Source: a virus. Taken from it: a stretch of 56,663 nucleotides of DNA. The notes beneath the pieces were generated by a model. That model was given only the letters and a program-made list of their open reading frames with translations. It did not search any database and was not told the origin of the DNA. Below, in pieces: positions 1-56,663 of the stretch. Both the position numbers and the translations under genes were made by a program. The stretch is from the IMG/VR virus record IMGVR_UViG_3300032284_000958, positions 1-56,663 of that record, one strand, 5' to 3'. Position 1 is the first letter of the stretch; each line of letters starts with the position of its first letter.

Positions 1-1
1 A

Positions 2-526
2 AGCATCAATGTTAAGGACAATTACATTGAGTTCCGTAGTGCTGGCGGTAATTACTTTGAAATGCAGCAAGAAATTAAAGATACCATGATGCGTTATGTT
101 TATGTCATGGGTATCAGTGCTGTTCCTGAATTATATCGCAATGAGTATATGAAGAAACTGTATAAGTTGATTACTGATGCGATACCACAAAAAGATAGTA
201 GTATTGATTTGTTTGTTAAATTTACCAGTGGCATGATAACAAAGGATGAATTAGTTAAGAACCTACAGTTGAAGCGTGGTCTTGATAAACCTGCACCTAA
301 ACTAAAAACACCAAAACAACCACGCCAGCCTCGCACTCGTGCACCACGACGTAACCCAAACCAATATCTCATTACTGATGAGTCTGGCAATAGGGAATTG
401 CATTATTTTATTGCAAGAAATGAAGAGGAAGCATTGTATTATGCTTCTGAATGGGCTGGAAATCATGGTCTTGAAAGTTATGCAGTATATCATGATGACG
501 GCAGTGGTGTACGCACCGAAGTATAA
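2..526 (+). CDS. Amidoligase-like protein, C-terminal part (5' end outside window)
   Basis: The reading frame is open from base 2, so this is the tail of a longer gene. The first residues (NYIEFRSAGGNYFEM) match the conserved Arg-containing strand of the amidoligase-like modules in the next gene (VEFRSPGGNW and YIEFRAAGDDY), and the helical stretch that follows (MRYVYVMG..EYMKKLYKLI) also matches. A basic Pro-rich linker (PKQPRQPRTRAPRRNP) leads to a roughly 50-residue C-terminal unit starting QYLITDESGN, which recurs several times in the next gene. Amidoligases are ATP-dependent carboxylate-amine ligases related to glutamine synthetase; the substrate here is unknown. It ends 30 nt before the next gene. 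Module identity is by eye from motif pattern. Confidence 0.7.
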   Translation, partial: SINVKDNYIEFRSAGGNYFEMQQEIKDTMMRYVYVMGISAVPELYRNEYMKKLYKLITDAIPQKDSSIDLFVKFTSGMITKDELVKNLQLKRGLDKPAPKLKTPKQPRQPRTRAPRRNPNQYLITDESGNRELHYFIARNEEEALYYASEWAGNHGLESYAVYHDDGSGVRTEV

Positions 527-556
527 GTTGTAAAAAAGATTTAGGTAAATATTAAT

Positions 557-3500
557 ATGAAACAACACGAAATCCTCTCTGAAGAAGAAATCCTTAACGA
601 AGTAAACATGAGTCCATCAGCATTACGTGATGCTGTTAAAAAGATTCCTGGAGCCAGAGCAGGTCTTGAGTTTGAACTCATTGTTACCGCTGATGGCGAC
701 GATGTTGATGATGACTATGACCCATATGAGGATTTTGATAGCGAACCAGATTATGACATGGATGAATATATCCGTGAAAGTAGTTGGGGTGGTTTGGAAG
801 GGGCTGTTATGGACTTCTTCCGTGGTGACCACAATTCTCGCCGTCAGATAACCACAGAATTAGTATCTGCAAGAGAAGATTACGAAGGTTGGCTATCTAA
901 TAAGTTTGTAGAATGGGGCGATGGCTACGACACTGATAGTCAACTTACTCGTCTCGGTGCATGGATTGAAAAAATGTATGGCGGAGTTGACCCAAAATAT
1001 CAGGGTGAACTATTCGGTGATGAACCACTTGATGCATTTGCTAGTTTTAAGAAAGAGTATTTTACAAACTGGATAGAGATGTCCGAAGAAGAGTCAGACT
1101 TCATTGAGAAATGGTTAGAGGACCAATGTGGTGGCACCTCAATGAGTGACTTCGGTAACACATATGATTTAAATTGGCCACACTGGACTGAACCTGATTA
1201 TGATAATCGTTCAAGCAGAGATGGTGGTCCACCAATCGGCAGTTTCAGTAGTGCAGTTGGTATGAACGTTGACTATAGTGGTTCATATCATGGTCGTAGT
1301 AAGAGTTTAAGAAATTATACTGTTGAACCTGATAGCAGCCTACGTGCAAATGGGCGTAAGGGTGGAGAAGGTTGGGAGTTTGTTTCTCCTCCACTGCCAG
1401 TTGATGACATGATTGAACAACTTCGTAAGGTTGCAGAATGGGCAAAGTCTGGTAATGCTTACACCAATGATAGCACTGGTCTACACATGAATATCAGTTT
1501 GCCTGGTTATAATTTAGCTAAACTTGACTATGTTAAGTTAGCACTATTCTTAGGTGACAAGTATGTTCTTGAAACATTTGGTCGTCTTGGTAATACATAT
1601 GCCGAGAGTGCATTTGAAAAAATTACTAGTACAATTAAAAACAATCCCGACCGTGCTGGACAAGCACTTGACCTACTACGTAAGAGTCTTAATCTCGAAG
1701 CTGGTAAGGCAATTCATAGTGGACAAACACAGAAGTTTGTTAGTATCAATACCAAAGACAATCGTGTAGAGTTCCGTAGTCCAGGTGGTAACTGGTTGGA
1801 CATGGACTTAGATACTGTTGTCAACACAATTCTACGAACTGTTCTAGCACTTGATATTGCTATGGACCCTACTAAAGAAGTAAAAGAATACCAGAAAAAA
1901 TATTATAAGTTACTATCACAGGCTAAAGGTACTGACAATGATACTATTAAGTATTTCGTTCAGTATGCCAGTGGCAATCTACCAAAGACTGCACTGCTAT
2001 CATTTGTGCGTGATGCACAACGTAAGCGTGATGTAGCAAAGGGAAAAGATACTAAAGACAGTGATAACAGAACTAACTTAGCTGGTACTACACCACCTGC
2101 CGAATACAATCCAAAGTATTCAATCTACCTACCAAATACTAACATGACTGCACGAGATATACCAAATAATGAACCTGTAGTGCAATATGTTAGAGCATGG
2201 GCAGAACGTCGTAATGGAAACCTAGATACTATACGTATTCTTAGCAATGAAACTGGAATGTTATATGACCTTGAAGGTAATCGTGATAGAAACTTAAGAA
2301 GTGTTGATTTAGGCACAGTTCGTCGTCCAGTAACCGCACAAATTAGATATTATGTAAAAAGTGGCACACCAGAAAACAATTATAATATGACATCATTCGT
2401 GGCTGATGGTGACAGTTCTGCTCGTAGTTATGTAACTGATAATAGACCGTATGGTCAATGGTTCCTTATTCGTGATGATAAACCAAATGAATCAATTATG
2501 AGTGTTGGGCCAGCCAGTGATTCTAATGCTGCACCACAGTCATCATCAGCAAGCACAATTCCCGATTTAACTTCATCAGAAACAACAGGCGGACAGCTAT
2601 ATCAAATGCTACGACCAAGTGGTCCAAATCCAGTGATTGCACAAGGTAGATTTAACGATCCAAGTGAAGCAGTGCAGAGATTTGGTGCTTATGCTGATGC
2701 AAATAATATTGCACGTAATGAATACCATGTGCATCGTCCAACTCAACAACCTGAACAAGCCGCATCACAAGGTGGACAACAGTTTGAAATTGTATCAGGT
2801 GGTAATGTTATACATCGTTTTAATGCAGCAAGCCAACCAGAAGCATATCAAATTGCCGTTCGTTATGCACGTGATAATGGACTTGTAAATGGTAGATGGA
2901 CATGGAGAACTGTAGGTGGTGAACGTCAACAATCTGCAAATCCAGAAGGTCCAATGTATGAAATAGTAGCTGAAGGTAATATTGTTCATGAGTTTCGTGC
3001 CGTATCACCACGTGCTGCTGAACGCTATGCACAATCATGGGTAGATGAGCATTTAGGTGATTTTGGTTATGACGTTCGTCTTGCATCACGTAATGAAAGT
3101 TTAGGTGAAAGTATTCTAAACGAAATCAATATGAGTCCAACATCTCTACAGAAATTTGCTGATTCACCATTTGCACAGAGTATGAAAGTTGGATTTGAAA
3201 CTGAACTTTATGTTCCCGACCTTGAAAACGATAACAATCGAAATTATAGTGACAGCGAAGAAGATATGGATGAAGATATATCCTTTCCCGCACGTGCAAA
3301 TTATATAGACCGTCGTGATAGAGTTACTGTTTTCTTTATAGGCGGTGATAATCAGCCAAATGACCGTAGTGATATTCGTGCTGCACTTGACGAAACCGAT
3401 GAAGCATTCATGGAATGGGTAAGTGAAGAGTTTTATAACTATAAAGACTCAAGTGAATATAAATCAAATTTAGCAAGACACTTAGCAGATGAGGGTGTTG

Positions 3501-5449
3501 ATACAGAAGATGAAGATGCAGTAGAAGCTGCCACAGAAGAATTTGAAGAACAGGAACGTGAAGAGTACGAAAATGAAGAAGCACGTTGGCGTGAGTTTTT
3601 AAGTGAGAAAGATATTGATTCAATGCACGATTGGATGCGTTGGGTGAATCGTAATAGTCCAAGAATTACTATCTATTGGCCATATATGATATATCGTGGT
3701 GGCGGTGATTTAACACGTGACGATATCGCAGATTTGTTTACACAACAAACTGGATTAGGTCCAACTAAAGTAGGTGATGGTTATCATAGTGTTAAACGTG
3801 ATGAAACACACTGGATTTTTGAACCAGATGGCAGTTTAGATGAACCAGATGATGATAATGATGGCAGTGTAGAAATTGTTTCTCCGCCAATGTCTCTTGA
3901 AAATGCGTTAAGTTCTCTTGAAACAGTATTCAAGTGGGCAAGTAAGAATGGTTATTATACTAACCAATCAACTGGTTTCCATATGGGTGTTAGTATTCCA
4001 GAACAGACTATGGAAAATATTGACCACCTAAAAGTAATCATGTTACTTGGCGATAATTATGTTCTTAAAAAGTTCAATCGTTATGGTGCATACTTTGCAC
4101 AAAGCACAATTGACCGTATCACTGAATTTTTAAAGAATAAAGACAGGGAAGGATTAGCTTCAGTATTTGATGAGTTCCGCAATGGTATACGTGAGTTTGC
4201 ATATAAAGAAATCAATAAATTATTGCTTCCTGGCGCAGACCATAGATTAACTGTCAATATTAAGAAAACGTATATTGAGTTCCGTGCAGCAGGTGATGAT
4301 TATCTACCACAATTTGAAGAAATTCGCAAAACAATGTTGCGATATGTTCGTGTATTAGCTGCTGCGGCTGACCCCGAAGATGGTCGCAGAGAGTATCAAA
4401 AGAAATTGTATAAAAATATCATGAGTTCTATTAAAAAATCTGATGATACGGTTGACACTACAATTAATATACTTTCAGATTTTGTTGCTAATCCTGACTC
4501 TAAGAAAGAGGATTTACAACCATTATTATTAAAATTAGTAAGAAAATCTAATATAGCTCGCACTGTGCCAAAAACCATTGGTAGTGGTGAAACCCAAGTT
4601 AAAGTCTTTAGAAGAAAAAATGATGACGTTTTAACCAGTGATGACCAGATTAGTACTATTAATGCAACAACAGTTAATGAACTTGTAAAATATGCAAGAG
4701 AGATGGCTGATAAGGCTAATATGAATTATGAAGATATAGTTCTTAAGCCAGTGGCAAAATATTTTATTCGTTATCGCATAGAAACAGGCGATGCCAGAGA
4801 AAATTATGGCATAATGGCTCTTGGTCAAAATAGAAATTATAATTTAGGAATCGCTGCCGATCTGATGAATGTTCCTAAAGAGTATGCAGAGAAGGTAATA
4901 AAGTTTTATATTGAACATCAATATGCGTTGAGTAATTTAGTTAGTGATTTAAGTTACATCAAACTGCCCACCAAAGAGGCAGTTGACCGTGCTATTTCGT
5001 TGGTTAACCCAGAACAAAAAAATGACAATCCAGACGATAATGGGCCAGGACGATATGCGATATTTGTTCAAGGCAGACAATTATCGGCGGATCGTCAATT
5101 GGATAGTAAAGAAGCCGCTGAAGATTTTTTTAGTGACGTAGCAAGAACTATTGGATTACAGAATTGGGAGGTTAAACGTGTTCAATCTCAACAACCCGCA
5201 CAACAGCGTCAGAGTGCTCAGCAAGAACGTCAGGATTTGACACTTGTTAGAACTATTGGTAATCCAAATCTAAGAACTCCCAATTACATATTCTATGTGG
5301 TAAATTCTAATAATGTAGTTGTGCTTAGAATACAGGCAGCTACGATAGAAGATGCGAACAGTTATCTACAGAGAGATTTGAATCAAACGGCAGATGGCAT
5401 ATCAGAATTAAATTTATCTGTAATACCATCAACACAGTGGCATAGTTAA
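557..5449 (+). CDS. Giant protein with two amidoligase-like modules
   Basis: A 1630-residue protein with two copies of an amidoligase-like (COOH-NH2 ligase) module. Module 1 has GLEFEL at 36-41, STGLHMN at 306-312 and VEFR at 404-407. Module 2 has VGFETEL at 878-884, STGFHMG at 1138-1144 and IEFR at 1240-1243. The GxExE, GxH and EFR trio is the usual signature for Mg-ATP and substrate binding in this family. Between the modules and at the C-terminus lie about five small repeats of roughly 45-50 residues (near 680-729, 739-786, 798-846, 1498-1542, 1576-1623). The N-terminus, MKQHEILSEEEILNE, resembles a T4 capsid-targeting sequence, and ESILNEINMSP before module 2 repeats the same pattern. It may be a virion-packaged enzyme; the substrate is unknown. 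Confidence 0.75.
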   Translation: MKQHEILSEEEILNEVNMSPSALRDAVKKIPGARAGLEFELIVTADGDDVDDDYDPYEDFDSEPDYDMDEYIRESSWGGLEGAVMDFFRGDHNSRRQITTELVSAREDYEGWLSNKFVEWGDGYDTDSQLTRLGAWIEKMYGGVDPKYQGELFGDEPLDAFASFKKEYFTNWIEMSEEESDFIEKWLEDQCGGTSMSDFGNTYDLNWPHWTEPDYDNRSSRDGGPPIGSFSSAVGMNVDYSGSYHGRSKSLRNYTVEPDSSLRANGRKGGEGWEFVSPPLPVDDMIEQLRKVAEWAKSGNAYTNDSTGLHMNISLPGYNLAKLDYVKLALFLGDKYVLETFGRLGNTYAESAFEKITSTIKNNPDRAGQALDLLRKSLNLEAGKAIHSGQTQKFVSINTKDNRVEFRSPGGNWLDMDLDTVVNTILRTVLALDIAMDPTKEVKEYQKKYYKLLSQAKGTDNDTIKYFVQYASGNLPKTALLSFVRDAQRKRDVAKGKDTKDSDNRTNLAGTTPPAEYNPKYSIYLPNTNMTARDIPNNEPVVQYVRAWAERRNGNLDTIRILSNETGMLYDLEGNRDRNLRSVDLGTVRRPVTAQIRYYVKSGTPENNYNMTSFVADGDSSARSYVTDNRPYGQWFLIRDDKPNESIMSVGPASDSNAAPQSSSASTIPDLTSSETTGGQLYQMLRPSGPNPVIAQGRFNDPSEAVQRFGAYADANNIARNEYHVHRPTQQPEQAASQGGQQFEIVSGGNVIHRFNAASQPEAYQIAVRYARDNGLVNGRWTWRTVGGERQQSANPEGPMYEIVAEGNIVHEFRAVSPRAAERYAQSWVDEHLGDFGYDVRLASRNESLGESILNEINMSPTSLQKFADSPFAQSMKVGFETELYVPDLENDNNRNYSDSEEDMDEDISFPARANYIDRRDRVTVFFIGGDNQPNDRSDIRAALDETDEAFMEWVSEEFYNYKDSSEYKSNLARHLADEGVDTEDEDAVEAATEEFEEQEREEYENEEARWREFLSEKDIDSMHDWMRWVNRNSPRITIYWPYMIYRGGGDLTRDDIADLFTQQTGLGPTKVGDGYHSVKRDETHWIFEPDGSLDEPDDDNDGSVEIVSPPMSLENALSSLETVFKWASKNGYYTNQSTGFHMGVSIPEQTMENIDHLKVIMLLGDNYVLKKFNRYGAYFAQSTIDRITEFLKNKDREGLASVFDEFRNGIREFAYKEINKLLLPGADHRLTVNIKKTYIEFRAAGDDYLPQFEEIRKTMLRYVRVLAAAADPEDGRREYQKKLYKNIMSSIKKSDDTVDTTINILSDFVANPDSKKEDLQPLLLKLVRKSNIARTVPKTIGSGETQVKVFRRKNDDVLTSDDQISTINATTVNELVKYAREMADKANMNYEDIVLKPVAKYFIRYRIETGDARENYGIMALGQNRNYNLGIAADLMNVPKEYAEKVIKFYIEHQYALSNLVSDLSYIKLPTKEAVDRAISLVNPEQKNDNPDDNGPGRYAIFVQGRQLSADRQLDSKEAAEDFFSDVARTIGLQNWEVKRVQSQQPAQQRQSAQQERQDLTLVRTIGNPNLRTPNYIFYVVNSNNVVVLRIQAATIEDANSYLQRDLNQTADGISELNLSVIPSTQWHS

Positions 5450-5451
5450 TC

Positions 5452-5619
5452 ATGAGGGCACACGAGTTTATAACTGAAACACTTAAGAGGGTAAAAGGTC
5501 GGTGGGCGTTGGTCAGTAAGTCCAACCCCAAAAAGGTGTTGCAGTATTATCGTGGCAGTGGTCGCCCAAGTAAAGCATGGGTAAGAAAAGTAGAACGACG
5601 TGTTCACTCGTTTGAGTAA
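5452..5619 (+). CDS. Small basic protein with capsid-targeting-like N-terminus
   Basis: A 55-residue ORF beginning MRAHEFITETLKRVKGRW, with ATG 2 nt after the preceding stop, so probably co-translated with the giant amidoligase-like gene. The first nine residues (MRAHEFITE) closely resemble the T4 internal-protein leader MKTYQEFIAE, whose final [IL]-x-E is cut by prohead protease. The remainder is rich in Lys and Arg (KSNPKKVLQYYRGSGRPSK), fitting a DNA-associated protein. No named family is recognised. It ends 1 nt from the convergent toxin-like gene. Confidence 0.65.
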   Translation: MRAHEFITETLKRVKGRWALVSKSNPKKVLQYYRGSGRPSKAWVRKVERRVHSFE

Positions 5620-5620
5620 A

Positions 5621-5980
5621 TTACTTCATCTCTTGATTACTGATTTTTTTAACTACGGCTTTTTGAATGTTAGGCTTACTTGGCTGACCAATGCCGCTTT
5701 CATCATGTGTAAAGAACCCATATAAGCTGATAATTTGTGGGTTCTGTCCAGAGATAGAATAAAATAAACTAATGTCTTTAGTCATGCCAGCATGAATTAT
5801 GCGTGGCTTGTGCATTCCAAGTGGGCCATCGCCAGTAAATGGGCGGTCCTTACTGCCAAATGGTGTCATGGCATTGGATTCTTTAATTTTCTTAAACTCA
5901 GCAAATGCTGCTAATACGTTTCTACCGTGTTTAACCAATGATTCATCAAATAGTGCACAGGTTCTAAAAAGTGTCGCCAT
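5621..5980 (-). CDS. RelE/ParE-superfamily toxin-like protein
   Basis: 119 residues on the strand opposite to its neighbours. The layout (helical KHGRNVLAAFAEFKKIKES, then FGSKDRPF, then MTKDISLFYSISG and ISLYGFFTHDESGIGQP) is like small RelE/YafQ-type toxins: an N-terminal helix pair followed by strands carrying basic and aromatic residues. Such toxins cleave mRNA on the ribosome, but no catalytic residue can be assigned safely by eye. The start codon abuts the stop of the upstream 59-residue gene, which suggests an antitoxin-toxin pair translated together. It could instead be a host-takeover nuclease without an antitoxin role for its partner. Confidence 0.55.
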   Translation of the reverse strand: MATLFRTCALFDESLVKHGRNVLAAFAEFKKIKESNAMTPFGSKDRPFTGDGPLGMHKPRIIHAGMTKDISLFYSISGQNPQIISLYGFFTHDESGIGQPSKPNIQKAVVKKISNQEMK

Positions 5981-6160
5981 TTATTTCTGAACCCCAAGAA
6001 CAGCATAAAGATGTTCCATGAGTTCATCACCAGTCATTGGCTGGCTAAAGTCTTCATCACGAACCGAGAGAATAGCTGCAATATCTTCTTCAGAAATAAC
6101 AGGGTCTGGCTGAGCAACAAACTCGTTAACTTGACCTTCGGTAATTTCCTTGACACGCAT
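5981..6160 (-). CDS. Small acidic protein, possible antitoxin partner
   Basis: A 59-residue ORF, MRVKEITEGQVNEFVAQPDP onward, ending in LYAVLGVQK. It is acidic (many Asp and Glu) and ends directly at the start codon of the RelE-like gene, the usual antitoxin-before-toxin order. GGAG lies 9-12 nt before the ATG, and a TTGACA-16-TAATAT promoter lies further upstream. The first eight residues (MRVKEITE) also fit the capsid-targeting-like motif found in this region, so a packaged-protein role is an alternative. No DNA-binding domain can be recognised by eye. Confidence 0.55.
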   Translation of the reverse strand: MRVKEITEGQVNEFVAQPDPVISEEDIAAILSVRDEDFSQPMTGDELMEHLYAVLGVQK

Positions 6161-6177
6161 ATGATTTTCTCCACTAA

Positions 6178-6185
6178 TATTTATA
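6178..6185 (-). promoter_or_regulatory. T4-type late promoter motif TATAAATA
   Basis: Read on the minus strand this is the exact T4 late consensus TATAAATA, 17 nt before the ATG at 6160. It overlaps the region downstream of the sigma70-like promoter for the same gene pair, so the pair might be transcribed both early and late. The motif is short and AT-rich and could occur by chance. Confidence 0.4.
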
Positions 6186-6189
6186 TGTC

Positions 6190-6217
6190 ATATTACCATA
6201 TTATCGTGTCCTGTCAA
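6190..6217 (-). promoter_or_regulatory. Sigma70-like promoter for the toxin/antitoxin-like pair
   Basis: On the minus strand TTGACA (6217-6212) is followed after 16 nt by TAATAT (6195-6190). The box before it reads ATGGTAATAT, the same as at the promoter near 25739. It is back to back with the plus-strand promoter at 6232. Confidence 0.65.
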
Positions 6218-6231
6218 GCAAAAAATATCCC

Positions 6232-6268
6232 TTGACAGTTGACAAATGTGTGATAGTATATGTATATA
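6232..6268 (+). promoter_or_regulatory. Sigma70-like promoter with doubled -35
   Basis: TTGACA occurs twice, at 6232-6237 and 6239-6244. The second is 18 nt from TATATA (6263-6268), which is preceded by TG; the first is 16 nt from TAGTAT (6254-6259). It would drive the nucleotidase gene at 6295 and lies divergent to the minus-strand promoter at 6190-6217, so the two could interfere or share an operator. Confidence 0.6.
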
Positions 6269-6294
6269 GGGTCAAAAAGGAGAATAAATACTAT

Positions 6295-6819
6295 ATGCGT
6301 GTTTCAGAAGTCATAAAACGCCCACCACACCGTGTATATCTTGATATGGACGGCGTTTTGGCTGATTTCTTTGGCGAGTGGGCCAGACTTGATGGCGTAG
6401 ACCACTACAAAGACATTGACAATCCTGAAGCCAAACTCCAGTTAGTCAGAGAGCATCCTACCTTTTGGGTAGATTTGCCACCCCTACCAAATGCTAAAAA
6501 TCTTATACGCACTGTTGTATCACTGTTTGGTGAATACTATATTTGCAGTTCACCACTGGCAAATGACCCACGTAGTGAGCCAGGAAAATTAGAGTGGATT
6601 CGTAAACATTTGAGTTTCATGCCACCGACCGATGTGGTATTAACACATAATAAAGCACAATTTGCAACACATAACGGCGTTCCAGCAATTCTTGTCGATG
6701 ATTATGGCAAGAATGTTCGTGCGTGGGACGCTGCTGGCGGAATAGCTATCAAGTATGACGATAGTAGTTTCGGCCAAGTCAGAAAGATTCTTACCACCAT
6801 TGCTAAAGGTGAGAAATAA
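6295..6819 (+). CDS. 5'(3')-deoxyribonucleotidase-like HAD hydrolase
   Basis: 174 residues from ATG 6295; the longer upstream reading frame lacks support because AAGGAG (6277-6282) and the promoter lie inside it. The HAD nucleophile motif is YLDMDGVLADF near 15-25 and the acidic motif is ILVDDYGKNVRAW near 139-151, the pattern of the NT5C family that dephosphorylates dNMPs. Residues PLPNAKNLI and YICSSPL fit the cap and motif II region. It probably trims or balances nucleotide pools, in keeping with the DHFR and ThyA genes later in the window. A packaged-protein leader is not obvious although the start, MRVSEVI, is similar to its neighbours. Confidence 0.8.
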   Translation: MRVSEVIKRPPHRVYLDMDGVLADFFGEWARLDGVDHYKDIDNPEAKLQLVREHPTFWVDLPPLPNAKNLIRTVVSLFGEYYICSSPLANDPRSEPGKLEWIRKHLSFMPPTDVVLTHNKAQFATHNGVPAILVDDYGKNVRAWDAAGGIAIKYDDSSFGQVRKILTTIAKGEK

Positions 6820-6832
6820 TGGGGAGTACATT

Positions 6833-7111
6833 ATGCGTGAAGATAATTGGACTGAAATCAATACTATCTGGGAAGAGTTTGATCAAAGCAATAACGCCCA
6901 GTTTGAACCACTAAATATACGACACCGAGCAGTTCGTTATCTACGCAAAAAAATATTTGGTAAGATGAGCCGACGTGATATGCGTCGGCTTTGTGCTAAA
7001 ATAAACAAGATGAAAAACAGTGTAGAGAAATCTGAAAAGGCTCGTGGTGCAGAACTTAAACGCCGATTACAGAGAATAATTAACACCAACAATGACCGAA
7101 ACATTTGTTAA
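6833..7111 (+). CDS. Basic hypothetical phage protein
   Basis: 92 residues from ATG 6833, chosen because GGGGAG (6820-6825) lies just upstream; the frame extends further 5' over the nucleotidase gene without a ribosome site. It is strongly basic in the second half (RYLRKKIFGKMSRRDMRRL, KARGAELKRRLQRI), with helical character. No family recognised. Its end overlaps the next gene by 20 nt. Confidence 0.65.
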   Translation: MREDNWTEINTIWEEFDQSNNAQFEPLNIRHRAVRYLRKKIFGKMSRRDMRRLCAKINKMKNSVEKSEKARGAELKRRLQRIINTNNDRNIC

Positions 7112-7463
7112 GATTGCTATAATTCCAGAAACATATGACTATAAAGATGGAGACATTGTTTATAGGATATATGTAAGCAATCTTTACAATGATGATAATC
7201 AGTTAGTAATTGAACGTGCAATGCCTGTGATAGAACAAAATCAGGCATTGCTAGAAAACTTTATACTTGATAATACAAAATTTCCAGAAAATAGACCTAA
7301 GATTTTTATATTTACTATAGATGTTTTAACTGAATTAGGCACAAAAGTTGTACAACTGCATGTTAACAATAAATTGGTAGCTACGGGACAAATAAAACTT
7401 CCGTATAAAGATGTTCATGACGATGTAATAGTTAAAATAGTTATGAAGAATCCAAATAAATAA
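7092..7463 (+). CDS. Hypothetical phage protein
   Basis: 123 residues (MTETFVKIAIIPETYDYKDG onward). The pattern of alternating hydrophobic strands (RPKIFIFTIDVL, TKVVQLHVNNKLV, DVIVKIVMK) suggests a small beta-rich fold, perhaps a structural accessory protein. No family recognised. It overlaps the upstream gene by 20 nt, and its stop codon lies in an AATAAATA motif. Confidence 0.6.
   Translation: MTETFVKIAIIPETYDYKDGDIVYRIYVSNLYNDDNQLVIERAMPVIEQNQALLENFILDNTKFPENRPKIFIFTIDVLTELGTKVVQLHVNNKLVATGQIKLPYKDVHDDVIVKIVMKNPNK
7455..7462 (+). promoter_or_regulatory. Late-promoter-like motif AATAAATA
   Basis: AATAAATA matches the NATAAATA form of T4-type late promoters and lies 19 nt before ATG 7482, overlapping the preceding stop. 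It may drive the packaged-protein block that follows. A chance match is possible. Confidence 0.35.
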
Positions 7464-7481
7464 CATAGCAAGGAAATTCCT

Positions 7482-8423
7482 ATGGATTACGAAATCAAAA
7501 ACAGTACTGTATACGGTAAAATATTATATAAGGACGGTCGTCCTGTTATCGTAAATTACGATACTGCAGATAAGTTAGCGGAACGCTTTCGTGGTACACT
7601 TATAAAAGTTTATTCTGGTAGATATATGATTAAACTGCCAGAAAGTGCAAATTCAATTGAAGAATGTGATTGCGGTGGCAGTGATGATGGTATTGAAATT
7701 ACTGGGCAAATTATGCCAGATACCTACAGTCAAGAACCAGACCATGAAGTTCAAATGGCTCGTCAAGAAGTATATCGTACTGCTAAACTTGCAATTAAAC
7801 TACATGAAATGCTTAAGCAAGTTGGCGAACAGCAGGGATTAGAAGGCTGGGTTCAGCGTAAACTAACACGTGCTGCTGATTATATTGAAACTGTATACGA
7901 CTATCTTGATTATGAAATGCGTTATCCAAGTGACATGATGGAAGCAGATGAACAACCAGCCCAAGCACCTGCACCTGCTGGTTCAGATATGGCATTAAAG
8001 CAAAAAAATCTAGCTATGCAACAACAACGTTTGCAGCAAGAAGAACAAAAAAAGGCAATGGGTAAAGTTAAAATGGGTCGTCTTGATGCATCTGGTCGCC
8101 CAATACCTAATAGTATAAAAGAAGTTCCAGATGAACAGATTGAAATGCAGCGCAAGGCTGGATTAACGATTGTTGGCGAAAATGCTAGTGGTGGCGCAAG
8201 CAGTGCTGGTGGTATGGCTGGTGCAATCGGTGGTGGATTTGGTAATGGATTTCTAAATGGTGGTCCAGGTACTATCACTCGTGCGCCTAAGAAGCGTAAG
8301 AAGAAAGTAAGTGAAACAGATATTCCTGTAAAAGAAGGAGAAACTGGTCCAAAATTCACTGGATATTGGAAAGGCACTGATAAAGGCAAACCAGGCAAAA
8401 AGATGGTAGGCGGTGGTCCATGA
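7482..8423 (+). CDS. Conserved phage protein with GPKFTGYWKGTDKG C-terminal motif
   Basis: 313 residues. The N-terminal third is compact with a CDCGG motif near 63-67. Residues about 88-148 form a helical conserved domain (MARQEVYRTAKLAIKLHEM, GLEGWVQRKLTRAADYI). The centre is a Gln-rich coiled segment, followed by a Gly-rich linker and a basic stretch (PKKRKKKV). The C-terminal motif GPKFTGYWKGTDKGKPGKKM recalls proteins I know from T4-like marine phages, where function is unknown. The basic, low-complexity tail fits a DNA- or head-associated protein. It overlaps the next gene by 4 nt (ATGA). Confidence 0.7.
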   Translation: MDYEIKNSTVYGKILYKDGRPVIVNYDTADKLAERFRGTLIKVYSGRYMIKLPESANSIEECDCGGSDDGIEITGQIMPDTYSQEPDHEVQMARQEVYRTAKLAIKLHEMLKQVGEQQGLEGWVQRKLTRAADYIETVYDYLDYEMRYPSDMMEADEQPAQAPAPAGSDMALKQKNLAMQQQRLQQEEQKKAMGKVKMGRLDASGRPIPNSIKEVPDEQIEMQRKAGLTIVGENASGGASSAGGMAGAIGGGFGNGFLNGGPGTITRAPKKRKKKVSETDIPVKEGETGPKFTGYWKGTDKGKPGKKMVGGGP

Positions 8424-9508
8424 GAATAACCGAAATCATCTCAGAAGATGACAATGGTAATGTTACAAATAATGGTAGTTGGAAAATTGACCAGCAAAAA
8501 TTCTTTGACCAAATTGGATTAACAAACAGATTACAAAAAGACCCTGCCGCACGTCTTGGTTATGAAATAGCAAAAAACCCAAAAACTGGTGTTATTGATG
8601 CAATCGGCGATGCTGGCACATATTGGGATGCTAAAAAAGGTGAAGGCACCGCTGGCGAATTTACATATAACCAAATTGGTAGTGGCACCATCAAAGCATT
8701 AGACAAAATGGTTGGTAAAGTAGGACAAACTCCTATCACACGAGAATTGTCTGTTGGTGGCATTCCACCAAGAACACAAAATTCACAAGGTTACCCAACA
8801 AGCCCTACGTCAAATCTTGAAATGTATGGTGATGTCTTAGCACACGAGTTAGGACACGTCGGGTCTCTTTATGCACAGGGCGTTCCACAGGCAGACCTCA
8901 CAACTATGGCACCAGATCAGAAAAAAACTATTAGCACTGCTGGTGCAAACAATGAAGAACAACAACGATATAGAGATTTGCAATATACTGCTCCAGGTTC
9001 TAGTCAGTATAATCAAGCTGTTGATTGGTTAGCGAATAACAAATTTAATACTCCCATTAATGACTATAGTGATTATGAAGATTTTGGAAAACAGATTTTA
9101 GACCGTGGTGTTCCAGACCATGTTAACGATGCAGCAAAATTATCATCAGATGCATTAAATGACCCACAAAAATTGCAAAGTTATATACAAGATTATCATG
9201 GTGATAAAACCAACGAGAGTTTGAGAGAACATAAAATGAAAATAAATGAAATTATATCAGAAGCAGCTAATCCCGCAAAACAAGCAGCTATCGCCATCAA
9301 TATGAAAAAACATGGCAAGAAACCTAAAAATGAAACTGCCGTTAGTGAAGTAGCAAAGAAAAAAGGACCAAAGCCAACTAATCCAGCATTGTGGAGTCGT
9401 GCAAAAGCAGCAGCACGTGCAAAATATGATGTATATCCAAGCGCATATGCAAATGGATATGCTTCAAAGTGGTATAAAGAACACGGCGGCGGTTGGAGGG
9501 GAAAGTGA
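8420..9508 (+). CDS. HELGH metallopeptidase-like protein, capsid-targeting-like leader
   Basis: 362 residues. The leader MRITEIISE resembles a T4 capsid-targeting sequence with an I-S-E cut site. YGDVLAHELGHVGSLY near 136-151 contains HELGH, the HExxH zinc motif of zincin peptidases; the third ligand is not certain. Near 273 a second leader-like motif, MKINEIISE, begins a separate basic C-terminal part with AKQAAIAINMKKHGKKPK and the phage motif YPSAYANGYASKWY. This looks like two packaged proteins fused in one gene, perhaps separated by the prohead protease. Peptidase activity is inferred from the motif alone. Confidence 0.65.
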   Translation: MRITEIISEDDNGNVTNNGSWKIDQQKFFDQIGLTNRLQKDPAARLGYEIAKNPKTGVIDAIGDAGTYWDAKKGEGTAGEFTYNQIGSGTIKALDKMVGKVGQTPITRELSVGGIPPRTQNSQGYPTSPTSNLEMYGDVLAHELGHVGSLYAQGVPQADLTTMAPDQKKTISTAGANNEEQQRYRDLQYTAPGSSQYNQAVDWLANNKFNTPINDYSDYEDFGKQILDRGVPDHVNDAAKLSSDALNDPQKLQSYIQDYHGDKTNESLREHKMKINEIISEAANPAKQAAIAINMKKHGKKPKNETAVSEVAKKKGPKPTNPALWSRAKAAARAKYDVYPSAYANGYASKWYKEHGGGWRGK

Positions 9509-9936
9509 TAGTAGAAGACATACTTGGCGAGGCTTGTTGGACTGGTTATAAACAAGTCGGTTATAAAAAGAAAGGCAATCGCAGAGTTCCTAATTGTGTT
9601 CCAGTTAGTGAAGACCTTGACTATTGTGCCAAGTGTGGAAGTTTGATTATACCAGAAGGGTATAGTGGTGGATTGCGTAAGTGGTTCAAAGAAAAATGGG
9701 TTAACATTGGTAAAAAAGTAGGCGGCAAACACCCACCGTGTGGAACAAGTGGCAGTAAAAGTGGTTATGCAAAGTGTGTTCCAGCTAAGAAAGCACGTAG
9801 CATGAGTGCTGATGAGAAGCGTAGTGCTACCACACGTAAACGTCGTGCACAGGGTGCAGCAGGTCGAGGTGGTAAAGATACTGGTGGCAGTGGTAAGACA
9901 CCAATTTATGTAAGCACAAGCAAGAAAAAAGGCTGA
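9505..9936 (+). CDS. Small basic Cys-containing phage protein, GTG start
   Basis: 143 residues from GTG 9505. That start overlaps the previous stop as GTGA and has the strong site GGAGGGG at 9495-9501; an upstream TTG in frame would lie inside this site. The protein then begins MIVEDILGEACW, a capsid-targeting-like leader. Two Cys-rich segments follow (CWTGYKQVGYKKKGNRRVP, CAKCG), then GGLRKWFKEKWVNIGKK and HPPCG..YAKCVPAKKA, which resemble a conserved phage domain of unknown function. The end is very basic. It is possibly zinc-binding and DNA-associated. Confidence 0.7.
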   Translation: MIVEDILGEACWTGYKQVGYKKKGNRRVPNCVPVSEDLDYCAKCGSLIIPEGYSGGLRKWFKEKWVNIGKKVGGKHPPCGTSGSKSGYAKCVPAKKARSMSADEKRSATTRKRRAQGAAGRGGKDTGGSGKTPIYVSTSKKKG

Positions 9937-9940
9937 TAAA

Positions 9941-10378
9941 ATGAATTTAATGAGAAAATGGATTGATATCCTTAATGAAAATATGCTAAGTGTAGAGCAA
10001 CTTGCCACTATCAGCGACGAAGCATTAGACGCAGCATATCATTACGGTCGTAGTTCTCCTGGAAATACATTTGGTTGGCAAGCTAATCTTAAATCGGCAG
10101 AATTTGCCAAGAGAGTAATTGATTCTGGTGAAACAGATATTGAAGCAATTAGTGATGCTATTCATAAAGGTTGGAATGAAACTGCAAAGGCGTTTGTTTC
10201 CAATCCAGACCAATTCGACGACACTGCAAAACTGCGTGATAGTGGAAAATTAGACGCAAAGTTACAACAGCGTGAAAAACTTATGAACATAAACTATGCA
10301 CAATTGCCAGAAGATGAAAAAGAAAAAGACCGTGTAGTTGCACGTGCACTTCTCAAGGCAATTAAGAATATAGGTTAA
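9941..10378 (+). CDS. RyR-domain-like phage protein
   Basis: 145 residues. The first part, MRKWIDILNENM, fits the capsid-targeting-like leader whether translation starts at ATG 9941 or 9950. The C-terminal half (HKGWNETAKAF, then NYAQLPEDEKEKDRVVARAL) resembles the RyR repeat, a fold known from ryanodine receptors and found in some bacteria and phages. Ligand and role are unknown. It lies 4 nt after the preceding gene. Confidence 0.6.
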   Translation: MNLMRKWIDILNENMLSVEQLATISDEALDAAYHYGRSSPGNTFGWQANLKSAEFAKRVIDSGETDIEAISDAIHKGWNETAKAFVSNPDQFDDTAKLRDSGKLDAKLQQREKLMNINYAQLPEDEKEKDRVVARALLKAIKNIG

Positions 10379-10383
10379 AAACT

Positions 10384-10391
10384 AATAAATA
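10384..10391 (+). promoter_or_regulatory. Late-promoter-like motif AATAAATA
   Basis: AATAAATA in the 32-nt gap between genes, 19 nt before ATG 10411. The spacing is like the motif at 7455. Short AT-rich motif; chance match possible. Confidence 0.4.
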
Positions 10392-10410
10392 TTATAACAG
10401 GATTTTAACT

Positions 10411-11148
10411 ATGTCAGATATGCGTTCACTTATTGAAAAACTTACTGCAATTCAGGAAGACCGTCCAAGCGTTGGCGATGGATTCTTATTAGAGTTTGGT
10501 GATAAAATTGAAGTTGAAACGGAGATACTAGAGTTTGCAGACGATGCTATTGTCCTATTAGCAGATGATAAACTCATGCATATCTTAGAAAGCCTATCTG
10601 AGATGGATGACAAGTACGGTTCTCGTCCAGGATATGGACTAATGAGAGCACGTGATTTAGGTGGTCCAGATAATATGGAGCATATTCGTGATGGATATTA
10701 TGTTGTATTTGAAGACCACAGTGATGATGATGTAAGAAAAACATCATTCGTTTTATTCAAAAAAGTAAAAGAAACAAAAGATCAGTTTACGCCAGCATTT
10801 GAGTTTGTAAAAGATTTACCACTTAGTCCATATCGTGTATCACAGCAACAAATTATTCAAGCAGCAGAAGAAGCTATTCAGCACGACATGAGTGAAAGTG
10901 TTAATGAAGCAGAATATCATGGGCGACAGGTGCCGCTTGGCAAACCAATGGCAGGGGATGTTAAAAAGAAAAAAGTGTACGTTAAAGACCCAAAAACTGG
11001 TAATATTAAGAAAATAAATTTCGGTCAAAAAGGCGTTAAAATTAAAAAAAATAACCCTGCACGACGCAAATCATTTAGAGCAAGACACAACTGTAAGACT
11101 GCAAAAGATAGAACAACAGCAAGATATTGGTCTTGTAGGGCTTGGTAA
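10411..11148 (+). CDS. Conserved phage protein with basic Cys-containing tail
   Basis: 245 residues in two parts. Residues 1-165 are acidic and structured. The tail from about 170 is a basic domain with GRQVPLGKPMAGDVKK, KVYVKDPKTGN, NPARRKSFRARHNC and ARYWSCRAW, a motif set seen in T4-like marine phages with unknown function. The junction SVNEAEYHGR resembles a prohead-protease site, and the N-terminus (SLIEKLTAIQED) carries an I-Q-E. I infer a head-associated protein whose basic tail may bind DNA. The next ATG follows the stop directly. Confidence 0.65.
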   Translation: MSDMRSLIEKLTAIQEDRPSVGDGFLLEFGDKIEVETEILEFADDAIVLLADDKLMHILESLSEMDDKYGSRPGYGLMRARDLGGPDNMEHIRDGYYVVFEDHSDDDVRKTSFVLFKKVKETKDQFTPAFEFVKDLPLSPYRVSQQQIIQAAEEAIQHDMSESVNEAEYHGRQVPLGKPMAGDVKKKKVYVKDPKTGNIKKINFGQKGVKIKKNNPARRKSFRARHNCKTAKDRTTARYWSCRAW

Positions 11149-11697
11149 ATGTTATTAAATGAATTGTTCTCACAGTTAGATGAAGTTGGTGGCGTAGGTG
11201 TCGTTGCTGGCAATAAAAAGATGGCACGTGACCCACGCTATTCCATGAGTCAAACTGTTGATATTGGACCTGGCGAGACACAAAAACAAGCTGCAAAGTT
11301 TGGTAATAAGACTGACAAGTTAGGTGTTCCACCAAGACTTCGTGCTGATGGTAAAGTTACTGAAGCAGCAATGAGTGTTGGCATACAAGGTCGTCATCCT
11401 GTCAGTGCGGGTGCACGTGGACTAATGGCTGCACGTTGGAAATACGATAAGGTTATTGATGGTTCAAATGCTAAGAATCTTGATAATGCAACTGCAAGAT
11501 TGGCACATCGTTTAGGTGATATTGACCATGAAACGGATTATGACAGTATTGATAATACTATGCAAGAAATTTGCATGGCATTTCATATCAATCCAAAAGA
11601 ATTGCATGACGCATTTATTGCACGTTATAATTTGACACCAGACAAATATTCCGTTAAAATGAAGCATGTCCTCAAAAATCGCCCAAAATCAGTCTAA
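11149..11697 (+). CDS. Conserved phage protein, capsid-targeting-like leader
   Basis: 182 residues beginning MLLNELFSQLDEVGG, again a leader ending in L-D-E. Then follow KKMARDPRYSMSQTVDIGPG and a helical C-terminal half with LAHRLGDIDHETDYDS. No family recognised. Its ATG touches the previous stop and its end overlaps the next gene by 32 nt, so the block is probably one transcript. Confidence 0.65.
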   Translation: MLLNELFSQLDEVGGVGVVAGNKKMARDPRYSMSQTVDIGPGETQKQAAKFGNKTDKLGVPPRLRADGKVTEAAMSVGIQGRHPVSAGARGLMAARWKYDKVIDGSNAKNLDNATARLAHRLGDIDHETDYDSIDNTMQEICMAFHINPKELHDAFIARYNLTPDKYSVKMKHVLKNRPKSV

Positions 11698-12151
11698 TTA
11701 TAGTTCATCACATACTGTCACTTTGCCAACAAACTCACCATCTACCATAACGATTAATCCTGTTGGTTCATCTGGTAATTACCTGTTCAATACGGGAAGC
11801 ACTGTAGGATGGCAAGCTGCACCAACATCTACACAATTTCACAGTCAATTAACAATAAAACCGCCTGATGGGAAAGATGCTGTAATTAGCACCAATAAGA
11901 GCGAATTAAATATTGACCAAGCTGCACGATTTATGCAAGCTATGACACAGAGATATTGTGTTATACCAGAAGATACGCACCTCCTCGAACAGCATCCCAC
12001 ACTACGTGACGCATATGATGAATATAAACGTATACTAATATCGTTAGGCAGCGACGATGCATTTTTGGTAGAAACTACAGATGAACTGCGTAATGCATAC
12101 AAACAATACGAGACACTAAGAGTAATACTAACAACAAAGGAAAACACATAA
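11666..12151 (+). CDS. Conserved phage hypothetical protein
   Basis: 161 residues. The N-terminal 60 are Ser/Thr-rich with NPVGSSGNYLFNTGST. The rest has IKPPDGKDAVISTNKSELN followed by a helical region with CVIPEDTHLLEQHPTL and YDEYKRILISL. It is similar in style to small phage proteins next to polymerase genes, but no function is known to me. The stop overlaps the next start by 1 nt (TAATG). Confidence 0.6.
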   Translation: MSSKIAQNQSNYSSSHTVTLPTNSPSTITINPVGSSGNYLFNTGSTVGWQAAPTSTQFHSQLTIKPPDGKDAVISTNKSELNIDQAARFMQAMTQRYCVIPEDTHLLEQHPTLRDAYDEYKRILISLGSDDAFLVETTDELRNAYKQYETLRVILTTKENT

Positions 12152-12423
12152 TGGCTACAAGAAACTTTAATCCAGAAGAACGCAATAAGTTAAAGCAGTT
12201 AATGACTGAAAGTATCTCTGTAATGACAGAGGTTGAAGTCCTGACTGGTGGTCTAAATGATACAATCTCTGCTATTGCAGAAGAAATGCAGATTAAGCCA
12301 AGTGTTCTTAAAAAGGCTATCAAGATGGCCCAGAAAAATGATTTTGACAAGGCTCGTGAAGACCTTGACATCATCGAAAGCATTCTGCAATCTACGGATA
12401 AATTGCACGACGGCGACGAATAA
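12151..12423 (+). CDS. DsbA-like small double-stranded-DNA-binding protein (tentative)
   Basis: 90 residues, mostly helical and charged (LTGGLNDTISAIAEEMQIKP then KKAIKMAQKNDFDKARED). Size, the order of helices and the position in a T4-like replication region resemble T4 DsbA (89 residues), which binds dsDNA near late promoters. Sequence similarity is weak by eye. Translation is coupled to the upstream gene (TAATG). Confidence 0.5.
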   Translation: MATRNFNPEERNKLKQLMTESISVMTEVEVLTGGLNDTISAIAEEMQIKPSVLKKAIKMAQKNDFDKAREDLDIIESILQSTDKLHDGDE

Positions 12424-12451
12424 ATTATAATATCAACAAACAGGAGTATTA

Positions 12452-15127
12452 ATGTACGTCGATGCAATTATTGATAGACAAAGCGAACGCATTCATGTGG
12501 TTGAACGCATAAATGGCAAGCGTGTTTATAACGATTATCCAGTAAACTATATTTTTTACTATGCGGATGAGCGTGGAAATCATCGTAGTATTTTTAATAC
12601 TCCTGTTCGTCGTGTGAGTTGTCGTTCTAATCGTGAGTTTAAAAAAGAACTCGGCTTAGCACAAGGCAAAGAAATATTTGAGAGTGACATCAATCCTATA
12701 TTTCGATGCCTAGCTGACAATTATCTAGGCAAGGATGCACCAGACCTTCAAACAGTGTTCTTCGACATTGAGACGGACTTTGATAGTGTCCGTGGATACA
12801 GTAAACCAGAAGACCCATTTACTAAAATTACAGCAATTACCCTGTATCTTGATTGGCTAGATCAGCTTATTACGCTGACATTACCACCTGCAGCTATGTC
12901 GATTGAGGAAGCAAACAAGATTGCAGGTGAGTTTGATAACACGTTCATTTTTGAGCGTGAAGAAGATTTATTACTGACATTTATTGAGCTAATTGAAGAT
13001 GCAGACGTTCTAAGCGGATGGAACAGTGAAGGTTTCGATATTCCATACACTGTAAATCGCATTGCTCGTGTATTAAGCAAGGATGACACACGTCGCCTAT
13101 GCTTGTGGAATCAATTTCCCAGAGAACGTGAATATAACAAGTATGGCAAGGCAAGCCAAACGTTTGATTTGGTCGGACGTGTTCATCTCGATTACATGGC
13201 ACTATATCGTAAGTACACATACGAAGAACGTCACAGTTACAGTCTTGATGCTATTGGCGAGTACGAACTAAATGAACGTAAGACCGAATATGAAGGCACA
13301 CTTGATCAGTTATATAATCAAGATTATAAGAAGTTTATTGAATACTCACGCCAAGACGTTGCACTTCTTAATAAGTTAGATAAAAAACTTCGTTTTTTGG
13401 CATTAGCAAATGAACTTGCACATTCCAATACTGTTCTATTGCAAACTACTATGGGAGCAGTTGCAGTTACTGAACAGGCTATTATCAATGAAGCACACGA
13501 GCGTGGTCTTGTTGTACCGAATCGTAAAAAGCAGATTGAGAGTGAAGAGGATGTAAATGAAAAGAAAGCGGCAGGTGCATATGTAGCCTATCCGAAGGTT
13601 GGATTGCATCGTGATATTGGTGCAATCGATATTAACTCACTGTATCCAAGTGTTATTCGTGCGTTGAACATGGCACCAGAAACTATTATTGGTCAGCTAC
13701 GTCCCACAATGACCGATGCCTTAATCAAACAGCGTATGGCAGAAAATAGCAATAAGTTTGCATTGGCATGGGAAGGTTTATTTGGTAGTGTTGAATACAA
13801 TGCTGTAATGGAGCGAGACCCCACAGTTGAAATTACTATTGATTGGGAAAATGGAACTAGTGAGGTTCGCACCGCAGAAGAAATATACGACCTTATTCAT
13901 GGTGGTAGTCAACCTTGGTGCATGAGTGCAAACGGAACTATTTTTAGTCTTGAACGTCAGGGAGTAGTTCCAGGTCTTCTAGAACGTTGGTTCCGTGAAC
14001 GTAAAGAACTACAGGCTAAAATGAAACAGGCAAACTCACCTGATCAGATTGTTTTCTGGGATAAGCGACAGTTAGTCAAAAAGATTAATCTTAATTCACT
14101 ATATGGTGCTATTCTTAACGAAGGTTGCCGTTTCTTTGACCATCGTATCGGTCAATCAACTACGCTAACTGGTCGTGCTATTGCCAAGCATATGGATGCC
14201 ACTGTTAATCAAATTATTACAGGCAAATATGACCATGTTGGCGATAGTATCATTTATGGTGATACAGATTCTGTGTATTTTAGCGCATGGCCAGCTATTA
14301 AAGATGACGTTGAAAGTGGTCGTATGGAGTGGAACAAAGATATTTGTATTCAATTGTATGATGATATTGGCGAACAGGTGAATACAACATTTCCTGATTT
14401 CATGTATCGTGCCTTCCATACAACGCCAGAACTTGGTGCTATCATCCGTGGTGGTCGTGAATTGATTGCATCTCGTGGGTTGTTTATTAAGAAAAAACGT
14501 TATGCCGTGTTGATTTATGACCACGAAAAGAAACGTCTTGATGTAGATGGCAAGTCTGGTAAGGTAAAGGCAATGGGTCTTGATCTCAAGCGCAGCGATA
14601 CGCCAAAGATTGTTCAGGAGTTTTTGAGTAAAATCCTTAAGATGTTGCTTGAGGGTGTGGATAAAGAGAAAATTATTGAAGATATTATAGAGTTTAAACA
14701 TGTTTTTAAAAACCGCCCTGAGTGGGAAAAGGGAACACCAAAACGTGTTAACAATTTAACTAAGTTTACTGATTTAGAAAAGAAACTTGGTAAGGCAAAT
14801 ATGCCAGGCCATGTTCGTGCTGCAATTAACTGGAATATGATGCGCCGTATGCATAGTGACAATCGTAGCATTGAAGTAGTTGATGGTATGAAAACTATTG
14901 TATGCAAACTTAGACCAAATCCGCTTGGAATGACCAGCATTGGTTATCCAACTGACGAATCTCGTTTGCCGCAGTGGTTTAAAGATTTGCCATTTGGTGC
15001 ACAGGAAATGGAAGATACCATTGTTACCCAAAAAGTTCAGAATCTTCTTGGTGTTCTAGAATGGGACATTACAAATGCAACAAACATTTCAAATACATTT
15101 AATACACTATTTGAAGTTGAAGAATGA
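12452..15127 (+). CDS. Family B DNA polymerase, T4 gp43 type
   Basis: 891 residues, close to T4 gp43 (898). The 3'-5' exonuclease motif is FDIET with D105 and E107. The polymerase motifs are DINSLYPSV (D393), KKINLNSLYGA (543-553) and YGDTDS (D604, D606), so both active sites look intact. It replicates the phage genome with the gp45-like clamp encoded at 15985. A ribosome site, CAGGAG, lies at 12441-12446. The stop overlaps the next gene as ATGA, coupling it to a methyltransferase-like gene. Confidence 0.97.
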   Translation: MYVDAIIDRQSERIHVVERINGKRVYNDYPVNYIFYYADERGNHRSIFNTPVRRVSCRSNREFKKELGLAQGKEIFESDINPIFRCLADNYLGKDAPDLQTVFFDIETDFDSVRGYSKPEDPFTKITAITLYLDWLDQLITLTLPPAAMSIEEANKIAGEFDNTFIFEREEDLLLTFIELIEDADVLSGWNSEGFDIPYTVNRIARVLSKDDTRRLCLWNQFPREREYNKYGKASQTFDLVGRVHLDYMALYRKYTYEERHSYSLDAIGEYELNERKTEYEGTLDQLYNQDYKKFIEYSRQDVALLNKLDKKLRFLALANELAHSNTVLLQTTMGAVAVTEQAIINEAHERGLVVPNRKKQIESEEDVNEKKAAGAYVAYPKVGLHRDIGAIDINSLYPSVIRALNMAPETIIGQLRPTMTDALIKQRMAENSNKFALAWEGLFGSVEYNAVMERDPTVEITIDWENGTSEVRTAEEIYDLIHGGSQPWCMSANGTIFSLERQGVVPGLLERWFRERKELQAKMKQANSPDQIVFWDKRQLVKKINLNSLYGAILNEGCRFFDHRIGQSTTLTGRAIAKHMDATVNQIITGKYDHVGDSIIYGDTDSVYFSAWPAIKDDVESGRMEWNKDICIQLYDDIGEQVNTTFPDFMYRAFHTTPELGAIIRGGRELIASRGLFIKKKRYAVLIYDHEKKRLDVDGKSGKVKAMGLDLKRSDTPKIVQEFLSKILKMLLEGVDKEKIIEDIIEFKHVFKNRPEWEKGTPKRVNNLTKFTDLEKKLGKANMPGHVRAAINWNMMRRMHSDNRSIEVVDGMKTIVCKLRPNPLGMTSIGYPTDESRLPQWFKDLPFGAQEMEDTIVTQKVQNLLGVLEWDITNATNISNTFNTLFEVEE

Positions 15128-15963
15128 ATATTATAGAAAAACAAAGATATTATAATATGATATTGGAGGCACGTAATAGTTACAGCAATCAAGCTGACTA
15201 TTATCGTGAAACTACAAAACTTTTTGACGACTTGTTAGATAAAATAAACGATGACTTGCAGAGCAGTAAACAGACTCTCGAAGATAGTAGTCGTATTATG
15301 TGTGAGAAATTAAATAAAAATGATTTAGGATTTCGTAAACACTTTATTGAAGTTAATAAGTTTAATGTTAACGATCTAGAAAAACTATCAGGAATTATAT
15401 CTAGGGAGTTGATGTTTGACTCTCCAACTATTGAACTTTTTCCTGGAACTGGTCAATTTTTGCCATACGCTGTTGCATCTGAACCACTTTATATCTACGA
15501 TAGATATATGGATATATGTGACATTGCAGCAAAGGCAGTGAATAATGATCTATACGTTAAAAGACGCTTACGCAAATATGATGCCTATCATACTCTTCCA
15601 AAAAATGCATTTAATTTAGTATATTGTTTTAATGAGTTTTTTTATGCAGACACCGATTATGTATACGAAACTAGCAAAAAAGCTATGGAATTACTACACG
15701 CTGGTGGGAAATATATTTTTAATTTCTTACCAAATGACCAAGAGTGGGCAATAGAGTTTAATAAATTAGGACATTTTTCTGTTATTGATTATAAAAAAGT
15801 TATAGACTTAATGGTTGCAGACGGATGGGAATTAATGAATTGCGAGCTACAACCTATAAAATCAAGTCATATTATGATGCGTAAGCCAGGAAAGTTTATA
15901 CCAAAATATAAAATATCAGGCGGTGTTGCAGAAATTATTGACATTGATCCATCAATCTTATAA
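15124..15963 (+). CDS. Class I SAM methyltransferase-like protein
   Basis: 279 residues. IELFPGTGQFLPYAV near 113-127 resembles the glycine-rich SAM-binding motif I, and YIYDRYMD follows at the place of the acidic motif II. FNLVYCFNEFFYADTDYV and LLHAGGKYIFNF match later motifs of class I methyltransferases. The N-terminal 90 residues are a helical extension. The substrate cannot be told. The ATGA overlap with DNA polymerase implies co-expression with replication, so DNA, nucleotide or a replication protein are possible targets. Confidence 0.6.
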   Translation: MNIIEKQRYYNMILEARNSYSNQADYYRETTKLFDDLLDKINDDLQSSKQTLEDSSRIMCEKLNKNDLGFRKHFIEVNKFNVNDLEKLSGIISRELMFDSPTIELFPGTGQFLPYAVASEPLYIYDRYMDICDIAAKAVNNDLYVKRRLRKYDAYHTLPKNAFNLVYCFNEFFYADTDYVYETSKKAMELLHAGGKYIFNFLPNDQEWAIEFNKLGHFSVIDYKKVIDLMVADGWELMNCELQPIKSSHIMMRKPGKFIPKYKISGGVAEIIDIDPSIL

Positions 15964-15984
15964 TATTATTAAAAAGGTGTAAAC

Positions 15985-16713
15985 ATGAAAGATTTTCTAT
16001 CAGATATCGTATCTCATACTCAACCAGTTGGTATTGACCTAATCAAGGTCATTGGTGATGACAAAGAAACCACTATTAAAAGCAAAGATGCAAATAATAA
16101 TGTTATTTTGAGTGCCAAGTTCAATAATGTAAATCAAGCATTTATCGGAACTTTTGGTATGCCAGACCTTTCAAAATTAAATGTCATTCTCAATATTCCA
16201 GAATATGCAGAAAATGCAAAAATCAATGTAGTAACACAAAGCCGAAACGGAACTGATGTTCCAGTTGGATTACATTTTGAAAATGCCGTAGGTGATTTTA
16301 AAAATGAATATCGCTTTATGGCACAAGAAATTATCAATGAGAAATTAAAAACAGTCAAGTTTGGCGGTGCTGCTTGGAATATTACATTTGAACCAACAGT
16401 TTCAAGCATCAATCGCCTTAAGTTTATGGCTTCTGCAAATCGTGAAGTTGAAAACTTTGTTGCAAAAACAGAAAATGGCAATCTAAAGTTTTATTTTGGT
16501 GATCCATCTACTCATGCAGGTAACTTTGTGTTCCAAAGCGGAGTAAAAGGCACACTGACTAAGAACTTAAGTTGGAATGTTGGATTACTACAAAGTATCC
16601 TTAACCTACAGGGAGATAAAACTATTGATTTCAGTGATGCTGGCGTTGCACGTATTACTGTTAACAGTGGATTAATTACATACGAATACCTATTACCAGC
16701 AAAGGTTTCATAA
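15985..16713 (+). CDS. Sliding clamp, T4 gp45-like
   Basis: 242 residues, similar to T4 gp45 (228). FGMPDLSKLNVILNIPEY near 57-74 occupies the position of the gp45 stretch before its first interdomain region, and the protein is rich in short beta strands with a C-terminal YEYLLPAKVS. The clamp tethers DNA polymerase and in T4 also activates late transcription. Clamp loader and gp55-like sigma genes are not in the window. AAAGGTG lies before the ATG. Confidence 0.75.
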   Translation: MKDFLSDIVSHTQPVGIDLIKVIGDDKETTIKSKDANNNVILSAKFNNVNQAFIGTFGMPDLSKLNVILNIPEYAENAKINVVTQSRNGTDVPVGLHFENAVGDFKNEYRFMAQEIINEKLKTVKFGGAAWNITFEPTVSSINRLKFMASANREVENFVAKTENGNLKFYFGDPSTHAGNFVFQSGVKGTLTKNLSWNVGLLQSILNLQGDKTIDFSDAGVARITVNSGLITYEYLLPAKVS

Positions 16714-16714
16714 A

Positions 16715-17032
16715 ATGGAAAAGAATAAGTTTGGCGATATCCGAGAATATCTTGAGTGCGACTGTTATGACATTGAGCATCTTGTTTGTATTGATGTAAC
16801 CCAGTGGGATGAAGATTGGCCACCTGAGTTTTCTTTGCAGACACAAGCAAGACAGTGGCGACCATTTCATCGTCGTGTGTGGGCAGCATTAAAATACATT
16901 TTTGGCAGTCCACTTGTATGGGATGGCACCGCTCTTAACAAAGAAAAAGTTGATAAACTTCAATTGGTTATCAATGAGTTTTATAAAATGTATGCTGATT
17001 TTGAGGCTAAACGTCCTAATGGAAAAAAATGA
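16715..17032 (+). CDS. Conserved phage hypothetical protein
   Basis: 105 residues. It starts with FGDIREYLECDCYDIEHLVC, then a central WPPEFSLQTQARQWRPFHRR and WAALKYIFGSPLVWDG. The pattern of an acidic beta part followed by WxAxxYxFG is one I associate with small conserved proteins of large phages; function unknown. It begins 1 nt after the clamp gene and overlaps the next gene by 14 nt. Confidence 0.6.
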   Translation: MEKNKFGDIREYLECDCYDIEHLVCIDVTQWDEDWPPEFSLQTQARQWRPFHRRVWAALKYIFGSPLVWDGTALNKEKVDKLQLVINEFYKMYADFEAKRPNGKK

Positions 17033-17651
17033 TATAAATCTGTTTCAATATGGTGGTTGTGGTGCTGCATACCTATTCCACCAACTTTTATTGACTGATG
17101 ACTTTGATATGTGTTTCAAGTTTGGCAAATCTGCAGAGTACTCAAGAGATAAAAACTTTAGAAAAGATAGAATTAAATCATGGAAGGCGGAAGAAGTTCC
17201 ACCAGATAATCCTGCTACACTACTACTAGAAACAGATAAAAGAAGAATATTTTCAGTAGTAAACAGTCTAGATTTATGGCACAAATACCCAGGCAGAAAA
17301 ATAGTCTTGTATACTGATTTGCGAACACAGATACGAATGACACATTGGAAGAAGGCATTTTGGTTTTTTGAACGTCCAACGCATGACTGGCAAATAGAAG
17401 ATTCTTGTAGGGGATTTAGACAATTAGTCAAAGACAATCCAAATAATATATTTGGAAAATATATAGAAAATAATCTTTTTGATTATTATACTATAAAATT
17501 ACAAGATATATTAACAGTAGATGGGCTTGCAAAAGTATTTGAAGATTTAGGTACTAAAATTACCCAAAAAAATATAGATTTTATAAATTACTACCTTGAT
17601 GCACATCCACCAAAATTATTAGATAAGTGTGGTATTAAAAAAATACATTGA
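17019..17651 (+). CDS. Hypothetical phage protein
   Basis: 210 residues from ATG 17019, chosen over an in-frame upstream ATG that would read deep into the preceding gene. INLFQYGGCGAAYLFHQLLL near the start looks like a nucleotide-binding-type loop but lacks a Lys-Ser/Thr, so no P-loop is claimed. GRKIVLYTDLRTQIRMTHWK near 98-117 is another candidate strand-helix unit. A sulfotransferase-like or alpha/beta fold is possible. Its stop lies inside the next promoter. Confidence 0.55.
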   Translation: MEKNDINLFQYGGCGAAYLFHQLLLTDDFDMCFKFGKSAEYSRDKNFRKDRIKSWKAEEVPPDNPATLLLETDKRRIFSVVNSLDLWHKYPGRKIVLYTDLRTQIRMTHWKKAFWFFERPTHDWQIEDSCRGFRQLVKDNPNNIFGKYIENNLFDYYTIKLQDILTVDGLAKVFEDLGTKITQKNIDFINYYLDAHPPKLLDKCGIKKIH

Positions 17652-17674
17652 CAACTATTAACGACTTGTATAAT
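17648..17674 (+). promoter_or_regulatory. Sigma70-like promoter
   Basis: TTGACA (17648-17653) and TATAAT (17669-17674), 15 nt apart; TAATAT at 17671-17676 gives 17 nt. It lies in the 72-nt gap before the gene at 17724. A short inverted repeat, TGTGG/CCACA, follows in the leader. Confidence 0.6.
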
Positions 17675-17723
17675 ATATAAACTGTGGCACTGGAAATCCA
17701 CACAACATAAAAAGAGAAAAAGA

Positions 17724-17942
17724 ATGATTAAAAATAAAACAGTCAATCGTGTGTTCAATGATTTGGACGATTATCGCAACTTCTGCCGTGATTATGGCTA
17801 TGTTTTTAAGGAAGCAGACCTTTATCATCGAAATACTACCTACTCACTATTTGAGAAGTCTCGTCGTGGTGAATATGTAAAAAATAACTGGGACGCAGAT
17901 GCTGAACTAACTGCAGCACCTGTTCACACAACCGTTCAGTAA
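17724..17942 (+). CDS. Small hypothetical phage protein
   Basis: 72 residues, MIKNKTVNRVFNDLDDYRNF onward, ending LTAAPVHTTVQ. It is rich in aromatic and charged residues (CRDYGYVFKEADLYHRN). It is first in its own promoter unit, with AAAGAG upstream of the ATG. No family recognised. Confidence 0.6.
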   Translation: MIKNKTVNRVFNDLDDYRNFCRDYGYVFKEADLYHRNTTYSLFEKSRRGEYVKNNWDADAELTAAPVHTTVQ

Positions 17943-17945
17943 CCA

Positions 17946-18227
17946 GTGAGTTTTCCAGTGCCACATGACCAAGAACTTGATGTTAAATTTTATAATACCA
18001 CACTAGAACCAGACCATATTCTTGAGTTTAGCAAGTTTACTAAGTTTTCACCAAACCGAACAAAGCTAATGTATAAATTGAAAGATATGTTTAATCAGCA
18101 AAATCTTAGAAACGGGTCTGATTATCTTTTTTTAAATTCTTATAATAATGGCGGTAAAGTTCAGGTATGGTTCAAAGATAAAGAATATGTAAGTTTATTT
18201 GCAGTAATGTATACAAAAGATGAGTGA
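17946..18227 (+). CDS. Small hypothetical phage protein, GTG start
   Basis: 93 residues from GTG 17946, with a second possible GTG at 17958 (MPHDQELDVKF). It contains FYNTTLEPDHILEFSKFTKF and a beta-rich C-terminus (KVQVWFKDKEYVSLFAVMY). No family recognised. It overlaps the cupin gene by 8 nt. Confidence 0.5.
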   Translation: MSFPVPHDQELDVKFYNTTLEPDHILEFSKFTKFSPNRTKLMYKLKDMFNQQNLRNGSDYLFLNSYNNGGKVQVWFKDKEYVSLFAVMYTKDE

Positions 18228-18579
18228 ATTTTTAGACATGGAAGTAGAAAAACGTATTTGGGGTCACTTTGAAGTTATCAAAGAATACTCTAATGTAAAA
18301 GTTAAAGAACTTGTAGTAGAACCTAGTCGCACACTTAGCTTTCAACGTCACGAAAAACGTAATGAGTTTTGGGTTGTTGAGACTGGTGTGGCACAAGTTA
18401 TTACACAAAATATGGAAAATGAAGTTCAAACATTCTTTTTGAATAAGGGCGATATTTTACTAATTCCAGTAGGTTCGTGGCACCAGTGTATTAATCCTGG
18501 CAAAGAGTTATTGCGTATTGTTGAAGTTCAATACGGCGAAGCCTGTGAAGAATCAGATATTGAGAGGATGTATCAATGA
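18220..18579 (+). CDS. Cupin, mannose-6-phosphate isomerase type II-like
   Basis: 119 residues matching the C-terminal cupin of type II phosphomannose isomerases: RIWGHFEVI, LSFQRHEKRNEFWVVETG, then FLNKGDILLIPVGSWHQCIN. The likely metal-binding set is Q/H-x-H..E in the first cupin motif and the H of GSWHQ in the second. It may isomerise sugar phosphates or be a sugar-binding regulator. It could feed the sugar cassette at 29.7-32.5 kb. The guanylyltransferase half of bifunctional family members is absent. Confidence 0.75.
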   Translation: MSEFLDMEVEKRIWGHFEVIKEYSNVKVKELVVEPSRTLSFQRHEKRNEFWVVETGVAQVITQNMENEVQTFFLNKGDILLIPVGSWHQCINPGKELLRIVEVQYGEACEESDIERMYQ

Positions 18580-18941
18580 AGTTTATGCAGCGTTGGATTG
18601 CTAAAAAGTTAAAGTGGTATTGGGAAAATCATGACAGGCTCGTACATGGTTATGAACAAGATTCAGATATGGTTTATCCTACTACTTCGGGACCATCGCC
18701 TATGGGTAGTAGTAAACCACGATTTTCTGGTAATGTTACCCGTGCCGACTCACAACTTCGTGGCAATCCAGTTGAAATGAAAATCCATATGGCTAATGGT
18801 GGGTATGTCATTGAGTTTTATCGTTACGATGCTGCAAAAGACCATTCATCTATTGAAACATATGTTATCGACGATAACGTTGATAAACTTGGCGAGAATA
18901 TTGCACAGATTGTAGTTCAATACACAATTCAGAATCGGTAA
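18576..18941 (+). CDS. Conserved phage hypothetical protein
   Basis: 121 residues overlapping the cupin gene by 4 nt (ATGA). The N-terminus is basic with aromatic residues (MQRWIAKKLKWYWEN). The second half has MKIHMANGGYVIEFYRYD and SSIETYVIDDN, a beta-rich pattern I associate with conserved small proteins of large phages. Function unknown. Confidence 0.6.
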   Translation: MKFMQRWIAKKLKWYWENHDRLVHGYEQDSDMVYPTTSGPSPMGSSKPRFSGNVTRADSQLRGNPVEMKIHMANGGYVIEFYRYDAAKDHSSIETYVIDDNVDKLGENIAQIVVQYTIQNR

Positions 18942-18950
18942 ATATCTATA

Positions 18951-19202
18951 ATGGGTGATGATTTCAGGTACAATTGGAGCGTAATTCCAAACGATAGCCA
19001 AGGATGGCAGAGGCTTAGAGAACGTGGGCAAATGAACAACTGGATTATGGATGCCGTTGTTCATAAACACGATGAGGTATTTTTTCGTGTGCCATGGAGT
19101 AAACAGCTTAGCCTACAAAATACTAATCCAACCTTGGCAGAGGCATGGAATCATTACCTAACACTACTAGCAGTATTGGAAAACAGTGAAGATGATCACT
19201 AA
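18951..19202 (+). CDS. Small hypothetical phage protein
   Basis: 83 residues, MGDDFRYNWSVIPNDSQGWQ onward. It contains FRVPWSKQLSLQNTNPTLAE then a helix, WNHYLTLLAVLEN. A GGTAAATA motif lies at 18937-18944, just before it. No ribosome site is clear. No family recognised. Confidence 0.5.
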   Translation: MGDDFRYNWSVIPNDSQGWQRLRERGQMNNWIMDAVVHKHDEVFFRVPWSKQLSLQNTNPTLAEAWNHYLTLLAVLENSEDDH

Positions 19203-19434
19203 TCCCGATGATTATGATATTGAAATTACCGATGACGAGGTTGCATACCTTATTATGAAATATCTGTCCGACCAAAAGAAGTTGGGCAGGAATATAGTCC
19301 CAATGCGGGAAGTTTATCAATATCTAGAATGTGATCTTCCAGACGATCTAGAAAACGAGTTTATGGTAATTCGTGATGAAATTGCTGATCAGCTAGCCGA
19401 AGAAGATGCCAAGCGCCGTCTTCTTCTAAATTAA
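19192..19434 (+). CDS. Small acidic phage protein
   Basis: 80 residues from ATG 19192; a GTG at 19186 in the same frame is the other choice. It is helical and acidic (MITNPDDYDIEITDDEVAYL, then LECDLPDDLENEFMVIRDEI). It overlaps the upstream gene by 11 nt. No family recognised. Confidence 0.5.
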   Translation: MITNPDDYDIEITDDEVAYLIMKYLSDQKKLGRNIVPMREVYQYLECDLPDDLENEFMVIRDEIADQLAEEDAKRRLLLN

Positions 19435-19437
19435 ACT

Positions 19438-19465
19438 TTGACACGGGTGGTAAATATGTTATATT
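19438..19465 (+). promoter_or_regulatory. Sigma70-like promoter
   Basis: TTGACA (19438-19443), 16 nt, TATATT (19460-19465). It drives the exported-protein gene at 19498 and begins just after the previous stop. Confidence 0.7.
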
Positions 19466-19479
19466 GGATTTATCAATTG

Positions 19480-19494
19480 GTGTTAGGAGAACAC
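19480..19494 (+). promoter_or_regulatory. Hairpin presenting the ribosome-binding site
   Basis: GTGTT (19480-19484) and AACAC (19490-19494) form a 5-bp stem with AGGAG in the 5-nt loop, just before ATG 19498. It may tune translation of the exported protein; the stem is short and might be weak. Confidence 0.35.
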
Positions 19495-19497
19495 AAC

Positions 19498-19785
19498 ATG
19501 CGTAAAATTGCAGCAACTTTTGCAGTCCTTGGTTCATTATTGGTGGCAACCGCTGCCCAAGCCGATGGATATTATTACCATCATCATAATCACTATTATA
19601 ACGGCGGTGGTGGCGGTGGTGCATTGATTGGTGGCCTCATCGGCGGTATGATCATCGGTGGCATGTTAGCTCAGCCTCGTTATGAACAACCACGCTATTA
19701 TGAAGAAGAAGTTCCAGTTTGCCATCGTGAGTTTCGTGGATATGACTACTATGGTCGCCCTGTTTATATCAAGGTTTGCGAATAA
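19498..19785 (+). CDS. Exported His-rich glycine-zipper protein
   Basis: 95 residues from ATG 19498, with AGGAG upstream. The N-terminus is a classical signal peptide: MRKIAATFAVLGSLLVATAA then QA|DG, with an A-Q-A cleavage site near 20-22. The mature part has YYYHHHNHYYN, a run of six Gly, and a glycine-zipper membrane stretch (GGLIGGMIIGGMLA), then two Cys near the end (VCHREF, KVCE). It resembles small bacterial envelope proteins, so it may be host-derived and act in the envelope during infection. Exact role unknown. Confidence 0.7.
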   Translation: MRKIAATFAVLGSLLVATAAQADGYYYHHHNHYYNGGGGGGALIGGLIGGMIIGGMLAQPRYEQPRYYEEEVPVCHREFRGYDYYGRPVYIKVCE

Positions 19786-20204
19786 TGCCGTATATGGATG
19801 GAATAGTTGATATGTGGGATTTATTAAAAAACCTAGCAAAAAAATCAAAACCTGTAAAAGAGAAGCCAAAAACTCCTCGTAAACCTCGTGCAAAAAAAGC
19901 TAACGCAGAAGCTAAAGTTGAAGCAGCCGAACCTAAAGTTTCCGTAATAAATGTTGGATTTGATAAAAACAATCCACGTGTAGGTGACCTTGAACTTGAA
20001 TGGAATGCAGAGTTTATCGCATTGCTTTCAAAGCATGGGTATCAGGGAAATACCGACGAAGACAAAGTTGATGCATGGTTGAACGACATTTGTCGGACAA
20101 TTTTATCAAATAACCCTCCTGATATTGGTCTTGCAAATCTTGAAGGAAATAATCGGTATATTAGTCGAACCAATCTTGGCGACGGAAAAACCGAAGTAAA
20201 ATAA
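19785..20204 (+). CDS. Conserved phage hypothetical protein
   Basis: 139 residues from ATG 19785, which overlaps the previous stop by 1 nt; ATG 19794 is also possible. A Lys/Pro/Ala-rich segment (KPVKEKPKTPRKPRAKKA) precedes a conserved domain with NVGFDKNNPRVGDLELEWN and a helical stretch ending CRTILSNNPPDIG. No function known to me. Confidence 0.55.
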   Translation: MPYMDGIVDMWDLLKNLAKKSKPVKEKPKTPRKPRAKKANAEAKVEAAEPKVSVINVGFDKNNPRVGDLELEWNAEFIALLSKHGYQGNTDEDKVDAWLNDICRTILSNNPPDIGLANLEGNNRYISRTNLGDGKTEVK

Positions 20205-20207
20205 CCC

Positions 20208-20236
20208 TTGACATTCCTCTAATAAGAGATTATATT
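20208..20236 (+). promoter_or_regulatory. Sigma70-like promoter, leaderless position
   Basis: TTGACA (20208-20213), 17 nt, TATATT (20231-20236). Only 6 nt separate the -10 box from ATG 20243, so transcription would be expected to start at or next to the start codon. No ribosome site is visible. An inverted repeat, CTAATA/TATTAG (20219-20224 and 20233-20238), covers the -10. Confidence 0.7.
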
Positions 20237-20242
20237 AGTCAC

Positions 20243-21244
20243 ATGAAATATCTTCTTATAGATACCGCTAACCTATTTGCACGTGCACGTCATAGCACAC
20301 CAGGTGGAGCAGATACTTGGCAAAAAATTGGTTTAGCATTACATATTATGCTTAATTCAGTGATGAAAGTTCATCGTCTGTATAAACCAGATCACGTTAT
20401 TTTTGCACTTGAAAGTCGTAGCTGGCGCAAGGATCATACTGGTACATATAAAGCAAATCGTGCTGTTACAAAAGCTAAAATGACTGTTCGTGAACTTGAA
20501 GAAGATAAAGAGTTTTGGGAAGTGTATGAGCAGTTTACAAATTGGCTCAATGAACGCACTAATTGCACTGTTATTAAAGTTGCTGCCGCAGAAGCAGATG
20601 ACATTATTGCTCGTTGGACTGCACTTCATCCCAACGATGAACATATTATCTTGTCCAATGACACTGATTTTTATCAACTCCTTAGTGAAAATGTTACTAT
20701 CTACAATGGCATGACAAATAACTTTATCACTACTACTGGGTTTTTTGACGATAAGGGAAAACCCGTTGTTGATAAAAAGACAAATGAACACAAAACTGTT
20801 GGAGACCCTAAGTTTGTGCTATTTGAAAAATGTATGCGTGGTGATCCAACTGACCATATTATGAGTGCGTATCCAGGTGTTCGCACCAAGGGTAGCACTA
20901 AAAAAGTTGGATTAATTGAAGCCTATGCTGACCGTGAAAAACGTGGTTGGGCATGGAATAACATGATGCTTCAGCGTTGGGTTGACCACAATGGTGTCGA
21001 GCATCGTGTGCTTGACCGTTATGAAGAAAACCGTGTGTTAGTTGATCTTACTGCACAACCAAGTGAAATCCGTGATGCAATAGATGCTGCGCTTGTTGCA
21101 GTAACACCTAAATCCAATTCTCAAATTGGAACACATCTTATTAAGTTTTGTAGTAAGTATGAACTTAATAAGATGCTTGAAAATGTAAATCATCTTGCTG
21201 AAGTTCTTAGTCTTAGTCTACCAAAGGAGACAATCAATGAATAA
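20243..21244 (+). CDS. rnh: RNase H / 5'-3' exonuclease, T4 Rnh-like
   Basis: 333 residues, slightly longer than T4 RNase H (305). LLIDTANLFARARH at the N-terminus carries the first metal-binding Asp. EADDIIARW and LSNDTDFYQLL are the acidic clusters of the FEN/RNase H nuclease fold. GDPTDHIM with a following Gly-rich segment resembles the DNA-binding helix-hairpin region. It removes RNA primers and flaps during lagging-strand synthesis. Start chosen because the family begins at this motif. The gene has its own strong promoter. Confidence 0.85.
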   Translation: MKYLLIDTANLFARARHSTPGGADTWQKIGLALHIMLNSVMKVHRLYKPDHVIFALESRSWRKDHTGTYKANRAVTKAKMTVRELEEDKEFWEVYEQFTNWLNERTNCTVIKVAAAEADDIIARWTALHPNDEHIILSNDTDFYQLLSENVTIYNGMTNNFITTTGFFDDKGKPVVDKKTNEHKTVGDPKFVLFEKCMRGDPTDHIMSAYPGVRTKGSTKKVGLIEAYADREKRGWAWNNMMLQRWVDHNGVEHRVLDRYEENRVLVDLTAQPSEIRDAIDAALVAVTPKSNSQIGTHLIKFCSKYELNKMLENVNHLAEVLSLSLPKETINE

Positions 21245-21449
21245 ACTTGTTACCTATTTTTCTAAATATTTCCCATATGTCGTATTAGCGGCATTTATCG
21301 GGGATATCTATGTGTTCTGGCACGTTGATCAAGATCGTGTTCTTATGGATATTGCTGGTGCTATTGGATGGGCAAGTTTCATTGAAGTCAGAAAAGATTA
21401 CGATAGTCTTCTTACTATGATTGAAGGAAAAACTAAACATGACGCTTAA
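21237..21449 (+). CDS. Small membrane protein
   Basis: 70 residues from ATG 21237, preceded by AAGGAG (21224-21229); the frame runs 5' into the RNase H gene but without a ribosome site. One clear membrane segment (PYVVLAAFIGDIYVFW, about 12-27) and a second weaker one (LMDIAGAIGWASFIEV). It overlaps RNase H by 8 nt and the next gene by 11. Function unknown. Confidence 0.6.
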   Translation: MNKLVTYFSKYFPYVVLAAFIGDIYVFWHVDQDRVLMDIAGAIGWASFIEVRKDYDSLLTMIEGKTKHDA

Positions 21450-21918
21450 GGCAAAAAACATTGTTGAAAATCGTTTTTGGATTATTGAAAACGACAAAGG
21501 TGAACGTATTGGTAACATTGCACAGACTAGCAATGGTGTTCGCTGCACAGTAAGTGATATGGTAGAAGTGTTTCCATCTCTAGATGAAATGGTTGCACGT
21601 AAGGGTATTACTATTGCACGTAAGACACGTGAAGCTAAGATTACTAACATTCCTGAAACGGATGTTTATGGATATTCGACCAATCATACGCCACATAATA
21701 AAATGTGGAATGTACAGTTGAAGTTGCCCCTTTATACTAAAAATGAAAAGAGCAGCAGTTATTTCTGTGCAGGATATTATATTATTAAGTTTGACAAGTC
21801 TTGGTCACGTGTCTTTACGCCAAAACTTATTACACTCCAACGATATGAATATGAAGGTCCATTCAAAACAAAGATAGAACAAGCTGAAAGGTTTAAACAA
21901 CTACATGAGACAGCCTAG
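21439..21918 (+). CDS. Conserved phage hypothetical protein
   Basis: 159 residues from ATG 21439; an in-frame TTG at 21421 is less likely. It begins MTLKAKNIVENRFWIIEND and has FPSLDEMVARKGITIARK, LPLYTKNEKSSSYFCAGYYI and FTPKLITLQRYEYEGPFKT. This motif order recalls a widespread family in T4-like phages with no known function. Translation is coupled to the neighbours on both sides (11 and 14 nt overlaps). Confidence 0.65.
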   Translation: MTLKAKNIVENRFWIIENDKGERIGNIAQTSNGVRCTVSDMVEVFPSLDEMVARKGITIARKTREAKITNIPETDVYGYSTNHTPHNKMWNVQLKLPLYTKNEKSSSYFCAGYYIIKFDKSWSRVFTPKLITLQRYEYEGPFKTKIEQAERFKQLHETA

Positions 21919-22129
21919 TACATATCATATTAGAGAGTTCATCAACCGTGGTGAAAACGTTTCTGGAAACGGATTGATTGTCCAAAAAGAAACAGTTGCA
22001 AATGTTACAAGAGAACTTGCTGATTTATTGGCATTTACACTTGAACTTCAAAATGAAATTGCTGATTTGAAAGAACAAGCTGAAAAAAATCAAATTACGG
22101 ATGTTGAACTTATTGGTAAAGATTTTTAA
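21905..22129 (+). CDS. Small coiled-coil phage protein
   Basis: 74 residues. The segment ELADLLAFTLELQNEIADLK near 37-56 predicts a coiled coil. The short N-terminus is YHIREFINRGENVSGNG. It overlaps the upstream gene by 14 nt. No family recognised. Confidence 0.55.
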   Translation: MRQPSTYHIREFINRGENVSGNGLIVQKETVANVTRELADLLAFTLELQNEIADLKEQAEKNQITDVELIGKDF

Positions 22130-22143
22130 CCCATTTTTATGAA

Positions 22144-22151
22144 GATAAATA
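22144..22151 (+). promoter_or_regulatory. Late-promoter-like motif GATAAATA
   Basis: GATAAATA in the 42-nt intergenic gap, 20 nt before ATG 22172. Chance match possible. Confidence 0.35.
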
Positions 22152-22171
22152 ATTCATAAGAATAATCAATT

Positions 22172-22477
22172 ATGTCCAGACCAAAGCCACAGATACTAAT
22201 CGAAGTAACTAATAAAACTACATATAAGTCTGACCAAGTTTTGGCCAGCGAAGGCATTTGGGCAATTTATCTTGACAATAAACCCATAAACCTTAAAACT
22301 ACCAGTTTATTAGCACAGTATCCTGGACCAAAATATCGCAAAACAAGTTTCTCAAATCCTGGCCACGCAATTAATCTATGCAAGAAACTCAATGCACAGT
22401 TCAAAACAACCCGCTTTAGCGTTGTCTTGCTCAACAGTGGAACTCCAGTTTTCCCAAAAAATGAAAAGCAAGGATGA
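22172..22477 (+). CDS. Small basic hypothetical phage protein
   Basis: 101 residues, basic. IWAIYLDNKPINLKT and GPKYRKTSFSNPGHAINLCK suggest a compact alpha/beta fold, with FSVVLLNSGTPVF near the end. No family recognised. It overlaps the next gene by 17 nt. Confidence 0.55.
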   Translation: MSRPKPQILIEVTNKTTYKSDQVLASEGIWAIYLDNKPINLKTTSLLAQYPGPKYRKTSFSNPGHAINLCKKLNAQFKTTRFSVVLLNSGTPVFPKNEKQG

Positions 22478-22832
22478 GTGGACGCTAGAGTTATATCAAT
22501 TATATGCCAGTAGTCGCAGTGACTTACGTAAAATTCACACCGATGTTAATATATTATTTTGGTATAATCTTAGCAAAACTCAAGGATTGAGGCTAACACC
22601 TCTAGGATTTGATTTGATGCGTGAGGCGGGTTATAAGTTTTATGAAAATCCTATAGATGTTAAAAAATATCCTATAAATGGTAGGGAATTAGTCCTAATG
22701 GACCGATACCATCCTCACCCATGGTTTCACCTTACTGGCAAGGGGAGTTTATTCCTAACCGATGGGGAGTTATCCACAATCCTTGCCATGTGTGAGAATA
22801 ATTTATTGCAAGCAATTCAATTTTTAGGTTGA
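22461..22832 (+). CDS. Hypothetical phage protein
   Basis: 123 residues from ATG 22461 (MKSKDEWTLELYQLYASSRS), chosen over an upstream start that would overlap the preceding gene by 86 nt. RLTPLGFDLMREAGYKF and MDRYHPHPWFHLTGKGSLFL are recognisable segments, the second possibly binding a ligand or metal through its His residues. No family recognised. The stop lies in the next promoter. Confidence 0.55.
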   Translation: MKSKDEWTLELYQLYASSRSDLRKIHTDVNILFWYNLSKTQGLRLTPLGFDLMREAGYKFYENPIDVKKYPINGRELVLMDRYHPHPWFHLTGKGSLFLTDGELSTILAMCENNLLQAIQFLG

Positions 22833-22856
22833 CAAGCTATATAAGTGTGATATTAT
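22829..22856 (+). promoter_or_regulatory. Sigma70-like promoter with palindrome at -10
   Basis: TTGACA (22829-22834), 16 nt, TATTAT (22851-22856). The -10 lies in GTGATATTATCAC, a near-perfect palindrome that could be an operator. The leader carries TGATGGAGA, shared with the promoters at 23695 and 25717. Confidence 0.7.
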
Positions 22857-22881
22857 CACCTTATGTTGATGGAGACGAGAA

Positions 22882-23004
22882 ATGCGTAGTGCTTATGCAA
22901 AATCCCTTGCTGACGCAAAATACCGTCAGCGTGTAGTAAAAGCCCGTAAGGGTAAAGGTTCATATTCCCGTAAAACTAGCAAGAAAGACCAATCAAATGG
23001 CTGA
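22882..23004 (+). CDS. ArfA-like alternative ribosome-rescue factor
   Basis: A 40-residue basic peptide, MRSAYAKSLADAKYRQRVVK onward. The stretch YRQRVVKARKGKGSYSRK closely matches the core of E. coli ArfA (FRQRVEKNKKGKGSYMRK), which recruits RF2 to ribosomes stalled on truncated mRNA. The protein is shorter than full-length ArfA (72 residues) but contains the functional core. ATG 22882 has GGAGA upstream. It has a normal stop that overlaps the next start by 8 nt. It has its own promoter. Confidence 0.65.
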   Translation: MRSAYAKSLADAKYRQRVVKARKGKGSYSRKTSKKDQSNG

Positions 23005-23677
23005 TTTTCCCTTTGTAGACGTTATTGCTGCCTCATGTGCTGCCCTTCGTGTCAATGGTCGTTATATTAAACGCCATGAAGGCGGAGAGGGCGAACTCAG
23101 TAATAATGTTGTTCTAAAGTACATTCTTGACCCTGCCTCATTCTCTACTGGCAGTGCAGAGATTCCAGAAAAGTATATTGGTCAAACAGTTACTGATGCT
23201 GATCTTGCGGAAGCAAGTGCAATTGTTCAGTATCTTGACCATCAGATGCTTGAACTGATTGCAGGTAATCTTCAGGATTACTGGAAAAACCTTGTTCTTC
23301 TTACTGAACGTAAGACGATTTCTTCTACCGATTACCGTACTCTTGCGCTGGTTGCAAGTGTTCCTTCCTCATATAAAAATGCTATGGCACGTGAAACTGC
23401 TATTGACAAAATTAACACTTTGAGCCAGAATAGCAAGTGGATTGGTAAGATTGGTGACAATTTTCCGCAACAGAATGTGGAAATCATCAGCAGCGTGTTC
23501 AGTGCCACATACAATAAGTGGTTCTATACAGCACTTACCGCTGACAAGAATATCATCAAGTTTCCCCATGCCCAAGCTATGGGCACTGGTGATACCCTTG
23601 AACTGTCAGGGCGTGTATATAAGCACGATGAAAATAACACGACTCGCCTTCATTATGTTCGTGTAAAAAAAATCTAA
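22997..23677 (+). CDS. Conserved protein of large phages, unknown function
   Basis: 226 residues beginning MADFPFVDVIAASCAALRVN. Other features are LDHQMLELIAGNLQDYWKNL, a Ser-rich segment with LALVASVPSSYKNAMARET, and the C-terminus LSGRVYKHDENNTTRLHYVR. The end resembles a small beta-barrel with an OB-like look. I recall this overall pattern from many large phages but not a function. Translation is coupled to the ArfA-like gene. Confidence 0.6.
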   Translation: MADFPFVDVIAASCAALRVNGRYIKRHEGGEGELSNNVVLKYILDPASFSTGSAEIPEKYIGQTVTDADLAEASAIVQYLDHQMLELIAGNLQDYWKNLVLLTERKTISSTDYRTLALVASVPSSYKNAMARETAIDKINTLSQNSKWIGKIGDNFPQQNVEIISSVFSATYNKWFYTALTADKNIIKFPHAQAMGTGDTLELSGRVYKHDENNTTRLHYVRVKKI

Positions 23678-23694
23678 AAAAGATAAAAAAGTTC

Positions 23695-23722
23695 TTGACA
23701 CCATATAATGGTGTGGTATTAT
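23695..23722 (+). promoter_or_regulatory. Sigma70-like promoter with inverted repeat in spacer
   Basis: TTGACA (23695-23700), 16 nt, TATTAT (23717-23722). CACCAT/ATGGTG arms (about 23700-23714) form an inverted repeat in the spacer, a likely repressor site. The leader again carries TGATGGAGA before ATG 23753. Confidence 0.7.
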
Positions 23723-23752
23723 CTCAATATAGTCAACTGATGGAGAAAACAA

Positions 23753-24883
23753 ATGGCTAAGAATACCGATGCCGCACTCTCTGAAGTGCGTTCTGTCACC
23801 CTCGCTGCTGCTAAGCGTGAGATTATGGTTTGCGTTCGTCGCAAACGTCCTGTGTTCCTGTGGGGTGCTCCAGGTATCGGCAAGTCCGAACTGGTTGCAG
23901 GTCTCTGCGATAGCATGGGTGGCAAGTTGTATGACCTTCGTCTTGCACTTATGGACCCTTCCGATTTGAAGGGTGTTCTCTACTACAATCCTGTTGCAGG
24001 TTCTGCAATGTGGAACCAGCCGCCAGACCTTCCTACGAAAGAGGAAGCTGCCAAGTATCCGATTGTGTTCTTGTTCCTCGACGAAATGAACTCGGCTGCT
24101 CCTGCAACACAGGCTGCTGCTTACCAGTTGGTTCTTAACCGTCGTGTCGGTACATATGAACTGCCTGATAACGTTGTTATCGTTGCCGCAGGTAACCGTG
24201 ATACTGACCGTGGTGTTGTGTATCGTATGCCTTCCCCGCTTGCCAACCGTTTTGTTCACTTGAACTTGCGTGTTGACTTCGAGTCGTGGAACGAATGGGC
24301 ACTCAACAACAAGATCAATCCTGACGTTGTTGCCTATGTTACGTGCAATAAGAACGATCTGTTCAACTTCGATCCTCGTTCTTCTGGTACGGCATTCGCT
24401 ACGCCTCGTTCGTGGTCGTTCGTTTCGGAACTTCTGCAAGAAGACCTTAACGATGTCGAACTCAATGACCTTGTGTCAGGTACGGTTGGTGAGGGAATTG
24501 CTCTCAAGTTTGCTGCACACCGCAAGGTTGCATCGCAGATGCCTAACCCGTCTGACATTCTGGCAGGTAAGGTTAAGGAACTCCGCACTAAGGAAATTGG
24601 TGCAAAGTACTCCTTGACGGTTTCTATCTGCTACGAACTCAAGGACAGCTACGATAAGTTTGGCGGTGATCGTATGAAGGACGCTGACAATACCCAGTGG
24701 CATGGTGAACTGGACAACGTGTTCCGCTTCTTCTTGGATAACATGGATACTGAACTTCAGGTCATGATGCTCGCTACTATCCTGCGTAACTACAAGTTGC
24801 CTATGAAGGCTAGCAAGCTGACGAACTACAAGGAATATCACGCTAAGAATGGCGACTTCATTCTTAGTGCGGTGCGGGACTAA
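23753..24883 (+). CDS. MoxR-family AAA+ ATPase
   Basis: 376 residues. Walker A is GAPGIGKS (38-45) and Walker B is FLFLDEMN with D110 and E111. AAGNRDTDRGVVYRMPSPLANRF holds sensor 1 and the Arg-finger region. MoxR ATPases act as chaperones with VWA-domain partners, and the partner is encoded at 25769. Codon use is richer in G and C than in nearby genes, as in the VWA gene. Expression is from the promoter at 23695 and ends at the terminator at 24927. Confidence 0.88.
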   Translation: MAKNTDAALSEVRSVTLAAAKREIMVCVRRKRPVFLWGAPGIGKSELVAGLCDSMGGKLYDLRLALMDPSDLKGVLYYNPVAGSAMWNQPPDLPTKEEAAKYPIVFLFLDEMNSAAPATQAAAYQLVLNRRVGTYELPDNVVIVAAGNRDTDRGVVYRMPSPLANRFVHLNLRVDFESWNEWALNNKINPDVVAYVTCNKNDLFNFDPRSSGTAFATPRSWSFVSELLQEDLNDVELNDLVSGTVGEGIALKFAAHRKVASQMPNPSDILAGKVKELRTKEIGAKYSLTVSICYELKDSYDKFGGDRMKDADNTQWHGELDNVFRFFLDNMDTELQVMMLATILRNYKLPMKASKLTNYKEYHAKNGDFILSAVRD

Positions 24884-24963
24884 TCTCGCCCTACCCGTCT
24901 CCATCCGTTAGGGGGCGAGAGCAACGCAGCAGGGTAGACCGTGAATCTACCCTGCTGTTTTTT
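24884..24963 (+). terminator. Tandem hairpins, second an intrinsic terminator
   Basis: Hairpin 1: TCTCGCCC (24884-24891) pairs with GGGCGAGA (24913-24920). Hairpin 2: a 12-bp perfect stem, CAGCAGGGTAGA (24927-24938) with TCTACCCTGCTG (24946-24957), loop of 7, then TTTTTT (24958-24963), a strong intrinsic terminator after the MoxR gene. CTACCC at 24891-24896 could also pair with GGGTAG of hairpin 2, so mutually exclusive folds are possible. Confidence 0.85.
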
Positions 24964-24977
24964 ATAGGAATTATATA

Positions 24978-25709
24978 ATGGCATATTTTATAACTGGTGC
25001 AGGACATTTAAACGGGCTTGGTGGTGCGCTAGCACTGCATCTGCTTGAATGTGGCAAGAATGTTGTTATTAATGGTAGAAACATCGATGACAAATGGTAT
25101 GAATATAAAATGGCATATGCAGATAGATTGCATATTGTTGTAGGTGATATTACTGATCCCGAAATCCAAGAACTTTTTATCAACGAAGCATATACTCTTG
25201 GTGGTATGGATGCCCTAATCAATAATGCCAGTAGCATCGAAAGCGACCCTCGCAATCGTGACGATTGGCAAAATGATTATTTGATAAATGTTATTGTTCC
25301 GTATGAATTGAGTTGGAAGGCTAGGTTGCATTTATCTAAAACAAAAGGGTGTATTGTCAATATTGGGAGCAGAGCAGGATTACAAGTTACGAATGAGGGC
25401 GGAAATGTTCCATACAGTATAGCAAAAGCTGCATTACATCATCTTACAATAACATTAGCATCGCAATTTCATTTTGATCCAGTTAGAGTAAATGCTATTG
25501 CACCTGGTATGTTTGAAAGTGACCGATTAAAGATAAAATTTGCTGGCGATTACTCTGATAATGAACAACGTTTTTTTAAAAAATCTATCATAAAAGATAG
25601 AATAACACATGAAGAATTGGTAAAATCTGTCATGTTTTTGATAGAAAATAAGAATATTACAGGCCAAATCTTACCAATTTGTAATGGTGCGTCGATAAAT
25701 CGTGCATAA
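24978..25709 (+). CDS. Short-chain dehydrogenase/reductase
   Basis: 243 residues of classical SDR type. The Rossmann motif is FITGAGHLNGLGGALA near 4-19, then INNASS, then NIGSRAGL with the catalytic Ser, then YSIAK with Y146 and K150. It uses NAD(P)H to reduce or oxidise a ketone/alcohol, similar to FabG-like enzymes. The substrate is unknown; sugar or lipid precursors are possible. It is AT-richer than the MoxR and VWA genes on each side and lies between a terminator and a new promoter, so it looks like an insertion splitting that pair. Confidence 0.85.
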   Translation: MAYFITGAGHLNGLGGALALHLLECGKNVVINGRNIDDKWYEYKMAYADRLHIVVGDITDPEIQELFINEAYTLGGMDALINNASSIESDPRNRDDWQNDYLINVIVPYELSWKARLHLSKTKGCIVNIGSRAGLQVTNEGGNVPYSIAKAALHHLTITLASQFHFDPVRVNAIAPGMFESDRLKIKFAGDYSDNEQRFFKKSIIKDRITHEELVKSVMFLIENKNITGQILPICNGASINRA

Positions 25710-25716
25710 AAAATGC

Positions 25717-25744
25717 TTGACATAACCGATATATATGGTAATAT
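25717..25744 (+). promoter_or_regulatory. Sigma70-like promoter with inverted repeat across -10
   Basis: TTGACA (25717-25722), 16 nt, TAATAT (25739-25744). AACCgATAT and ATATtGGTT arms (25724-25750) flank and cover the -10, one mismatch. TGATGGAGA follows before ATG 25769. Confidence 0.7.
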
Positions 25745-25768
25745 TGGTTATATTGATGGAGAACTAAT

Positions 25769-27031
25769 ATGGCTAAAAAATCGTCTAATCCAGCTATCAA
25801 GCTGAGCGAAACAATCGATCCTGTGGCAGATGCCAAGGCTCGTGAAAACATCCTTAAAGCACGTATTGCGCTTGTGCTCAAACAGCCGTTTTTCGGCAAT
25901 CTTGCTATGCGTCTTAAATTGGTAAATGCCGATAGCTGGCTTACCACGGCGGCTACAGATGGTCGTCACTTCTATTACAATTCCTCGTTCATCAATCTGC
26001 TTGACACTCAACAGAACCTGTTCTTGTTCTGCCATGAGTTGCTTCACTGTGCATATGACCATATGAGCCGTGGTATCGGCAAACAGAAAGATATTGCCAA
26101 TATTGCCATGGATTATGTAGTCAATGCCGATTGTCTCAAGTATGGTCTTGGTAAGAAAATCACGGTTGTTCCTATCCTGTATGACCGCAAGTATGAAGAT
26201 TGGAACTTTGAACAGGTGTATGAAGACCTGATCAAGAATGCAACCAAAATTAACATGGATGACCTTCTTGACCAACTTCTTGATGACCATCTTGATAACA
26301 ATAAAGATGAAAAAGATGGTAATGGCGATAAGAAAGATGGCAAGGGTAATGGTCGCCCATCGTTGTCGCCAGAAGAACGTCAGGCTATCCGTGATGAGTT
26401 CAAGGAAGCTATGCTTGCTGCTGCTCAAAGTGCAGGTGCTGGGAACGTCCCAGGAAACATCAAGCGTATGATCAACGAACTGACCAACCCTAAAATCAAT
26501 TGGCGTGAGTTGATTACTCAACAAATCCAGTCTACTGTTAAAAACGATTACACATGGACTGTGCCTAACAAGAAGCATTTTTCTAACGGATTTGTGCTTC
26601 CTAACATGCGTAAGGATCAGGCTATTGATGTTTGCTGTGCAATTGATACCAGTGGTTCTATCTCACAGGAACAAGTAACTGAGTTCGTAAGTGAGATTGC
26701 AGGTATCATGCAGACTTTTGATGATTACAAAGTCAAAGTATGGTGCTTTGATACCTCTGTCCACAATGCGGCAGACTATGACATTGGCAATGGTCACGAA
26801 ATTGCCGCATATGAAATGGGTGGTGGTGGCGGTACTGACTTTGACGCTAACTGGCAGTGGATGAAATACGAAGACATTACACCAAAAATGCTCATCGTAT
26901 TTACTGATGGTGAACCATACGGTTCATGGGGTGATGAAAACTATTGCGATACCGTATGGATCATCCACAACCGTTATCGCAAGGATATTGTCCCACCATT
27001 TGGTGTAAGTGCATACTACGACGAAGCATAA
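25769..27031 (+). CDS. VWA-domain protein with zinc-peptidase-like N-terminus (MoxR partner)
   Basis: 420 residues. FCHELLHCAYDHMSRG near 88-103 carries HELLH (H89, E90, H93) and a downstream His, a zinc-peptidase-like site. After an acidic/Lys-rich linker (near 170-200) the C-terminal half is a VWA-like fold with MIDAS motif AIDTSGSISQE (D293, S295, S297) and IVFTDGEPYG. This combination is known from phage and bacterial proteins found with MoxR ATPases. It may remodel or cleave a host or virion protein under ATPase control. G+C-rich codon use matches the MoxR gene. Confidence 0.8.
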   Translation: MAKKSSNPAIKLSETIDPVADAKARENILKARIALVLKQPFFGNLAMRLKLVNADSWLTTAATDGRHFYYNSSFINLLDTQQNLFLFCHELLHCAYDHMSRGIGKQKDIANIAMDYVVNADCLKYGLGKKITVVPILYDRKYEDWNFEQVYEDLIKNATKINMDDLLDQLLDDHLDNNKDEKDGNGDKKDGKGNGRPSLSPEERQAIRDEFKEAMLAAAQSAGAGNVPGNIKRMINELTNPKINWRELITQQIQSTVKNDYTWTVPNKKHFSNGFVLPNMRKDQAIDVCCAIDTSGSISQEQVTEFVSEIAGIMQTFDDYKVKVWCFDTSVHNAADYDIGNGHEIAAYEMGGGGGTDFDANWQWMKYEDITPKMLIVFTDGEPYGSWGDENYCDTVWIIHNRYRKDIVPPFGVSAYYDEA

Positions 27032-27038
27032 CAATCAT

Positions 27039-27067
27039 GGCGGGGGTAAAACCTCGCCAATTTTTTT
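27039..27067 (+). terminator. Intrinsic terminator after the VWA gene
   Basis: GGCGGGGG (27039-27046) and CCTCGCC (27052-27058) form a GC-rich hairpin around the loop TAAAA, followed by AATTTTTTT. It lies 8 nt after the VWA gene stop. Confidence 0.8.
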
Positions 27068-27114
27068 ATCATAATTTTATTATTATTAAATACATATATA
27101 ATGGAGAAAAACCA

Positions 27115-27354
27115 ATGAGTGAAGAAGTTAATAGTCAAATCACTGATTCAGTGACCCAAACACCAGCGCCAAATATTACTATTGCAGATATCGCATTTCT
27201 TGTACAGATTGTAGAAGTATGCAGTCAGCGTGGTGCATTTCGTGCAGAAGAACTAACCAATGTTGGTGCAGTTTATGATAGAGTAAAAGCATTTATCGTC
27301 GCTAATACTCCAGCACCACAAGCTAATGACGATACAACAGAGGAATCAGAATAA
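27115..27354 (+). CDS. Small conserved phage protein
   Basis: 79 residues from ATG 27115, after GGAG (27103-27106); an earlier in-frame start lies within the terminator and is rejected. The centre, TIADIAFLVQIVEVCSQRGA, is typical of a small conserved protein in T4-like marine phages. Acidic tail. Function unknown. Overlaps the next gene by 1 nt. Confidence 0.65.
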   Translation: MSEEVNSQITDSVTQTPAPNITIADIAFLVQIVEVCSQRGAFRAEELTNVGAVYDRVKAFIVANTPAPQANDDTTEESE

Positions 27355-28016
27355 TGAGTTTTTTCAAGCACGTTGGTAAAGTCAACGGAAAGAAAGTTAT
27401 TATTGTACAGAGACATCTGCCAGGTGAAGAACACATGGCAGTTGTTATTTACAGTGATATTATGCCAAGTAAGTATCATGATGATGTTATGCAGCTACTA
27501 GAAAGCGAAGGCGGACAGCAAGCATTTGAGTTTCGTGATATGCTAGAACGTCGTATGATGAGTGATGGACAAAATATGCTTTCAGCACTTAGTCAAGAAG
27601 GTTACTTGAAGCGTGTTGCTGCTAACAATGTTATGGTAACGCCAAACAGCAAGAGCAGTATGCGTCTTGATGAACTTAATGCACTTCTTAATACTGTAGG
27701 CAAGGGTGAAGAAGCGGTAAAGCGTCTTGATCGTATGGAAGCCAATCAAGGTATGAGCGACCCTGCAAAGCGCAGCGTTGACTCTGATACTATTAGCTTA
27801 GATACCATGAATGGTTTACAATCAGCACCAGTTGCACCTGCGGTGGCTGCACCTACAGCAGCACCAATTGACCAAACTGCACTTATGATGCAAATGATGC
27901 AGACTATGCAAGCGATGCAGCAGCAGCTTAATGACATGAAGGCACCAAAGGTACCAAAGGCAACAACAATACCAAAGAATAATGCAAAAGTAGCCAAGAC
28001 AAAAACAAGTGCATAA
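27354..28016 (+). CDS. Conserved phage protein with Met/Gln-rich tail
   Basis: 220 residues. The first 140 are conserved in style with T4-like marine phages (FFKHVGKVNGKKVIIVQRHL, LESEGGQQAFEFRDMLERRM, SSMRLDELNALLNT). The tail is Ala/Pro-rich, then Met/Gln-rich (MMQMMQTMQAMQQQLNDMK) and ends basic (PKNNAKVAKTKTSA). The Met/Gln part may form a coiled coil. Function unknown. Confidence 0.65.
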   Translation: MSFFKHVGKVNGKKVIIVQRHLPGEEHMAVVIYSDIMPSKYHDDVMQLLESEGGQQAFEFRDMLERRMMSDGQNMLSALSQEGYLKRVAANNVMVTPNSKSSMRLDELNALLNTVGKGEEAVKRLDRMEANQGMSDPAKRSVDSDTISLDTMNGLQSAPVAPAVAAPTAAPIDQTALMMQMMQTMQAMQQQLNDMKAPKVPKATTIPKNNAKVAKTKTSA

Positions 28017-28314
28017 TTTCAGTGATGAGTTTTATGAACGGTGGGAACATCTACTTTCTGATGCAGAAATAACAGAGGTTCCCATGCGGTTTATAAAAGA
28101 AGTAAGCGTAACATTTGATAATGATGACCAGAAAATCTTTGACATAGCACACATGTTAGCGTCTGGTCATGATATTGAATTAATAGAAGAAACCATCGAA
28201 GAGTTCCTTGAAGAACACGATGATGATATTGCAGTTGTCGATTTCCATATTAACATCCCTGCATTAGCTGAAGAAGTTGATGCAAAAACAAACAAATTGT
28301 TAGACAGTGATTAA
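28009..28314 (+). CDS. Small acidic conserved phage protein, GTG start
   Basis: 101 residues from GTG 28009, overlapping the preceding stop by 8 nt. MHNFSDEFYERWEHLLSDAE, VPMRFIKEVSVTFDNDD and an acidic helix (ELIEETIEEFLEEHDDD). Function unknown. It overlaps the DHFR start by 8 nt. Confidence 0.55.
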   Translation: MHNFSDEFYERWEHLLSDAEITEVPMRFIKEVSVTFDNDDQKIFDIAHMLASGHDIELIEETIEEFLEEHDDDIAVVDFHINIPALAEEVDAKTNKLLDSD

Positions 28315-28801
28315 AGCAATCTTTGCAGTAGATCGTAATGGTGGATTAGGTCAAGGCGGTTCGCTGCCTTGGCCACACGACCGTGAAGATATGTTGTGGT
28401 TTAAAAATGCCACAACTAATCACATTGTTGTTATGGGTAGTAACACATGGTTAGACCCAGTGATGCCCAAACCACTTCCAAACCGTCATTGTGTGGTTGT
28501 ATCCAATCAAGACGTTTCATTATTTCCGCAAGCCCACGATACTATCTGGGGCGGTGCACTCGAAAAAAGTTTACGTGTATTAGAATTACAAAACCCTGAT
28601 AAACATATTTGGATTATTGGCGGTGCCAAGCTAATTAATAGTACAAAACATCTTTTCCGTGAAATCCATCTCACAATATTTGACAAAGCATATGATTGTG
28701 ATGTATTATTAGATGTTGATGGATTGCTTAGCGGGTTTGAAGAACGTTATAAAACTTGGGGTAAAGATAAAACTTTTTCGGTGTGGAATGCAAAATTATA
28801 A
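28307..28801 (+). CDS. Dihydrofolate reductase
   Basis: 164 residues from GTG 28307. The DHFR pattern is clear: IFAVDRNGGLGQGGSLPWPH near 4-23, then VVMGSNTWLDP, VVVSNQD and IWIIGGAKLIN. The family's catalytic acidic residue should fall near DREDMLWFK. It regenerates tetrahydrofolate for the adjacent thymidylate synthase. The two genes overlap by 14 nt and are certainly co-expressed. Confidence 0.93.
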   Translation: MIKAIFAVDRNGGLGQGGSLPWPHDREDMLWFKNATTNHIVVMGSNTWLDPVMPKPLPNRHCVVVSNQDVSLFPQAHDTIWGGALEKSLRVLELQNPDKHIWIIGGAKLINSTKHLFREIHLTIFDKAYDCDVLLDVDGLLSGFEERYKTWGKDKTFSVWNAKL

Positions 28802-29675
28802 TCATTTATGTTCTAAAATAATTCTTAATGGTATTGAAAGCACGGACAGAACTGGCGTTGGTACGCTAAGTATGTTCGGCGAGCAGTTACGATTTAACCT
28901 TGCTGATGGGTTTCCCGCAGTAACGACTAAAAAATTAGCATGGAAATCCATGGTAAGCGAACTGCTGTGGTTTATTGAGGGTAGTGGCAATGAAAGACGA
29001 TTGGCAGAAATATTATACGGACTATCGGGTGCAGAAGGAAAGCAGACCATCTGGACTGCAAATGCTGACGCACCTTATTGGAAGCCAGGTGCTCGCTATG
29101 TTGGCGATCTTGGTCGTGTATATGGTGTTCAGTGGCGGCACTGGCGGACAGTAGACGAGAACGAACAACCATGGATTACTGGTCTTAATAAAATAAATTA
29201 TCGTGAAACTGACCAACTTGTTGACCTTATAAACGGTCTTAAGAACGATCCAACAGGCCGTCGTCATATACTCAGTGCATGGAATCCAGGTGAGTTGAAG
29301 CAAATGGCTCTACCACCTTGTCACATGTTTGCACAATTTTATCTACGTAATAACAAACTTAGTTGTCAGATGTATCAACGCAGTGCTGACGTATTCTTAG
29401 GTGTACCATTTAATATTGCCAGCTACGCATTGCTTACACATCTTGTGGCTAAAGAAATCGGTGCTGATGTTGGTGAACTTATCCTAACATTCGGTGATGT
29501 TCATATCTATAAGAACCACGTAGACCAAGTTAAAGAACAGATTAGTCGTCGTCCATATCCACTGCCTACGCTTGATATTAGTGCCGTAGATAGTCTCTTT
29601 ACAGCTACTATGGACCAAATCAAACTGGTAAATTATCAATCACATCCTGCTATCAAAGCTGATATGGCGGTATAA
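28788..29675 (+). CDS. thyA: Thymidylate synthase, ThyA type
   Basis: 295 residues from ATG 28788 (MQNYNHLCSKIILNGIESTD). DRTGVGTLSMFGEQLRF is the N-terminal motif, and LPPCHMFAQFYLR holds the nucleophile C178, followed by SADVFLGVPFNIASYALL, the folate and dUMP binding region. It makes dTMP from dUMP. Motifs are those of a normal ThyA, and I see no sign of a hydroxymethylase-specific change by eye. An upstream in-frame start is rejected because it would lie within DHFR. Confidence 0.95.
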   Translation: MQNYNHLCSKIILNGIESTDRTGVGTLSMFGEQLRFNLADGFPAVTTKKLAWKSMVSELLWFIEGSGNERRLAEILYGLSGAEGKQTIWTANADAPYWKPGARYVGDLGRVYGVQWRHWRTVDENEQPWITGLNKINYRETDQLVDLINGLKNDPTGRRHILSAWNPGELKQMALPPCHMFAQFYLRNNKLSCQMYQRSADVFLGVPFNIASYALLTHLVAKEIGADVGELILTFGDVHIYKNHVDQVKEQISRRPYPLPTLDISAVDSLFTATMDQIKLVNYQSHPAIKADMAV

Positions 29676-30581
29676 ATGCGTTACTATGTTCTTGGTGGGT
29701 CTGGTTTTATCGGACATGTCGTGGTCAATAAACTGCTTGAACTTGGTGAAGAGGTTGTCGTTATCGATTGCCTAAGTCCATATTCCGAGGTGTATAAAAA
29801 ACGTAGACCACCAAGGCATCTTCGTAAAAACTTTAAGTTGCGGAACTATTACGTTTCGTATGCTATTAAAAATAACCCCTTACGTCCATCTGACGTTGTT
29901 ATACACTTGGCAAATACTCCAAATCAAGCTGGGTTTTCAAACTCACCAGATGGTCATTACCAAAGTGTATTTGTAGATAATATGAGCACAAATCAACACG
30001 TGATTGAATGGTGTGCTGTTGCCAGTGCAAGATTGGTGTATGTTAGTAGCAGTATGGTATATGGAAATTGGACAGGTAGCGTCAGTGAAAGTGTTGCCCC
30101 AAATCCTGTAAATGCATATGGTCGTATGAAACTATGCACTGAAAATATCATAACTGACTCACTGCACAAATATACTATTATCCGCCCAACGGCTGTATAT
30201 GGACCAAATGATAGCTTGGGCCGTGTTATTTCTCTTTGGGTGCATGATGCAAAAGTTGGTGACCCAATATACGTTGACTCGCCTGATGCACAACTTGATT
30301 TCACACATGTGGATGATACTGCTAATGGTATCGTCGCAGCAGCACTGGCTAATTATTACACGCAAGGTGTGTTTAATATTAGTGCAGGACGTGCATGGAC
30401 GCTATTAGATGCAGCACAACTAATTGTTAAAACAATTGGTAGTAAGAGTGAAATCATATGTGGTAAAGGATTGCCACCAGATATGCCACGCCGTGGTGCG
30501 CTTGATATTACCAAGGCAGATAGTATGTTGAATTATAGACCACGTATTAAGTTTGAAGACGGAATTAGAACACTACTATGA
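29676..30581 (+). CDS. NAD-dependent epimerase/dehydratase (extended SDR)
   Basis: 301 residues. GGSGFIGHVVVNKLL near 8-22 binds NAD; VIHLANTPNQAGF is the family's middle motif. YVSSSMVYGNWTGSVSES and NAYGRMK give the catalytic Ser and the YxxxK pair. It acts on nucleotide-sugars. It begins directly after the ThyA stop and overlaps the next gene by 4 nt (ATGA). Part of a three-gene sugar cassette. Confidence 0.9.
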   Translation: MRYYVLGGSGFIGHVVVNKLLELGEEVVVIDCLSPYSEVYKKRRPPRHLRKNFKLRNYYVSYAIKNNPLRPSDVVIHLANTPNQAGFSNSPDGHYQSVFVDNMSTNQHVIEWCAVASARLVYVSSSMVYGNWTGSVSESVAPNPVNAYGRMKLCTENIITDSLHKYTIIRPTAVYGPNDSLGRVISLWVHDAKVGDPIYVDSPDAQLDFTHVDDTANGIVAAALANYYTQGVFNISAGRAWTLLDAAQLIVKTIGSKSEIICGKGLPPDMPRRGALDITKADSMLNYRPRIKFEDGIRTLL

Positions 30582-31645
30582 ACATTCCATTTACTGATTT
30601 ATATCAACAATATCGTGAGGCAGAGTCTGCGATAGACCTTGCCATTGCTCGCACGATTGCAACCAACAGCTTTATCACTGGCCCAGATGTCATCACATTT
30701 GAGACTACGATGGCAGAGTATCTTGGTGTGCCAGCATTTGCGAGCACAGGTAGCTGCACAACAGCCCTACAGGTAGCACTTAAGGCATGTAATGTTGGCG
30801 TAGGTGACGAGGTTATTACAACCAGTCATACGTTTGTAAGCACTGTAGAGGCCATTGTAAACGTAGGTGCTACACCTATCATGGTTGATATTGACGAGTA
30901 TTATCAGCTATCACCGCATAAGTTAGACAAATATATTACACCAAAGACAAAAGCCATACTTGCTATGGATGCATATGGTCAAAGTTGCGACATTCATACA
31001 CTGCGTTATTATGCAGATGAGTTTGGATTATACCTTATCAATGATAGTGCACACAGCTTTGGCAGTGCTATTATGAATGTAGCTGACCTTAACTGTTTCT
31101 CATTCAATCCTATCAAAAACTTTGGTGCTATGGGAGATGCTGGTGGCGTAGGTGGTCGTGCAGACCTTGTTGAACGTTGCCGTATGTTCCGTGACCATGG
31201 ACGTAATACAAAGTTTGTATTTGAAGAAGTTGGATACAATGCACGTATTGATAACATGCAAGCCAATATCCTGCTTGCCAAGTTGCCATACCTAAAAGGT
31301 TGGAACGAGGGTAGAGCACGTGTAGCTGCACGGTATGATACTGCACTTAAGGATATTGTGAGCATCCCACTACGCTCTGGTCTTAGTGACCATGTGTATT
31401 ATGTGTATGTCATACAGGTTGATAACCGTGATAATCTTGCACAATATCTTAAAGAGTGTGGTATTGCTACTAATATTCATTATCCTATACCGTGCCACTT
31501 ACAACCAGCGTTTAAGCAGTGGCATAGAGAATTACCAAACTGTGAACGTGCAAGTAAGCGTATACTAAGCCTACCATGCTATCATAGCTTGACAGAACAA
31601 CAACAATATTATATAATTGACAAGATTTGGAATTGGAAACCATGA
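30578..31645 (+). CDS. DegT/DnrJ/EryC1/StrS-type sugar aminotransferase
   Basis: 355 residues, PLP-dependent. STGSCTTALQVALKACNVG near 62-80 is the typical cofactor loop, LAMDAYGQSCDI carries the Asp, and CFSFNPIKNFGAMGDAGG contains K180, the predicted Schiff-base lysine. It adds an amino group to a keto-sugar nucleotide. With the epimerase and the Gfo/Idh oxidoreductase it could make an amino-sugar for modification of a glycan or protein. Overlaps both neighbours by 4 nt. Confidence 0.92.
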   Translation: MNIPFTDLYQQYREAESAIDLAIARTIATNSFITGPDVITFETTMAEYLGVPAFASTGSCTTALQVALKACNVGVGDEVITTSHTFVSTVEAIVNVGATPIMVDIDEYYQLSPHKLDKYITPKTKAILAMDAYGQSCDIHTLRYYADEFGLYLINDSAHSFGSAIMNVADLNCFSFNPIKNFGAMGDAGGVGGRADLVERCRMFRDHGRNTKFVFEEVGYNARIDNMQANILLAKLPYLKGWNEGRARVAARYDTALKDIVSIPLRSGLSDHVYYVYVIQVDNRDNLAQYLKECGIATNIHYPIPCHLQPAFKQWHRELPNCERASKRILSLPCYHSLTEQQQYYIIDKIWNWKP

Positions 31646-32523
31646 AGATTTGGCTTGTAGGCAGTGGATATTGGGGCAGTAAGATTGCTGCAAAACTAAC
31701 GAAACTTGGTATTGAACATCAGATAATTGATATTAAAAATGGTCAGACTATTGATGATATCAATACACCTGACCCAGTTATGCTTGCGACACCACTGTGG
31801 GAACACTATGCACAAGCACTACAACTAATCCATAATGGTCATGATGTTTATATTGAGAAACCAGCAGCAGAAAATAGTGACCAAGTAATTGATTTACTAA
31901 AGTCTACAAAAGATAATATCGTTATGGTTGGACACATTTACATGTATAACCCAATCCTACACAAATTAAAAAGCATGATTGATACTGGTGTGCTTGGCGA
32001 GATACAATTTATCGGCAGCGTCCGCACAAACCTTGGCATCTATCAAACAAAAACTACGCCGCTACTGAGTTTGGCACCACATGATTTTACTATTATTGAT
32101 CACCTATTAGGTGGTGACCTGTTCATCAAGTCTGGACGTGGATACAAGTATAGTCCTGATAGCCCATATGCAGACCGTGTATTGGTAGGAGGATATAACT
32201 GGCATATTGATGTAAGCTGGGCACATCCTGAACGCAAGCGTGAGGTTACTGTTATTGGGACCAAGGCACAGGCAGTGTGGAATGACGATGCCAAGACATT
32301 AGTCATTCATAAGAACAATGTCGTTGATGGTCGTTTAGTATTGAATGAAGTTAAAGAATCATTTCATTGGAAGTCTGATGTAGACCCACTACAAAATGAA
32401 CTTGAACATTTTATTGATTGTGTGAAGAATAGAAAAAGCCCAATGACTGACTTGAAGTATGCGAGAACAATGGCAGACTACATTGATATTGCACAGTTAC
32501 TCGTTGACTTCTCCATGCAATGA
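31642..32523 (+). CDS. Gfo/Idh/MocA-family oxidoreductase
   Basis: 293 residues from ATG 31642 (MKIWLVGSGYWGSKIAAKL), which overlaps the preceding stop as ATGA. GSGYWGSKIA is the NAD-binding motif, YIEKPAAEN carries the family EKP motif, and VGHIYMYNPILHKLK follows. It is likely to oxidise a sugar-nucleotide. Its last 27 nt overlap the convergent gene at 32497 with no visible terminator between them. Confidence 0.88.
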   Translation: MKIWLVGSGYWGSKIAAKLTKLGIEHQIIDIKNGQTIDDINTPDPVMLATPLWEHYAQALQLIHNGHDVYIEKPAAENSDQVIDLLKSTKDNIVMVGHIYMYNPILHKLKSMIDTGVLGEIQFIGSVRTNLGIYQTKTTPLLSLAPHDFTIIDHLLGGDLFIKSGRGYKYSPDSPYADRVLVGGYNWHIDVSWAHPERKREVTVIGTKAQAVWNDDAKTLVIHKNNVVDGRLVLNEVKESFHWKSDVDPLQNELEHFIDCVKNRKSPMTDLKYARTMADYIDIAQLLVDFSMQ

Positions 32524-34266
32524 TTTGAAGTAATCACGCAACCATTCCCAACGAAACGTGTTCTTACGATACTCTGGATCGTTACGATACTTTTCATAGA
32601 ATGCTGCACCGTCACGTGCTCCACGTAATGCCCACTCGCTATACTGGCCATGTGCCACATTCTGCCATACATATAATCTGTAATCTGTTTCAACACTTGG
32701 CGTGGTTTCGGAAAACTCTTTTAGCTTATGTGACTCACGGAAAGCGGTTCTCCATGTGTGATAGGGGTCTTGGTCAAACACGCCATAGCAGCTTATAATC
32801 GGCACAACAGCATGGTCAAAACTTAGTGTATAGTCTGTACCAAACACACCAAACTCTGGTGCATTTAGTACCATCTTTGCATTATACATAATAATTCCCA
32901 TGTGACCATATTCTAAGTTATTCACCATGTTACGACTATAGAAAATATAGTGCTTGGGCTTTTGCCAATAATCTGGTGTAAAGTTAAAGTTAAAGTTACG
33001 ATGCACACGAGTTTTAGCAAATACTGCATAGAACCATGGTGTATTACTTGCACGTGCCGCTGCCTTTAGTGCATTCTCCATGCCCTCAACACCATGTACA
33101 CGTTTTACATTTTCAAACCCACGCAATTCTTCGTAGTTTTTATCAGCATCAGGCTCATCATAACTTATAAAAACAATATCACTATATGAACTTGGCATAA
33201 ACTCTGCGGTCTTATCCAAGTATAGATATTCATATATTTCATCTTTAGCTAAGCAGTCACGTGGTACTAATGATATACTATTGTCAGCACTTAGTGATAC
33301 AACAGGACGTTTCTCCCACAGGCATACATCTGGTACAATGTACTCATCAAACTCTTGATTGCTGAACAGTGTGTATATAGCTGATGATTTTTTATGTAGA
33401 GCAGTTGCTAAGCTATCTTGATTGTAGTATACAACAGGCCACTGCTTGCGTGGAACAGCGGTATGATTAAAGTTCCATGTATGAACTTCATTATTAATGA
33501 ATTGTGGAACATATATCAGGAACGTATCACCCTTTTCACAGGTACCACTTGGCCAACAATGCACCTGATGTTCTTGGTCGGCATCTGGTAACCAACCAAA
33601 ATCAAATGCGGTATAATCACAGCAGTCTGCAACAATCCACAACCATGGTGATTTACATTTTCTAACAGCATTCTTGATAGCTTCTTCCATAGTCGTAACC
33701 AATCTAACACGAAAATCGTGTGTCTGGCCAGAACCTACACCAGTATCAAGTAAGCACGTATCATAATATTTTTCGCCGTATGCAAGACCAGCCCAGTGAT
33801 ACTTTACTTCAGGGCTGCGATTGAGTAGCCGTGTATATGATAGTTGTTCCTTGCCATTCATAGTAAAGGCATGACTCATGTTCCAGTCCCATACGGATGG
33901 GAACCAATTGAAATTAAAATCAGTGTAGTCAATACGGTCGTCAGTTGCCCAATGCCACAATTCACCGTGCAGTGGAGTTTTTACTGGCAGTATGTTCTCA
34001 TTGTGAAAAACACTTTCCGCTTGACTCCACTCCACATTAACTGGTATCAACCATGTTGTATAACATTGTGTATTGTGGTGGCTGGGCCAAGCATGATAGA
34101 AGTTCTTCTGATGACGTATTGACATCCAGTGCCAATTAAAGTTACTGTAGTCTACACTACGATGACATAACCAAACATACTCGGTGCGACTATTGGCACG
34201 TGCATGTTCAAACAATAATGTAATATCTATGCAATCGTCGTAGTCATACCAAAACTTATCAAACAT
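32497..34266 (-). CDS. Repeat-bearing glycosyltransferase-like protein with degenerate acidic motif
   Basis: 589 residues. Four units of about 45 residues share the pattern [YW]-x-W..DY-x-x-F[ND][FW]..W: near 31-75 (VDYSNFNWHWM), 103-145 (IDYTDFNFNWF), 208-255 (CDYTAFDFGWL) and 411-455 (HRNFNFNFTPDYW). Between them, DIVFISYDEPDAD (363-375) and KRVHGVEGMENA match the GT-like protein at 41826, but its VDADN acidic motif is replaced by VFAKTR here, so the sugar-nucleotide site may be lost or displaced. Last gene of the operon; overlaps its upstream neighbour by 8 nt. Role unknown. Confidence 0.65.
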   Translation of the reverse strand: MFDKFWYDYDDCIDITLLFEHARANSRTEYVWLCHRSVDYSNFNWHWMSIRHQKNFYHAWPSHHNTQCYTTWLIPVNVEWSQAESVFHNENILPVKTPLHGELWHWATDDRIDYTDFNFNWFPSVWDWNMSHAFTMNGKEQLSYTRLLNRSPEVKYHWAGLAYGEKYYDTCLLDTGVGSGQTHDFRVRLVTTMEEAIKNAVRKCKSPWLWIVADCCDYTAFDFGWLPDADQEHQVHCWPSGTCEKGDTFLIYVPQFINNEVHTWNFNHTAVPRKQWPVVYYNQDSLATALHKKSSAIYTLFSNQEFDEYIVPDVCLWEKRPVVSLSADNSISLVPRDCLAKDEIYEYLYLDKTAEFMPSSYSDIVFISYDEPDADKNYEELRGFENVKRVHGVEGMENALKAAARASNTPWFYAVFAKTRVHRNFNFNFTPDYWQKPKHYIFYSRNMVNNLEYGHMGIIMYNAKMVLNAPEFGVFGTDYTLSFDHAVVPIISCYGVFDQDPYHTWRTAFRESHKLKEFSETTPSVETDYRLYVWQNVAHGQYSEWALRGARDGAAFYEKYRNDPEYRKNTFRWEWLRDYFKSLHGEVNE

Positions 34267-35377
34267 GTGAGCGATAACCTGGCATTAAGTATGCAATCTG
34301 TCTCTCTTCATGGTCAACATCTGCCCAACTGTAATCGTATACTGCGGTCACACCATCAACTGTGATACTGTAAATATCCAAATAATCACCCATCATTTCC
34401 CAAATCTTATCTACGTCATTAGTTCCAAAACTACGTTGCGTATCAATACGGGCCAACTCAAGATAGCCGAGACTAAGATTGGTGTCACTGGGACTATAAC
34501 CCTCACGAACCAACCAAGCACGATACCTGTCTTGCTCATCGGTATGCCAAGAATGTATTCCATAACATACATCACGACCCCACTCAATATCAAACTCACC
34601 ACTGTAATACTGTAGGTGAGTAATTGCGTCACAGGTTGCCTTATCAAGTTCTGGTGCACCTTCATCTCGGAAAACTTCCATAAGAGTTTTTCCAATTTGT
34701 GTCCAGTGCATATAAATGTGTGCAAATCTTCTATCGTAACCATTTTTTATAAATCCTTGACGATGTTCTGGTGTAAGGTCATGTCGGCGAGCATTTAAGA
34801 ATGTTGTTATTTGGCTAGGGCGAACCCATTGCGGGTCATAGTGCGCCTTACGTATGCTGAGACACAGTGTTTCAATTTCATGGCATAGGTTATTGATTTG
34901 TCTTATGCTGTATTTTACTTCTGGTGATGCAAGTTTGTAATACGGACTAAGATTTTCAACTGTGCCTTGTAGGTGTTCAAAATAATTATGAACAATATTC
35001 ATAACATCATGATTTGGTCCACCACCACGCTTGCCTGATTCGTTTATACCAGTAAGTGGTATCATTACCAGTTGCGGCGTATAGTGCGTGACTAGCGGAT
35101 ATGGGTCAAGGCCCACACTTTGCCAAATATTAGTATCATTAAAGTTATCAACCCGTGTAGTGTGGCGACTTAGTTCACGTGTAAGATATTCAAGATTGCG
35201 TTGAGAGTTAGGCCACCCATGCCAGCAATAATTTTTTTCAAGAACACTGTTACGGTGCAATTCATCCTGCAATGCCACTACCCAATCTTTAGCAAGCTGC
35301 GTATCGTTTGGTTCAATATATACTGGTAATAGTTTAGACTTATCCAGTGGATTGCGTAGTGTCATTATAATGGTCAT
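34259..35377 (-). CDS. Hypothetical phage protein in the radical-SAM operon
   Basis: 372 residues from ATG 35377, which overlaps the upstream stop as ATGA; an ATG at 35392 is the other option. Segments include GLDPYPLVTHYTPQLVMIPL, GGGPNHDVMNIVHNYFEHLQ, and WTQIGKTLMEVFRDEGAPEL. No CxxxCxxC or DxD motif is present, so it is neither a radical SAM enzyme nor an obvious glycosyltransferase. I do not recognise the family. The tight coupling argues it works with the five radical-SAM proteins. Confidence 0.6.
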   Translation of the reverse strand: MTIIMTLRNPLDKSKLLPVYIEPNDTQLAKDWVVALQDELHRNSVLEKNYCWHGWPNSQRNLEYLTRELSRHTTRVDNFNDTNIWQSVGLDPYPLVTHYTPQLVMIPLTGINESGKRGGGPNHDVMNIVHNYFEHLQGTVENLSPYYKLASPEVKYSIRQINNLCHEIETLCLSIRKAHYDPQWVRPSQITTFLNARRHDLTPEHRQGFIKNGYDRRFAHIYMHWTQIGKTLMEVFRDEGAPELDKATCDAITHLQYYSGEFDIEWGRDVCYGIHSWHTDEQDRYRAWLVREGYSPSDTNLSLGYLELARIDTQRSFGTNDVDKIWEMMGDYLDIYSITVDGVTAVYDYSWADVDHEERQIAYLMPGYRSHV

Positions 35378-36672
35378 ATGTTGTTCCACCATGCCAGCAC
35401 ATCAAGACGTGCTGATAATATCTTTTCTATTGTTATCTTATCATCTTTACGAACCGTTTCCAATTTTAATAAATGTGCCTTACCAATCTTAGCATCATGT
35501 TCATATGTGTCTGGAAACTGCTCAGCAAAGGTAGGTCGTGTCTTAAGATGTTCAAGTGTATCCCAGAGACTTTGAGTTCGGCGTGTTATCTTATCCTTTA
35601 TTTTAGATTGAATATCTTCAATAAACGGTATAAGAATGTTTCGTGGTAATGCCAGTGGACTTAGTAGTATATCTGGCGAAAACGCAAAGATTACTTTACT
35701 GAGTAAATCTACATTCAGTTCATCAGCAAGAGCAATGATATTTTCCAAATCGTATAGCCCAAGGGTAGTAAGAGTAAAGTCAAGACGCATCTGACGAGGG
35801 TGTCTTGAGTGTATAATGCCATCTCTAAAGTTCCGTAAAAAACTATCATAATCAAGGCCAGTTCTAATATATTCACCGATATCTCCTGTTCCATCTAAAC
35901 TTGCACATATTTCCCAGTGCGGAAATTGCTTTAATAAATCCCATAATGTTCCTACCTTATCTTCTACATAACTTAAGTTAGTATTGTAACGGATACGAAC
36001 TTGGTCTGCGTATCCCAACTCAACAATGCGGCGCATGTATGTCCAGTGTTCATCATATAGCAGTGGCTCACCGCCTACCCAATAGATTTCACGCACACTT
36101 TTATTTTCAATTGCACTACGAAACTCTGGTATTACCGTATCACGTGTGAAGTTACGAATAGCATGGCGATTCTTTGACTGCATCCAAAAGTTTTTAGGAT
36201 TGTTCAGGTCTACCATATTATTTTTAGTGACCTCAACTTCCCACGATGAACTTAACATGTCGCCGCACATACGGCATTTGAAGTTGCATACATTACTGTA
36301 GCGATAATCCCAAGAGATAGGTTCTAGTGTAGTATGCCCGTCAGCATCTGTATTAGCCAAGACGCTATCACGTAGATGACCAAAAAGATGTCCAAAGTAA
36401 TCACGATATACAGAAGTGTTAAGTAACTTTTTATCGCAGACCTCACATGCTGATGGAACTTCACCAGCCAACCATTGCTTTCTAATCGTTCTAATATGTT
36501 CGCCATTCCACCAATCCTTTAATGTGAGCGGCGTAAACTGTCCATCACCACCAGCCGTATCAATATACTGTTTGAAGTTCTGCGCAGGTTCTCGTGACGC
36601 ACAGCACAGTCGCCGTTCACCTTGTGGTGAAATATAGGTGTGCGTAAATGGCGCTAAGCAAAAATCATTCAT
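35374..36672 (-). CDS. Radical SAM protein 1 (Cys-rich N-terminal region)
   Basis: 432 residues. The radical-SAM cluster motif is NVCNFKCRMC (C129, C133, C136). GGEPLLYDEHWTYMRR follows as the typical GGEP strand that binds SAM. Before the core is a Cys-rich region with C5, CC at 23-24 and CxxC at 76-79, which looks like a half SPASM/twitch-type auxiliary cluster site placed at the N-terminus. Likely a 5'-deoxyadenosyl radical enzyme modifying a peptide, sugar or nucleotide; substrate unknown. Overlaps its neighbours by 4 and 8 nt. Confidence 0.85.
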   Translation of the reverse strand: MNDFCLAPFTHTYISPQGERRLCCASREPAQNFKQYIDTAGGDGQFTPLTLKDWWNGEHIRTIRKQWLAGEVPSACEVCDKKLLNTSVYRDYFGHLFGHLRDSVLANTDADGHTTLEPISWDYRYSNVCNFKCRMCGDMLSSSWEVEVTKNNMVDLNNPKNFWMQSKNRHAIRNFTRDTVIPEFRSAIENKSVREIYWVGGEPLLYDEHWTYMRRIVELGYADQVRIRYNTNLSYVEDKVGTLWDLLKQFPHWEICASLDGTGDIGEYIRTGLDYDSFLRNFRDGIIHSRHPRQMRLDFTLTTLGLYDLENIIALADELNVDLLSKVIFAFSPDILLSPLALPRNILIPFIEDIQSKIKDKITRRTQSLWDTLEHLKTRPTFAEQFPDTYEHDAKIGKAHLLKLETVRKDDKITIEKILSARLDVLAWWNNI

Positions 36673-37807
36673 AGCCGATTGCCGCCGCTATTTCAGGATG
36701 ATGGTCACTAAACTTTTGATTACGCTGTACATCACTTTGTTTTAGCACACGAACTAAATCTGAGCCATCACTACTCATGCCCTTATACATAAACGTTAGC
36801 AAGTTTTTAACTTCGTCTGCGTATGGTCCACTATAATTTGCATACTTGTTATAAATCAAATCTTTTGCACGTTGTGTTAGGTGTGAGATACTAAAATGCC
36901 AAGCGTCATGCAGTACATTGAAGTAAACATAATCAAACCGTTGATGTGGTATCCACTCACACATCTCATCAATGTAGTAAAAGTTCTGAACGTTTGTTGT
37001 CAGACATAGTTGTAGTATAATATTAGAATTGGCATCACGCAGTTCACGGAACTTCTGTAGATTTTCCAGCGTCTTTTCCCAATTAGCACCATACCGTTGA
37101 TACTCAAATCGTGGGCCGATGTCATCGATACTCAGTGCAATCTCTACTGACTTAAAGTGTGGCCACAGTTCTAACCCACGCTTTGGTATTGTAGTTGTAT
37201 TGGTATTATAGTGTATATCAATGTCTTTGGCGTATCCCATCTCAACTGCTATCTCAAGCAGTGTGAAGTGCTCATCGATAAGGAATGGCTCGCCGCCTGT
37301 AAACTCAAAGTATCTTACGTTGGCTAACAGTTCTGTTAGGTCAGTCCAAAATGCATCTGCTTTACGTGGCCAACGACCATTCATAAGATTTTGTCGTGCC
37401 GTCATATTGTCAGGGTATATGTCTAATTCTTCTGATGCCCACTTACTGCTACTAAAGCTGCCGCATATACGACACTTAAGATTACAAATATTGCCAAGTT
37501 TTAAATCAAGGAATACTAACTTGCTTTCATCAGTGTTGACATTCTTTAACTTATCTAGTGTATGTTGACGTTTGCTTTTACGACCAGCGTCTTCTTCTGC
37601 CCAACAACGACCACACTCTTCTGGCTTTTCACCACGAAGAAACTGCTCACGTAATCCATACATATAATCACTGTTAAAGGCTTCGCTAAGTGTATTTTTC
37701 TTTAAGTTGATATCTGGAATAGTTTTAGTAGACAGGCAGCATACCTTACACTTACCCATTGGGTCAGCTTCGAGACTGGTAAATGGCAATAAACATAGGT
37801 TACTCAT
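36665..37807 (-). CDS. Radical SAM protein 2 (Cys-rich N-terminal region)
   Basis: 380 residues. CNLKCRIC (C108, C112, C115) is the cluster motif and FTGGEPFLIDEHFTLLE the SAM-binding strand. N-terminal Cys are at C5, C20, the pair at 23-24 and CxxC at 65-68. SPASM/twitch-like N-terminal region as in the other four copies, but shorter and more diverged. Probably a paralogue by old duplication. Function unknown. Overlaps neighbours by 8 nt on both sides. Confidence 0.85.
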   Translation of the reverse strand: MSNLCLLPFTSLEADPMGKCKVCCLSTKTIPDINLKKNTLSEAFNSDYMYGLREQFLRGEKPEECGRCWAEEDAGRKSKRQHTLDKLKNVNTDESKLVFLDLKLGNICNLKCRICGSFSSSKWASEELDIYPDNMTARQNLMNGRWPRKADAFWTDLTELLANVRYFEFTGGEPFLIDEHFTLLEIAVEMGYAKDIDIHYNTNTTTIPKRGLELWPHFKSVEIALSIDDIGPRFEYQRYGANWEKTLENLQKFRELRDANSNIILQLCLTTNVQNFYYIDEMCEWIPHQRFDYVYFNVLHDAWHFSISHLTQRAKDLIYNKYANYSGPYADEVKNLLTFMYKGMSSDGSDLVRVLKQSDVQRNQKFSDHHPEIAAAIGYE

Positions 37808-39071
37808 ACAGATATCCTAACTCTGGTATAGCATCTAATATATTTTCATTTCTAATAGAATCTAATTGTGCAGTTTTAATTTTAAACTGTGACAAAAGAT
37901 TACTTCTGTCATCTGCCATCATAAAATTAATTGCACTTTCAAATCCAGTTGTTGCTCGTTTAAGGTGATCTTGGGGTTTAAGCCAATCAATATGTTCTAG
38001 GTATGCTTCTCGTATATCAACTTTATATTGATGTGGTAGCGCATCAATACGATAGTGTGGTGGGTCTTGTAGTATGTTAATATTTAAATCTTGTGGCTTT
38101 AGGAAACCACGGCTTACCCAATCACGATGGAAATGTGGAAGATGCAGTGCATTGAGTATGCTTAACGTAGGACTAATATAAAAATCAACACGTGGGCAAA
38201 TGTTTAACATTTGTTCACGATTCTTTTCAACCTGTGACCAATTAGTTCCTTTACGAATATACTCCGCATGTCTTCCCATAGCATCTAGACTTGCGCCTAC
38301 GCTCACACTATCAAACTCACGCCACAACTCCAACACATTTGTTTTCTTGTAGCTAAGCTGACTAAAATTAGTGTTGTATATTAGGCGAACATCAGTTCGA
38401 CCACGACGAATTAATTCATGTATTAGACGATAGTGTTCTTCCATAATAAGTGGCTCACCGCCAGCAAAGTAAACCTGTTCAAGATTGTCAATCTGTGGTT
38501 CAAGCTGATTCCAAATGTCATCTTCACTACGGCCAGCAAAGTTAATGCGAGTATTAGTGTATGCCCACTCAGGTCCAGCCAACTTAACTTGGTCATCATA
38601 CCAATTTGAACTAAAAATATGACCACAGCTACGACAACGAAGATTACAAAGATTGCTGAAACGAATATCCCAATAAATCATTTTCATAGGTGGCGTAGGA
38701 TTATCAGTTAGCGCAATATGATGACCAAAGTGTTTATTAGCACTCATTCGCATACTAAAGAAACCACTGTCCTCTTGTTCGTAACAGCGAGTGCAACCCT
38801 TTACTGATTCACCACTAAGCATCTTAGTTCTAACGTCGTGCATTGCCTCACTATCCCAAATCTCTTGAAGAGTTTGGTTACGAGTGTTGCCAATAGTCTC
38901 ACTCATTTCGGTGTTACAGCACGGATATGCTTCGCCAGTTGGAAACGCATGTAGATGAATCCACGGATACATGCAGAACGATTTATTTTCAAATATAAGT
39001 TCTTTATGCTTATCACTTAGCTCATCAACAGATATTTTAAGTGGCTCTTTACCATTATAATTATAAGCCAT
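37800..39071 (-). CDS. Radical SAM protein 3 (Cys-rich N-terminal region)
   Basis: 423 residues. CNLRCRSC (C142, C146, C149) and FAGGEPLIMEEHYRLIHE. N-terminal Cys include C33, the pair at 51-52 (YPCCNTEM) and CxxC at 93-96 (CTRC). Follows the common plan of the set. It overlaps the upstream gene by 11 nt and the next by 8. Substrate unknown. Confidence 0.85.
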   Translation of the reverse strand: MAYNYNGKEPLKISVDELSDKHKELIFENKSFCMYPWIHLHAFPTGEAYPCCNTEMSETIGNTRNQTLQEIWDSEAMHDVRTKMLSGESVKGCTRCYEQEDSGFFSMRMSANKHFGHHIALTDNPTPPMKMIYWDIRFSNLCNLRCRSCGHIFSSNWYDDQVKLAGPEWAYTNTRINFAGRSEDDIWNQLEPQIDNLEQVYFAGGEPLIMEEHYRLIHELIRRGRTDVRLIYNTNFSQLSYKKTNVLELWREFDSVSVGASLDAMGRHAEYIRKGTNWSQVEKNREQMLNICPRVDFYISPTLSILNALHLPHFHRDWVSRGFLKPQDLNINILQDPPHYRIDALPHQYKVDIREAYLEHIDWLKPQDHLKRATTGFESAINFMMADDRSNLLSQFKIKTAQLDSIRNENILDAIPELGYLYE

Positions 39072-40428
39072 TATACCAATCTTTAAGTTCAGGAAACGTT
39101 TCTACAAAGTTCTTTCCACGGCGCACATCATACTGTTGATAGAAGTTCTTAAAATCTTTAAGAAGAACACTATGATTACTTGCACCTTCGTGTGGTGAGT
39201 CTGCTGTATTTAAGTATTCAATCACACGTTTAATATGTTGTATTTCCATATCATGTAGATAATACCCATCACTGTTACGTTCAAGAAATGCCTCTAATTG
39301 TTTCACACACTCTTGTTTCACAAAATCTGGCATGACCGTAGGGCTTTGGAAACTTGGGAAGCGTAGTATATTAAGACTAACGGTAACAACATCACGACCA
39401 TATGACTGCTTGAATGTGAGCATGTGTTCTAAGAACTGTGGAAGTTTAAGCAAGCACAATCCGTTAATAGTCGCCATCACGTGCAATTGCTTAACTGCTC
39501 CGCTCGCACGTAAGTGCAACATATTGTCAAACCAGCTACTATAATCTAACCCATCACGAATATATTCTGCTTGGTTGCCCCAGCTTTCGCAACTTGTGTA
39601 TATTTCTACACCGTTAATATCACGAATCTTATCAATGAACTCGTCAAGTTTTTCCGTAGTCGTACCAAGGTTACTGTTGATAGCAAGAGACGTATCACTC
39701 TTACCACGGTTTTCTTTGAACCAGTCGAGCAACTTCCATGTGTGACCACTCATTAACGGCTCACCGCCAGTGATGCGTAGCTCACGTAGTGTCTTGTGTA
39801 AGTCTGACTCCCACCACGCAAAGAAGGCTTCTACATATGGGTTCGTATCAGTGAAGCCATATAGCTGAGAAGCATCATGTAAATGGGTAAAATGATTGCG
39901 ACCATCGCTAACAAGGTCAGAGTATGGTCCATTATTTTTAATGTCCTTAACCCAAGTAGTACTAAAGGCGGGATTACAATAACTGCAAGCAAAGTTACAA
40001 GTTCTATCAAAGGCTATCTCCAACGTTCGTAGGTTTATATCTTTTGAAGGTGATGCAGCATATGCTTCATCAAGTTCTTCCTCACTATATATCTTACTTT
40101 TGTAAGGACGGTCACTGACAGCATTTGGTGAATTGTCTTCTATACGCCAGCAGTATTCACAACCTTGTGGTCGCTGTCCAGTTTGCATCATAAGACGTTC
40201 CACTTTTTTTTGGTCAGTGTTATGAATCGCACTAGGATTGTCGGCCAACTTATCAAGGGGAATAGCGTGTGGTAGAGGATGGTGACAGCTTGTAGTTTGT
40301 CCACTACCTAACCAGATAGTTGCATTATACCACTTGGCACCACAGAATGATGCACTCTTGGTATCAAGAACACGACTTTTATATTCTTGGTATGTCTCGT
40401 TAGGAAGTTTACTGGAGTTGTGTTTCAT
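39061..40428 (-). CDS. Radical SAM protein 4 (Cys-rich N-terminal region)
   Basis: 455 residues from ATG 40428 (MKHNSSKLPNETYQEYKSRV), chosen to limit overlap with the upstream gene; an ATG at 40464 adds 12 residues. Cluster motif CNFACSYC (C144, C148, C151) and ITGGEPLMSGHTWKLLDW. N-terminal C29, C48 and CxxC at 90-93 (CEYC) lie in a segment (CHHPLPHAI, NPSAIHNT) nearly shared with copy 5. Copies 4 and 5 therefore form one subfamily with a longer N-terminus. Confidence 0.85.
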   Translation of the reverse strand: MKHNSSKLPNETYQEYKSRVLDTKSASFCGAKWYNATIWLGSGQTTSCHHPLPHAIPLDKLADNPSAIHNTDQKKVERLMMQTGQRPQGCEYCWRIEDNSPNAVSDRPYKSKIYSEEELDEAYAASPSKDINLRTLEIAFDRTCNFACSYCNPAFSTTWVKDIKNNGPYSDLVSDGRNHFTHLHDASQLYGFTDTNPYVEAFFAWWESDLHKTLRELRITGGEPLMSGHTWKLLDWFKENRGKSDTSLAINSNLGTTTEKLDEFIDKIRDINGVEIYTSCESWGNQAEYIRDGLDYSSWFDNMLHLRASGAVKQLHVMATINGLCLLKLPQFLEHMLTFKQSYGRDVVTVSLNILRFPSFQSPTVMPDFVKQECVKQLEAFLERNSDGYYLHDMEIQHIKRVIEYLNTADSPHEGASNHSVLLKDFKNFYQQYDVRRGKNFVETFPELKDWYNGL

Positions 40429-41860
40429 GGTCTGCCCAATACTTGCATTCATCCCACCATTCAATCATTTCTGGGAAAGTTTGCTTAAAATCTGTGCTAC
40501 GACGTTTATCATGTTCCATAAAGAAACGATAAAAATCTGCCTTTGTATGAATACTATTACCATTACGATGATGTCTCATCCAATCAACAACACGCTCTAC
40601 CTTGGCAATTTCATAATCTTTGAAACCGTTAAACCTTGTATCAAGTGTTTCAATCTGCGGACGCATCCAATCGGCGACACGCTCTAAACTCCATGCATAA
40701 CTTTCTGGTAGTATGTCGATACACTGCCATTTTGGTTCACGTAGTATAGGCGTATCAAACCAAACACGCTGATAAGTTGTGCTGTATTTTGCACGAAGTT
40801 CTGCTATCCATTGCAGCAATTCTTTAATGCTCGTAATGTTTAGTACATTCATTGTAATAATAAATGTTACACTGTTACGATATGGAATATCACGTAGGAA
40901 TCGTTCTACATTAGACTTCATTAATTTAAAATCTAATCCATAACGACCATATTCAGCACGTTCACTCCAACCGTCAATACTAACGAATTGCATAAAATGT
41001 TCAACACATTCATTACTACAAATCTTATCAACATAATTCATATACTTGTCAAATATTATTGACTCTTGACTGAAATTACTTGTTACGTTGACGTGTAAAT
41101 CTTTCTTAGGATTTTCAAGTATCCAATCAAATACACGATAGGTGTTGCGGTCCATGGTTGGCTCGCCGCCCGTCATGCGAAAGTGTTTTAATTCTGGGTA
41201 AAGTTCTGGCCACCACCGCCAGAACGCATCAACATAAGGATTATCCTCACGATTTGGTATAACTCGGCGAGACCCAGTAAAGTGAGTAGGACTATTGTGC
41301 TGATTGCTAGTAGGATAAGCACCGTATTCATTTATCTCCTTTGACCAACTACTACTAAACTGCGGAGAACAGTATGAGCAGCGTAGGTTACATACATTAC
41401 TGAAGTTAACCTCAACATAAGATGGTGTGACGTTCCATGTCATTGGGTCATTCATCACTATCTCTGTTAATTTACCCTCGGCCCAAGGTTCGCCACTACG
41501 ATAATGACGATCACTTAAGTTTCCAGTATCCTCAACTTTCCAACAATAGGAGCATTCTCGTGGTTTTACTCCACTCAACATTTCTAATCTAGCGATACGT
41601 TTTGTGCTAGTGTTATGTAGAGCACTTGGATTATCTACAATTTCACTTTGACTAATTGAATGAAGCGGCGGATGATAACAACTATTGGTTTGCCCAGTTG
41701 TTAAGTGTAGGCTAGTTTGCATCCACTTTGCTGCACATAGTGACGGTCCAAGACGTTCACGCATACGCTCTGCACTTGACATATAATCACTGTGTAGAAC
41801 TCCATCCTCATCAGGCGTGGCTACGTCACCAGAGTTGTTTAGCTGTTTCTCTAATGACAC
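40409..41860 (-). CDS. Radical SAM protein 5 (Cys-rich N-terminal region)
   Basis: 483 residues. Cluster motif CNLRCSYC (C157, C161, C164) and MTGGEPTMDRNTYRVFDW. N-terminal C42, C61 and CxxC at 103-106 (CSYC). The start is a GTG at 41860, which overlaps the glycosyltransferase-like gene by 35 nt; a GAGGG lies before it. It is the closest relative of copy 4 (for example CYHPPLHSI and NPSALHNT). First radical SAM gene in transcription order. Confidence 0.85.
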   Translation of the reverse strand: MSLEKQLNNSGDVATPDEDGVLHSDYMSSAERMRERLGPSLCAAKWMQTSLHLTTGQTNSCYHPPLHSISQSEIVDNPSALHNTSTKRIARLEMLSGVKPRECSYCWKVEDTGNLSDRHYRSGEPWAEGKLTEIVMNDPMTWNVTPSYVEVNFSNVCNLRCSYCSPQFSSSWSKEINEYGAYPTSNQHNSPTHFTGSRRVIPNREDNPYVDAFWRWWPELYPELKHFRMTGGEPTMDRNTYRVFDWILENPKKDLHVNVTSNFSQESIIFDKYMNYVDKICSNECVEHFMQFVSIDGWSERAEYGRYGLDFKLMKSNVERFLRDIPYRNSVTFIITMNVLNITSIKELLQWIAELRAKYSTTYQRVWFDTPILREPKWQCIDILPESYAWSLERVADWMRPQIETLDTRFNGFKDYEIAKVERVVDWMRHHRNGNSIHTKADFYRFFMEHDKRRSTDFKQTFPEMIEWWDECKYWADHETQLQ

Positions 41861-42764
41861 GGTTTACATCCCTCTCTGGTAACATGATATCAATGTTCTT
41901 ATACTGTCGTTGGTGATTCTTATACCATGAACTTGTTTCTGGCGTAAGGTTAACAATGTCTAAGTTTAAACGTTTTTTAAGAATATTACCATATGTTTCT
42001 GATTCTTTTAAACCATTGTCAATAGTTTCTAACCAAATGCTTTCTAGTTTATCAAAGTTACGAACCTCGGTATAATTCCAATCACTATCAAACATACACT
42101 TGTATGCGCCCTGACGTGCTCCTAAGATTGCCCACTTTCCATACTCAACATCAGCGCCAACAGAACACCAAACAATAAGATTCTCCCGATTACCACGCCA
42201 AGTAGCACTTTCAAACTCCTCTGGAGATGGTCGTCTCCCACGATCTAAACAAAGTTTAACACCCTCACGAAATCCTGCTTGCCATGCCTGTTGTGGAGAA
42301 GTATTAATATGTGTTGTTCCCCATACATCATGCATCGCCCAATAATGAGCATCAAAGCAAAACTCAACAGCAGTTTCATCACTGCCATTAGTTGCCTCAT
42401 GAGTTTTCATGTTATTAACAAAGTCTTTTGTCCAACTTGAAATACCACCATTGCCATAACACAATCCGTTAATAGCATTGATTGCTCGCCAACGAAATAC
42501 ACAATCACGATTTTCATCATTCAGACGTAACTGTTGATTGAAGAACTCTGGGTTAGGTTGATTGTCAGCATCAACTAATATAAACCTATCTGTCTCACTT
42601 AGAGCAGCCGCAGCTTTGTGTGCAGCATCACTACCCTCAACGCCATCTACACGCTTTGCCCATGGAGCAAAGGTGCGTAGGTATGACCAATTATGCTCAG
42701 CATTTGGTTCTTTATAACTTAAAAATATACAATCAAGGTCACTTATATCAACAATCTCAGTCAT
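41826..42764 (-). CDS. Glycosyltransferase-like protein
   Basis: 312 residues from ATG 42764, which overlaps the preceding stop by 8 nt. IVDISDLDCIFLSYKEPNAE near 4-23, AKRVDGVEGSDAAHKAAAAL and RFILVDADNQPN (VDADN 64-68) resemble a GT-A fold with a DxD metal site; the family is common in large phages. WAINAING-like and GNGGISSW segments may shape the acceptor site. It is closely similar to part of the repeat protein at 32497. The sugar donor is not known. Confidence 0.7.
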   Translation of the reverse strand: MTEIVDISDLDCIFLSYKEPNAEHNWSYLRTFAPWAKRVDGVEGSDAAHKAAAALSETDRFILVDADNQPNPEFFNQQLRLNDENRDCVFRWRAINAINGLCYGNGGISSWTKDFVNNMKTHEATNGSDETAVEFCFDAHYWAMHDVWGTTHINTSPQQAWQAGFREGVKLCLDRGRRPSPEEFESATWRGNRENLIVWCSVGADVEYGKWAILGARQGAYKCMFDSDWNYTEVRNFDKLESIWLETIDNGLKESETYGNILKKRLNLDIVNLTPETSSWYKNHQRQYKNIDIMLPERDVNRVIRETAKQLW

Positions 42765-42948
42765 CTTTTTTATCAGCAATCATAAATTGGTTATCTCCAA
42801 ATGATATTTTGGATTTTGGTTCTGGCGGTCGTATTTCTTGTTTAACTTCTGACATAGGTACGCAAGGAATTGTCATCTTAGCCAGTTCTATTTCAAACTC
42901 AGCCCACCATGCCTTGATTTCTTCTTCTGTTGGCGTATTCATATTCAT
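42757..42948 (-). CDS. Small peptide-coding gene in the radical-SAM operon
   Basis: 63 residues (MNMNTPTEEEIKAWWAEFEI onward). The ATG at 42948 overlaps the upstream gene by 50 nt; a second ATG at 42942 is possible. The first half is an acidic amphipathic helix, the second is Pro/Lys-rich with one Cys (MTIPCVPMSEVKQ) and ends FMIADKKDD. It might be a substrate peptide or a structural partner of the surrounding enzymes, but no precursor motif is recognised. Confidence 0.5.
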   Translation of the reverse strand: MNMNTPTEEEIKAWWAEFEIELAKMTIPCVPMSEVKQEIRPPEPKSKISFGDNQFMIADKKDD

Positions 42949-43759
42949 ATCTATCCAATAATTCGTCTGTTACAAAAGTTTTTTCTACATAATGTAATGG
43001 CATTCTTTGCTTATAATGTCCAATAGTAGGTATCATATCACTATGTAATTCAAATGGAACCGTTTGTGTCCAAGGGTATTGTCGTGATATGTCCTGCAAA
43101 TCATTTTTCATGTGAACAAACCCATCCATTGAAGTAGACAGTGGCAAATATAGTATTTGCACAGCTATCGCATATACTTCATCAGTGCGTGGAGTTTCAT
43201 ACCGACAATTAACAAGATAATGGTCACGATACCAATCCCAATCATCTATAATTGCACGAACAGTGTCATAGAATTGCTTAGTTCGCAGGTCATATGTAAA
43301 GTATGTCCACGCACTATAGATGTTTGGTAGAAACGTATCATCAAATATACGTCTCTGACTACGATTTGTTATTTCTTTATGATCATATGTATAAACCAGT
43401 TGGGTAAAATCCATAATCTTATGGGCCTTGTTCCACCAAGTAACAGCACAATCACCAGTAAACAACATGTCAGCTTCTGTTTTGATTGTTTGCTTATATG
43501 GACTTAGTGCAAATACCTGACATTCATTATGCATCTTGATTTTACTTGATGCAGCCATATCATTCTTTAATACAATAATATTGTCAAATACACTACGATG
43601 CTTATCTGTGACCTGTTCGGCAGTTTCTTTATCAACGATAACACTAAATCTAGAAAAGTTTGTTTGTGTTATATTGCAACTTAATGCTTGCAAGTATGCC
43701 ATGCGTAAGTAATCAATTGTATCCGTATTCTGAGCGATGCAGACATATCCCCGTGTCAT
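42899..43759 (-). CDS. Glycosyltransferase-like protein
   Basis: 286 residues. QTIKTEADMLFTGDCAVTWW near 90-109 carries an acidic motif (EAD) of the type used by GT-A enzymes. The N-terminus YVCIAQNTDTIDYLRMAYLQ and later PNIYSAWTYFTYDLRT resemble the neighbouring GT gene. The two may be diverged duplicates. ATGA overlap with the upstream gene. Donor and acceptor unknown. Confidence 0.6.
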   Translation of the reverse strand: MTRGYVCIAQNTDTIDYLRMAYLQALSCNITQTNFSRFSVIVDKETAEQVTDKHRSVFDNIIVLKNDMAASSKIKMHNECQVFALSPYKQTIKTEADMLFTGDCAVTWWNKAHKIMDFTQLVYTYDHKEITNRSQRRIFDDTFLPNIYSAWTYFTYDLRTKQFYDTVRAIIDDWDWYRDHYLVNCRYETPRTDEVYAIAVQILYLPLSTSMDGFVHMKNDLQDISRQYPWTQTVPFELHSDMIPTIGHYKQRMPLHYVEKTFVTDELLDRYEYEYANRRRNQGMVG

Positions 43760-44523
43760 AGTTGATCCTTATTCATTAGATGTAAATCTACGCTTTGCAG
43801 TCGGTTCTTGTATGGATTATCACCATTATATTGATAGATGAGTTTATTACCATCCCACGAAATATATTTGATGCTGCTGTTGCAATTAATAATAGGATAG
43901 TTCTGCAGTGCATATGATTTCATACCGTACCCACCCGCAAGATGACAAGCAATGCTAAAAATATAATCATTGCGAACAGGTCTAGGGTAGAACTCATATA
44001 GACTAGCGTAGTAATCATAGTTTTCTTTGACTAGATTGGCGATATCGAATATGAGTTTAGTCTCATCACACTTGTTAAAGATCATAACGGTTGCCCAGCA
44101 TACTGGAATGTGCGTTTGTCCCAATCGTTCTACACCAACTTTTCCAGTAATTGGATTATATACTTCACTAGAAATAAGAAAATCAGCACCGCTATTAACA
44201 TGTGGTAGAAGTGCGTCACTGTTTAAAAAATAATCACAATCAATTAGCAGTGTTCTATCATATGGTGTAATGTTATAAATGTTTGTGCGGTTAAGATTGT
44301 ACCAATCTACAGATTTCCCAGCATTAGGACGACGACGGTTATTCTCTGGTCTGTCCTGTATTATAATGTTGTGGGTAGTATCGAATTGTTTATCAGTGAT
44401 AATACTAACAGGCAAGCCTAGATACTTTACAACACGATCAGCAGCTTCATTTGCTAAACGTGTATAACTAAAATCTTCGGTATCATATGCCGATATTAGA
44501 CAACCACTAGAGTTTGTTGGCAT
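43756..44523 (-). CDS. Glycosyltransferase-like protein with DxD motif
   Basis: 255 residues. TLLIDCDYFLN holds D95-C-D97, the DxD motif that binds a metal and nucleotide-sugar in GT-A enzymes. GCLISAYDTEDFSYTRLANE near the N-terminus, SEVYNPITGKVGVERLGQTH and VCWATVMIFN fit such a fold. It is second in the operon and overlaps the upstream gene by 17 nt and the next by 4 nt (ATGA). Confidence 0.7.
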   Translation of the reverse strand: MPTNSSGCLISAYDTEDFSYTRLANEAADRVVKYLGLPVSIITDKQFDTTHNIIIQDRPENNRRRPNAGKSVDWYNLNRTNIYNITPYDRTLLIDCDYFLNSDALLPHVNSGADFLISSEVYNPITGKVGVERLGQTHIPVCWATVMIFNKCDETKLIFDIANLVKENYDYYASLYEFYPRPVRNDYIFSIACHLAGGYGMKSYALQNYPIINCNSSIKYISWDGNKLIYQYNGDNPYKNRLQSVDLHLMNKDQL

Positions 44524-44827
44524 TTCTTATCTGTGCCTGACTTTCGTATTCCTGCTGCCATTCATTCATAACTTCATAATATCGCATCTTGGCAATCTTG
44601 AGTAATTCACTAGCTACAATTTGTACAGGAACGCTATAATCATCTAGTATATAGATGGTATCTTCACCCCAAACTTGTAGAAATGACAGTAATTCACGTG
44701 TAATTGTAAATGCTCCACCAGCATGGCTGACAACCATACGGGAACTCATAGCAACAGCAATGTTTTTCTTAGCTAATTCACGGTCATATGCAGCACGTGC
44801 AGCATCTCGTAATTGTTCTGAAATCAT
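44507..44827 (-). CDS. First gene of the radical-SAM/glycosyltransferase operon
   Basis: 106 residues, MISEQLRDAARAAYDRELAK onward, with AFTITRELLSFLQVWGEDTI and a helical C-terminus (KIAKMRYYEVMNEWQQEYES). Unknown function; possibly a small regulatory or adaptor protein. The start is only 6 nt after the -10 box of its promoter, so it would be translated from a leaderless mRNA. No Shine-Dalgarno is visible. Confidence 0.6.
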   Translation of the reverse strand: MISEQLRDAARAAYDRELAKKNIAVAMSSRMVVSHAGGAFTITRELLSFLQVWGEDTIYILDDYSVPVQIVASELLKIAKMRYYEVMNEWQQEYESQAQIRNANKL

Positions 44828-44833
44828 ACGGTA

Positions 44834-44862
44834 ATTATAACAGATATATTATGTGCTGTCAA
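44834..44862 (-). promoter_or_regulatory. Perfect consensus sigma70-like promoter, leaderless position
   Basis: On the minus strand TTGACA (44862-44857), 17 nt, TATAAT (44839-44834): both boxes and the spacing are the exact consensus. Six nt follow before ATG 44827. It would drive the whole 12-gene operon to 32497, whose genes have no other clear promoter. Confidence 0.85.
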
Positions 44863-45777
44863 TTATACTTGCGTATCAACAGTATTAACTGTTGTTATAG
44901 CACCCCAACTGTTTGACAAATAGGTCGTTTCTGGGTAATATATTATAGCTGCTGCACTTATTGAACCAATGATAGTATCATCGAATGTATCAGTAGCATT
45001 ATCAGTCAAAATTAAACTGAGTGTGATAATATTACCTCTATCGCCATTTGCACCTTGTGGTCCGTTACTGCTCAATTGAATAACAGCAGTGTTCAGTGTG
45101 TAGTCAGCTAAACTAGGGTTGTCTGCTAAACTTAACCAAGTTGTTGGTGTGGTTGTTAAATTGTAATAACCGCTTGTGCTAAGATATATTGATCTTTGAT
45201 ACCCTGTTCCATAATGACTAGAGGTTCTTGCACCAACATCCCAGTTATTAAATCCAGAAGTTAAAAAACTATTCCAGTATGTACTTTTAGTAGTTCCACT
45301 TAACGAGGTTCCAGTAAGATTTAAGTTTATGCGACCACCACTATTAAAGAAGTATCGTGCTGCATCTCCACTACTAAAAGTAAATGTCCACGTTTTTGTA
45401 GCAGTTGAAGACCACGTTGTAGAGTTAACTGCTGTATTGGCGGTAACCAGTGGCTGAGTTGCATAATATACTAATCTGTTAGTTTGCAAACTAGCAATAG
45501 CCGTATCAACCGTGCTCAGATAGGTGATAGTGGTACCAAAAGTAGGAGATGTTGGAATACCTGCTGTGCTATTAATTTGATGCTGTTGAATAGTCTGCAA
45601 TTTAGAGATTAGGGTTGCCCACTGAGTTGCAGTTACTATATCGCCTACGTTATTTGTAGAAATAGTAGTTTGGCCGTATCCAGTATCGCCAGAACCAGTG
45701 CCCAACAGTGTGTTGACACTGTTGACACGAAAGTTATAATCTGTTACTTGGATTAATCCGCCACTAGAATACGTCAT
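44863..45777 (-). CDS. Virion structural protein, fibre-like
   Basis: 304 residues, Ser/Thr/Gly/Asn-rich and without charged clusters. It starts MTYSSGGLIQVTDYNFRVNS and continues with NTLLGTGSGDTGYGQTTIST, then many beta-strand-like repeats (YYNLTTTPTTWLSLAD). This pattern is that of a tail or virion protein in T4-like phages. It begins 24 nt after the preceding gene in transcription order, which holds a GATAAATA motif, so it is probably late-expressed. Stop lies at the edge of the strong promoter for the radical-SAM operon. Confidence 0.7.
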   Translation of the reverse strand: MTYSSGGLIQVTDYNFRVNSVNTLLGTGSGDTGYGQTTISTNNVGDIVTATQWATLISKLQTIQQHQINSTAGIPTSPTFGTTITYLSTVDTAIASLQTNRLVYYATQPLVTANTAVNSTTWSSTATKTWTFTFSSGDAARYFFNSGGRINLNLTGTSLSGTTKSTYWNSFLTSGFNNWDVGARTSSHYGTGYQRSIYLSTSGYYNLTTTPTTWLSLADNPSLADYTLNTAVIQLSSNGPQGANGDRGNIITLSLILTDNATDTFDDTIIGSISAAAIIYYPETTYLSNSWGAITTVNTVDTQV

Positions 45778-45798
45778 TTAATATAAAATCCCACAGAA

Positions 45799-45806
45799 TA
45801 TTTATC
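45799..45806 (-). promoter_or_regulatory. Late-promoter-like motif GATAAATA
   Basis: GATAAATA on the minus strand, 21 nt before ATG 45777; it overlaps the stop of the preceding gene. Confidence 0.45.
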
Positions 45807-46200
45807 GTATTCCAACAGCCACTTCAATAAGTTGAACACTGTCATCTTCTATATCAAACATTGCTTTTCCAACTATGCAACCGTGAACAAACTTTTTTGG
45901 ATCAAGTTTCTGTCCTATACCTGGTTGATCGCTTGTAACAACACAATCACCTTTGGTAATTGGTCCTTTTACTTGGCAATTAACTCTACCAACAACAGCA
46001 AATGTTGAACATGGAAACCATCCAAAATTAGTAAGAGTTAATTCAGCATCGATATTTGGGTCAATTGCTATACCAGCAACTCGTGGATCGTGTGATGTTT
46101 TACTAATTTCAACATCACGACTTCCACCAAAAACTATAATATTGCCTGGAGATACATTGTCTCCATCAACTGTGTAGAAAGCAACAGATAAACTTGACAT
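45802..46200 (-). CDS. Stand-alone tail-fibre C-terminal domain protein
   Basis: 132 residues from ATG 46200, after AAGGA; a longer in-frame start would run into the tail-fibre gene at 46217. GNIIVFGGSRDVEISKTSHD, PRVAGIAI, GRVNCQVKGPITKGDCVVTS and GCIVGKAMFDIEDD align by eye with the end of the 1465-residue tail fibre (VVIFGGAAEITTTD, GRVPCYVRGPVYKGQLLVTS, GCIIGKSLLDIN). It appears to be a free form of that domain, possibly an assembly or tip protein. Confidence 0.7.
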   Translation of the reverse strand: MSSLSVAFYTVDGDNVSPGNIIVFGGSRDVEISKTSHDPRVAGIAIDPNIDAELTLTNFGWFPCSTFAVVGRVNCQVKGPITKGDCVVTSDQPGIGQKLDPKKFVHGCIVGKAMFDIEDDSVQLIEVAVGIR

Positions 46201-46216
46201 ATTTTTTTCCTTTTTA

Positions 46217-48097
46217 TTATGGACCAGCATACTGCAGTGTTGGATAGTAACGTGATAGGAAATCACCCAGTAAGAATAATACGTTTCCACTACCATTACT
46301 ATTATTGTGAACTATTTGAACAGTATTCAACCCTACCACAAAGTTCCAAGTAACTACACCTGACACTGGAGTAATGGCAACTCCATTGAGATAATAATAT
46401 GTACCATCGTCGCTATACATTATATATTGAGTAGCGGCGGTTGCTGAAGTAGCATAAATCTTCATTTCAAATAAATGGGAATACCCATTAGGCATATTAA
46501 ACTGGATATCTCCCAAAGAAATATACGTTCCCTGATAAGATTTAGTAAAGGCAGTCGGAGTTGTTCTACTATAACTAGTAACATCATACCACCAAATATA
46601 ACGTGGAGTTGATGTATTTGTATATCTTGCCCACGATGCAGTAGTTCCGTTTGTTACTAAAACATTTCCACCATAATTAGTTTGAGATGGTAGGCCAGTA
46701 GGGGCCGTTGTTTGTACACTATTATCGGCAAATTGAATACCAGTTCCAGCAATCTTAATAGAGTTTGTTTTAATAGTACCTACTGTATTAAAATTACTTG
46801 CATTTACGTTGCCAGTAACACTGAATGTAGTGTTATCAAATGTAACTTTGCTATTACCAGCAACAGCACTTGTTCCAGTATAGATTGGAAGTTGACCCGC
46901 TTGTCCAGTATTATTGAGTGGACTAGTAGCTGCGTCTACCCATGATAGATTTCCTGCACCATCTGTTGTGATGTATTGACCGTTTGCTCCACCAGTAATC
47001 TTTACGTTAGTAATACTACCCAAACTCGTAGTTCCACTAACAGTTAATCCAGTAAGAGTTCCAACGCTAGTGATATTAGTTTGAATTGCACTACTAGCAT
47101 TTAGTGTTCCCCAAATAGTAGCGCCACTATTACCAATCATTCCTGCATTAACGGTTGGAGATACGAGAGCAGTTGTTCCAGTGATATTAGTTGCACGTAA
47201 TGCACCTGTAAATGTACTGAGAGCACCAACCGTAAGAGTTGAACCGATACTAGTTATATTAGGCTGAGATGCTGCACTAACCGTAGCTGCATATCCACTA
47301 ATACTTCCTGCAATAGGATTAGTAACAGTTAATGTATTAAGTGTTCCTAAACTTGTAATATTTGGCTGTGAAGGATTGCTTACTGCTCTTGCATAACCCA
47401 ATATGTTTGCATTTATATCGGAACTAACACTTAACTGGCTCAACGTTCCAACACTGGTGACATAAGGTTGAGCGTTTGTAGTTAGTGTGCCGTTAATCAA
47501 AATACCAGCAGCAGTATAAATTGCAGCGTTAACATTGTAACCTGGATTAACTGTGGGGAATCCAGTTATGGCAGTCTGTGGAGTAAACTGTGCATCTTTA
47601 CTTACAATACCAACTAACACACCACCGACCCATAATTTAAGAACAGTGTGTGGACTGCTTGTATTGTCTACAATAGTATCAGCAAGCGCAGCAGTTAGCT
47701 GCTGGGATGATGTATACGATGGTCCAATTAACAGCCAAGCACCGCCTGTATAGATATACAGTTGACTTGTTGAAGTATTATACCACAGGTCTCCTTGGCT
47801 AGAACCAATCGGTGCGCTACTGTTAGAAATCAATCCAGAAATATTTTTAAAAGATGCACCATTATATATTTTTAATGCATTGTGTAGTGTATCATACCAA
47901 AGTTGACCAATAACAGCACTAGATGGTTGGTTATCACCTGCCCAACTTTGCATCAAGTTTACTAAGTCTTGTGCAATATACGCACCATAATTTGGATAAT
48001 TTCTACCAACAAGCGTTAAGCTAGTTGATGTATCATTTTTGGTTCCATCATTAATGACAATAGTGGGATTTTTTGCTACATTGATATTATAAGACAT
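46217..48097 (-). CDS. Tail fibre protein
   Basis: 626 residues. The N-terminal domain (TSLTLVGRNYPNYGAYIAQD, then IGQLWYDTLHNALKIYNG) is shared with the fibres at 49436, 53873 and 55856 and probably attaches them to the tail. The middle has about four repeats of QPxxTSxGTLxxLxVS type. The C-terminal ~150 residues (from YIWWYDVTSYSRTT to PTLQYAGP) form a different, beta-rich tip that likely binds the receptor. Start has GGTAGAACC before it and no strong ribosome site. Confidence 0.8.
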   Translation of the reverse strand: MSYNINVAKNPTIVINDGTKNDTSTSLTLVGRNYPNYGAYIAQDLVNLMQSWAGDNQPSSAVIGQLWYDTLHNALKIYNGASFKNISGLISNSSAPIGSSQGDLWYNTSTSQLYIYTGGAWLLIGPSYTSSQQLTAALADTIVDNTSSPHTVLKLWVGGVLVGIVSKDAQFTPQTAITGFPTVNPGYNVNAAIYTAAGILINGTLTTNAQPYVTSVGTLSQLSVSSDINANILGYARAVSNPSQPNITSLGTLNTLTVTNPIAGSISGYAATVSAASQPNITSIGSTLTVGALSTFTGALRATNITGTTALVSPTVNAGMIGNSGATIWGTLNASSAIQTNITSVGTLTGLTVSGTTSLGSITNVKITGGANGQYITTDGAGNLSWVDAATSPLNNTGQAGQLPIYTGTSAVAGNSKVTFDNTTFSVTGNVNASNFNTVGTIKTNSIKIAGTGIQFADNSVQTTAPTGLPSQTNYGGNVLVTNGTTASWARYTNTSTPRYIWWYDVTSYSRTTPTAFTKSYQGTYISLGDIQFNMPNGYSHLFEMKIYATSATAATQYIMYSDDGTYYYLNGVAITPVSGVVTWNFVVGLNTVQIVHNNSNGSGNVLFLLGDFLSRYYPTLQYAGP

Positions 48098-48121
48098 GGT
48101 TCTACCTGTTTACTGTTATAG

Positions 48122-48129
48122 TATTTATT
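48122..48129 (-). promoter_or_regulatory. Late-promoter-like motif AATAAATA
   Basis: AATAAATA on the minus strand, 24 nt before ATG 48097, in the 64-nt gap between fibre genes. Confidence 0.4.
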
Positions 48130-48161
48130 TGATTTGAACAGGTCAACCGTTACTAATAATA

Positions 48162-49436
48162 TTAAACGAATGATCCAACGTCTAATGATGGTATTCTGGT
48201 TAACTTATAATAACTTCCACGAGACGGAGTGATAGTTCCAGCACTACTTACTACACCAAAATAGAATGTTCCAGCAGTTGAAGCATTACTTTCAATCAAC
48301 GCATTTAGTCTATAAGAATGGTTAACAGCAGTTGTTAGAGAACCAGTAGCAGGTAAAGTAACTGTTACGCCGCTCTGGTTGATTATACCAGCAAACTGTG
48401 ATGTACCAACAGTGGAGATACCACCAACTGGTGAACCATTATACACTATGTTTACGTTCTGAGCACTTTGAGCAAAGTTTAACGAAAATGTAACTGTTCC
48501 TGCTGTAGTTTTAAGGAAGTCTAATACCGCTTCTAGTAGATAAACACTGTTTGATGCAAGTGTTGCATTTGATGCAGCACCAAAGAATGCGTTTGCACCT
48601 GGACCAATTGCGCCACCAGTGGCCTGTATTCTTTGCAGTTGATTAGTTTCAACATATCCACGACCAGAAGATGAATCGATAGTAGCATAATATGCAACAC
48701 CGTCGTATTCTACCGCACCACGTGTTGCAACTGTATTAAGTACACCGTTTATATCAAATGCTAGTGGGGTTTGTGTAGTGGTTCCTGCTCCAAGGCTTAA
48801 AAATGCTACAGGAGATACTTTACCAGCACCAATATTACCAGTAGTCGTCACTGTTCCTGTAGTAACTGTAGTAGCAGTAACACTGGCACCAGTGTTACCA
48901 ATGGTTCCAGCAAATAAAGTTGGTGCACTAATTGTTCCCTGTGCTGTAATAGTACTAGTGGTTGCTAATGTAGTTCCAGTAATAGTAGCACCAGTGATTG
49001 TAGCACCAGTATTGCCGATTGTACCAGCATAAACTGCAGTGCCACTGAAGTTGTTTGCAAACACCGAACCAGTGCTTACCAAACTTCCGTTTGCTTTATA
49101 GTATGTTATTGCAGATGTTCCAGCAAAAGACCCAGCATCATTAAACTGAAGCTGTGTGCTAGTGCCACCGATGGCATTGAGTGAACCACCATTTGGATAG
49201 AAATATGCTGGACTATATACAGCCGTTGTTACGTTTAGGTTGGCCTGTGCTTGAATGTTACCCTGTGAAATAATACCACCAGTACCAATTACAGTTAACT
49301 GAGAAGATATATTAACTGGTGGCTGTGTGCTACCAGCGGATACTTTTTCCCAAGCACCAATGTTGCTATAATAAATGTATTGCACACCATTGGTTGTAGT
49401 TGTTTGTAAATTGGTTGGACTACTTGGAAACGTCAT
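48162..49436 (-). CDS. Tail fibre protein, different N-terminus
   Basis: 424 residues. It lacks the shared N-terminal domain and starts MTFPSSPTNLQTTTTNGVQY. It has the TIGNTGA repeats (AVYAGTIGNTGATITGATIT, LFAGTIGNTGASVTA) of the large fibre and a distinct C-terminal domain (from FLSLGAGTTTQTPLAFDING to IPSLDVGSFV). Its start overlaps the last base of the large fibre's stop, so the two are probably co-translated parts of one fibre. Confidence 0.75.
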   Translation of the reverse strand: MTFPSSPTNLQTTTTNGVQYIYYSNIGAWEKVSAGSTQPPVNISSQLTVIGTGGIISQGNIQAQANLNVTTAVYSPAYFYPNGGSLNAIGGTSTQLQFNDAGSFAGTSAITYYKANGSLVSTGSVFANNFSGTAVYAGTIGNTGATITGATITGTTLATTSTITAQGTISAPTLFAGTIGNTGASVTATTVTTGTVTTTGNIGAGKVSPVAFLSLGAGTTTQTPLAFDINGVLNTVATRGAVEYDGVAYYATIDSSSGRGYVETNQLQRIQATGGAIGPGANAFFGAASNATLASNSVYLLEAVLDFLKTTAGTVTFSLNFAQSAQNVNIVYNGSPVGGISTVGTSQFAGIINQSGVTVTLPATGSLTTAVNHSYRLNALIESNASTAGTFYFGVVSSAGTITPSRGSYYKLTRIPSLDVGSFV

Positions 49437-52400
49437 TAATATCTTCCTACTGCTATTTCAATAAGCACTATATCTGAACTATTTATATCGAGTAAACTCT
49501 TACCAATAATACATCCTGGTCTCCAACGTGACTCATCTAGTGCAATTGCAACGCCACGTTCTTCACTAGTTACTAACAGTTGGCCTTTGTAAACTGGTCC
49601 ACGAACATAACAAGGAACACGCCCTGTCATTGCTATTGGATAACCATTTTCTAAACCATCATTCATTAAGTATGCAGGATTTGTAGAAACAACACCTGCA
49701 ACACGATTATCAGCATAAACATCTGTTGTTGTTATTTCAGCGGCCCCGCCAAATATAACAACTTGTCCTTGATTTAGATCAACATCACTTGTATATTTTT
49801 CTGCCAAGTCGGCGTACTTTGCAGTGGTTGATGTTCCAACAAACGTAGTTCCATAAACTGTATTCCAGTAATTTACTGAAGAACCTAAGTTATATGACGT
49901 ATTAGCTGTTGGTGTTATAGAACCAGTTGACGATATAATACCAGCATTTAGAACGTTAATTGTAGCTGTTGTTGCACCTAAGTTACCAAACGTATTTGGT
50001 GAACTTGTAATATCTACCCAGAAGGATGAGTTTGTATCACTAACTCGCATGAATAGAATATCGGTGTTACCCTGATACCAAGTGTCACCCAATATTGGAT
50101 TTGTCGGAGCAACATTAGCTGCTGTAAACTTCATACCATTGCTATATGCATTACCATTTGGCCAGAATACACCATTTGTCGTAATGACGTTACCAGTAGC
50201 AGCAATTCCACTGAGATTTAAGTTAGCACCAACAAACTGTGCTCCTGTATTACCAATGGTTCCTGCATACAATGCACTACCAGTATGCACGTTGCCATTA
50301 ATTGCACTGGCTGTGTTGCCAATTGTCGTGGCATACATACTAATCGCATTAATTGTTCCACTAACATTGAGACCTGTCAGTGTTCCAACGCTTGTTACGT
50401 TAGGCTGTTGAGCAGTTGTGAGGAAACCTGTTACTAGTGTTCCAAGATTGCCGATGTTTCCAGCATATACTGCACTTGCTGTTACAAGATTTCCGTTAAT
50501 CGCACTTGCAGTATTACCAATAGTCGTACCAAGTATTGATGTACCGTTAATAGTTTGTCCATTGATACTATTACCCAAGGTTAGTGCACCGCTAACTGAC
50601 AGTGAAGAAAGTGTACCGACACTTGTAATATTAGTTTGAGCAGCGGTGGACAATGTTCCAGTTAGAACTGTATTAGTATTACCAATAGTTCCAGCATAAA
50701 CTGCACTTACTGTTACAAGATTTGCGTTAATTGCACTTGCTGTATTGCCGATTGTTGTAGCATACATATTCTGTGCATTGAGAGTAGTCGCATTAACAGT
50801 AGGAACGTTAATTGTAGTTGCATTAATAGTAGTAAACGCACCAGTTGATGGAGTTCCATTACCAATTGGAGTATTTTGAATACTACCAGCATACAATGTG
50901 CGAGCAACTCCAAGACCGCCAGAGATGGTTAATGCACCATTCGTTGTACTTGAGCTATCGAACGCATTAGCAACTATTAAATTGCCAAGTTTTAACGTAT
51001 CTAGAATTGTGTAAGCATTTGCTAGGTCAACAGTACTAGTAGGTTCACTACGAATGTTACTGAATAGATACCAAGCATTGTCAACGTGGTTTCTTACGAG
51101 ACCAGTATGTCCATAACCTTGAACTGCATCATATTTGCTTGAATAGAAACCTATTTCATAAGAATATGATGAGAAATTATTTGCCTGTAGATAAACAAGT
51201 GGAGCATTAACATCAAGCTGACCAAATGTTATCGTGTTGAGGTTTGCAACATACAGATTACCACGAATGTAGCTGTCACCAGCCGCATAGAATCCACCGC
51301 CGATTTGCAGTGCACCACTACCACTACCATAGCTGTTTGCAGTTCCGTTGACTTTAACAACACCAGTAGCATCTGCTTTGGCTAAGTTAATAGTTGTTGC
51401 TGCACCACCGATATTAAGCGTAGTTGCATTAATATTGAATACACTTGCAGTTGTCTGATCTGTTGTAACAGTAGCATTTGAACCAAGTGATAGACCACCA
51501 GTTGTTAAAATACTACCAGTAACACCAAGATTACTGCTTACATAAGCATTGCTAAACGCAGCAACGTTAGGAACGTTTGCACCGATCACACCAGTATGAT
51601 AGCCAATGTGCTGACCACCATTGTATGTGGTAACGTTTGGAAGAAGCACTGCACTAGCAATCGTTACTGTGCCGTTTGCAGCACCCATATTGATACTTGC
51701 AGACTGACCAAGATTAATTGTTGTAGCAACAGTATTAAACAGTGTCTGTGTGGCTTGACTACCGACTATAGTAGGATTACTAATATTTGCGATACCACTT
51801 GTTGCACCTAAGTTGAGTGCAGTAGCAGCACCAAAAGCATTTATAGTAGTTGGTGTTGCAAATAGAGTACCAGTAGTTTGGTCTGTTGTAATATAACCAT
51901 TACCAAGTAGGTTTAATCCTGTTCCAACATTTAGTGCACCGCCAATACCAACACCGCCAGCAACAACTAAAGCACCAGTAGTTTTACTAGTACTAGTAGT
52001 AGCACTATTGCTTACAAGATTTCCACTTGTTTTATTATATTGAACATATGTAGCACCTTGGAAGTTACTTCCATCGTTAAACTGCACCATACTATTACCA
52101 CCACCAGAAGGTGTAGTAATTGTTTGACCGTTACTGAACAGATAATAGTTACTGTAGTATGCATTTGCATTAACATTACCAGAAACACCAAGGCCACCGT
52201 TTATTTGTAGTGCACCTGTTGATGTGTTAGTACTGTTGATTGCACTATTCATACCAATAGCATTGTTGGCATAATAATATAGAGAAGTAGCACCAGCAAA
52301 CGTTGCGTCTGCTGCTCTGTATTGTACAGAATATGCTATACCACCAGGCGATCCGATATTAGCAACGTTTGCAATGTTGGCAACAATCGCACCAAACACT

Positions 52401-53833
52401 GAATCACCGTTTGCGTAATACACACCGTTAGTAGTGTAAAGACTATCTGCACTAATTCTACCACCGACACCGATACCACCACTGCCACTAACGACAATAG
52501 CACCTGTTGTAACGGATGTAGATAGTGATCCACTTGCTGCAATAATATTACCGCCAGAATATAAGTTGCTAGTAGTAACAACAGTAGTAAAATTACCTGT
52601 ATTAGCAATATTAGCACCGATTGCACCAGTCAGGTAACCAACATGTTGTCCACCATTGGTAGTTGTTATTGTTGTAGCTACAACAGTATTAGGAGTATTT
52701 GCTCCAATTTCTCCATTTAGATAGCCATTAATTTGACTTCCGCCTGTGATTATTCCTGTTGTAGTAAGTGTCGTAAATACACCAGTGTTGGCACTGTTAG
52801 CACCAATTGCGCCAGTTAGGTAACCACTGAATTGACCGCCGCCAGAGGTAATATAATTGGCTGCTTGTCCAGTTCCTGTCAATACTTGAGTAGCACCGAC
52901 GAAAGCAGCACCAGTATTGCCAATAGTTCCAGCGGCTAATGTAGGTGCAGATATTGTTCCACTTGCTGAAATTGTTCCACTAAGAGTTATAGTTGCACCA
53001 GTAAATGCAGCACCGCTGTTACCAATTGTTCCAGCGTTTAATGTTTGTGCATAAAGTATATTATTAACGGTTGCTGTGCTAAATGTAGCACTATTTGCAG
53101 CATTGGCACCAATAATGCCTGTAAAATATCCAAAGTATTGACCACCCGCAGATGTAATAAAATTAGCTGCTTGGCTAGTTCCCGTAAGCGTTGAGGTTGC
53201 ACCAGTAAATGCAGCACCCGTATTGCCAATAGTTCCGCCTTGGATAGTAGGGGCACTTATTGTTCCAGATGAGTTTAATGATGTTAAAACTCCAAGAGAT
53301 GTAATATAGGGTTGAGAATTAGTATTAATTAACCCAATAAAATTAGCACCAGTATTACCTATTGTAGCAGCATTGATAGCATTTATATTAGCTGCATTTG
53401 TAATGAATAGATTAGAACCATAAAACGTAGTATTACCAATATTACCTATTCTGGTAGCATAAACACCAGGTGAATTAATATTGCCATATGAACTTACAGC
53501 AATGTTTCCGTTAGCGTTTAGTGTAGTAGTGTTGATGTATGTGTTTACAGTTAATTGATTGTAACTACCATAAACAGTCTGCCAAGTAGAACCATCCCAC
53601 ACATTAAGATAGTTACTAATATTATTCCACCACAATTGACCAGGAATTGGGTTTACTGGACCAGTGCTATTGGCAAAGTTTTCAAGTAAGTAAACAAAGT
53701 TTTGGTTAAGAGCAGTACCGTATGTAGCATAGTTCTTACCGATAAAGGTCAAACTAGTGTCAGTCGTATTTTCCGTATTATCATTTACGGTAATAGTACG
53801 AGTTTGGCTGCTATTTTTAATAGTATATGTCAT
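49436..53833 (-). CDS. Long repeat-rich tail fibre protein
   Basis: 1465 residues, the largest fibre. The shared N-terminal domain is TSLTFIGKNYATYGTALNQN then IPGQLWWNNISNYL. Then come many repeats of [ATG]xTIGNTGAxFxGA type, about five of GGQxxGYLTGxIGANxAN type and several of TTGALxVxGGLGVxG type, giving a long beta-helical or shaft-like rod. The C-terminus (DLAEKYTSDVDLNQGQVVIF, then RVPCYVRGPVYKGQLL) is the domain found alone in the 45802 gene. It is likely a host-recognition or long tail fibre. Repeat-driven recombination may change its length. Confidence 0.85.
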   Translation of the reverse strand: MTYTIKNSSQTRTITVNDNTENTTDTSLTFIGKNYATYGTALNQNFVYLLENFANSTGPVNPIPGQLWWNNISNYLNVWDGSTWQTVYGSYNQLTVNTYINTTTLNANGNIAVSSYGNINSPGVYATRIGNIGNTTFYGSNLFITNAANINAINAATIGNTGANFIGLINTNSQPYITSLGVLTSLNSSGTISAPTIQGGTIGNTGAAFTGATSTLTGTSQAANFITSAGGQYFGYFTGIIGANAANSATFSTATVNNILYAQTLNAGTIGNSGAAFTGATITLSGTISASGTISAPTLAAGTIGNTGAAFVGATQVLTGTGQAANYITSGGGQFSGYLTGAIGANSANTGVFTTLTTTGIITGGSQINGYLNGEIGANTPNTVVATTITTTNGGQHVGYLTGAIGANIANTGNFTTVVTTSNLYSGGNIIAASGSLSTSVTTGAIVVSGSGGIGVGGRISADSLYTTNGVYYANGDSVFGAIVANIANVANIGSPGGIAYSVQYRAADATFAGATSLYYYANNAIGMNSAINSTNTSTGALQINGGLGVSGNVNANAYYSNYYLFSNGQTITTPSGGGNSMVQFNDGSNFQGATYVQYNKTSGNLVSNSATTSTSKTTGALVVAGGVGIGGALNVGTGLNLLGNGYITTDQTTGTLFATPTTINAFGAATALNLGATSGIANISNPTIVGSQATQTLFNTVATTINLGQSASINMGAANGTVTIASAVLLPNVTTYNGGQHIGYHTGVIGANVPNVAAFSNAYVSSNLGVTGSILTTGGLSLGSNATVTTDQTTASVFNINATTLNIGGAATTINLAKADATGVVKVNGTANSYGSGSGALQIGGGFYAAGDSYIRGNLYVANLNTITFGQLDVNAPLVYLQANNFSSYSYEIGFYSSKYDAVQGYGHTGLVRNHVDNAWYLFSNIRSEPTSTVDLANAYTILDTLKLGNLIVANAFDSSSTTNGALTISGGLGVARTLYAGSIQNTPIGNGTPSTGAFTTINATTINVPTVNATTLNAQNMYATTIGNTASAINANLVTVSAVYAGTIGNTNTVLTGTLSTAAQTNITSVGTLSSLSVSGALTLGNSINGQTINGTSILGTTIGNTASAINGNLVTASAVYAGNIGNLGTLVTGFLTTAQQPNVTSVGTLTGLNVSGTINAISMYATTIGNTASAINGNVHTGSALYAGTIGNTGAQFVGANLNLSGIAATGNVITTNGVFWPNGNAYSNGMKFTAANVAPTNPILGDTWYQGNTDILFMRVSDTNSSFWVDITSSPNTFGNLGATTATINVLNAGIISSTGSITPTANTSYNLGSSVNYWNTVYGTTFVGTSTTAKYADLAEKYTSDVDLNQGQVVIFGGAAEITTTDVYADNRVAGVVSTNPAYLMNDGLENGYPIAMTGRVPCYVRGPVYKGQLLVTSEERGVAIALDESRWRPGCIIGKSLLDINSSDIVLIEIAVGRY
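50000..53400 (-). repeat. Tandem degenerate repeats in the long tail fibre
   Basis: The coding strand carries many near-copies encoding TIGNTGA-type and GYLTGAIGAN-type units (for example the segments around 52560, 52640, 52810 and 53110). They differ by point changes rather than being identical. They also create antisense open frames rich in Pro and Val, which are not genes. Confidence 0.7.
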
Positions 53834-53852
53834 TCTAATCCACCAACTTTAA

Positions 53853-53860
53853 TATTTAGC
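53853..53860 (-). promoter_or_regulatory. Late-promoter-like motif variant GCTAAATA
   Basis: GCTAAATA on the minus strand, 19 nt before ATG 53833. It deviates from NATAAATA by one base. Confidence 0.3.
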
Positions 53861-53872
53861 AGATTATTAGAG

Positions 53873-55828
53873 TTATGCAACTCGCATAATATAATAAAGA
53901 GCAACCCAAGACGGAGTATTATCAAAATTCATAATGTGAATGTGATCAGATACTGCGTCTGTAGTAATAGAATGAGCATGGTCACCACTTGTTCCAGTGT
54001 TGGCAGTTGCTGCATTTGAACCCGTCGCAAGTGTACGATTTTTAAATGCAAATGTTCCATGATCTTGACCAGCACTCAGACTTGGATTAGTTCCACCCTC
54101 TTGATTGTTAAACCAATACTGTCTACCATTTCCCCAATCGCCACCTGGAAAGTAGAAACTAGGTTGAACATAAACACCATCTGCATCAGCCAAAATAGTA
54201 CTAGGAGAACCATTAGGTCTACTAGTAAACGGGTTGGTTCTTGTTCCAATAGTAGCATTTGCATTATATGGATAATATGTTGGAACACCATTTATGATGT
54301 TATAATTGCCATCAGAACCATTAATATCATCTTGTATTGCGTATACATCATAAAAATCATGAGTATGATATGGAACATTGGTAACCGTAAATGAATGATA
54401 ATGTGTGCCACTATTTGACGTAACACCAGTGTGACTATGACCACCAGCGGCTGCAGTATACGTGCTCATATTATTGTTGCCGCCAGTTCTGCCATATGGA
54501 ACGTTTCCAGCGCCATATGCAAACTTGTCACGCATATCTGGTGTGCCATTGGTGCCATCACAAATCTGCCAACCATTTGGCACATCGATTGCTGCACCAT
54601 ACCACATTATCACACTACCAATTGGTAGGTGGCTTTGTGCAAATACCTCATCGACATATTGTTTATTAGCTAAGTGTTGTGGCTCAGTTGGCAAAAGTTG
54701 ATTAGTTATTTGACCAGTATTAGTAATACCATTTGTTGTAGCATTATTAAACACATGAAGGTCAGTAATGCTAACACCATCTTGCTGATCTAACTGTATA
54801 GACGAATCGCCATGAATAATATACAGTGTATTATCGTTGTGGATAATACCAGTTTGAACACCAGTGTCAAAATATAATCCGTTATTGTTGTTTGGAGTCA
54901 GTGCCCAAATATCACCATCAACTCCAATACTTCCGTTTACCGTTAACTCGTAATACTGTGGATCACCATTATTGACACCAACCCTACCAGTGGTTGTATT
55001 AACCGTAAGTGTAGGATTTACAGCATTCGGAGAAGTTATTTGTATTCTATCATCATAATTGACAATCTGGAATGCTCCACTTCCTCCATAATTGTTATGC
55101 ATTACAACTGCATTAGCAATATTCAATCCATAATTATTACGAATCTTTAATGCACCAGATGTTGCAGCATTTCCGTTACTGTGCATATAGTTGGCATCAG
55201 CAGACGGCGCAAGACCCCTTGCAGTTCTAGCTTCACTAGCAATACCATATAATTCATATCCGTTTGCTAAGTTTATACCTGGATTGATATCAACGATACC
55301 AGACAAATATCCAGTTGAAAAAGAACTACTACTTAAAACCGCTATTAAGTTTTCAGCATTATATTCAGAAGTAACAGTGTGGGTAGCTCCATTAAAGTAA
55401 TCAGATACTGTCTCAACAATTTGTCCGCTTTTTTTCTGACCAAGGCTATAAGCTGGACTTACTAAAATCCATGAGTCTCTATAAAAGAAAAGTTGCTTAT
55501 TAGTATCATCATACCAAAAATCTCCAGCCAATGGAGTTGTAGGGGCATATGCAGATATGGATACTCCACTAAGTGGTCTAAAAATATTACCATCAAAAAC
55601 ATTTAATCTAGTATTAGTTTTGTCCCACCAGATTTGTCCAGCTATAGGAGAAAGTGGAGGAGAACCACTACTAAAGTTTTCCATGAGATGAACTAAGTTT
55701 TCAGCAATAACCTCACTGTAGGCACTGTATCCAATACCTACTAGACTAAGAGATGTTGTGCTATCAATAGTCCCATCACCAACTGTTGTTAATAATGTAC
55801 CATCAGTTTTGTAAACGTTATATGCCAT
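53873..55828 (-). CDS. Tail fibre with phage tail-collar domain
   Basis: 651 residues. N-terminal adaptor domain (TSLSLVGIGYSAYSEVIAEN then IAGQIWWDKTNTRLNVFDG). Residues from about 400 hold the tail-collar motif: SHLPIGSVIMWYGAAIDVPN, GWQICDGTNGTPDMRDKFAY then GAG. A His-rich segment (GGHSHTGVTSNSGTHYHSF, PYHTHDFYD) follows, as in T4 short-tail-fibre-like tips that bind metal in the core. The end is HAHSITTDAVSDHIHIMNFD. It probably recognises or initiates attachment. Confidence 0.85.
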   Translation of the reverse strand: MAYNVYKTDGTLLTTVGDGTIDSTTSLSLVGIGYSAYSEVIAENLVHLMENFSSGSPPLSPIAGQIWWDKTNTRLNVFDGNIFRPLSGVSISAYAPTTPLAGDFWYDDTNKQLFFYRDSWILVSPAYSLGQKKSGQIVETVSDYFNGATHTVTSEYNAENLIAVLSSSSFSTGYLSGIVDINPGINLANGYELYGIASEARTARGLAPSADANYMHSNGNAATSGALKIRNNYGLNIANAVVMHNNYGGSGAFQIVNYDDRIQITSPNAVNPTLTVNTTTGRVGVNNGDPQYYELTVNGSIGVDGDIWALTPNNNNGLYFDTGVQTGIIHNDNTLYIIHGDSSIQLDQQDGVSITDLHVFNNATTNGITNTGQITNQLLPTEPQHLANKQYVDEVFAQSHLPIGSVIMWYGAAIDVPNGWQICDGTNGTPDMRDKFAYGAGNVPYGRTGGNNNMSTYTAAAGGHSHTGVTSNSGTHYHSFTVTNVPYHTHDFYDVYAIQDDINGSDGNYNIINGVPTYYPYNANATIGTRTNPFTSRPNGSPSTILADADGVYVQPSFYFPGGDWGNGRQYWFNNQEGGTNPSLSAGQDHGTFAFKNRTLATGSNAATANTGTSGDHAHSITTDAVSDHIHIMNFDNTPSWVALYYIMRVA

Positions 55829-55844
55829 GATTCTTTTCCCGTTG

Positions 55845-55852
55845 TATTTATG
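55845..55852 (-). promoter_or_regulatory. Late-promoter-like motif CATAAATA
   Basis: CATAAATA on the minus strand, 16 nt before ATG 55828. Confidence 0.4.
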
Positions 55853-55855
55853 GGA

Positions 55856-56663
55856 TTATTGAACCAAACGTATACTCAAAGAACTATACTTGTAATCAAT
55901 TTTACCGTTAAGATCAGCATACACAATCATTTGTATAATGTCACCAGCGTTGCATTGAATATATCCAGATGCAGTCAGTGGGATTACATAGCCAGTTGAA
56001 TTATCATGACTTGCACGTGCACTAATATTTGTCTCAGTATTATTATGATACCAAGATAAAACTTGTGTTGTTAACGTACTATATGCTAAACTTGACACCG
56101 TGCCGCTTACTTGGTATATGCCATCTACTGGGCAGGTAAATGTACCTGAAACATTATCGTAGCAATTTCCAATGTTAACAGTGACTGTTTTAGGATTCCA
56201 TACGCTAGGAGATGCAATACCACTGAGACTTTGAAATACTGAATCATTGAGTCTACCTGTCGCCTGAACTATTGGATTATACGGCAAGTTTACTCGACCA
56301 CTTGGATCGACCTTAAACATAGTATTTGTTCCAATTTGAACATTATATGTATTTCCAGAAGGAATCTGAATGCTACCAGTGCTACTAGTAATTGGACCAA
56401 TTGTAATCCAATTTAAACTATCATAGTATTTTAATTGCTGACTGGCTGTATCCCACCACAAATCATCTTGCTGTGGTGATGTTGGAACCGTGTCTGAACT
56501 TATAATATTGGTCAATGTTTGCCAATAGTTGCTACTACTTCCGCCTCTGTAATATTTTAACACATGATTTGAGCTATCATACCAAATCTGTCCAACTAAA
56601 GGTGCGTCTGGACTAGTTCCATATGCAAAGTTTTCAAGCATTTGAACTAGGTTTTCGTTTAGA
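55856..56663 (-). CDS. Tail fibre with C1q-like tip, 5' end outside window
   Basis: The reading frame is open to the window edge. The first visible residues, LNENLVQMLENFAYG, match the fibre N-terminal domain (compare TALNQNFVYLLENF and AENLVHLMENFSSG), so the start lies beyond 56663. PLVGQIWYDSSNHVLKYYRG and PQQDDLWWDTASQQLKYYDS are two copies of the adaptor unit. The C-terminal part (CYDNVSGTFTCPVDGIYQVS to SIRLVQ) resembles C1q/TNF-like jelly-roll tips. It may bind a host surface glycan or protein. Confidence 0.8.
   Translation of the reverse strand, partial: LNENLVQMLENFAYGTSPDAPLVGQIWYDSSNHVLKYYRGGSSSNYWQTLTNIISSDTVPTSPQQDDLWWDTASQQLKYYDSLNWITIGPITSSTGSIQIPSGNTYNVQIGTNTMFKVDPSGRVNLPYNPIVQATGRLNDSVFQSLSGIASPSVWNPKTVTVNIGNCYDNVSGTFTCPVDGIYQVSGTVSSLAYSTLTTQVLSWYHNNTETNISARASHDNSTGYVIPLTASGYIQCNAGDIIQMIVYADLNGKIDYKYSSLSIRLVQ

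Follow-up and report, generated by a model that had tools for sequence, protein, structure and literature searches.

Amidoligase modules behind predicted prohead-protease sites in a lineage of giant phages

The amidoligases encoded at the beginning of IMG/VR virus record IMGVR_UViG_3300032284_000958 and by its relatives are probably effectors packaged in the phage head, and probably ejected from it, with some fused into polyproteins that would be cut at head maturation. This reading draws on sequence comparison. The window analyzed here is the whole 56,663-base record (positions 1 to 56,663) and is best read as a fragment of a T4-type jumbo phage genome. The most informative part of the evidence is the pattern of leaders and junctions around the amidoligase modules.

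We infer packaging, cutting, ejection, and catalysis for these amidoligases. A short N-terminal leader resembling a capsid-targeting sequence (CTS) would carry the amidoligase protein into the prohead core, and the S77 prohead protease (T4 gp21 type) would cut after [L/I]-x-E, taking off the leader. In fused proteins the same cutting would part the modules, with predicted mature pieces of residues 16-856 and 857-1630 in the window protein. Once free, the modules would pass with the DNA from the head into the bacterium and, early in infection, would join a carboxylate and an amine using ATP, most likely on host proteins or metabolites. A broader proposal, to which we give a little better than even weight, is that a widespread T4-type jumbo phage lineage keeps the effectors it injects inside the head in the form of polyproteins. 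In these, enzyme modules would stand head to tail, the first alone would need a CTS, and the capsid maturation protease would part all of them inside the prohead; there would be many module types, amidoligases being one of them.

Amidoligase modules and a recurring small domain

The two-module amidoligase protein is a predicted polyprotein of 1630 residues encoded at 557..5449 on the + strand by an ORF uninterrupted from ATG to stop. Module 1 spans residues 16-507 (602..2077, +) and module 2 spans residues 857-1332 (3125..4552, +). Upstream, at 2..526 (+), lies the C-terminal part of a third amidoligase gene whose 5′ end is beyond the contig. Its product shares 41% identity with module 2 across 89 residues (E 5e-17) and matches model positions 376-472 in a profile search. 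Two halves matching Pfam PF12224 (Amidoligase_2), together with an upstream partial gene matching the C-terminal part of a module, make three modules in two genes, the same count that a sequence-only reading of the window had proposed.

The halves of the 1630-residue protein match PF12224 with E-values of 7.6e-9 and 1.2e-6 separately (36.2 and 29.1 bits; cut-off 22) and 7.6e-17 together, and both match phrog_2443, annotated as "amidoligase enzyme" in PHROG. The GxExE, GxH, and EFR motifs claimed for both modules are located in each: GxExE at residues 36-40 and 879-883, TN.STG.HM at 303-311 and 1135-1143, and EFR inside 403-411 and 1239-1247. The second His of GxHxH is substituted (HMN and HMG). 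Residues E39, E41, E247, D249, E264, H300, E399, and R401 are identical in all 72 aligned members. An AlphaFold2 model of module 2 (pLDDT 86) has as its best Foldseek matches in the PDB glutamine synthetase 4s17 (E 8e-4) and YbdK 1r8g (E 3e-3); this likeness is counted as local because the global superposition is weak, with a TM of only about 0.2. Sequence and model together support assignment of the modules to the COOH-NH2 ligases of the Amidoligase_2 family, where the sequence-only reading had placed them, and the modules would be expected to form amide bonds in an ATP-dependent manner.

The window family shares the conserved GxExE, DxS, ExVSP, GxH, and EFR motifs of Amidoligase_2 but differs in its LxE leader and in its fusions to small domains and other modules. 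Compared with four amidoligases of small phages, it has an extended and largely helical segment separating GxExE from EPDGS and lacks the second His of GxHxH, whereas the four small-phage enzymes lack the leader motif before GxExE. The R2K ATP-grasp peptide ligases of subgroup 2.2 jumbo phages have been predicted to carry out amide-forming modification of host proteins (PMC7824862). They resemble the window modules in occurring in the same broad phage group and in this predicted activity on host proteins, but they belong to another family: Pfam and Foldseek place the window modules with Amidoligase_2 and glutamine synthetase and give no ATP-grasp fold.

The small domain is a unit of about 45 residues that recurs between and after the amidoligase modules, close to the repeated domain of about 50 residues described from the letters alone. 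Full copies occur at residues 744-784 (2786..2908, +; profile E 1.3e-12) and 801-841 (2957..3079, +; E 5.3e-12) of the two-module protein and at residues 122-162 of the upstream gene (365..487, +; E 2.5e-13). Two further copies are weak and partial, at residues 698-725 (2648..2731, +; E 0.0024) and, near the C-terminus, 1581-1606 (5297..5374, +; E 1.5e-5). A model of two copies adopts a strand-strand-helix-strand fold (pLDDT 85) and has no PDB fold match at E 0.001 or better. In Pfam the protein G B domain gave a weak match at 20.1 bits, below its cut-off of 25; this is treated as chance, as are the PDB sequence matches of both profiles. Among the ORFs of the window and of the loci fetched by then, 143 bear the unit; 136 are amidoligase ORFs, and most of the other seven have CTS-like starts.

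Leaders and predicted cleavage sites

A short leader ending in [L/I]-x-E, its Glu invariant, precedes the domain in 72 of 72 aligned modules, a count that is slightly favorable because the alignment was picked from full-length profile matches. The leader may be the N-terminus of the protein, as in MRYREFELTEDELFE|L (the bar marks the predicted cut), or may lie hundreds of residues in, behind an unrelated domain, as in LLREFKEQDLFE|I of locus L055. The 1630-residue protein carries both forms, with L/I-x-E at residues 13-15 and 854-856 and predicted cuts after residues 15 (N-terminal type) and 856 (internal type). Its leader MKQHEILSEEEILNE (557..601, +) ends in the predicted prohead-protease site LNE|V and has a pattern common with its relatives; it resembles the CTS pattern but lacks the MRAxEF core. 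The predicted internal site LGESILNE| (residues 849-856; 3101..3124, +) stands at the module junction, and relatives have equivalent junctions.

In T4, gp21 has the specificity L/I-X-E, and the first 10 CTS residues of IPIII are enough to package a protein in the head (PMC9026906). T4 ipII and ipIII start MKTYQEFIAEA (read from NC_000866). The placement of the window amidoligases in a packaged-protein block, as the sequence-only reading had it, fits the leader and LxE evidence, which that reading had not mentioned; the packaging itself is predicted.

An alternative is that the LxE..M stretch has a purely structural role at the beginning of the domain in this amidoligase subfamily and always escapes cleavage, so that the proteins would act as uncut multi-domain enzymes. 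E14 and M17 are both invariant, adjoin the first helix, and could have a structural role; P1′ in the amidoligases is mostly V or I and not A/G/S. Overall density of [ILV]xE[AGS] in the amidoligase proteins shows no enrichment. Several observations nevertheless make a purely structural origin unlikely. Salicola phage SCTP-2 gp124 and gp125 retain IQE|G and INE|G but lack the MSP stretch, and locus L111, which departs from the usual register, retains FKQFLAE|KAM. Residues 1-12 of the modeled piece of module 2 have pLDDT below 50, consistent with a disordered leader, and its first helix begins at residue 19. Finally, unrelated modules retain LxE at the same junction position, as the comparison of fused and single proteins documents.

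Fused junctions and CTS-like starts

The mature part of each single CTS-type gene was matched against the full set of ORFs, and wherever a homologue lay inside a longer protein, the residue aligned to the cleavage Glu was scored. Glu occupies the equivalent position in 75 of 111 non-redundant internal junctions (68% versus 7% background), and [ILVMFA]xE does so in 69 (62%; the 2.7% background is taken from a larger set). In these 111 junctions, R2, A3, and F6 of the targeting peptide occur at the background rate, and E/D at position 5 is somewhat above it (0.33 versus 0.15). For example, the single gene start MRAQEFVTE|DNGPTRLKL corresponds to LMKDVAE|EEEPTRIKI in L055, and MRANEFLIE|RATSVVFHYTG corresponds to GVEPLTE|LATDVLYHYTG in L190. 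Plain gene fusion would be expected to retain leader and site alike; the site alone is retained, as selection for cutting predicts. The junction statistics treat related sequences as independent when they are not, so the nominal p of 1e-78 should not be read literally.

CTS-like starts are also frequent in other genes of the loci. In the fetched loci, 295 distinct non-amidoligase ORFs start M[RK][AYFLIVT]x[ED][FIL], compared with 7-8 for scrambled patterns; most read MRAxEF[ILV]xE, close to the T4 IPII/IPIII capsid-targeting peptide, and 166 of them have their first LxE placed so that its Glu is residue 9. Alignment of 140 such ORFs gives the consensus MRAxEFxxE and almost no other common feature. 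Two contigs scanned whole contain only 12 and 10 CTS-like ORFs, versus 2-3 for scrambled patterns. Pfam matches of CTS-like ORFs include GH19, NUDIX, GNAT, superoxide dismutase, NT5C, cytidine deaminase, and gamma-glutamyl cyclotransferase, a set of enzymes that could help to subvert the host or to shield the phage genome as it enters.

In the window's own neighbors, the CTS-like starts are weak. The gene at 6295..6819 (+) encodes an NT5C-type 5′-nucleotidase (PF06941, E 4e-14) that starts MRVSEVIKRP and has no clear LxE. The gene at 8420..9508 (+) starts MRITEIISE|D, with an IxE motif; its translation contains a HELGH zinc-peptidase-like sequence and an internal MKINEIISEA, and a Pfam search of the product gave no match.

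The sequence-only reading had also raised a cell-wall related activity, and nothing was found that points to a cell-wall substrate. A role as a cell-wall ligase or remodeling enzyme can draw on those CTS-like ORFs of relatives that are GH19-like or tail-lysozyme, since wall-active proteins may use the same export route. It is nonetheless highly improbable: among the amidoligase proteins that were examined, Pfam detects none with a domain that binds or is otherwise linked to the wall, and an ATP-dependent ligase would need the cytoplasm.

Locus L056 carries a gamma-glutamyl cyclotransferase-like gene (L056:9528-9965) with the CTS-like start MKITDILTE|A directly upstream of its amidoligase gene, placing amide-forming and amide-cleaving enzymes next to each other. 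Cyclotransferase-like genes are present in five loci in all, L056 and four others.

These five loci bear on a further alternative, in which the amidoligases stay out of the virion: they would be synthesized during infection and serve inside the cell in a pathway for small molecules or peptide tags, as other phage amidoligases do. One small-phage amidoligase lies near a gamma-glutamyl cyclotransferase gene, and another adjoins a glutamine amidotransferase gene. However, the L056 cyclotransferase gene itself has a CTS-like start, and the small-phage enzymes are without the leader, so an intracellular pathway of this kind seems distinctly unlikely and packaged effectors remain the preferred reading.

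Relatives, known systems, and neighboring genes

Relatives were collected with a family query made from an alignment of three sequences, the two window modules and a protein of Agrobacterium phage Atu_ph07. At least 137 IMG/VR stretches encode the amidoligase family, of which 80 were kept; a DNA pattern search gave further ones. A whole-protein search of IMG/VR with the 1630-residue protein gave no matches, and in a phage collection only Atu_ph07 and SCTP-2 match the whole protein at E ≤ 1e-3. A bacterial origin is unsupported, as GTDB genomes give one truncated stretch at the end of a 5-kb MAG contig. Sampled contigs of relatives are up to 524 kb long, and a single amidoligase module per genome is usual among the large relatives. 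The arrays had been described as uncommon; they do form a minority of loci, yet they are not rare, since about a dozen other loci hold two or three modules, either within a single ORF or spread over several (examples are L022, L041, L046, L056, L086, L096, L105, L106, L131, L145, L166, and L199).

Almost the entire window is collinear with contig G009 (338 kb), whose version of the two-module protein has 2851 residues and contains the same two modules, along with regions labeled HIGH-type nucleotidyltransferase, ParB-like, and ART-like by eye and not by Pfam. Nucleotidyltransferase, peptidase, deaminase, and GNAT modules occur in the amidoligase proteins of relatives. Of 12 records searched, 11 have a gp23-type capsid gene, the exception being only a 9.7-kb fragment, and 10 have an S77 prohead protease gene; G009 is among the relatives with a T4-type gp23 capsid gene and S77 protease. 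Neither gene was found within the window, itself a genome fragment. Capsid-protein propeptides of the relatives bear LxE-type sites (LLE|S, LLE|G, and similar). The Atu_ph07 homologue AUZ94978 corresponds to gp196 by an accession offset that fits gp198, gp204, and gp215. It lies two genes from the portal and within CDS 170-215, a cluster listed by the authors of that genome as rich in virion proteins (PMC6102473).

The T4 internal proteins IPI-IPIII and Alt are the closest comparison for the leaders. The consensus of the related loci, MRAxEF[ILV]xE|A/S, is nearly MKTYQEFIAE|A, and T4-type gp23 and S77 protease occur in the window's relatives. In contrast to T4 internal proteins, the window-family modules are enzymes, stand several to a polypeptide, and have internal LxE sites.

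Another comparison is with the polyvalent proteins that phages and conjugative elements encode (Iyer et al. 2017, PMC5512222). These are large multi-domain proteins whose modules include peptidase, GNAT, and nucleotidyltransferase types, and packaging and injection have been proposed for them. They are defined by 2-15 domains per phage polypeptide, and the 1630-residue protein has two amidoligases plus small domains. Like them, it may be delivered with the DNA into the host. For polyvalent proteins, domain separation has been discussed via built-in metallopeptidases, whereas for the window family it is proposed to occur via the prohead protease. The word "amidoligase" is absent from PMC5512222.

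Capsid-targeting work was found in the literature for T4, P1, and SPN3US. Neither effector polyproteins of the CTS type nor packaged amidoligases turned up in the limited literature searched, in which few subscription journals were represented, so this is weak evidence of novelty. If the proposal is true, an MRAxEFxxE leader with LxE junctions would flag head-packaged effectors in many uncultured giant phages, and the injected content of jumbo phages would be testable by ordinary virion proteomics. Amidoligases would join the list of injected phage enzymes, and the family would provide an example from phages of effector polyproteins that a capsid protease cuts apart.

Other genes of the window include five consecutive ORFs at 35377..41860 (-) that match Radical_SAM, three of them with SPASM and some with matches below the Pfam cut-off; their homologues stand in the same order in G009. 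A MoxR-type AAA ATPase (23753..24880, +) and a DUF2201 metallopeptidase-vWA protein (25769..27028, +) form a pair that resembles the chaperone pair of subgroup 2.2 jumbo phages (PMC7824862). The ORF at 11149..11694 (+) contains MARDPRYSMSQTVDIGPGETQKQAAKFGNK, which resembles KKQARDPRFxMALTxDVxPGxxGKEANKL from the linkers of fused amidoligase proteins.
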